Position numbers and translations under genes: made by a program
The notes under the pieces: generated by a model
What the model was told of the DNA's origin: nothing
The model's database searches: none
What the model saw: the letters and a program-made list of their open reading frames with translations, nothing else
Source of the DNA: a virus
Reading direction: 5' to 3' (one strand)
Length of the DNA stretch: 33,037 nucleotides
Virus record (IMG/VR): IMGVR_UViG_3300005523_000006
Span: 1 to 33,037 of that record
Shown here: positions 1-33,037 of the stretch, piece by piece
Position numbering within the stretch: the stretch's first letter is position 1
How the letters are laid out: every line of letters begins with the position of its first letter

Positions 1-760
1 ATCCAACCGCCGCGTCCAATTTTGCATGAACGTCAATGTAGTTACCAGTGTATGGTGATGTTGCTTCAGTTAATCTAATAATGTGTGTGTAACTTGTTCC
101 TAAATCATGGAAACCATTTGATAAACCATTTGTTGTCAATGTCTCGCCTGATCCTGATCTTGTAGAAACCTGTGATCCAATTGCAATCGTACCTAACGCC
201 GCATACAAGTTGGTCCAGTTGGAGTCTTTTGTGTTTGCTCCACCGCCTGTGTTACCGTTACCTGTTCTTGATTTTTGTACGTTAATTTTTCCACCTGCAT
301 TAAAGAACCATCTCATTGTGTTTGCGTTTGCAAATGTTACTGAATGTTCTACTGTGTGTGATCCAGTCCAAGTTGAACTTGAGTTTGAAGTTTGTTTTGC
401 ACTTGATGTTGTAAGTGCTGTTGCACCTGTTGAACCGCCTGCTACTGATGCCGCCAATGTTGCCAAGTCTGCCGCAACCGCCGCCTTAATAGCAATCGTG
501 TCACCTGCCGATACAGCCGATCTAGAAGTCATAGTATCGTTAGTGTGGTTAGCAATATTATCTATTCCTGTGAATAATGAATTCCAGTGTGATGCGTTAA
601 TTGTGTCGCCTGCTGAAACTGTTGAAATTGCTGTTTGTCCTAATCCGTACTCTCCAGATCCTGTTCCTGCAAAGTGGTTGTATCCGAATGGACTTGATGA
701 ATTATTAACGAATACGTTATATTCGTCATCTAAAATTGGGTCTCCTGCTTGGTATGCCAT
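1..760 (-). CDS. Virion structural protein, C-terminus cut by window edge
   Basis: This gene starts at ATG 760 and reads off the left edge after 253 codons, so its end is not seen. An AGGAG ribosome site at 773-777 lies in the tail of the upstream gene, and the gap between the two genes is only 4 bases, which indicates one transcript. The protein begins MAYQAGDPILDDEY. It is rich in Ala, Ser, Thr and Gly, and carries two SAGDTI segments, the first followed by NASHWNSLF. The later half (MRWFFNAGGKINV and onward) looks like beta-strand virion material. I see no signal peptide, membrane segment or enzyme motif. This style is familiar from marine T4-like phage structural proteins placed among tail-fibre genes. 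The specific location in the particle is unknown. Confidence 0.75.
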   Translation of the reverse strand, partial: MAYQAGDPILDDEYNVFVNNSSSPFGYNHFAGTGSGEYGLGQTAISTVSAGDTINASHWNSLFTGIDNIANHTNDTMTSRSAVSAGDTIAIKAAVAADLATLAASVAGGSTGATALTTSSAKQTSNSSSTWTGSHTVEHSVTFANANTMRWFFNAGGKINVQKSRTGNGNTGGGANTKDSNWTNLYAALGTIAIGSQVSTRSGSGETLTTNGLSNGFHDLGTSYTHIIRLTEATSPYTGNYIDVHAKLDAAVG

Positions 761-764
761 GTTA

Positions 765-2396
765 CTATTTAACTCCTATCACACATTCTGTTAATGTTGT
801 TTCTTTATTATATTTATGCTTAATTAGCCTTCCTATGGTGTTAAAAGTGGTACATTCGTCAATTTCTGCAACTCTAGCCTCGCCATTTCCTGCTGAAACT
901 ACACGATCACCTGCTTTACCAGTACCCTTTAATTTTACCAAAACACGTCCTTTGAGTGCTATCATAGGATGTGTGTCATTGTTGCCTGCTGATGCATTCA
1001 TTAAAAACGCTGGGCTCTCGCTCACGACCCCAAATACTTGATCACACAACTCTTCTTTACATTTTGTAACCTCTGCGTGACCTCCTAGCATTACAACATC
1101 ACCAACTTCTGTCTCACAGTCTGCTTCGTATCTCTCTGCCAAGTCTGCGTACATGGCCGTTGATGCCGTTGCGTGTACTACGTTTGCTCTTATATCCACC
1201 AATGTTGCCGCTGATGGAAATAAATCTTGATCTGATGCAGATTTAAACGCTGTCCAGGCACCACCTGCGTTACCGTGTACGGTTGTGCCATCATCTGCAA
1301 AAGTTTCGTCCCATACCCAAAATAAATCTTGTTCTGTTGCTGTTGATGCCTCACCTCTGTTTACTTTTAATCCTGAGTATTTTGGCATTCCTGCATTATT
1401 GGATATGTTTCTGTTTAATTCTATAATGTTGTCTTCGACGGATAATGTTGTGGTGTTCATCACGGTGTTCGAACCATCAACTGTCAAATCTCCAACTCTA
1501 AGGTGTTCAATTCTTCCTGTCGAACCTTTAATTCTTAATGCCTCTTTTGTTGTACCACCATCATTTACCGTAAAAATAATATCTTTGTCTTGTGTAGTTT
1601 GTGCGATCGTAAAATCATCACTCGATAATGACATAGTCACATCTGAACCAGCACCAATTGTTAAACCTGTGTCATTTAAAATACCCAACGATCCAGTTGA
1701 AGTATCTGCAGAGTCTGATCTCAAATAGTTCGCCGCCGCAACTCCACCTAATGAATCCGAATTTGTTGCAGTTCCTCTGAATTTGTTTGCCGCTACTGCC
1801 GTTGAAAGTGTAATACCTTGTGCGACTGTGGCAAATCCTGCTGTTATCAATGCGGCACCTGTCGTTTCAGTTGAACTTGGAGTAAATGCTATGTTGGATA
1901 CTACACCTACCACAGCATCGTTGGCTATCATTTTTAAAATTGTTCTTGTAACACCTGTGTTATCCTCGACTGAATCAGTTGTGAAAACTGTTTGTCCTGA
2001 ACCTGCAACTGTTGTTGGTCCAATTAATGTCCATGCTGTTCCGCTGTAAACATATAACTGAGTATTGGCTGTGTCAAACCACATATCTCCAAGCACTGCA
2101 TTTGTTGGAGCAGTAGTTGAGTTAGTAGTTGAACCTACTGGTTTAAATTTTGAACCTGTGTAAACATTAATTTGGTTGTTAGTTTTGTCATACCAAAGTT
2201 GACCTTGAATTTTGTTATTCGGAGCAGATGTATTATTAAAATTTTCTAAAAGTTTAACAAGGTTTTCGTTAAGTTTTTCACCAAAACCCGCATAACCTTT
2301 TCCTATAAGTGTAAGGTCCGTAGTTGCGACATCAATTGTGCCGTCTGCGAGGCTAACCAATAAGGTTCCGAATGTGTTGTTAATCTTGTACGCCAT
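765..2396 (-). CDS. Tail-fibre-like virion protein, paralogue C (543 aa)
   Basis: This is one of three paralogous fibre-like proteins in the window (the others are 5717-7111 and 7122-8630). The N-terminal ~135 residues share the family pattern: INN start, LTLIGKGYAGFGEKLNEN, KLLENFNNTSAP, GQLWYD, GDMWFDT and LYVYSGTAWTLIGP. A middle segment has SDSLGGVAAANYLRS, which resembles tail-fibre repeat modules, followed by IIFTVNDGGTTKEAL. The last ~130 residues (from MYADLAERYEAD, then GDVVMLGG, VVSESPAFLMN and ALKGRV) match the C-terminal domain of paralogue A. They faintly resemble the phage Peptidase_G2-type autoproteolytic chaperone domain. The ATG at 2396 matches the starts of its paralogues but has no clear Shine-Dalgarno site. 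It is probably a trimeric fibre or host-contact protein; the exact role is unknown. Confidence 0.8.
   Translation of the reverse strand: MAYKINNTFGTLLVSLADGTIDVATTDLTLIGKGYAGFGEKLNENLVKLLENFNNTSAPNNKIQGQLWYDKTNNQINVYTGSKFKPVGSTTNSTTAPTNAVLGDMWFDTANTQLYVYSGTAWTLIGPTTVAGSGQTVFTTDSVEDNTGVTRTILKMIANDAVVGVVSNIAFTPSSTETTGAALITAGFATVAQGITLSTAVAANKFRGTATNSDSLGGVAAANYLRSDSADTSTGSLGILNDTGLTIGAGSDVTMSLSSDDFTIAQTTQDKDIIFTVNDGGTTKEALRIKGSTGRIEHLRVGDLTVDGSNTVMNTTTLSVEDNIIELNRNISNNAGMPKYSGLKVNRGEASTATEQDLFWVWDETFADDGTTVHGNAGGAWTAFKSASDQDLFPSAATLVDIRANVVHATASTAMYADLAERYEADCETEVGDVVMLGGHAEVTKCKEELCDQVFGVVSESPAFLMNASAGNNDTHPMIALKGRVLVKLKGTGKAGDRVVSAGNGEARVAEIDECTTFNTIGRLIKHKYNKETTLTECVIGVK
811..818 (-). promoter_or_regulatory. 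Possible late promoter box CATAAATA
   Basis: On the minus strand this reads CATAAATA, one base from the T4 late consensus TATAAATA. It sits about 50 bases upstream of the partial structural gene at 760, inside the C-terminal codons (His-Lys-Tyr) of the preceding gene. The spacing would leave a normal leader containing the AGGAG site. Because it is embedded in coding sequence, chance is a real alternative. Confidence 0.35.
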
Positions 2397-2403
2397 ATAT
2401 CAA

Positions 2404-2580
2404 TTAGTTAGATTTGTTATCTCTAACCTCAGTCAAAAAACTTACATCGCCGACTAACTTAATAAGGATCTCTGCATATTCAGGTGTAAGCATTTGATCA
2501 ATTTTTGTTTGCTCTTCTGCTGTCCACGTAGATTCCCAATTATCGTTGATATAGTCTGCTACTTCTTCTTTTGTTGCCAT
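2404..2580 (-). CDS. Small acidic protein of unknown function (58 aa)
   Basis: A 58-codon frame starts at ATG 2580 and ends TAA 2404, filling the space between the acetyltransferase-like gene and fibre paralogue C. It has the strongest ribosome site in this part of the window, AAGGAGT at 2589-2595, eight bases before the start. The protein begins MATKEEVADYINDNWE, is rich in Glu, Asp and Thr, and appears mostly helical, with no membrane segment or metal-binding motif. Its size, acidity and position next to a fibre gene would fit a small chaperone or assembly factor, but I recognise no family and this role is speculation. The tight packing and strong ribosome site make it a real gene. Confidence 0.7.
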   Translation of the reverse strand: MATKEEVADYINDNWESTWTAEEQTKIDQMLTPEYAEILIKLVGDVSFLTEVRDNKSN

Positions 2581-2599
2581 TTAAATGTACTCCTTATGC

Positions 2600-3064
2600 T
2601 TATTTATTAGTCTTGTTGTGTTGCTCATCATCTGAAATCCAATGTAAATCTTTACTGTATTTTCCATCCAAATCACGCAAAAATGTGTGTACATTTGTTT
2701 CAGCAAGTACAAAATTATGATATTTTTCATACCTTTTGTGTAATTCTCTCTCTTTTGTTGCTGTATATACCAGTTTCATATCTTTAGATTTTGCGAGATC
2801 TATCAAAGCATCAATACATAATTTCAATGCTTTGTGTACTTGCCTTTTGTCCGCTTGTTTATCTGTGACTATCCATTCCATAAAAGCAAACTGTGTTCCT
2901 ACCCCTATATATAATCCACCAGCACAAATTGGTTTGCCGTCATACTCTATCATTATACCATCGGGTGGCAAACATTCTTTTGGTACAGTCCCGAACTCCC
3001 AATCTGTCCACCATTGCACCAATGTGCTATAATCTTGTTCTATGTTCCAATTTCTAGTTTGCAT
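2600..3064 (-). CDS. GNAT-like N-acyltransferase (154 aa)
   Basis: I choose ATG 3064, which lies inside the last codons of the dehydrogenase gene (11-base overlap). An upstream in-frame ATG at 3106 would add 14 residues and a longer overlap. The protein has the layout of a small GCN5-type acetyltransferase: IMIEYDGKPICAGGLYI (a beta-hairpin with small residues), then FAFMEWIVTDKQADKR (beta-4 and the acyl-CoA pyrophosphate loop region), a helix HKALKLCIDALIDLAKSK, and a final TKERELHKRYEKYHNFVLAE segment. The canonical Q/RxxGxG/A loop is not obvious, so cofactor binding is uncertain. It is the third of three coupled small enzymes set among fibre genes, suggesting modification of a tail protein or a surface molecule. 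Confidence 0.6.
   Translation of the reverse strand: MQTRNWNIEQDYSTLVQWWTDWEFGTVPKECLPPDGIMIEYDGKPICAGGLYIGVGTQFAFMEWIVTDKQADKRQVHKALKLCIDALIDLAKSKDMKLVYTATKERELHKRYEKYHNFVLAETNVHTFLRDLDGKYSKDLHWISDDEQHNKTNK
2601..2608 (-). promoter_or_regulatory. Late-promoter-like box AATAAATA before the 58-aa gene
   Basis: The minus strand reads AATAAATA, one mismatch from TATAAATA, 20 bases upstream of the 58-aa start. It overlaps the last codons and stop (AAT AAA TAA) of the acetyltransferase-like gene. The same octamer lies at three other gene junctions in this window. It could be a weak late promoter, or a by-product of AT-rich stop-codon context. Confidence 0.35.
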
Positions 3065-3638
3065 TTTTTTGTAAAACAATTTTATTAATGTTATATGATG
3101 ACTCAAAGCAATATCTCACTGCGTCTGCAACTTCTTCAGCCTTTAATTTAGGCAGTTCTTCCCACATACCTTTTATCATATCTGTATCTACAACATCAGG
3201 ACAGATGTCATACACTGATAAAGGCTTGTTGAATAATTCTTCTTGCAATTCACTTACGTATCTAATCAAATTTTCTTTATGCCAACAATACCAACCATAA
3301 TCAGCACTAATATTTTCCTCGTCTTTTCCTTGTGGTGTTCCGGAAGTGCTTGTAATCACTGCAACTTTTTTGTATTCATTATGGAAGCAACCATAAATCC
3401 TTTTCAATAATTCAAATTGTCCTCTGCCTGCATAGGCGTTTACAACAATCAAATAGCAGTCTTTAAGTTTTTCTATTATATCTTCTTGATTATTTTCGAT
3501 GTCATATCCGTTACTTCTACTCAAACCAATAACTTCGTAACCTTTCTTTTTGTACAGTTTTGTTATTGCTTTGCCTATACCTTTTGTATGACCTATTATG
3601 GCAATTCTATTTTTGTTTTTTCCTCGTCTCATATACAT
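3054..3638 (-). CDS. Short-chain dehydrogenase/reductase-like protein (194 aa)
   Basis: This is a compact Rossmann-fold enzyme of the SDR family. Visible family motifs are the nucleotide-binding loop GHTKGIG (residues 16-22), NAYAG (67-71, in place of NNAG), a serine-rich strand ITSTSG with the likely catalytic Ser (96-100), the catalytic YxxxK as Tyr117-Lys121, and CPDVVDTDM after it, the usual PG-T segment. All catalytic elements therefore look intact, although 194 residues is short for the family (commonly about 250). The start at 3638 overlaps the upstream dioxygenase gene by 32 bases; a second ATG lies six bases further in at 3632. Neither has a strong ribosome site, so translational coupling is likely. 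The substrate is unknown; it could be a sugar or lipid-like precursor or an amino-acid side chain. Confidence 0.8.
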   Translation of the reverse strand: MYMRRGKNKNRIAIIGHTKGIGKAITKLYKKKGYEVIGLSRSNGYDIENNQEDIIEKLKDCYLIVVNAYAGRGQFELLKRIYGCFHNEYKKVAVITSTSGTPQGKDEENISADYGWYCWHKENLIRYVSELQEELFNKPLSVYDICPDVVDTDMIKGMWEELPKLKAEEVADAVRYCFESSYNINKIVLQKNAN

Positions 3639-4278
3639 CCACTAAATTATCCAATCCCTCAAAACATTCTGAATAGTTTTGGTAATATTTTTCAAACTTT
3701 TCTTTAGTGTATAATGATTCCTTGTAAAAGTCAATTAATAAAGTAGTTCTTTCACCTGGATTACGATTAAATCCGTTGTGTAATTGCACGTCCGGTTGGA
3801 ACACATATGCTTCTCCAGTCTTCCATGTCATAAGTTCTTGTTTACGAGTATCTATATTCATAACATACATACCACTTTGATCACCACCACCGTCTTCCAA
3901 GCACATTTGATATCTCCAGCCGCCTTCTTTATCAGTATGATTACCAATTTTTGTATCGGGACCTACGGTCATTATTGCAACATTTGTTTTGTAGGGAAAC
4001 TTTCTAAGTATAGAGTACAGGATAGGATAATCATTGAAAGATTGTCCTTCATGATCTCCGGATTGAATTCCTAATGCTCTCCATTGACCGTGAACATAAT
4101 CTCCACTTTTATCATCAAAGTCATCTGGTAGTCCCCTCACACTATCTGAAAAGTCTTCCGGATCTAAAAATACTTTGTTAGGTTGTGAATCGAACTCATG
4201 TTTGATGTTTCGCCAGTGCTTGTCCAACTGCCTAAAACATTCGCCTTGTTGTCCGTGGTAAAAAGATTTATCAAGCAT
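3607..4278 (-). CDS. 2OG-Fe(II) dioxygenase, aspartyl/asparaginyl hydroxylase-like (223 aa)
   Basis: The protein carries a clear facial-triad pattern of a 2-oxoglutarate/iron dioxygenase: His114-x-Asp116 in GNHTDKEGGWRYQM, the distal His167 in QLHNGFN, and Arg177 in GERTTLLIDF placed to bind 2-oxoglutarate. The order and spacing resemble aspartyl/asparaginyl beta-hydroxylases, where the GEAYVFQP strand precedes the distal His. The active site looks complete. There is no signal peptide, so it would act in the host cytoplasm. The start ATG lies within the end of the Hint/polyglycine gene (8-base overlap), which implies coupled translation, and its own end overlaps the dehydrogenase gene. Dioxygenases are common in marine T4-like phages. 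Hydroxylation of a tail protein is an attractive but unproven function. Confidence 0.8.
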   Translation of the reverse strand: MLDKSFYHGQQGECFRQLDKHWRNIKHEFDSQPNKVFLDPEDFSDSVRGLPDDFDDKSGDYVHGQWRALGIQSGDHEGQSFNDYPILYSILRKFPYKTNVAIMTVGPDTKIGNHTDKEGGWRYQMCLEDGGGDQSGMYVMNIDTRKQELMTWKTGEAYVFQPDVQLHNGFNRNPGERTTLLIDFYKESLYTKEKFEKYYQNYSECFEGLDNLVDVYETRKKQK

Positions 4279-5710
4279 TTAGTATATTAACATTTTTATC
4301 ATGTATCTGTCTATCATGATCTTGCCAATTACTAAAAAATTGTTCGCCGTGGTTGGTTAATTCTTGTTGTTCACTTAATTCGAAGTAATCTGTGAATTCT
4401 ATACCTTCGATAATAATTCTTCTGTTTTCTGAACCAAACACATAAACTATTGCATCATCATTTCCTAGTGATACACCGTGTTTGCTGTTTTCAACTCTAG
4501 TCCATTTGCCATCTTCTTTGACCATGTGTGTGCCTGAAACTTGAACACCTTTGTATTCATATAAATTATCTATTAAGAATTTACCAGTTGCAAATACTTT
4601 GCCACCAACTGCTACTTCATCACCAATATCTACAAGTTCAACTGCTTTTTGTGATCCATCAGCCATAGTAACCAAAGTGCCTGCTATGAAACAACCACCA
4701 CCGCCTGATCCTCCTGAAGCACCACTAACACCTGAAGCATTTCCAAATCCATTTGATGTTGATGTAAAATTAATTCCTGTGTTAAACATGGCTTTCCATG
4801 CTCCGCCAACTTTGATATATCCTGCTGTAATTTGTTTCCATGTACCTGATACTTTTGTAAACATATTGTTAATGCTTTTCCATGCACCTGATACTTTCAC
4901 GTTTGCTTGTACTCCTATATTGAATACAACAACTGCATAACCATTGGCTCCTGATCTTGCTGGACTTCCGCCTACTCCAACTCCTGACACGTAATAAGAT
5001 TCGCCTGTACCACCTGGCGTTGTACCTGAGGCTAACACACCTGTACCTCCAGTCTGCACTAAACTTAAACCTGAATACCCACCTTGACCTGTGTTGTCTC
5101 CAGAACCACCTGCACCACCTGATCCACCAACGAAGCCGCCGCCTCCGCCGCCTCCACCACCACCGTCTCCAGAGTGGTCTCCACCGTTTTGTCCTAGTGT
5201 TCCTGGTGTTTGTCCGTGTGCATTATTTGTGTTGATTCCTGGTGTTGAACCCGAGTGGTTACCTGCACCACCGCCACCACCACCGCCACCGGCTATGTGT
5301 ATGGCTGTACCATTAAGTGTTACGAGTGTGGCTCCTCCTCCAGCACCTCCACCACCTGAATATGGTCTTGGTCCTGCGTTACCGCCTCTTCCACCTGAAT
5401 AATCTGTTAAACTTTTTCCGTTTGTTCCACCCGGTGCACCACCTCCCGATGATCCACCTCCTCCACCGCCGCCTACTGCGACCTGTAAAGTGTTTCCTAT
5501 GTTACTTGCAATTGAAGCCGCACCTGCACCTGTGTAATTTAGATGTTTTAGGTGATGACCTCCCGTACCAGGTCCACCTGGGTTATCATCTGGACCACCA
5601 CCGCCTCCGGCGCCACCCCATAGATAAACGTCAATTGATTGTGTTCCTGGTGGAACAGTTACTTCTTGTACCGTACCTGTGTAAGAAAATTTATTTACTA
5701 TTGCGACCAT
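4271..5710 (-). CDS. Polyglycine adhesin-like protein with C-terminal Hint domain (479 aa)
   Basis: The start at 5710 has a good ribosome site (AAGGGAGG, 5722-5729) inside the end of fibre paralogue B. Residues 1-35 form a beta entry segment (FSYTGTVQEVTVPPGTQSI, then VYLWGGAGGGGG). Residues about 35-265 are dominated by long glycine runs separated by short strands, as in phage adhesins built of packed polyglycine-II helices. Residues 273-314 hold three exact 14-residue repeats around a GxWK core. A Hint (hedgehog/intein) domain follows: Cys340 in GCFIAGTLVTMADGS, GDEV, then a B-block-like SGTHMV with His395 and a later KWTRVEN, ending near IIIEGIEFTDYFE. There is no C-terminal Asn-Cys/Ser pair, so it is not a standard splicing intein. 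Self-cleavage at Cys340 or ester transfer is possible. It is translationally coupled to the dioxygenase gene. Confidence 0.8.
   Translation of the reverse strand: MVAIVNKFSYTGTVQEVTVPPGTQSIDVYLWGGAGGGGGPDDNPGGPGTGGHHLKHLNYTGAGAASIASNIGNTLQVAVGGGGGGGSSGGGAPGGTNGKSLTDYSGGRGGNAGPRPYSGGGGAGGGATLVTLNGTAIHIAGGGGGGGGAGNHSGSTPGINTNNAHGQTPGTLGQNGGDHSGDGGGGGGGGGGFVGGSGGAGGSGDNTGQGGYSGLSLVQTGGTGVLASGTTPGGTGESYYVSGVGVGGSPARSGANGYAVVVFNIGVQANVKVSGAWKSINNMFTKVSGTWKQITAGYIKVGGAWKAMFNTGINFTSTSNGFGNASGVSGASGGSGGGGCFIAGTLVTMADGSQKAVELVDIGDEVAVGGKVFATGKFLIDNLYEYKGVQVSGTHMVKEDGKWTRVENSKHGVSLGNDDAIVYVFGSENRRIIIEGIEFTDYFELSEQQELTNHGEQFFSNWQDHDRQIHDKNVNILNA
4769..4894 (-). repeat. Three tandem 14-residue GxWK repeats
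   Basis: Inside the polyglycine/Hint protein, residues 273-314 repeat with an exact 14-residue period: VSGAWKSINNMFTK, VSGTWKQITAGYIK, VGGAWKAMFNTGIN. The Trp-Lys pair and the Gly two residues before it are invariant. The repeats separate the glycine-rich part from the Hint domain and probably form a small beta-structured stalk or binding module. Confidence 0.85.
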
Positions 5711-5716
5711 AAAGGA

Positions 5717-7111
5717 TTACGCCTCCCTTACGAACCAAATATCTCCGTCGTTTCCGTCGCCCCCAGTTGGATTAGACGTTGAAACGTACTTCTCAGAGCC
5801 ATTCCAAAATGCTCCGTACGCCGACACCTGTCCAATTGTTGGAACCGAAGTGCTTGATGTCATTGAAGTTGTTATTGCTGAACCAACTGCCGCTAAATTC
5901 ATGTTTGTCACTGTAACTAAACCAGCCGCTGTTGTTTTTAATACTTTTTCTTTGTTAGCATTTCCGTCTACTACTGCATCTGCCAATCTAATAATTTGTG
6001 AATATGAATTGTTTTCACCCGCTGTCCAATGATTTTCTGATACATCATAAAACAATCTTGCGTCATTTGTATCTGAAGTTTCTACTATTAAACCAGCATC
6101 TGCTTCACTATTACCTGCATTTACTTTTAAGAAAGTGTCTGAGTGTTGTACAATGTCTGATGATGTGTAATTGTAAGCACCGCTTACGTTTAGGTTACCA
6201 GTGATTGTAACATCACCGCTGATGTCAACTCCACCATCTGCACCTGTTAATTGTAAAGGAGTTTTTGTAACTCCGCCATCATTTACTGTAAATTTTAAAT
6301 CTTTGTCCTGTGATGTTTGTGCAACTGTTACATCGTTGCTGGAAACTGTTATTGATAGTTCTTGTGCATCACCAATTATTACACCTGAATCTGTGTCTAC
6401 TGTGATAGAACCTGTTGTTACATCAGACGCATCTGCTCTTAAAAAGTTACCACCTGCAATAACTGTGCCTGATGGATTCGTTGTTGTAGATACATCAATG
6501 TTTGTTGCCTGTGTGTTTGTACCATCAAACACTGCACCTATTGTTGAATTTAATGTTAAACCTGATTTGATTTCAGCAAAACCTGTTTGTGTTACACTTG
6601 GTGTGAACGTCTCTTTTGAAAGTATTGCAACTCTTGTGTTGCCTGCATACATCGAACTTACAACTTTATTACCACCTGAACTTGCAAGTGTTTCTATCTT
6701 CCAACCTGATAATGTTTGTCCTGATGTGTATACCGGACCTATCAAGTGCCATGCTGAACCTGTGTAAACATAAACTTGATCAGTTCCTGTTTCATGCCAT
6801 AAATCACCCGCTGTTGGTGATGTTGGCTGTCCTGCTGATGAATTTGCTCCGCCTGCCGGTTCAAATGCTGAACCATCATAAACTTTTAATTGTCCTGTGT
6901 TTGTGTCGAACCACAACTCACCTCTTAAAGGCGCCGTTGGTGCTGATGTTCCCGCTGAATTTTCTAATAGTTTTATTTGGTTTTCATTAAGCAATTCACC
7001 AAAATTAGATCTGCTCTTTCCGAAAAGAGTTAAACTGGTAGTATTATCAATATTACCGTCTTGGATCGTTGCAATTACTGTTCCGTCTGTTTTGTTTATT
7101 GTGTATGGCAT
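5717..7111 (-). CDS. Tail-fibre-like virion protein, paralogue B (464 aa)
   Basis: The start is set at ATG 7111 (MPYTINKTDG) because it matches the starts of both paralogues (MAYTVNKSNN, MAYKINNTFG) and leaves a 10-base gap to the upstream stop; an in-frame ATG at 7141 would overlap the upstream gene. The N-terminal family domain is clear: TSLTLFGKSRSNFGE, LLENSAGTSAP, GELWFDT, LKVYDGSAFEP, GDLWHETG and VYVYTGSAWHLIGP. The middle has GNFLRADASDVTTGS and KFTVNDGGVTKTPL. Unlike paralogues A and C it lacks the C-terminal YADLAE domain. It ends instead in a separate region (STSVPTIGQVSAYGAFWNG, then GDGNDGDIWFVREA). It is probably a tail fibre or host-contact protein of the same family with an exchanged tip. 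Confidence 0.8.
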   Translation of the reverse strand: MPYTINKTDGTVIATIQDGNIDNTTSLTLFGKSRSNFGELLNENQIKLLENSAGTSAPTAPLRGELWFDTNTGQLKVYDGSAFEPAGGANSSAGQPTSPTAGDLWHETGTDQVYVYTGSAWHLIGPVYTSGQTLSGWKIETLASSGGNKVVSSMYAGNTRVAILSKETFTPSVTQTGFAEIKSGLTLNSTIGAVFDGTNTQATNIDVSTTTNPSGTVIAGGNFLRADASDVTTGSITVDTDSGVIIGDAQELSITVSSNDVTVAQTSQDKDLKFTVNDGGVTKTPLQLTGADGGVDISGDVTITGNLNVSGAYNYTSSDIVQHSDTFLKVNAGNSEADAGLIVETSDTNDARLFYDVSENHWTAGENNSYSQIIRLADAVVDGNANKEKVLKTTAAGLVTVTNMNLAAVGSAITTSMTSSTSVPTIGQVSAYGAFWNGSEKYVSTSNPTGGDGNDGDIWFVREA

Positions 7112-7118
7112 TTGCTTA

Positions 7119-7126
7119 TATTTATT
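7119..7126 (-). promoter_or_regulatory. Late-promoter-like box AATAAATA before paralogue B
   Basis: The minus strand reads AATAAATA, ending seven bases before the ATG at 7111 and including the TAA stop of paralogue A. If it were a late promoter, transcription would begin almost at the start codon. The same element at the same spacing precedes gp25 and the 242-aa gene, so it may serve translation instead. Confidence 0.3.
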
Positions 7127-8630
7127 GTCTTCCAGCCACAATATTAATTGTGCCTATTTCTGTTGAATTATACTCCTCTAGTGCTTTTCCTATTACTGTT
7201 CCTACTTTAGGATCATTTCCTTTTCTTGCAACACCAGGATGTTGTGAATGTGTTACAAGCATATCACCTTTGTTTATAGTTCCTACTACTTTACATGGTA
7301 CTTTTCCTTGTAACGCTACCGCTTGTCCTGTTGCTTCTGAATTCATTAAGTACGCTGGATTCTCTGATATTACACCCGCTACTCTTGTGTCTGCACCCAT
7401 ACTCGAAACTGTTATTTCTTTTTCTCCGCCGAATATAACAACTGTTCCAACTTCATACTCTGCATCAGATTCATATATCTCTGCCAAGTCAGCGTATTGA
7501 GCCGATGTTGCTTTTGCATATACAGTGTTATATTTTTTAGAACTTGAACCTATATCGTAACTTGTTGTTGCATCAGGCAAAATATTTTTTGAGGTTAAAG
7601 TTCCGCCCATTGCCAATGTTCCTAAAGAACTTGCTCCAGTTCCTGAAATATTACCTGTGACGTCACCTGTCAATGCACCAGTAACTGCTGTTTCAATATT
7701 TGTTGCTTTTATCGTTCCGTTGACATCTACTGTTGCAGACGGTGTTGTTGTTCCAATACCTACTCTAGCATTTGCACCATCTAATGTCATTACAGTTTTT
7801 GTTACACCGCCGTCATTTACTTTGAAAGTTATGTCTGTGTCTGCAATAGTGTTTGATATGTTTGCACCTGTACCGTCAACTGTGATTGTAAGATCCGAGT
7901 CTGCACCAACAATAACACCACCATCGTTTGCAACTGATAAAGTTCCTGATGTTGTGTCATTGGCGTTTGATCTTAGATAATTTGCCGCCGCAACTCCGCC
8001 TAATGAATCTGAGTCACTGGCAGTACCCTGAAATTTGTTTCCTGAAATTGCTGTAGATAAAGTAATACCTTTTTTGATTGTTGCAAATCCTGTGATGCTT
8101 GATTTAGGAGTAAATTCATCCTCTGAAATAATTGCAATAAGGTTACCGTCATTAAACCATTTTGTAATATTTTGATTTGCATCTGATGAATCTAAAATAG
8201 TATCGTAGGTAAATCCGTTTGTTGTACCTGTTGATGAAGGTGGACCTACTAAAACACTTGAACTTCCGTTATAAAAGTAAAGTTGTCCAGTATCAGAATC
8301 AATCCACATATCACCTTGTGATAATCCTGATGGCGCTGTTGCCTGGTATGGTGCACTACCTCCTGCTGTTTGGAATGCAGTTCCGTTGTAAACTTTTAAT
8401 TTTCCGTTGGTCGAATCCCACCATAGTTGCCCTTCGATAGGTTTTGTTGGTTGTGTCGTATTTGAAAAGTTTTCTAATAAGTGTAAAAAGTTTTCTGCAA
8501 TACTTTCACCGTAACCTGCATACCCTTTTCCAATAAAACTTAAATCAGTTTGAGAGTTAACAACTCCGTCCTGAACTGTGTATTGGTTTGGCGATGCCGA
8601 ATTGTTACTTTTGTTTACTGTGTATGCCAT
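7122..8630 (-). CDS. Tail-fibre-like virion protein, paralogue A (502 aa)
   Basis: This is the first of the three fibre paralogues in transcription order, three bases after the 242-aa virion gene. The shared N-terminal domain reads QTDLSFIGKGYAGYGESIAEN, LLENFSNTTQPTKPIEGQLW, LKVYNGTAFQ, GDMWIDSDTGQLYFYNGSS. The middle has GITLSTAISGNKFQGTA and DSLGGVAAANYLRSNAND, which are nearly identical in paralogue C, then a VNDGGVTKT strand and VGIGTTTPSATVDVNGTI, a motif common in virion proteins with C-terminal chaperone domains. The C-terminal domain starts near QYADLAEIYESD and continues GTVVIFGG, GVISENPAYLMN, VALQGKVPCKVVG and INKGDMLVT. I infer a trimeric fibre with a possible autochaperone tip. 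No clear Shine-Dalgarno site is seen. Confidence 0.8.
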   Translation of the reverse strand: MAYTVNKSNNSASPNQYTVQDGVVNSQTDLSFIGKGYAGYGESIAENFLHLLENFSNTTQPTKPIEGQLWWDSTNGKLKVYNGTAFQTAGGSAPYQATAPSGLSQGDMWIDSDTGQLYFYNGSSSVLVGPPSSTGTTNGFTYDTILDSSDANQNITKWFNDGNLIAIISEDEFTPKSSITGFATIKKGITLSTAISGNKFQGTASDSDSLGGVAAANYLRSNANDTTSGTLSVANDGGVIVGADSDLTITVDGTGANISNTIADTDITFKVNDGGVTKTVMTLDGANARVGIGTTTPSATVDVNGTIKATNIETAVTGALTGDVTGNISGTGASSLGTLAMGGTLTSKNILPDATTSYDIGSSSKKYNTVYAKATSAQYADLAEIYESDAEYEVGTVVIFGGEKEITVSSMGADTRVAGVISENPAYLMNSEATGQAVALQGKVPCKVVGTINKGDMLVTHSQHPGVARKGNDPKVGTVIGKALEEYNSTEIGTINIVAGRQ

Positions 8631-8633
8631 TTA

Positions 8634-9362
8634 TTAGTATCCAGTATTACTTCCTGAAGTTGTTCCGCTTATTGTGTTTGATGTTGATAATGCTGTTGAA
8701 CTTGTTTCAGTAAATGTTGTTAATGATTGTATTCTTAAAGTGTAATCAATTTGTATTAATCTGTTTAAAGATTTTTGCACAGGGTGAAATACAACGTGTG
8801 TTAACAATTTGTTAGTGCCGCCGTTTTCTGTACCTTCCCAACTTTTTAGTCCTAGTTCATCAAATACGTAATCACCATTGAAATTTGTAGTGTTGTCAAA
8901 AGCCGCTTGTCCAGTTGGTTCACCGTAATCTAATGTGCAAGTTACAACAATGTCAGTATACTTGTTACCTGCTGTGTGTCTTACTTCCATTTTGTTTCTT
9001 GTTGTGTCTTTGTTTGTAGATGAATTATCATCTATAACTTTGTAATATGTTTGATTATAAAGTGCGGCATTCGTGCCTGTTGAATTAGGAGTTAGATACG
9101 TAATAACTCCTGTTGTGTCTACAGATGTTCCGCCATTACCCAATGCAAGTTCATGTATAAAACCATTGGATTTGTTTGCTAAAGAATTAGCCAATGCCTG
9201 AGACATATTTTCATAGTGAATAGCATTCCTTTTATCCACCATTACTTCACCAGTCTCTGGGTCAAAAATTTTGATATGCCCCGTCATCATAACACCAGTG
9301 TTATCTTGGGGTTTTTTATTTTCTTCTTTTTCCACTTCTGTTTGTTTATTATCCTGTGTCAT
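8634..9362 (-). CDS. Virion structural protein (242 aa)
   Basis: This soluble protein without a signal peptide lies directly after the giant gene. The N-terminal 25 residues are highly charged (KQTEVEKEENKKPQDN), followed by a compact domain with GHIKIFDPETGEVMVDKRNAIHYENMS split by short loops, HELALGNGGTSVDTTG, LYNQTYYKV, a conserved-looking VVTCTLDYGEPTGQAAFD, and YVFDELGLKSWEG. It closes with a Ser/Thr/Gly tail ending in TGY. The pattern is familiar from structural proteins of marine T4-like phages next to baseplate wedge genes. It does not look like T4 gp8, which would be the positional counterpart. Its role in the baseplate or fibre attachment is inferred from location only. Confidence 0.75.
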   Translation of the reverse strand: MTQDNKQTEVEKEENKKPQDNTGVMMTGHIKIFDPETGEVMVDKRNAIHYENMSQALANSLANKSNGFIHELALGNGGTSVDTTGVITYLTPNSTGTNAALYNQTYYKVIDDNSSTNKDTTRNKMEVRHTAGNKYTDIVVTCTLDYGEPTGQAAFDNTTNFNGDYVFDELGLKSWEGTENGGTNKLLTHVVFHPVQKSLNRLIQIDYTLRIQSLTTFTETSSTALSTSNTISGTTSGSNTGY

Positions 9363-9368
9363 CTAGTG

Positions 9369-9376
9369 TATTTATT
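9369..9376 (-). promoter_or_regulatory. Late-promoter-like box AATAAATA before the 242-aa gene
   Basis: The minus strand reads AATAAATA, six bases before the ATG at 9362, and includes the TAA stop of the giant gene. The placement is the same as at the gp25 start. It may be a late promoter giving a nearly leaderless transcript, or an A-rich translation-start context. Confidence 0.3.
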
Positions 9377-11720
9377 CAGGTGCATTTGTCGGCTCATCCG
9401 CTATGAATCTAGCCTGTTGAGTCGTAGAAGCCTGTAATCCTTTACCATTTGCTGGATTACCGTCTTTACCCGTGTACCAAACCTGTCCTTTCTTATGTAA
9501 GATTTTAACCTGTGTGCCAGATGCTGGAGCAGTGCTTAAAGTAACTGCTGTTGTCGATCCGTCCACAGAATAGTTAATAGTTGATCCATCCTCGCTAGTA
9601 AGCAACAATCGTTGGCCACCAATGAATATGTCTAACTCACTAGCAGAGGCTGGGGTTTGTGATAGTGCAAACGTCTGTGTACTGCCATCACCTGTGAAAG
9701 TGTTGGTGTGTACTGTGTCTGCATAAGGTATGGTTTGAGTACCGGACGCATCTACCACTTCAGCGCCTGATCCATGTGCCTTAATTCCTGTACCAAGTGT
9801 ACCACGTCTAAGTTGTCCTAAACGATTGTTTGTCTTGGTGAAATATTCAATTCTTTCTTTGTCGATAAAGATTACACCTGGTGCATTGGCTGTTATGTCA
9901 GGTGTGGATAATATGCTTCCATCTTTGACCACTATTGTTTTATCTCCATCAACTATATCTTGTGTTAATTCTGTTGTAGCATTTTTGTTAATACGTTTGT
10001 AGAAAGTTCTATTCAACATATCTTTGAATATTCTAAATCCTGTGGCTCCTGTTGCCGATTCCATAGCAAAATACAATACATCTAATCTATCTGAAGCAAC
10101 TATCGTTATGCCGTACACTGTGATTGTATTGCCACTTAACATGAAATCCTTACCTTGAATTAATTGTTGTCCATTCAACCATACATAAGTGTATGATGCG
10201 TTCAGTGGTTCAAATCTTAATTTAAATATTCCGTTAGTTCTTCCTTCTAAAACTTCTCTTCTATGTTTCATTCCAAGTGCATTATTGAATGTTGTGATTG
10301 AAAGTTTATCACCTGCTGTTAATGAATAAGGTGTTGTAATTCTGCTTGGAATTAAAATTACAGAAGTTGGATTAGAACCATCTATAAAATATTGATTATC
10401 AACTAATGTAGAAATACAAATAACATCTGAGGATGTCGGCACTGATTCCACAGTGAAAGTTATATTTTGATTTCCTATGTCAACATCATAATCAGCACCA
10501 TAGAATTGCGGAGTACCGTTTACAAATACTTCAACTTGATTTTGGTTAGTTATAGTTTTTGCCGGATCCACTGTTGAATCATCATCAAGTCCCGACACAA
10601 CTCCGTAAGTATATGTGCTTCCATCACCAATGTAATAAGTGTTGTCAGGTCCTCTTAACACCCTACCATTACATTCTACAGTTGTCAAACTAGAGAATGG
10701 TCCAATCGCCCCTGCAGGATAAGTCAAATCCATTCTTGTTGTAGAACCATCGTAAGTTAATTCTTCATTTCTAATACTTGCATAACTTCTTGTGCTAATG
10801 GCCGTTCTGGCAAAACCTGCCACTTGTATAAATGCGTTTGCCGCCGGAGCAGTATTGAATGTTACTTGCAATCTTTTCGCTACACTTTTTGTTGTAAATT
10901 GTGTGGTAGGTACACCGTCTACTGTAATGTAGATTTCAGATGCTGTTGAGTCGAGTGAGAAATCATCACTAGTAGCAGTGGTGTAAGTGACAGTGCTTCC
11001 ATCACCTGTGTATTGATCCAACACTCTATAATTTTCTCCACTTATTGCGAATACTTTTATTGTTACAACACTTAGATTTGCAGGCGCAGATCCAAAAGTA
11101 ATTGTTTTATTTTTTACATCTACTGTATAATGTGTTGTAAGTTTTTTCACAACTCCATCACAACTTACTGTTACTGAACCTAATGTGCCTGGTGTGTCAC
11201 CGATAGCAAACCTTACAGTCGATCCATCACCAATGTAATTGTTTTCGCTTATGAATGGTACACCAGATTCTGGTGAAGTATAAACTTTGATATCCACTGT
11301 GTCAAACATCTGTCCAGGAACTGTTTCTTCAGGTGCGTAACTTGTATCCGGACTAATAAAATCATCACCTTCTAATAATATATCACTAGGAGCATGACCT
11401 AAAGCACTTGTAAACAAACCTCCCTTGACTATCGAATCTAAAGTTCTATCGTCAGTCGGTGTTAGTACACCGTCTTCATCAAACGGAATAAATTCAACCA
11501 ATGTACCATCTGCTGGAGCAGAAGTTAATGTGACCGTTTTTGTAGTACCGTCGCCTCTGAAATGGTCAACTGTTGTACCTGAAGGATCTAAAACATTAAC
11601 TTTGGTACGTGTTTGATTAATTTTTGTATACACTTGATAAACTTTTGTACTATCAGGTGCTGTGCTGAATGTAAACTGCGTTGTAGAACCATCACCACTG
11701 AATGTTACAATGTTTGATGC
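9372..11720 (-). repeat. C-terminal GDGST module array of the giant protein
   Basis: The last ~780 residues contain repeated units that begin GDGST followed by alternating Thr/Phe strands and a SAPA or TAPA turn, for example GDGSTTQFTFSTAPDS, GDGSTVRFAIGDTP, GDGSTVTYTTATSD and GDGSTQTFALSQTPAS. The units are diverged at DNA level, using different Gly, Ser and Thr codons, so they are old protein repeats, not recent DNA duplications. Such modules are common in tail proteins of marine phages. The binding role is unknown. Confidence 0.7.
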
Positions 11721-14700
11721 TCCATAATTGTCCCATGGAAAATCGTACCAACCTGATCTATCCCAACCTTGATCTTGTGAGAATAATAATCCTGTCACCA
11801 TTGTTCCACCGTAATCAACACCTGTCATTACTTGTGATAGTTCATTTCCTGGCATACCAGATCCCGGCGTGTAGAAACCTTTAGTTCTATCTGCCGCAGT
11901 TAAACCTACTTCGTCTCCACGCACTTTGTAAACATTTCCAATGTTATCATCAAAATCTTTTGTCGAAGTAAAGGCACTTGTTGCTTTGTATAACTGATTG
12001 TTATGTCTGATTAGATCTCCATATGCAAAATATGTAGATGCTGTCCAATCTTTTACTCGTGAAGTACTTGATACTCTATCAAATTTAATTGTTGTATCAA
12101 AATCCCTTACGAGATCATTGTTAAGATTTGCGTATGCTTTTGCAGTGTTAGATGGAGTATTCCCATTTTTCAAACCGCCTGTCAAAATAACTGTTGGTGT
12201 TGTTGTGTAATTAGAACCTGTGTCAGTTAAAGTAATTTTTGTTACTTTACCTCCTTGAATTATTGCTGTTGCTTTTGCTGATGTAGTATTTGGAGCAACA
12301 TACATTTTGAATGTGCCTGACTTATTGCTTTGTGCATGATTAGTAGAACCTGTTGGCATATAGAATGTGCCTGATATATCATCAAACGTATGTGTATGTG
12401 CAGTTCCACTTCCGCCATTTTGTGAGTCATATATTTTTGCTTGTTGTTCGCTTGTGAACAATGGATAATAATATCCAAAACTACCCGATGTAGCACCGCT
12501 TGAACTTGTGCCTTGTATTTGGAATGGACCTGTACTGCCCACTGTGCCGCCTAATATTGTTACTTCTGGAGCAACCTCATATCCCGATCCTGCACTTGTA
12601 ATTGTAATTGAAGATACATATTTTTTATGATAATCATTCCACATCTGATGAGGATATTCCGTCAACTTGTCAGTGTCCACATCAACATTTAATGGTCTAA
12701 TTTTTTTAGTAGTTGTGTCGTAGAATGGCGGATTGTCAAAGTCACTAAACAAACCATCCTGTGTATCACTGCCAGAATATGTAAGTTTGTATTCCCTTAA
12801 TTTTGTATGGAATGGTTTAACTTCTTTGATGTAACTTTCAATCCAAGCATCTGTGCCAGTTTCATAACTTTTTCTCTGATCTAATTCTCTGACAGAGTTT
12901 TTAACATTTATAAAAGATGTTTTGAATACCCAATCAACATAAGTTTGCTCTGCAAGGACTTTTCTTAAACCAGTAAAGAATAAAGTGTTGTATTCACCAG
13001 CAAGATCGTTAATAAACAAGTCATCTCTCAATGCTGTCAAAATCATTCTCGTTTCTTTTGCAGGTTCTTGGTCAAAGAAATTTTCATCAAAAGTATCTTG
13101 GCCTGCGAATCCAGTTGCATCCTGTGAATAATCATAAAGTTTTGTTGATAATCTTATTGTACCGTTTTCAGTTCCGGTGTTTTCCCATCCTGATGTTGTT
13201 TTTGTAAACAATTTCCATCCACCCGTGTCAGCACTTGTTACTTTAACATTTTTGCCCGGTACTAAATCTAAACCATCTAATTCGTATTCGAAGGTAACTT
13301 GTTTATCAATTAGTGTTGTTTCACTATACCCTTCTTTGTACCAATCTGTGTAGTTCCAATAATTAGAAGTGTTATAAGTCTGTAATTTTGTTCTAGACCA
13401 TATAGATCCGTCCCAAGTGTATATTGCCCAAAAGTTGTTTGATGTTTCATCTGCTTTTACAAGATATTTTACAGTGCCCGATAGGTCTGCTGTATTGATA
13501 TATGTAAGTTCAGCATAAGTGTCAACTATTGCGTCCCATTCTAAACTTTGTGCAGTAGGCTCAGGTTCTTTCGAATCCAGATTGTCTAGGTTTATCTGTC
13601 CAACTAATTGACGTTGTTTTAGAACTGTATTTGCATAGTCAATGATTTCTTTTAGTGCACCAAATCGGTCAATGTACCAACTTTGCCTTGGACGTATGTT
13701 GTTTCCATATCTTTGATTCAATGGTAAGTCTAAATCTGGTACCTTGTCACCAGCACTATTTGAACCTATCAGTGAATCCCACCAACGTGTTTCGATTTGT
13801 GTTCCGGGTCTATAATCTTTATCTCCCTCTCTAGCAAGTTTCCATACTGAGTGTGAATCACCCTCATAGTCATTTGATCTTATATCAACACTTAGAATTA
13901 TATCACCATTGACTAAATTTGCCACGTTCCATAAAATAAATTTGTTTCTATTCGTAATTGCGTAATATTTTATATCATATCTTTTTGGATCTCGAATTAG
14001 ATTTGCAATATATGCCACTGTGTTATTTCTTTTGACAACACTGTCCATTGGCATACTTGCTTTGTCTTTGACCCAGTAGTAATAATAGTCTACAAATGTA
14101 TCAAGTCTAGAATCATACTGTTGTTTTACTGTGTATTTGTTAATGTCTAACACTGTTCCTGTTATAGTGCCACCTGGTGTGTTAGATTGTATGTTATATT
14201 GTTCTGGAGTTAAAAGAGATTCTGTCCATTCGTAAATGTCTATACTAGACCCAGGAAAAGTTTTACCCCAATTATTAATCTTGTATTCTTGAGAACCTTG
14301 TTCATACCATAACCATTTAACTTTTGATAGATCCCACCACACTTCACCTAAATGTTCTCTGCCCCATGGCGTTTTAGTATTGGCGTTATCTCCTGTATTG
14401 TATACTGCCGGATCCCAATTGGTTTTAATATTGATTTCTCTGTCTGCTATTCCTAGTATTCTTCCTTTGATAGGATCATACAGGTCATAATGGTCTCTTA
14501 TTTCTTTTGATCTATTATCGAATTCAAAAACTTGTCCTACTTTTGAAATATCAATTAACGGAGTTTCAGTAACAATATTCTTCCATGCATACTTGCCATT
14601 TTCTTTTAAATCAAAAATAGTTACAGTTCCGTCGTTCACTATTTTCGTACTTCCGTCTGCTCCTACATTACCGTCATCTTTGGGTGCTCCAACAAATACT

Positions 14701-17700
14701 GAATTGTCTATTGCACATACCCCTCTGCCAAAATCATCCATTGCTGAAACGTTATCAGTCATTAGTCTATCATCAATAACAAATTTTGTGTTGTACATAG
14801 TGGCTGTGTATGCTCCGCCTGATTGTATATTGTTATCAACCACTGATGTATCTTGTAAATCAAATGTTGTTGCTCCTGCATCAAAATTCATTTCTCGTGG
14901 ACTTGCAAAACTTTCAGCACCTATAACTAATCTATTTCCTGCAGGATTTATTGCAAGTGTAGTTCCAAACTTCATATTAGTTTGTGAGTCTGGTGCATTA
15001 ACAGTTTGTTGTAATGTGTAAGTGTTTGTGGAACCGTCTGCATTCCATTTGTAATAATAAATTGCTCCAGCATCTGCTTGGTCTGATTTATCAACACCTG
15101 GAGCACCTATTATTAAAGTGTTTCCATCTTTGCTCATTGCAATCGAGTCACCAAATGCAGTGTTAGCCGTTGAACCATCTGATGTTACACCTGTAAGTGT
15201 TTGAGTTAGAGTAAATGTTGTTGCTGAACTTCCGTCTGCTCCAGATCTTACAAATATTTCTACCTTGCCTGCATTTCCTGGTGCTAATGAACTTACTGCA
15301 AGTACATCGCCGTTATCGTTGGCTTGTATTCTGTGTCCAAATCTTTGTCCGCTACCACCTGCTGGTGCTTCTAGTGTGTAATCTTTTGTCCATCTGTCAT
15401 ATGTTGAACCGTCTGATCCTACTCCCCAAGTGTACACATAGACCCTACCTTTATCACTGCTGTGTCCTGGTGCTGATACAAACAAATATTTTTGTGCTGT
15501 ATCTCTTGTAGAACTTGTGCCAGACTCTGTAATTTTATGTGCCCAACCAAAATTCTGTGAGGCCGCATCTACTGGCGGTAAAAGTGTTGACAATGTTCCG
15601 TATTTGAATGTGCTTGGGTTCCAAACAAAAGTTTTTATTAAACCAGCATCTGCAAATCTTGTGCTACCATCTGATCCTAATGAATTTGTGTACGGTCCAC
15701 CTGCAACAACAAAGTTTTCATCTGTACTCATCGACAGAGATTCTCCTAATTTTCCTGTGGAATCATTTCCAGCAGTAGTTGTGATTGTTGACTGCGTTTC
15801 AAACACACTGCCTGATGTTGCTTCTCTTCTAAATAAGAAATTAATTTTTCCTTGCCCGTCACCAGGAGATGATACAACTACTGTTCTTCCATCATTCCTA
15901 GCAACAATTTGTTGTCCAAAGTTTTGTTCCGCTGTTGAACTATCAGGCGATAACTGAACTTTTATATTGTATGGATCTTGTTTTTGATATACTCTCCATA
16001 AACCTGAATGATCAGCATCAGTCCAAATTCTGTCACCAGTATATCCTACCGCAGGTTTTTCATCTTGATAATCACTGTATTTTAACAAATCATTTACATT
16101 ATCTATTGAATTAAATCTTACCGAAATAAATTTATAAACATTTCCAAAAGAATCTGCTGTGGATTCATCTGAAACATTTTCTACAAATGGAGTGTTTAAG
16201 GCAAAATCTATCACAATCGTTTTGTGATCTACAACAGAAAATACTTCGTATACTCCATTTAAGGACGGAGTTTTTGCGTTTGTTATTGCAAAATAGTCTG
16301 CTAAACTTGTTGTTGTTCCTGCTGATAGGCCATGTGAATCAGTAAATGTAATTTCTAATTGTGTAGCATCGTTAATTCTTTGTAAATTTTTAATTTTGTA
16401 ATCTTGATTCGTAAGTCTATACACGTCCCAATCATTGTTAGATTTGTTTGCTACCCATATCAATTCATTTTGCGTAACTTTAGTAACATCTAGTTTCAAT
16501 AGATCCACTTCATTAAATGCTGTGTGGTGCACGTGTTCAACTTGTGGATATCCCGCAGTTTTGTAAACCTGTGCATGGTCTCTTGTGACTCCTTCTTTTG
16601 TGTAGTCTAATCTGCTAAAAGTTTTTGATGCATCATAATCTACAGGCTTGTAGAACATATCGCTTTTAACTATTGCATCTGATCTAGCATATTCAACTGT
16701 TTCATTGGAAGTGTTTAATAATTCAAAACTGTTTGGATTTGCTGTAATCTTATCGTCATCTAAACGTATTTGGATATTTTCAATCCTATCAACGTTTCCA
16801 AATTGTCCTGTTTTCAACATCCATTCTGGATATAAATCAAGACTAATGTCTTGTTCTTCATATTTGGCTTTAAGTAATCTATCTATTGCGTTTTTTGTAC
16901 CTTTTTCTCTGATATATCCTTGATAAAATTTATACTGAGATACATCATTTACAAAAAGATTTTCTAAATAATCTCTAGATTGATAACCAATAAGTCTTTG
17001 TGCTAACTTCTGCTGAGATTCATCAAAGTTGTTTGTTTCTAAATTATAAAAATCATTAAACTGTGATATCTTATAATCAAAGTTTGGTATTAATTGTGCT
17101 CTTGGTTTAGCATTTTTCAATATCCAGTTTGCGTTATCAAATTTGTTACCCGATCCATGATTAATTTTTGCAACGTAAAACTTGCCTTGATATTCTACGC
17201 TGTCACCTATCTTGTAATCCGTGTTTGCTGTCCAGTATGTAACGTTTGCCGAATCAAACATAAAACCAGGAGCATAGTAATCGCCATTCCATCCGCCTGT
17301 TTTCCAACCTACAACTTTTAATCTTTGCTGTCTAAAACCTGTAGTAGGTTCATGTATAATATCTGCAAACACTGTTTTATTATCAAAAATAATAATGTGT
17401 TCTTTTTGAACGGTATTCAATATTATATTGTATAGTCCAGTGTTTTCATCTTTGATTTCAATATCAAAAGTTTTACCTATTCTTTTTGTTGATACTTGTC
17501 TTATTGGAATTTTTCTTCCACCTGCATCTAGTAATGAATAGTCACCTGCTAAATTTCTAAGTTTGCCAACAATCGAATTCTCTGTATCTAATTCAAAACC
17601 TTGTGCGGCAGGTGAAACTGTAATTGCAGATCCAGGTGCCCATTCTTGCGTAGTCCAAAATAAAAATTCTTTTACAGCGTTTTGCCAATTTAATGTTTCT

Positions 17701-20700
17701 TTGATTTCATTTGAGTACTTGTTAAATTTAAATCCTTGCTCTTCTAAATAAGATCCATAACCTAAAAGAAAGTCTGCAACTTCCTGAATTGTATCGAAAA
17801 TGTAACCGTAAGGTATTGTTTGAACAGTATCTTTAAAGTCATTGTAAGTTACAACCTCTACAGATCCTTCTACTTTTAGTTTGTTACCAATTGATGTTTT
17901 AACAGGATATTTAAATTTGAAATATGGTTTTACTGTTGAGTAACCTAATACCTTGTATCCACCAAGTAATGTCGAACCGTCATGTGAAACATCTGTGTTC
18001 TTTTCTATAAGCACACCGGAATACGTAAAAGACTGTACCGGATTAGATGTTCTAAATAATATTTTGTAGTTTTCATCTGGAATAAATTTAGATCCAGATG
18101 TTGATCCAGGTGATACAGAATCTGTCAATACTTTTAAATTATCTTTATCTGTAAAGCCACCTAATTTATACGTAAGTTGTGTTGTAATGTTTGACATTTT
18201 TTTATAATAAAAAGTGTCTGCATCTAAATTTTTTGAAATTAGATAGTTTACAATAATAGGTTGATAGCCTGCTGTGAGATATGTTGTTGTTTCTCCAGTT
18301 GCATTATCTGTGATTGTCTGCAAATGGTATTTTGCATTCTTAAGGCTTCTTCTAATCTCAGTTTCCGTGTCAATTTGGTTACCGGCAATGTTTGTTGACT
18401 GTCTAGACGGATCAAACATATTTGAAAAGAATCTTGCAGGTTGCGTTAAAGCCAATGTTTTCATCACAGTAAATGGATAAGCGGATGATCTTATCCAAGC
18501 AGTTTCTTGTGGTGCTTGGTCACCAAATTTCCAACTTGATCTTCTGCCTGGAATATCTAAAACATCTATCAATCCGGCGCTGATAGGATCTAATAAATTT
18601 CCTGAAGCATCGACTGGCAAATAGTTTTTAATATCTGGCTTGCCATATCTTCCTGTTTTTGTTGCAATAGCAGTCCACAATACATCGTTTCCTGATGTGT
18701 ATGGTGCAGTGCCATAAGTTTTATCCCAATTACTAGGTTTCTCAGAATGACCTAACATCTCCCATGGTCTGACATGGGGTGCATCTGTGTCATAGAAATA
18801 TTTGTATATCGCCCTCCAGTACCCCGGTAATTTTTCTTTTTTAATTCTGTCGGTACTGTTTGCATAATTGTATGTAAAAGGTGAACCTTCTGAAAACGTG
18901 GTGTTGTTAATGTATTGGACATTGTTACGTCCTGCCCATACATGGAAATCTGATGCCATCACATCATTTATTTCACCAAGTGTAAAATCTGTAGAAGTAA
19001 ACACACTTGGCATCACATCGGATATGTTGGTCAGTGTGCTATCATATTCAGTTTTAATATTGTTGTAAATTCTTCTTTCTAGTTCTATAATTAAATCATC
19101 TCTCTCATCACCGTATGCTTTAATAAATGATCCGTCATGCCTTCTAATCATGTTTGTTGTTGTAATGTACGTGTCATCTGAAATTATTTCTGGTTTGTAT
19201 TTCGGATACATACCTAGTTTTGTAGGAGAAGGTGGCAAGTAACTACCTTTTGTATCTGAGTAGTCCTTAATTACAATTTTATCTCCTTCTGCTAGTGATC
19301 TAGTAACTGTTATACTATCATCTACTGTACTGAATGTGTAATCTGTTCCTAATATTAAAAGTTCATCATTTAGATAAATGTAAACCGCTCTATTGCTTAA
19401 TTTTGTAATGTCGAATTGCGAATCAATAGCATAATCAGTTTGAGATGATCCTGCAACAGTATGTGTTCTTGTTGAAACATTTTCTCCCCAGCCTAACATA
19501 TCTTCGTAGAAGAATGGAAAAGAACTTGTTCTGCCTTGCGTGATTGCTGTGACAATTTCGTCTACTCTATCTCTTGCAACTCCTTCATATGCTGTATCTG
19601 TAGCATGAGTTAAAAATGCACTATACCATTTTTCGTATTCTAAATTAGCATAATCTATTGCTGAAACAAAATTAGATTCTCTATCTACCAAACTAAAAAT
19701 AGCCGGAATCAATGATCCCTCGTGTTGAAGTATTGTTCCACCTTTTAATTTTGCATCAGGTTTGTCTCTTAGATTAGATGTGCCAGGTATTTGGCCAGTT
19801 ACATCTTGATTTTTATCAAAGATATCTTGGACGTGTTTTAATATTTGTCCATATGTAAATGTACCTAATGATGCGTTTTCACTGTTTATAGATAAGTTTT
19901 CCGGCACTTCATAAATGCCTTTGTCTTTTATTTTTTTTGCAGAACTATATCCAGCAATTCTTATTTGATCACCTTCTGTTAATTCTTTATTAAATTTTAC
20001 ATATTTGTTTGTTGTTCCATCTACCAGTGTGTAATCAGTGTTTATTGTTTTTCTGACGCCATTTACTTTTACTGATACTTCTAAGTCAGTCAATGACGAA
20101 GAATCTTTATAAAAATCTATTGCAAATAATTGCGTTTCTGTAGAGTCAACTATGTATGTTCTAATAACTCTTTGTTTGCTTTTGCTTGTTCTTTTTACCC
20201 AAGGTCCCAGATAGTTTGTTACTTTTGCCAAAGTTGAATAGTGCAAATGTCCTGACGCTAATCTTTTGGATACCGTGCCTTTTCCTAGTTTGTAAGTGAA
20301 AGAATCGGACGTATGATCAGATTTGAAAACTATATTTCCTACATTATTAATTGTTTCATATTTTACTTTGATTCCAAGCACTGTATCTTCAACAGCAGAA
20401 TCGCTTGTAGCAAATGAAAATATTTCTGCTCCAGCAAAAGTAGAACTTGGATATTTTATCGGATCATCTAGATCTACGTGCTGTTCATCATGCAAATTAA
20501 ACAATGGCTGTTGATTTAATTTTGTTTTTTGTTGTGCATCCGCCCAACGGCTTGTACTATCATCGTAATATAAAGTTTTGCCTTGGTGTGCTGTACCAAA
20601 CTCTATAAAGATAGAATCGTTTGCAGAAGGTGTACCATCTGTTGCTTTGGTAAGCGAAATCACTTGCGTGGAATCTCCCGCTGTAACAAAAGCCACATCA

Positions 20701-22229
20701 TAAATTGTTCCATTCACTAGTGGATCTGTGTCGTTGGCGAAAATTACTCGCATACCATCCGCAAGTGCAAGTCCATCAACAATATAACCTGTTTGTTTTA
20801 CAACCTGTGAAAAAGCGTCTGTTGTAGTTGTGTCATATAAAGTTACAGACTTTTTAGCAACCTTACCGTGATTGTATAGTTCTAGTCCAGAATCGAATTC
20901 AATAATTGGTCTTTTCGCTCTGTCATTTTCATCTAGGACAGGTGTGTACCCACCAACCCTTGCTGTTTCTTCAATAACAGATTTGTGAAACCATCTATTA
21001 TATCTCGACCAAGCATTTTGATCACGTGAGTCTCTTTTGATTGTAATGTAATCTTTATCCTTAGGAGTATAAAATGATTTCGCATATGGCCTTGTGTCAT
21101 ATCCTACTGTGTCATAAAGTATTGTGGTTTCTTCAGAATATGATGCTGGTGTAATTAAATCATCTACGTCTGTAAGGGTAATGTTTTCTCCCACACCTTC
21201 CACATAGTATTGTTTGTCTTTGTACTCCGGAGCAACTATGTTGTCATCAAATTTTATTTTCATTCCATTTGATAAATCTAATGTTCTTAAACTGTAATTT
21301 TTTACCCCAACGATATCATCTTGTGGTTTTATTTTCGCAGTAGATGTTACGTCTTTGATTTGTAATATACCATACATAGAATCATGATTGCCGCATTGGT
21401 AGTACAATGTTGCAGGTCCAGTTGCAGGAACTGTGAATGTTACAGTACCATAGTCTGTTCCGTTGTTTGTTACACCAGTTGAATAAATTGTTGACGTCGA
21501 ACCGTCTTCACTAATTTTTGATTTATAAGGTTCTGTCATTATCCATAAAGGATGACCTTTTGCGTTTACTTCAAATTTATAAGTGTTTCCTCTGTATAAA
21601 GTTAATATAGGATTTCTTTCATTCTCTCTGTGTGGCAAGTGCCAAGCACCTAATGAACTACCATCATCAGGCCATGCTTCAACTTTATATTCTGCAACTG
21701 CATTCGGTCCAACTGAATCTAATGATATTACACTAGGTCCAATCGGCATCCAATAGTATTCTCTGTAATTGATTAACTTGTCATAATCTATTGCTGGATT
21801 CCAAGAGTAAACATTTTCTTTTGAAATTCTATCATGATTATCTATGTTACCACCTAAAAATTTTATTTGATTAATATAATCGTCGTATGTTCCTGTAAAC
21901 TTGACTTGGTCCTCAGGATTAAGTGATGTTGTATCTCTATCTGTGTAAGTTACCGCTGGCTCCAATTGATAAGCCATTCTGTCTCTTGACGTAGCAGAAA
22001 TATATCTGTCTGTTTCTTTCCTTGTGCTGGCATCTTGTCTGCCTATGAAACCATCAAGTCTTTCTAATGCTCCTTTTTGTACTAGAGGATCTAATGTACT
22101 TCCTAAAAATCTTTGGTTGGAGTCTGTTCTATAAAAGGCAGGTAGATGTTGTACAGTTCTTTTGTATTCATTCTTGCCCTGTTTGACAACTTCGTTATTT
22201 GTTAATGAATTGATTTGTCTATCTGCCAT
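9372..22229 (-). CDS. Giant baseplate/adhesin protein in the gp7 position (4285 aa)
   Basis: An uninterrupted frame of 4285 codons follows gp6, its ATG sharing one base with the gp6 stop. In T4 this slot belongs to gp7 (about 1030 aa). The N-terminus (HLPAFYRTDSNQRFLG, then RLDGFIGRQDASTR) looks like a baseplate attachment region. Residues about 200-295 form a cupredoxin-like domain (His226, Cys279, His282, Met285). Around residues 1760-1795, FYQGYIREKGTKNAIDRLLK recalls the gp7/tail-protein-I segment YDFYSTKGIEASYKFL. Residues about 2090-2545 are FG-GAP-type propeller repeats. About residues 3210-3355 hold GSGYEVAPEV/GSNYTTTPTV repeats. From about 3509 to the end are GDGST-type modules. It is likely a wedge protein fused to peripheral adhesin parts. 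The reading frame shows no break, so a single polypeptide is expected unless it is processed. Confidence 0.85.
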   Translation of the reverse strand: MADRQINSLTNNEVVKQGKNEYKRTVQHLPAFYRTDSNQRFLGSTLDPLVQKGALERLDGFIGRQDASTRKETDRYISATSRDRMAYQLEPAVTYTDRDTTSLNPEDQVKFTGTYDDYINQIKFLGGNIDNHDRISKENVYSWNPAIDYDKLINYREYYWMPIGPSVISLDSVGPNAVAEYKVEAWPDDGSSLGAWHLPHRENERNPILTLYRGNTYKFEVNAKGHPLWIMTEPYKSKISEDGSTSTIYSTGVTNNGTDYGTVTFTVPATGPATLYYQCGNHDSMYGILQIKDVTSTAKIKPQDDIVGVKNYSLRTLDLSNGMKIKFDDNIVAPEYKDKQYYVEGVGENITLTDVDDLITPASYSEETTILYDTVGYDTRPYAKSFYTPKDKDYITIKRDSRDQNAWSRYNRWFHKSVIEETARVGGYTPVLDENDRAKRPIIEFDSGLELYNHGKVAKKSVTLYDTTTTDAFSQVVKQTGYIVDGLALADGMRVIFANDTDPLVNGTIYDVAFVTAGDSTQVISLTKATDGTPSANDSIFIEFGTAHQGKTLYYDDSTSRWADAQQKTKLNQQPLFNLHDEQHVDLDDPIKYPSSTFAGAEIFSFATSDSAVEDTVLGIKVKYETINNVGNIVFKSDHTSDSFTYKLGKGTVSKRLASGHLHYSTLAKVTNYLGPWVKRTSKSKQRVIRTYIVDSTETQLFAIDFYKDSSSLTDLEVSVKVNGVRKTINTDYTLVDGTTNKYVKFNKELTEGDQIRIAGYSSAKKIKDKGIYEVPENLSINSENASLGTFTYGQILKHVQDIFDKNQDVTGQIPGTSNLRDKPDAKLKGGTILQHEGSLIPAIFSLVDRESNFVSAIDYANLEYEKWYSAFLTHATDTAYEGVARDRVDEIVTAITQGRTSSFPFFYEDMLGWGENVSTRTHTVAGSSQTDYAIDSQFDITKLSNRAVYIYLNDELLILGTDYTFSTVDDSITVTRSLAEGDKIVIKDYSDTKGSYLPPSPTKLGMYPKYKPEIISDDTYITTTNMIRRHDGSFIKAYGDERDDLIIELERRIYNNIKTEYDSTLTNISDVMPSVFTSTDFTLGEINDVMASDFHVWAGRNNVQYINNTTFSEGSPFTYNYANSTDRIKKEKLPGYWRAIYKYFYDTDAPHVRPWEMLGHSEKPSNWDKTYGTAPYTSGNDVLWTAIATKTGRYGKPDIKNYLPVDASGNLLDPISAGLIDVLDIPGRRSSWKFGDQAPQETAWIRSSAYPFTVMKTLALTQPARFFSNMFDPSRQSTNIAGNQIDTETEIRRSLKNAKYHLQTITDNATGETTTYLTAGYQPIIVNYLISKNLDADTFYYKKMSNITTQLTYKLGGFTDKDNLKVLTDSVSPGSTSGSKFIPDENYKILFRTSNPVQSFTYSGVLIEKNTDVSHDGSTLLGGYKVLGYSTVKPYFKFKYPVKTSIGNKLKVEGSVEVVTYNDFKDTVQTIPYGYIFDTIQEVADFLLGYGSYLEEQGFKFNKYSNEIKETLNWQNAVKEFLFWTTQEWAPGSAITVSPAAQGFELDTENSIVGKLRNLAGDYSLLDAGGRKIPIRQVSTKRIGKTFDIEIKDENTGLYNIILNTVQKEHIIIFDNKTVFADIIHEPTTGFRQQRLKVVGWKTGGWNGDYYAPGFMFDSANVTYWTANTDYKIGDSVEYQGKFYVAKINHGSGNKFDNANWILKNAKPRAQLIPNFDYKISQFNDFYNLETNNFDESQQKLAQRLIGYQSRDYLENLFVNDVSQYKFYQGYIREKGTKNAIDRLLKAKYEEQDISLDLYPEWMLKTGQFGNVDRIENIQIRLDDDKITANPNSFELLNTSNETVEYARSDAIVKSDMFYKPVDYDASKTFSRLDYTKEGVTRDHAQVYKTAGYPQVEHVHHTAFNEVDLLKLDVTKVTQNELIWVANKSNNDWDVYRLTNQDYKIKNLQRINDATQLEITFTDSHGLSAGTTTSLADYFAITNAKTPSLNGVYEVFSVVDHKTIVIDFALNTPFVENVSDESTADSFGNVYKFISVRFNSIDNVNDLLKYSDYQDEKPAVGYTGDRIWTDADHSGLWRVYQKQDPYNIKVQLSPDSSTAEQNFGQQIVARNDGRTVVVSSPGDGQGKINFLFRREATSGSVFETQSTITTTAGNDSTGKLGESLSMSTDENFVVAGGPYTNSLGSDGSTRFADAGLIKTFVWNPSTFKYGTLSTLLPPVDAASQNFGWAHKITESGTSSTRDTAQKYLFVSAPGHSSDKGRVYVYTWGVGSDGSTYDRWTKDYTLEAPAGGSGQRFGHRIQANDNGDVLAVSSLAPGNAGKVEIFVRSGADGSSATTFTLTQTLTGVTSDGSTANTAFGDSIAMSKDGNTLIIGAPGVDKSDQADAGAIYYYKWNADGSTNTYTLQQTVNAPDSQTNMKFGTTLAINPAGNRLVIGAESFASPREMNFDAGATTFDLQDTSVVDNNIQSGGAYTATMYNTKFVIDDRLMTDNVSAMDDFGRGVCAIDNSVFVGAPKDDGNVGADGSTKIVNDGTVTIFDLKENGKYAWKNIVTETPLIDISKVGQVFEFDNRSKEIRDHYDLYDPIKGRILGIADREINIKTNWDPAVYNTGDNANTKTPWGREHLGEVWWDLSKVKWLWYEQGSQEYKINNWGKTFPGSSIDIYEWTESLLTPEQYNIQSNTPGGTITGTVLDINKYTVKQQYDSRLDTFVDYYYYWVKDKASMPMDSVVKRNNTVAYIANLIRDPKRYDIKYYAITNRNKFILWNVANLVNGDIILSVDIRSNDYEGDSHSVWKLAREGDKDYRPGTQIETRWWDSLIGSNSAGDKVPDLDLPLNQRYGNNIRPRQSWYIDRFGALKEIIDYANTVLKQRQLVGQINLDNLDSKEPEPTAQSLEWDAIVDTYAELTYINTADLSGTVKYLVKADETSNNFWAIYTWDGSIWSRTKLQTYNTSNYWNYTDWYKEGYSETTLIDKQVTFEYELDGLDLVPGKNVKVTSADTGGWKLFTKTTSGWENTGTENGTIRLSTKLYDYSQDATGFAGQDTFDENFFDQEPAKETRMILTALRDDLFINDLAGEYNTLFFTGLRKVLAEQTYVDWVFKTSFINVKNSVRELDQRKSYETGTDAWIESYIKEVKPFHTKLREYKLTYSGSDTQDGLFSDFDNPPFYDTTTKKIRPLNVDVDTDKLTEYPHQMWNDYHKKYVSSITITSAGSGYEVAPEVTILGGTVGSTGPFQIQGTSSSGATSGSFGYYYPLFTSEQQAKIYDSQNGGSGTAHTHTFDDISGTFYMPTGSTNHAQSNKSGTFKMYVAPNTTSAKATAIIQGGKVTKITLTDTGSNYTTTPTVILTGGLKNGNTPSNTAKAYANLNNDLVRDFDTTIKFDRVSSTSRVKDWTASTYFAYGDLIRHNNQLYKATSAFTSTKDFDDNIGNVYKVRGDEVGLTAADRTKGFYTPGSGMPGNELSQVMTGVDYGGTMVTGLLFSQDQGWDRSGWYDFPWDNYGASNIVTFSGDGSTTQFTFSTAPDSTKVYQVYTKINQTRTKVNVLDPSGTTVDHFRGDGTTKTVTLTSAPADGTLVEFIPFDEDGVLTPTDDRTLDSIVKGGLFTSALGHAPSDILLEGDDFISPDTSYAPEETVPGQMFDTVDIKVYTSPESGVPFISENNYIGDGSTVRFAIGDTPGTLGSVTVSCDGVVKKLTTHYTVDVKNKTITFGSAPANLSVVTIKVFAISGENYRVLDQYTGDGSTVTYTTATSDDFSLDSTASEIYITVDGVPTTQFTTKSVAKRLQVTFNTAPAANAFIQVAGFARTAISTRSYASIRNEELTYDGSTTRMDLTYPAGAIGPFSSLTTVECNGRVLRGPDNTYYIGDGSTYTYGVVSGLDDDSTVDPAKTITNQNQVEVFVNGTPQFYGADYDVDIGNQNITFTVESVPTSSDVICISTLVDNQYFIDGSNPTSVILIPSRITTPYSLTAGDKLSITTFNNALGMKHRREVLEGRTNGIFKLRFEPLNASYTYVWLNGQQLIQGKDFMLSGNTITVYGITIVASDRLDVLYFAMESATGATGFRIFKDMLNRTFYKRINKNATTELTQDIVDGDKTIVVKDGSILSTPDITANAPGVIFIDKERIEYFTKTNNRLGQLRRGTLGTGIKAHGSGAEVVDASGTQTIPYADTVHTNTFTGDGSTQTFALSQTPASASELDIFIGGQRLLLTSEDGSTINYSVDGSTTAVTLSTAPASGTQVKILHKKGQVWYTGKDGNPANGKGLQASTTQQARFIADEPTNAPE
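14600..15960 (-). repeat. FG-GAP-type beta-propeller repeats within the giant protein
   Basis: Residues about 2090-2545 show repeated blades with FG or KLG starts, a DG or NG turn and a GAP/SAP end: NFGQQIVARNDG then VVVSSPGDG; KLGESLSMSTDENFVVAGGP; NFGWAHKITESG then LFVSAPGHS; RFGHRIQANDNGDVLAVSS; AFGDSIAMSKDGNTLIIGAPG; KFGTTLAINPAGNRLVIGA; DFGRGVCAIDNSVFVGAP. That is seven units, enough for one closed propeller like those of integrin alpha chains. It is likely a protein- or glycan-binding head. Confidence 0.75.
21330..21640 (-). other. Cupredoxin-like domain of the giant protein
   Basis: Residues about 200-295 read as a small beta-sandwich: LTLYRGNTYKFEVNAKGHPLWI, split here around His226, then GTVTFTVPATGPATLYYQ and CGNHDSMYGILQI. 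His226, Cys279, His282 and Met285 occupy the order His-Cys-His-Met of type-1 copper sites, with the last three packed as C-x2-H-x2-M. Copper binding is inference; the spacing before Met is shorter than in plastocyanin. Confidence 0.6.
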
Positions 22230-25200
22230 TAGTATCCTGCCCCACTACTGCCGGAACTTGATCCCGAACCTGATGTAGTAGAGCCTGACACTGTTGATCC
22301 TGTAGAAGTGTTTGTAGTAGTTGTTGATGTGCTTGTGACTACTGTACCAGAAGCAGAAAGTTGATTGGCTCCTAGTGCTGAAATAATCGAAACATCATTA
22401 ACGGTGGCCCCACTAATAAAAATTTCATCTGCCGCTGAATCTATCTGGAACAGAGACCCAAAACCCTGTCCTGATTGATTTGGCACTATCACCACTGTAA
22501 GTAGATCTGGCGCTAGTGCGTTATGAACATAAGCGGCTAATTCTGTAAAATAAAAAGTATCTCCAAAGTCCCAATTATCTAATGCGAAAAATTCATTTAT
22601 CGCGGCAATCACTCTTGTTTTTATGACTGCATCTGTAACATTTGTTTTTAAATTTTTAACAACTTTAAAAGTTGCTTGTAATTCTTCATCAGCCTGTGTT
22701 CCAAATAATATTTTGTATTTTACAGGGTGGTAAATTATTTGATCTGACAATGATTTCAATGGGTTAAGTATACCTGAATAACTTATCCTCAATTGATTAG
22801 AAGTCGACGGCGTTGGCAATGTGCCACCATCCTGTAACCATATTCTATATAAATTGTCATATGTTCTTTCAAGCATATACACATCAATAATATTTGATAC
22901 ACTAGGGTCTATCCTAGTTTCCTGTCCAGCATTATGTTTGTATTGGAAATCAATACTGCTTCTTCCTCTTCTTGCTATGTAATCTGTTGTTGTTGATAAT
23001 GTGTTTGATGTTGCATCATATTTTTTAACAACATCCTCTGCAGAATCATAAAAATAAAACAACTGTCCGTCTGTATAAGTCGACGTGCTTAATGTAATGT
23101 CAGACTCATTTTGAGTTGTAACAAAATTTGATGATGCATAAGGTCTAAATCTTGATATGTTATTGTATGAAATGTATTTTTCTTGGAATATAAATTTTGT
23201 AGAAACACTTGTATCAGGTTCAACAATTATGTCAAATATTTCAGGATTGTCTACAACACCATCGTCATCGTTATCAAAAAATCCTACTTTAACTTTTCTA
23301 TTGTCCTGGAACCCATCTGATTCTGTAACAGTATCTACTACTTGCCATTTGATTGGATATCCAACTGCATTTCCTGTAGAAACAATCGAATTTGTTTTTA
23401 AAATTTTAACTGTGTCCTTAACACTAGTTCCTAATTTGTAATCATAAATTTTTTCTTGTGCATCATAATGAAACTTATTTTGCGATTCTGATTCAAAGAT
23501 GTAATCTAACTTTCTGTATTGAACAGTGTAAGTATTTCCATCATTTGTAAATTTGAACCACCAACTTGCATCTGCGTTTGTTCCTGCTGTCGACCCTTGG
23601 TTAGTTAAGTCAAACACAGAACTTGAACTTAGGTTTGTTGACGTTATAACTTTCCATGTTTCTGAATCCCAATCATATCTCAATCCAAATTCTTCATATG
23701 CTTCTATTCTGTCAAGCATATCTGTTTCTAAATCCGATGAAAAAGAAGTTGTAAAGTTTGGAATTATAGCATTAACAACTGCACCATTCGGTACAATATT
23801 ATTCAGTGTTACAGGACCTGCACCTGACTCTAAATTTCCTACACCACTGTTTGCTCCATCTCCTACCACTGCACCAATTTTTGCCCATGATCTATCCTCA
23901 CTATCTTCAGTTGTTGATGTGACCAACACACCATTCAAAAATCTTCTTGTATCAGGAGATGTAAATTTTATTAATGCACCTGTCTTAGCATATTTTAAGT
24001 TAGAAGTTGCAAAGTCTCCTAGCACCAATGGACCACTTGATTTGATGTACCCAGTATTAGTGTTTGTTGCTGTTGTTGTACTGTTCCAAGTTGCAGATAG
24101 TGTGCTTACATCTTTTGTGCCGTATTTGAAATAGTAGAATTGTCTAGCATATGGCGTTTTTAATTTTGCTTCAACATTAGAGTCTAATGTAGATTGAATA
24201 TCGTTCCTGTTATTAAATGTAAAAGTAAATTTTTGTGTCGATTCTTCTCTGTATAATATACCGTCCTCAGCGAAAACACTTACATTTGAATAAGCACCTG
24301 TTGGATCTAAAACTTCTTTTGCTCTTGAAATACCTGATGCAGATCTGTTTACAGATTTAACTTTAATAATTTCCTGAGACGCTGAAAGAGGTACAACTTG
24401 ATAATCTTCAGCAGTAATCATTCTGTTTTGTGAATAGTATACTTGTCCTGCTTTTTCTTTAATCGAATCATTGGATTCAGATGCCGCGGCATTGTATACA
24501 GATGCTTGTAAACTTAATGTAATTGTGATTGTTTGTTGTCCACCATTTGCATCTATGTAAGGTATTGCAACAGTTATGTTTTGCATATCTGCCGGTTGTA
24601 TAGCAAATTTGGCATTATCACTTGTTCTGTAAAATGTTTTAAACGATCCTAAAGGTAAATTTGAAAAATTTCCATCACCAAATACTAAATCTACTCCATC
24701 ATTGGCTTTGGTTACAACATTGTAAATATTTCTTTCAGATTTGGACAATGAATTATAAATTGCGTTGTTGCCAGATAAAGATGGAACTTGTTTCCATTCT
24801 CGTGTGATTTGTCCAAATTGATCCAATTGATACAACCAAACGTCACTGTTGTTGATGTTTGATAAATCCAAAGGTTGAATATAATTTGTTATAGCAGTAT
24901 CAACTGTAAAACTTTGTTGTTGCATTCTTCCTTGTTTGAACAAGAAGAAAAATCCTGTGTTATTTGAACTGTCACCTGATCCATCACTTCTGTAAGTGTA
25001 AGTAATGCCCGTTCCTTCTACTGGTCTCGCTTCATAAATTGATTCTGACTCTTCAATTGTAGATGACACAATTTCAAAATCTCTATTGACTCCACCGACG
25101 CTCGATGTAAAATTAAACATTGGCAAATCTACTTGATTTGAACTTAACGTATAAACTTCTGTGTCAATGCCTCCGATTTTTTTTGACTCTCTTGGATTTC

Positions 25201-25711
25201 CAAAAAGTTGTCCCGACTGGTTTGCCGCATTTAATATTGAAATAAATTGTTCTCTGTAATTTGAATTGGCCGAATCGTTCCATAACACTGTTTGATTTGA
25301 TAGATTGGCTCCTGACGAATCTCTAACATCTTGCGTTGTAGATATAGCATCTATTTTCAATAGTCCAGTTGCTGGTTGGTTTCTTTTTGCATTATAGTTT
25401 ATTAATCTTGCCAATCGTAAAATAGAATTTCTTCTTTCTGCTGTTTCTAGAAAGTTTTCTCTGGCATTTAAATCAACTCTAAAAGATAAAGCCTGTGCTA
25501 TGTAGGCGATCAAATCTAATAGTGCAACATATTCAGAACTTTCAACAAAATCATTGAAATCATCTGGATAATTTTCTTTGAGATATGCCACCATTGTCCT
25601 ACGAAGTGTTTCAAAATCGTAAGATTTGAAGTCCGCTTGTTGGAAAGATTGGTAAATTTTTCGCCAATCCTCGGCAACTAATAATCTGTTTTGTCTATCT
25701 GTTGTGGCCAT
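22229..25711 (-). CDS. 6: Baseplate wedge protein gp6 (1160 aa)
   Basis: This is the gp6 / baseplate-J type wedge component that in T4 forms the ring around the hub. The N-terminus is typical: LLVAEDWRKIYQSFQQADFK, then LRRTMVAYLKENYPDDFNDF, EYVALLDLIAYIAQALSFR and DLNARENFLETAERRNSILR. The C-terminal half has FKVVKNLKTNVTDAVIKTRV and FFALDNWDFGDTFYFTELAAY, the usual closing region with the VVIVPNQSG strand. At 1160 residues it is much longer than T4 gp6 (660), with an enlarged middle. It ends in a 35-residue Ser/Thr/Gly tail closing AGY. It follows gp25 across a 44-base gap containing a TATAAATA box, and its stop overlaps the giant gene start (TAATG). Confidence 0.9.
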   Translation of the reverse strand: MATTDRQNRLLVAEDWRKIYQSFQQADFKSYDFETLRRTMVAYLKENYPDDFNDFVESSEYVALLDLIAYIAQALSFRVDLNARENFLETAERRNSILRLARLINYNAKRNQPATGLLKIDAISTTQDVRDSSGANLSNQTVLWNDSANSNYREQFISILNAANQSGQLFGNPRESKKIGGIDTEVYTLSSNQVDLPMFNFTSSVGGVNRDFEIVSSTIEESESIYEARPVEGTGITYTYRSDGSGDSSNNTGFFFLFKQGRMQQQSFTVDTAITNYIQPLDLSNINNSDVWLYQLDQFGQITREWKQVPSLSGNNAIYNSLSKSERNIYNVVTKANDGVDLVFGDGNFSNLPLGSFKTFYRTSDNAKFAIQPADMQNITVAIPYIDANGGQQTITITLSLQASVYNAAASESNDSIKEKAGQVYYSQNRMITAEDYQVVPLSASQEIIKVKSVNRSASGISRAKEVLDPTGAYSNVSVFAEDGILYREESTQKFTFTFNNRNDIQSTLDSNVEAKLKTPYARQFYYFKYGTKDVSTLSATWNSTTTATNTNTGYIKSSGPLVLGDFATSNLKYAKTGALIKFTSPDTRRFLNGVLVTSTTEDSEDRSWAKIGAVVGDGANSGVGNLESGAGPVTLNNIVPNGAVVNAIIPNFTTSFSSDLETDMLDRIEAYEEFGLRYDWDSETWKVITSTNLSSSSVFDLTNQGSTAGTNADASWWFKFTNDGNTYTVQYRKLDYIFESESQNKFHYDAQEKIYDYKLGTSVKDTVKILKTNSIVSTGNAVGYPIKWQVVDTVTESDGFQDNRKVKVGFFDNDDDGVVDNPEIFDIIVEPDTSVSTKFIFQEKYISYNNISRFRPYASSNFVTTQNESDITLSTSTYTDGQLFYFYDSAEDVVKKYDATSNTLSTTTDYIARRGRSSIDFQYKHNAGQETRIDPSVSNIIDVYMLERTYDNLYRIWLQDGGTLPTPSTSNQLRISYSGILNPLKSLSDQIIYHPVKYKILFGTQADEELQATFKVVKNLKTNVTDAVIKTRVIAAINEFFALDNWDFGDTFYFTELAAYVHNALAPDLLTVVIVPNQSGQGFGSLFQIDSAADEIFISGATVNDVSIISALGANQLSASGTVVTSTSTTTTNTSTGSTVSGSTTSGSGSSSGSSGAGY

Positions 25712-25727
25712 AATACTTTAATAATGA

Positions 25728-25735
25728 TATTTATA
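25728..25735 (-). promoter_or_regulatory. Late promoter TATAAATA before gp6
   Basis: An exact T4-type late promoter box lies in the 44-base gap between gp25 and gp6, ending 16 bases before the gp6 start. The gap is the largest in the minus-strand block, and the box is read by the gp55-type sigma. It would restart late transcription at gp6 and the giant gene. Confidence 0.7.
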
Positions 25736-25755
25736 GTATTAATTATATGCGTACT

Positions 25756-26169
25756 TTAAGATAGGCGTAACAACGAGTTTTCGTCGAAGTTAAAGGATAG
25801 TTTTTCTGTGATGTTAAGTGGAACATACGTGATAGAAGCCTGTATTGCGATTCCTTTATCGGCTTCTCTCACAGTGATTTCATTGGTAGATATACGAGGA
25901 TCAGCATTCAAATTAGCAGTAACATCTTCAAGTATTGCGTCTTTGAGTGATTCCGTAAATGGTTCAAATATTGCATCATAAATGATAGTGCCAAATTCTG
26001 GATTTTCAACACGTTCACCCTTACGCACTGAAAGTCTATTAATTAAATCTTGTTTTGCAACTTCAAAATCATATATCTTAAAATTTTGTTGGTCCGCTCG
26101 AGACGAAAACCCTTTGAACGTTATCGTTCCCCCGCCTTTGCTATTTGATGAATTAGAACCGTATGCCAT
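25756..26169 (-). CDS. 25: Baseplate wedge protein gp25 (137 aa)
   Basis: The length is close to T4 gp25 (132 aa). The family core is clear: FEVAKQDLINRLSVRKGERV followed by ENPEFGTIIYDAIFEPF, then LKDAILEDVTANLNADPRI, and closing strands ITVREADKGIAIQASITYV. gp25 is the lysozyme-like-fold sheath-initiating wedge component conserved in contractile tails (TssE in type VI secretion). It pairs with gp6 and gp53. It starts 14 bases after the spike gene stop, and an AATAAATA element lies in that gap. No Shine-Dalgarno site is visible. Confidence 0.92.
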   Translation of the reverse strand: MAYGSNSSNSKGGGTITFKGFSSRADQQNFKIYDFEVAKQDLINRLSVRKGERVENPEFGTIIYDAIFEPFTESLKDAILEDVTANLNADPRISTNEITVREADKGIAIQASITYVPLNITEKLSFNFDENSLLRLS

Positions 26170-26175
26170 TTGTAA

Positions 26176-26183
26176 TATTTATT
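26176..26183 (-). promoter_or_regulatory. Late-promoter-like box AATAAATA before gp25
   Basis: The minus strand reads AATAAATA in the 14-base gap between the spike gene and gp25, six bases before the ATG at 26169. This copy does not include a stop codon, so it is the best evidence that the element is selected for and not a side effect of TAA stops. Confidence 0.4.
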
Positions 26184-28088
26184 CTACCAAAATTTCAATT
26201 TTTTAATGAAACTACCTGCACTTTTAATTGCTGTGGATAATCCTGATGGATTTCTGTACATATTAGCAGGTCCAGTTTTAGACCCTAAAAAGAAACTTTC
26301 TGCAACATCGGCATATTTTTTTATTTGGGCCACACTTTCAGTAATGTTGCCTGATGTTATACCTTGAACAAAAGACAGAGATTCTTGTTTGATTATTGCT
26401 TCAATGTTTTTACCTGCATTAACTATTTCAGTAATATCCTGTACTTTTAAATTTACCTCGTCATTTAATGCTACAAGTTTTTTGACCTGCGTTGATACTC
26501 CGTTAATTGTTTTGTTTGCCATTAATGTTTCTCTAATTTCTTTTAGTTTTGCATCTGATAGATTTGGATTGTTTTCTTTAATTTTTTCTATCACACCGCT
26601 AATATATTTTTTCTTACGTTCTTGACTGCTTTGCCTTGCATATGGCTCATGGGTAACAAAGTCTGATACTGTTGTCCTCACTTTTATTGTGTTTGGCTCA
26701 CCGCCCTCTTTAATTGGTTTTTCTACAGATATATCGTTAGCATCTGTTACAATGATTGCCACGTTTTGGTGATCTGGTGTTAACCAACTACAACCCCAGG
26801 AAGGATTTTGTTTACTGCCTGAGTTTAGATCAATCCTGCCACCTTTTAAGTTATGTGCACCACTGGCACTGTGCAACTGTGCTCCAGCATGTGACATTAT
26901 TCCGTCTCTAGCAAAACTTTGTATAATTCCTTGCTGTGAAGAATTAAAAATTCCTGCTTCTCCCATGTTGTATATTCTTGGTGAACTGTTGGCAATGTTT
27001 ATGTCACTGACCATTCTAATTCTCTGTTTGGCATGGAAATTAATATCCATGTCTGAGTGTACGTTAAAGTCTCCTCCGGATCTTATGTTAATGCCTGATG
27101 CAGAAAATATACTAACTGTTCCATCACTGGCCATTTCAATGAATGCTTTACCCGAACCATTAGCGAGATATATTACACCTTCAGTGTCATGCATCAACAA
27201 TTGATGTCCCGATGCTGTTCTTAACCTTGCTAGTTTATTGTTTCCAACTTTGTCTCCGTCATCTAAAACAAAACAATGTCCCAGATCCCTATCCACTTGT
27301 ATTGGTGTGTTGTCTAAACCAATGTTAAGTGTTCTCGACGTTTCACTTGTGGCACCCGGAGTGTTCCAACCAAACACTTGGCTTGGTGATTCTCTTCTGG
27401 CACTAGATGATGTTGTACCTCTTATATCGTCCTTTATCAATCCTTCTTGGAACAGTTGTTCCGCTAATACATCATTGACAGGAAATCTCCATTTGTCTAA
27501 TCCTTGTAAAGATTCTCCACCTTGGTATGACTTTTTATTTTTTTCTTCGACAGGTAAAAAATCTGTTCCATAATTTTTCAGTTTAACTCCTGCGTTTGCA
27601 CCTATCTGTCTTTCTCTATTAGTGATCTGTTCTGTGTTATTCACAGTAAATTCTGATGATCCCATTCCAGGCACGTTCTGATTTGTTAAAGGCTCTTGTA
27701 TACAACCCATCCAGAAAGCGTTACGTTGGCCTTTTTCGCCCTTTGCGAATATAACCATCACATTGGTATCAACGTCTGGTGGAATCGCCCACATACCATA
27801 TGAACGTTGCTGTGGTCCGCCCGTCTGATCCATTGTGTTTGCCTTGAAAGGTTTGGCTCCGTAGAAAGGCGACAAGTACTGGCACCATATAACTTGATTA
27901 GCAGTTATATCTTGTCCATCTGTCTTTGTGAGTGCAGGAATGACAACACCCAGTCTGCCCATTTTTAAAGGATCTATAGTATTCTTTACAACACCGATAT
28001 AAGGACCTGCGTCTTTGGCATTGGCCTTTTGATCATAATTTTTAAGATTGTCGTGTGTGTCTGCGAATCCGCCTGATAATATACTCAT
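26184..28088 (-). CDS. 5: Baseplate central spike, gp5-like, without lysozyme domain (634 aa)
   Basis: The N-terminal OB-fold segment has the gp5/VgrG signature PYIGVVKNTIDPLKMGRLGV with VIWCQYLSPFYG. After a linker, residues about 285-420 form a spike beta-helix of VgrG type: LRTASGHQLLMHDTEGVIYL, IEMASDGTVSIFSASGINI, RSGGDFNVHSDMDINFHA. The T4 gp5 lysozyme domain between these parts is absent; no Glu-Asp-Thr catalytic set is visible. The last ~210 residues are mostly helical (IEKIKENNPNLSDAKLKEIR) and end basic (IKKLKFW). It lies three bases after the hub gene. Host wall breakdown must come from elsewhere or may not be needed at entry. Confidence 0.8.
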   Translation of the reverse strand: MSILSGGFADTHDNLKNYDQKANAKDAGPYIGVVKNTIDPLKMGRLGVVIPALTKTDGQDITANQVIWCQYLSPFYGAKPFKANTMDQTGGPQQRSYGMWAIPPDVDTNVMVIFAKGEKGQRNAFWMGCIQEPLTNQNVPGMGSSEFTVNNTEQITNRERQIGANAGVKLKNYGTDFLPVEEKNKKSYQGGESLQGLDKWRFPVNDVLAEQLFQEGLIKDDIRGTTSSSARRESPSQVFGWNTPGATSETSRTLNIGLDNTPIQVDRDLGHCFVLDDGDKVGNNKLARLRTASGHQLLMHDTEGVIYLANGSGKAFIEMASDGTVSIFSASGINIRSGGDFNVHSDMDINFHAKQRIRMVSDINIANSSPRIYNMGEAGIFNSSQQGIIQSFARDGIMSHAGAQLHSASGAHNLKGGRIDLNSGSKQNPSWGCSWLTPDHQNVAIIVTDANDISVEKPIKEGGEPNTIKVRTTVSDFVTHEPYARQSSQERKKKYISGVIEKIKENNPNLSDAKLKEIRETLMANKTINGVSTQVKKLVALNDEVNLKVQDITEIVNAGKNIEAIIKQESLSFVQGITSGNITESVAQIKKYADVAESFFLGSKTGPANMYRNPSGLSTAIKSAGSFIKKLKFW

Positions 28089-28091
28089 GTT

Positions 28092-30575
28092 TTAAAATAA
28101 ATCATCCTTCCAGTTGCTCCATGGCGTTTTACCCAATATTGCATCTTTCTTGCCTAAGTTGTCCATCTTCTCATCCTGTTTCTTGGTAAGTCCCGATGAT
28201 ACTTCTTCTGTAATACCGTACATCCTATTCCAACCAGTCACCTCAGTTTCAGTCTTTTTACCATCTATTTTTTTAGCATCTGCTTTAATGTTAGTTACTA
28301 TCGTTCCTACTCCAGTACCTTGTTGTTGGTTCAACCTTACACAGTGCAGTGTTTGTAGAAATTGGCCGTTGTTAATCTTAGAATCCACTTTGACAACCTG
28401 ATATATGCCAGTGAAGAAATGACTTCTTGATCCTTCGTCTGTGGTCGAATGTGTCAACAAGTTATAGGTACCTTTCACATCATTAATGTCCGGTGGCGTA
28501 ATAAAATCTAATTGTATCAACGGTTGGAAATTCTCTGAATTAAAACTTCGGAATCTTTGACTTACTGCTGAATTACCTATACCGTTTGCTCTGTTCTTAC
28601 TTCTGTTTTTATGAATTGGTATGTATTGGTCTTGGCAGATAAACGCTGGATCTCCCAAAATCTCCATCTCAATCCTTATCATGTCAGCCTGCGGATTGGT
28701 GATGTAATCATAGAACTGCTGGGTTTTGTCTCGTCCTGCTATCATCGTGTTACTGCCCTTTTGGATACTAGCCTCCTGCCTTAAAGGCGCCACAGGCTCT
28801 CCTGCATCTTGTCCAAATATTTCTATTAAATTTTTTTCAAAATCTCTGTATTTCCCGTCTTCCTTGCTGTCCTTATCAAACGGTCTCACATTTCTCAAAT
28901 AATATGCAGTCTTGTAATTGATTCTCAAATTTTGTATATCTACGTTCTCACCTGTGTAAATGTATTTGTATTTTTTCCTTACCCATTTGGACCAATCTAC
29001 AAACCCCAATGTCACACCAGGTGGAAAAAATTTCAGTACGTGTATTTTTTTTGGCACTGCTTTGAACACTATCCTTTTTGGACTTACTTTCCTTATGGAG
29101 TCGATTACATCAGGTTTTATGTGTTCAACAGAAACTTTTATTTCAAACCAATCAATCCATTGATTATTTTTTGCGAGATCTTTAAAGTCTTGACTCTTAT
29201 AAAAATCTAATAAATCGTCTCCTTCTTTGAATGTAGTTGTTTCTGCTCCACCGTCAGTCACGAACTTGCCCGATTTGTTAGTGGCGTTTCCTCCTGTGGC
29301 TGTCATTCTCATATGCCAATGTTGCCAGAATCTGTCCACAATATCTGAGAAGCCTCCGCCTATCCTTATGGCATCTTCAAAAAACTTCACTATACTTGTC
29401 TGTCCATTAATGTTTGCATCTGCCAATTTGATCTCTGGATTTTGAGCACCTCCTAACCATCTTTGTATCCAATTCTTGTTTGATTCTGCTATTACCGTGC
29501 TGTAAATATTGTTGTACTTGCACAAAGCCTCTACCTCAGAAGAAAGCACAAATTCATATTCGTCAAATAATTCTCTTTTCTTTTCTGTTTTTTCCTGCTC
29601 CATTATTTCGTTCAGTTGTTCTTTTACTTCCTTTACCCATTCACTTATGCTGTTCACAGTAAGGTTAAGTGATCCTCTCGGATATTTGAATCTATCGTCG
29701 TGTGCTAGGTCACCAAATGGCACAGCGATAACATTGTAAGTTGTTCCCGCTTCGTTGACATCAAATTCAACTCTAACGATCAATATAGGAATCTTCCTTA
29801 TGAATGCCTTATCCGATGATGCACCCAACGGGCGACCATTCTCGTCTGTTCCTTTAAACTCTATAGTCAACAGCAAAGGTGCGTCTTGAAAATCTCTGTA
29901 ACCGTTTATGAACGTGGCCGCTTTGACTTTTTCCACAAATGAAACACCAAACGGTTCGGACAGTTCAAAAGACATTTTGGTGAAGTTTGCCAATCCTCTC
30001 TCAGGATTTGGTCCAACTGTGCTTAACATATCCAAGTTCTCGAAAAACAAGTCATGCCCCTTCGATAGAACTTTGACCGATTCTTCCGGATTATAATTGT
30101 CATTGTATTTCATAGTACCTGAACGGTTCTTTTCTCTTATATCTGCTCTGAGTTTGTCGTTCTCTTCTTTGTATCGTCCACCGCTGATGTTGGGATCACC
30201 TATGCCGCCCGACCTAGCAATCACATCATGTATTGGATTTTCTAGGAAAGCGTGAGTAGTTAATTCTTCTTCGCTTATTCCACTCAATGTAAAAAGTGTG
30301 TTATAGGTAGCAAATTGATGTAACCCATTTGTTTTTAATAAATCAGGATGACCTGTGTCTTCTAAGGAAACATCAGACACCACAGTGCCTTCAAAGCCTG
30401 CCGCATTGTAGGCCTTATTTTTCATCCAAGCATCTAATTGCTCGTTGTATTTTTTCCGTATGTTTATTGCACTACCACCATAGAGGTATTCGCCGTCTTT
30501 TCCTTTTTTGAATGCGTTAAAAATTTCCTTAGACTTCCGTTTAACGCCAAATTTATCGTTATCGAACAAACCCAT
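28092..30575 (-). CDS. Baseplate hub protein, possibly gp27-like (827 aa)
   Basis: ATG 30575 has a good AGGAG site at 30582-30586, six bases away, inside the gp53-like gene end. It lies between the gp53-like and spike genes, the expected place for the hub that docks the spike. The middle has FTKMSFELSEPFGVSFVEK, a VNEAGTTYNVIAVPFGDLA strand pair, and a charged helix SEWVKEVKEQLNEIMEQEK. The C-terminal part carries IRIEMEILGDPAFICQDQY and FFTGIYQVVKVDSKINNGQF followed by LQTLHCVRLN, a pattern typical of hub domains in gp27, XkdQ and gpD proteins. At 827 residues it is about twice T4 gp27 (391). I am sure it is a virion protein, less sure of the gp27 assignment. Confidence 0.65.
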   Translation of the reverse strand: MGLFDNDKFGVKRKSKEIFNAFKKGKDGEYLYGGSAINIRKKYNEQLDAWMKNKAYNAAGFEGTVVSDVSLEDTGHPDLLKTNGLHQFATYNTLFTLSGISEEELTTHAFLENPIHDVIARSGGIGDPNISGGRYKEENDKLRADIREKNRSGTMKYNDNYNPEESVKVLSKGHDLFFENLDMLSTVGPNPERGLANFTKMSFELSEPFGVSFVEKVKAATFINGYRDFQDAPLLLTIEFKGTDENGRPLGASSDKAFIRKIPILIVRVEFDVNEAGTTYNVIAVPFGDLAHDDRFKYPRGSLNLTVNSISEWVKEVKEQLNEIMEQEKTEKKRELFDEYEFVLSSEVEALCKYNNIYSTVIAESNKNWIQRWLGGAQNPEIKLADANINGQTSIVKFFEDAIRIGGGFSDIVDRFWQHWHMRMTATGGNATNKSGKFVTDGGAETTTFKEGDDLLDFYKSQDFKDLAKNNQWIDWFEIKVSVEHIKPDVIDSIRKVSPKRIVFKAVPKKIHVLKFFPPGVTLGFVDWSKWVRKKYKYIYTGENVDIQNLRINYKTAYYLRNVRPFDKDSKEDGKYRDFEKNLIEIFGQDAGEPVAPLRQEASIQKGSNTMIAGRDKTQQFYDYITNPQADMIRIEMEILGDPAFICQDQYIPIHKNRSKNRANGIGNSAVSQRFRSFNSENFQPLIQLDFITPPDINDVKGTYNLLTHSTTDEGSRSHFFTGIYQVVKVDSKINNGQFLQTLHCVRLNQQQGTGVGTIVTNIKADAKKIDGKKTETEVTGWNRMYGITEEVSSGLTKKQDEKMDNLGKKDAILGKTPWSNWKDDLF

Positions 30576-30576
30576 T

Positions 30577-30876
30577 CTATACTCCTAAATCACTAGAAAT
30601 ATTTTCTGCTTTGGGTAATTGGATTGTTACTCCTGGTTTGAAGTCATATATTGGATCTTCGATTTCGTCTGGATTTCTCTGTGCAAACACCCACCAAAGT
30701 CTTGGTGTACCATAAAGGTCAAAAGCCAACAGGTCCGGTCTGTATGCATAAGTTCTTTCTATCGTGTAAGTCTTATCGTCCGCTTCGGCAGTTATTGATC
30801 TCGGCACATACATTTCTAAATTAATTTCATTCTGTGGAGTAGCATAGTAGGGTGATGTGTTTGAATATTTTGCCAT
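30577..30876 (-). CDS. 53: Baseplate wedge protein, gp53-like (99 aa)
   Basis: The protein is short and begins MAKYSNTSPYYATPQ. The distinctive part is YRPDLLAFDLYGTPRLWWVF followed by AQRNPDEIEDPIYDFKPG and VTIQLPKAE. The pattern Tyr-Gly-x-x-x-Leu-Trp-Trp-Val followed by Asn and Asp-Pro, then a LysM-like GVTIQLP ending, matches gp53-type wedge proteins and similar LysM tail proteins. T4 gp53 is longer (196 aa), so this is a reduced version. Its start overlaps the stop of the preceding gene (TAATG), and the hub gene starts one base after its own stop. Position next to hub, gp5, gp25 and gp6 supports the assignment. Confidence 0.65.
   Translation of the reverse strand: MAKYSNTSPYYATPQNEINLEMYVPRSITAEADDKTYTIERTYAYRPDLLAFDLYGTPRLWWVFAQRNPDEIEDPIYDFKPGVTIQLPKAENISSDLGV
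30582..30586 (-). promoter_or_regulatory. Ribosome binding site AGGAG for the hub gene
   Basis: AGGAG on the minus strand lies six bases before the hub ATG at 30575 and overlaps the last codons of the gp53-like gene. It is notable because most genes in this block show no Shine-Dalgarno site. Confidence 0.7.
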
Positions 30877-31709
30877 TATACTAATCCTATTCCTCTTTCT
30901 GTGTCTAAAGAACCATCAGCAAATTTTCTCAGTGAAAATTGTCGTAACGTCTCTCTGCTGTAGATTGGAGTCACCATGCAAGAAATTGTAGATATCGTTG
31001 GTGCCCAAGATGAATCCTCAACTCTATTTTCGTCTATGATATAATTGTCAAATTTATCAACACCTATTGCCTCTGATGATCCGTTACTTTGGTTTGTTGA
31101 TATGTAATCGATGCCTGGTCTTAGTTCAACACTAAATTGGCTTATCACGACAGGAACTTTATTGTACACGTGATCTCCATAACCTGATAGATGTACTATT
31201 GGTGGAGGTGAACCTCTAAACTTGCTTTGACCAAAAGCCATTTTGGTCATGGTTCTTAAAAATTTTACTGTGGCTATCCAATGTTTGGCATCATCGGAGT
31301 TTTGTACTGGAAACTCTCCCACTATACTGATAGTGTCAACTTGTGAATTTTGATATGCTTGGAAAGGATAGTTGCTGTGCGTTTGTGCAAGTGGATTGTA
31401 GTTTGCAGAGTTCTGTACGATCACGGCAGGTGTTACTGGCCAAAACACACCTCTGGATTTTTCCAACGGTGCAAGTAATTCGTTGTTGTCTAACAAATAC
31501 TTAAAATGTGACTCATTAGGAAGTTGTAATCTTACTCTCCAATCCTGTGCACCTGATCTTCCAGACCATTTTGCTTTGGCTGACTGTATACGGCTATCGT
31601 CGTCAATACCAGCACCTTTAAGTCGTGCTATGGTCTTGTTTAGGATGCCAGTTCCTAGGTCCTTAAGTGTTTTACCTAAAGTAGGTTTTTGTGGTACGTT
31701 AAATGTCAT
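30876..31709 (-). CDS. Baseplate tube-cap or tube-initiator protein, gp48/gp54-like (277 aa)
   Basis: This is the first gene of the leftward late block. The basic N-terminus has LGKTLKDLGTGILNKTIARL. A tube-like beta domain follows: DWRVRLQLPNESHFKYLL, VFWPVTPAVIVQNSANYNPL, THSNYPFQAYQNSQVDTISI, VGEFPVQNSDDAKHWIATVK, then GSPPPIVHLSGYGDHVYNKV and PVVISQFSVELRPGIDYI. Such a pattern of paired strands with PPI/L-x-HLSGYG is typical of baseplate tube proteins related to gp48 and gp54 of T4 (364 and 320 aa). I cannot choose between gp48 and gp54. The ATG at 31709 lies 46 bases after an exact late promoter. Confidence 0.6.
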   Translation of the reverse strand: MTFNVPQKPTLGKTLKDLGTGILNKTIARLKGAGIDDDSRIQSAKAKWSGRSGAQDWRVRLQLPNESHFKYLLDNNELLAPLEKSRGVFWPVTPAVIVQNSANYNPLAQTHSNYPFQAYQNSQVDTISIVGEFPVQNSDDAKHWIATVKFLRTMTKMAFGQSKFRGSPPPIVHLSGYGDHVYNKVPVVISQFSVELRPGIDYISTNQSNGSSEAIGVDKFDNYIIDENRVEDSSWAPTISTISCMVTPIYSRETLRQFSLRKFADGSLDTERGIGLV

Positions 31710-31718
31710 ACTAAATGG

Positions 31719-31747
31719 TTGCTTTCCTTTTCATAATTTTGTATACT
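31719..31747 (+). promoter_or_regulatory. Possible host sigma70-type promoter for gp55
   Basis: TTGCTT (31719-31724) and TATACT (31742-31747) are separated by 17 bases, the ideal spacing; the -10 matches TATAAT at five of six positions, the -35 only at TTG. Transcription would start near 31754 and give a leader of about 100 bases. A late sigma gene is expected to be expressed by host polymerase before late promoters work, which fits. Confidence 0.35.
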
Positions 31748-31757
31748 ATAAAGTATA
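31742..31757. repeat. Inverted repeat overlapping the late promoter
   Basis: TATACT-ATAA-AGTATA is a perfect 6-bp inverted repeat with a 4-bp centre. Its right arm overlaps two bases of the late box at 31756-31763, and its left arm is the proposed -10 of the gp55 promoter. It could be a small operator shared by the two directions, or a chance AT palindrome. Confidence 0.35.
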
Positions 31758-31763
31758 TTTATA
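31756..31763 (-). promoter_or_regulatory. Late promoter TATAAATA at the head of the baseplate block
   Basis: The minus strand reads CTATAAATATAC, containing the exact T4 late promoter box. It lies 46 bases before the tube-cap ATG at 31709 in the only sizeable intergenic region (31710-31852). The gp55-type sigma encoded next to it would be the factor that reads it. Confidence 0.8.
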
Positions 31764-31852
31764 GGCACAATAATAGGCGCATTTAATTACCCTTAAGGCA
31801 CGATTCAACAGACCTGTTTGTGGTCAATTTTACACTAATAATTTGGAGAAAC

Positions 31853-32833
31853 ATGAAAAGAGTAAAGTACCTAAACAACCGTGATCTGTTGGCACAAATA
31901 CACGCCAGCAAAAACACTTATTGTTCGTATGTGAGCGATGATGACTCGCAGTACGATCTTATAGTGCCTACACTAAAAAAATTAAATGCCAGTGCGGTAG
32001 CACAGGCTAGAAAAGCCAAAGCAAAAAGGCTCACACAAGAAGCATGGGAAGAAGCAAAAGCGGCAGGTCTCAAAAAAATTAAACTTTCAGATTACACAGT
32101 AAGTCCAAGAAAAATTGAAAAAACAGATTTAGTTTTTAGGGTGATGATGTTCGATCATATCCCAATGGATGACGACAGAAAGAAGAATAAAAAAACAACT
32201 GCTGATCATCATGCAAAAATTAACTTTCCACCGTTCCAACATTATAGATTAGACAAAAAAGGCAAACCAGTATGTGTGGGAAAATCACATTGGGTTGGCG
32301 GTATGGAAAACGGCAACTTTAGTTGTGACCATGGCAAAATAACAAACAGTTTAGCACTGATGTTTATGAAATTGTGTGAAAGATACGGCACAAGATCAAA
32401 CTGGAGAGGTTACACTTACAATGACGAGATGCAGTCACAAGCACTGATGCAACTGTCACAGATTGGTTTACAATTTGACGAGAGTAAATCAGAGAATCCA
32501 TTTGCATATTATACAGCGGCAATAACAAATTCATTTACAAGAATACTAAACATTGAAAAGAAAAATCAAGCAATCAGAGACGACTTGTTAGAAGTAAACA
32601 ATATGATGCCTTCGTTTACTAGGCAAAACGAGAATGATGCTAATTCTCCCGCATACAAAAAAAGAATGAAAACTGTACACGGAGAAGTGCGTCAAGTTAA
32701 TAAAACTGGTATTGCAAAATTAAACAAAGTATTAAAGAAAAAAGGAAAAATCACAGAAGAAGATTTTGAAAGTGTAAACTCACGAAAAGTTGATATGACT
32801 AATCACAAACCAATTGTAAAAAAGAGATGGTAG
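31853..32833 (+). CDS. 55: Late-transcription sigma factor gp55 (326 aa)
   Basis: I choose ATG 31853 because GGAGA at 31845-31849 is placed correctly before it; a GTG at 31820 in frame would add 11 residues and has no ribosome site. The protein is a minimal sigma factor that directs host RNA polymerase to TATAAATA promoters. The region-2-like core is at residues about 165-245: LALMFMKLCERYGTRSNWRG, then NDEMQSQALMQLSQIGLQFD, SENPFAYYTAAITNSFTRIL and EKKNQAIRDDLLE. T4 gp55 has only 185 residues. This one carries an N-terminal part of about 160 residues with a Lys/Ala helix (AVAQARKAKAKRL) and FPPFQHYRL...GKSHWVGGMENG. The C-terminus is basic (IVKKRW). It is followed four bases later by gp47. 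Confidence 0.9.
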   Translation: MKRVKYLNNRDLLAQIHASKNTYCSYVSDDDSQYDLIVPTLKKLNASAVAQARKAKAKRLTQEAWEEAKAAGLKKIKLSDYTVSPRKIEKTDLVFRVMMFDHIPMDDDRKKNKKTTADHHAKINFPPFQHYRLDKKGKPVCVGKSHWVGGMENGNFSCDHGKITNSLALMFMKLCERYGTRSNWRGYTYNDEMQSQALMQLSQIGLQFDESKSENPFAYYTAAITNSFTRILNIEKKNQAIRDDLLEVNNMMPSFTRQNENDANSPAYKKRMKTVHGEVRQVNKTGIAKLNKVLKKKGKITEEDFESVNSRKVDMTNHKPIVKKRW

Positions 32834-32837
32834 TATA

Positions 32838-33037
32838 ATGGCATTTTTTAAAAAAGTTGCTTGTTTCACAGATATACATTTTGGCATGAAAGGTAATTCA
32901 AGAGTACACAACGATGATTGTGAGCAGTTTGTAAAATGGTTTATAGAAACAGCAAAAGCAGAAGGTTGTGAAACTTGCATATTCTTGGGAGATTGGCATC
33001 ATCACAGATCCTCAACAAATGTTTCCACAATGAACTA
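32838..33037 (+). CDS. 47: Recombination endonuclease subunit gp47 (SbcD/Mre11-like), cut by window edge
   Basis: The first 66 codons are present. The metallophosphoesterase signature is visible at once: CFTDIHFGMKGNSR with Asp12 and His14, and then CIFLGDWHHHRSS with Asp52, the D-x-H and GD-x-x-x motifs of SbcD/Mre11 nucleases. In T4, gp47 works with gp46 to resect DNA ends for recombination-dependent replication. The ATG lies four bases after the gp55 stop, so the two are co-transcribed. The gp55-gp47 neighbourhood is conserved in T4-like phages. The C-terminal part lies outside the window. Confidence 0.93.
   Translation, partial: MAFFKKVACFTDIHFGMKGNSRVHNDDCEQFVKWFIETAKAEGCETCIFLGDWHHHRSSTNVSTMN

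Follow-up and report, generated by a model that had tools for sequence, protein, structure and literature searches.

What unit do the four overlapping genes that lie between fibre-like genes in this viral DNA form, and which of their products depend on one another? The window, that is, the whole stretch of 33,037 nucleotides analysed here (IMG/VR record IMGVR_UViG_3300005523_000006), carries these genes on the - strand (Table 1). The ORF coordinates bear out the overlaps reported in a sequence-only reading of the locus: 8 nt between the Hint carrier and dioxygenase genes (4271-4278), 32 nt between the dioxygenase and SDR genes (3607-3638) and 11 nt between the SDR and GNAT genes (3054-3064). 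Related contigs keep the same gene order. Pairwise dN/dS values, calculated only where dS was not saturated, were about 0.03-0.05 for the dioxygenase, 0.1 for the SDR, 0.09 for the GNAT and 0.14-0.22 for the Hint gene. The conserved order across related contigs and the low pairwise dN/dS indicate that the cassette is not a chance arrangement. A query of the record itself with HNH (PF01844) gave no match.

Table 1. Positions of the cassette genes and of their neighbours in the window.
Feature	Positions	Strand	Evidence or remark
Hint carrier protein gene, 479 aa	5710-4271	-	ORF
Hint domain, residues 340-479 of the carrier	4274..4693	-	Alignments, AF2 model, Foldseek
2OG-Fe(II) dioxygenase, Asp/Asn beta-hydroxylase-like (PF05118), 223 aa	4278-3607	-	Optional insert between Hint and GNAT
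SDR (short-chain dehydrogenase), 194 aa	3638-3054	-	Optional insert between Hint and GNAT
GNAT-fold protein, 154 aa, phrog_17252	3064-2600, ATG start	-	Invariant partner of the Hint
Context: upstream neighbour, fibre-like gene	5717..7141	-	phrog_15511/14394, Mtd_N-like matches; order conserved
Context: downstream neighbour, fibre-like gene	765..2396	-	Weak Peptidase_G2 match

Analysis of the first gene product revealed both parts that had been proposed for it, a Gly-rich, adhesin-like N-terminus with V-x-V-x-G-x-W-K repeats and a C-terminal Hint domain. Residues 268-311 match phrog_25859 and residues 340-366 match Hom_end_hint, the Hint itself lying below Pfam cut-offs. The domain begins at Cys340 (Cys1), preceded by GGGG, carries the block-B motif G-T-H395, and reaches its FTDYF motif at residues 439-443, after which about 35 residues remain, forming a helical tail. 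Its AF2 model (pLDDT 74) matched BIL2 6tmm (E 9e-5), Vint 8r2c (E 8e-4), Hedgehog 1at0 (E 5e-3) and DnaB inteins in Foldseek. With the fold, Cys1 and block-B His all present, the domain belongs to the Hint superfamily. Among 141 distinct relatives, Cys1 and the block-B His are kept in every one and Gly immediately precedes Cys1 in 125; within the TxxH motif of the subfamily the His is invariant and the Thr is replaced by Ser or Ala. Alignments showed that the intein block-G His-Asn is swapped for Thr-Asp, located in FTDYF, so that this Hint is unable to splice, and its identification as a splicing intein or type A BIL was rejected. The motifs predict an N-terminal-cleavage type, and the intact residues predict that thioester chemistry is retained. 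Chaperones encoded just downstream are common for phage fibres, and by that precedent the Hint might be inactive and serve in structure or assembly, helped by the GNAT as a chaperone that does not enter the particle; we regard this as very improbable, since an inert domain would not need the Cys1 and block-B His that all 141 relatives retain.

The gene neighbourhood of this Hint subfamily was surveyed in IMG/VR with three independent probes, the Hint-GNAT counts resting mainly on those that did not use the GNAT. A GNAT follows the Hint in 116 of the 116 distinct subfamily members with enough downstream DNA; six further Hints run off the contig end and stand outside this number. The GNAT comes directly after the Hint, with no other enzyme, in 75 cassettes, whereas a dioxygenase-SDR pair lies between them in 38 and two dioxygenases in 3. 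Reverse probing gave the same picture: all type-a GNATs with upstream room sit after such a Hint, as do all of the newly fetched type-b loci with upstream room (58/58). In 48 of the 75 direct pairs the two genes overlap by precisely 11 nt. Three observations tell against a dedicated partnership: the correlation between Hint and GNAT distances is modest (r 0.33), sister Hints may be paired with either type a or type b, and one GNAT (L316) is very divergent. The neighbourhood counts establish a strict two-gene core, consisting of a C-terminal Hint followed by a GNAT-fold gene.

This result shifts the centre of the unit. It had been drawn around the adhesin, with the GNAT placed last, yet the GNAT is the only invariant partner. 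Since 75 of the 116 cassettes carry the GNAT only, a stepwise action of all three enzymes cannot be the general scheme, and an obligatory pathway of all four genes was rejected on the same ground. The view of the GNAT as a lone fibre-linked gene was likewise discarded for this subfamily, whose members all follow a Hint where the contig extends far enough upstream, although the wider GNAT family does occur without an annotated Hint nearby. The claim of a conserved and undescribed cassette held up, the order recurring in related contigs and the enzymes being tied to the Hint gene; as a whole, the sequence-only reading is partly supported. The Hint plus GNAT cassette is conserved and undescribed, and searches of 50,697 cultured-phage records with the dioxygenase, the SDR, three Hint queries and the type-b GNAT found no close relative. 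One weak match to the start of a Hint was seen there, in a Vibrio phage.

The proteins that carry the Hint are mutually unrelated. They comprise Gly-rich adhesins, DUF4815 tail proteins and, close to portal and capsid genes, disordered or Gly-zipper proteins. Polyglycine, put forward as the defining partner, was therefore rejected, as the same Hint and GNAT occur on all these carriers. Gly-rich carriers are accompanied by the dioxygenase and SDR in the window and lack them in L136 and L170; DUF4815 carriers have them in L261 and lack them in L047 and L179. The two enzymes thus track the module and not the carrier type, and because the carriers are unrelated proteins, the substrate that they share would be the Hint junction. 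These observations bear on the idea that residues in the adhesin or the fibres are the targets, being hydroxylated, oxidised and acetylated by the cassette enzymes, while the Hint merely trims. PF05118 includes protein Asp/Asn hydroxylases and the cassette sits among fibre genes, both in line with such side-chain modification; we nevertheless find it improbable, given that unrelated carriers offer no common side-chain substrate, that both Gly-rich and DUF4815 carriers exist without the dioxygenase and SDR, and that the GNAT is tied to the Hint rather than to fibres.

The GNAT-like nature suggested for the fourth protein was confirmed at the level of fold by AF2 and Foldseek, its sequence being below the Pfam cut-off. 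The AF2 model (pLDDT 94) matched SACOL1063 (E 7.5e-7), with 295 matches at E <= 0.001, and the partner protein is thus confidently modelled as a GNAT fold. A PDB sequence search with the GNAT profile found no relative. The CoA loop Q/R-x-x-G-x-G/A reads here R-x-x-H-x-A or x-x-x-F-K-A, and use of CoA is not certain because the first Gly of this pyrophosphate loop is changed to His or Phe. On the other hand, the Tyr typical of GNATs (Y112) is invariant. The idea that a conserved Cys is a special nucleophile found no support, since members of the wider phage GNAT family that lack a Hint also have it.

The dioxygenase matches PF05118 (E 5e-10, 39.8 bits, cut-off 22.6) and its ligands, claimed to be intact, were located at H114-x-D116, H167 and R177; the metal and 2OG ligands are kept in 46/46 full-length relatives. 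Its score and ligands make it a predicted PF05118 Asp/Asn beta-hydroxylase. The SDR matches PF00106 (E 1e-7, 32 bits, cut-off 26.6) and, with its GHTKGIG cofactor motif, an intact Ser and the expected Y117-x-x-x-K121, all invariant within the window clade, is a predicted classical SDR. Two Hint clades, distinct from each other, have the dioxygenase and SDR, and in every case these genes stand between Hint and GNAT. A PDB sequence search with the dioxygenase profile found no relative.

It had been conceded that enzymes living independently of the Hint would count against a common system. This holds for the SDR, whose distant relatives (30-50%) exist without a Hint, but neither for the GNAT subfamily, for which no Hint-less locus was found, nor for the dioxygenase, whose relatives down to 45% identity gave no occurrence outside Hint cassettes. 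Large phages (L470, L476) have clusters free of any Hint in which SDR relatives stand beside PF05118 and TauD dioxygenases, and such a working pair could suggest that the cassette genes encode small-molecule or host-directed enzymes hitchhiking in a late operon, the Hint acting alone. The confinement of the GNAT subfamily and dioxygenase to Hint loci and the conserved gene overlap render this quite improbable. In hhalign comparisons with L470, the dioxygenase profile against its PF05118 protein and the GNAT profile against its 205-aa protein were both negative.

What the data show directly is the association of the genes, its independence of the carrier, the Hint and GNAT folds, catalytic residues that are intact, and selection on the genes. 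The reading that we prefer, to which we give about an even chance, is that Hint and GNAT form a two-component module for processing the C-termini of phage virion proteins, of which the window cassette is one version. The Hint, joined to the adhesin end through a Gly-rich linker, would attack the Gly339-Cys340 bond in an N-to-S acyl shift, forming the Hint thioester, and the virion protein would be freed with a C-terminal Gly. The co-translated GNAT-fold protein would be a dedicated partner working at the Hint junction, where it would most likely resolve the thioester or acylate a group placed there. Two phage lineages would have inserted a hydroxylase between the two genes, in most cases together with an SDR and occasionally with a further hydroxylase, and these enzymes may alter the junction group, leaving a modified C-terminus on the virion protein. 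The GNAT could also act elsewhere, for example as an assembly chaperone or on the host.

More tentatively, the cassette might be a ligation system in which the GNAT hands the Hint thioester to a small amine or alcohol, varied by the hydroxylase and SDR, so as to place exchangeable groups on the ends of adhesin, tail and internal virion proteins; it would then be, equally tentatively, a prokaryotic counterpart of Hedgehog lipidation. Somewhat less probable, in our judgement, is that the GNAT, possibly together with CoA, attaches to the Hint and so sets off the N-to-S shift and Gly-Cys cleavage with no acyl transfer. Release of the virion protein would be timed by the GNAT and the dioxygenase and SDR would be separate add-ons, which we judge equally unlikely. 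A cleavage cofactor fits the strict co-occurrence and co-translation, and a non-catalytic role fits the degenerate CoA loop, but the invariant Y112 suggests catalysis, and the insertion of hydroxylase and SDR at exactly this place in two clades is left unexplained. The chain 4cry_B, from what we take to be the PanD-PanZ complex, is among the Foldseek matches of the GNAT model (E 3.9e-5), yet it is one of the 295 and not the best. The precedent for such activation is GNAT-fold PanZ acting with CoA on the zymogen PanD (PMC4410942, PMC3496974).

Proteases and intramolecular chaperones serve in phage virion maturation. A Hint that is strictly linked to a GNAT and borne by virion proteins of several kinds across many marine phages would represent a new finishing route, and the data point to a possible undescribed system in marine phages that processes or tags the ends of virion proteins. 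Action of the GNAT on the Hint thioester would amount to a new acyl-transfer chemistry, usable for labelling proteins; a role as activator would generalise the PanD-PanZ principle. In either case the module is a testable two-protein system and gives a specific place to seek modified C-termini in marine viral proteomes.

Several known systems resemble parts of this module. The phrog_17252 GNATs of Cellulophaga, Flavobacterium and Tenacibaculum phages are of the same family (26-34% identity) and lie among structural genes, but no annotated Hint adjoins them in the four regions read. PanZ binds PanD with CoA and promotes an N-to-O acyl shift at Gly24-Ser25 (PMC4410942, PMC3496974); there, too, a GNAT-fold protein is paired with a protein undergoing an acyl shift after Gly (PMC4410942, PMC3496974). 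PanD is not a Hint, however, and its gene is not coupled to that of PanZ in this way, so that the likeness is one of action only, an analogy. In the Hedgehog Hog domain the thioester is available to an outside nucleophile (PMC9163320), and the Gly-Cys junction, the Hint fold and the C-terminal domain closing the protein are shared; in contrast, no sterol-recognition region was seen here, the block-B Thr is Ser or Ala in the phage Hints, and the phage partner is a separate GNAT. Type B BIL domains, which cleave without splicing and lack block G (PMC4031507), share the Hint fold, Cys1 and the absence of the block-G His-Asn, cleavage being predicted here from sequence. Unlike them, the phage Hints are fused to the C-termini of virion proteins, bear their own signature ending FTDYF, and are followed by a strictly linked GNAT gene.

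Analysis of the cassette in the window, a 33 kb viral fragment from IMG/VR, confirmed the four overlapping genes claimed in the sequence-only reading (overlaps of 8, 32 and 11 nt), as well as the intact catalytic residues of its dioxygenase and SDR. The sequence scores of the Hint and the GNAT were below Pfam cut-offs; the AF2 model of the former has the Hint fold, with BIL2 (6tmm) as best Foldseek match (E 9e-5) and Vint, DnaB inteins and Hedgehog as further structural matches, and that of the latter has the GNAT fold (pLDDT 94), matching SACOL1063 (E 7.5e-7). The largest gene of the window lies in its tail region.

Coordinates of the cassette genes and of other features in the window and in related loci (L-numbers)
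Feature	Location	Strand	Content
Hint carrier	window 5710-4271	-	479-aa Gly-rich protein, Hint domain at end
Dioxygenase	window 4278-3607	-	PF05118
SDR	window 3638-3054	-	SDR
GNAT	window 3064-2600	-	GNAT-fold protein
Largest gene	window 9372-22229	-	one 4285-aa open reading frame
Glycine-zipper carrier	L534:2914-4014		
Glycine-zipper carrier	L535:2418-3524		
Glycine-zipper carrier	L119:5245-6462		
Hint-free SDR cluster	L470:3495-8526		
Hint-free SDR cluster	L476:3516-8538		
Thermoplasmata MAG protein	L341:159-8930		2924 aa, very strong Hint-profile match (E 2e-55)

Relatives were retrieved by dioxygenase (24 loci) and Hint (29 loci) probes. The recurrence of gene order proposed for checking was observed, with fibre-fibre-Hint-dioxygenase-SDR-GNAT-fibre kept in close relatives on long enough contigs, and measurable dN/dS values of cassette genes were far below 1, these being rough since dS was saturated or nearly so in many pairs. 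In L047, the GNAT directly follows the Hint of an unrelated 1716-aa DUF4815 carrier. Scanning with only the Hint alignment yielded 80 loci, and every one of those having enough downstream DNA showed a GNAT in the cassette; scans with the GNAT alignment, a second GNAT type and a divergent-Hint seed had the same outcome. Altogether, 116 of 122 distinct Hint C-termini had a GNAT in cis and the contig ended first in six; many of these Hints are mutually related, and 54 pairs were left after thinning to <88% Hint identity. The layouts were Hint-GNAT (75, overlapping by 11 nt in 48), Hint-dioxygenase-SDR-GNAT (38), Hint-dioxygenase-SDR-dioxygenase-GNAT (2) and Hint-dioxygenase-dioxygenase-GNAT (1), the split among the last three being approximate, as chains ended at the first GNAT and a weak second dioxygenase may escape the count. 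The partner gene is swapped between the sister Hints of L115 and L133, which precede GNAT types b and a, respectively.

The bacterial and archaeal Hints retrieved with the same Hint probe (L332-L409), including that of the L341 contig, lack a GNAT of cassette type. The sole cellular-collection locus with a cassette, L331, is on a contig binned as Verrucomicrobia TMED56, which we infer to be phage sequence.

Terminal Hints were found on Gly-rich adhesins (window, L136, L170), DUF4815 proteins (L047, L179, L261), long Pro/Gly-rich, disordered-looking proteins (L094, L097, L101, L114) and short Gly-zipper proteins (L119, L180, L534). L119 is flanked by portal/connector genes on one side and capsid genes on the other, and a head-associated virion protein gene precedes L097. 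This variety and these neighbourhoods indicate that several phage lineages bear the module on proteins associated with the virion. In L534, L535 and L119 a glycine-zipper stretch (e.g. GGPIGGAIGGTIG) immediately precedes the first Hint residue, Cys1, which gives these carriers a likeness to phage ejection proteins that insert into membranes.

The Hints accompanied by a dioxygenase fall into two distinct clades, that of the window and a distant one with DUF4815-type carriers (L209-L213, L256-L262; dioxygenase identity 45-49%); each clade has its insert placed precisely between the Hint and the GNAT. Because each carrier type also occurs without the insert, the latter goes with the module and not with the carrier. 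Hint-free SDR relatives in large phages (L470, L476) have a TauD dioxygenase and two proteins of PF05118 as neighbours, indicating that phages carry an SDR-hydroxylase pair as a recurring set of enzymes. Their clusters of overlapping or nearly adjoining genes, with domains as read in L470 only, also contain Thy1, a 205-aa unknown protein and a weakly QueC/NAD-synthase-like protein, and look like a small-molecule pathway.

Cys1 (Cys340 in the window) and the block-B His were present in 141/141 distinct Hints, and Gly immediately preceded Cys1 in 125/141. The intein His-Asn position is Thr-Asp, within the C-terminal FTDYF motif by which the Hints were selected. This residue pattern predicts N-terminal cleavage without splicing, as in type B BIL (PMC4031507) and Hedgehog (PMC9163320). 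In six loci (L092, L115, L133, L169, L170, L188) the FTDYF Hint is fused immediately behind a canonical Hint ending VVHNK, so that two putatively self-processing domains lie end to end. From the gene association, folds and residues, which are directly established, we infer as most likely that the Hint would free the virion protein via a Gly-Cys thioester, that the GNAT would act at this junction and that the dioxygenase and SDR would change the chemical group involved there. The main rival, a GNAT activating Hint autoproteolysis, draws on PanZ, a GNAT-fold protein that drives the PanD acyl shift with CoA (PMC4410942, PMC3496974); a PanD-PanZ chain is among the structural neighbours of the GNAT model, although it is not the best one.

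Cultured phages of Tenacibaculum, Flavobacterium and Cellulophaga, together with an environmental podovirus (L263, L264, L265, L266), have GNATs of the same family (26-34% identity) among their structural genes, with no Hint annotated beside these GNATs. With the queries used, none of 50,697 cultured-phage records yielded the module, nor did the window dioxygenase match any cultured phage; the open-access papers searched gave no account of a Hint paired with a GNAT in phages. As far as could be checked, the obligate Hint-GNAT pairing is undescribed, and its component families are known. In pelagimyophages, an aspartyl/asparaginyl beta-hydroxylase is a core gene and the host-recognition cluster is hypervariable (PMC7029224).
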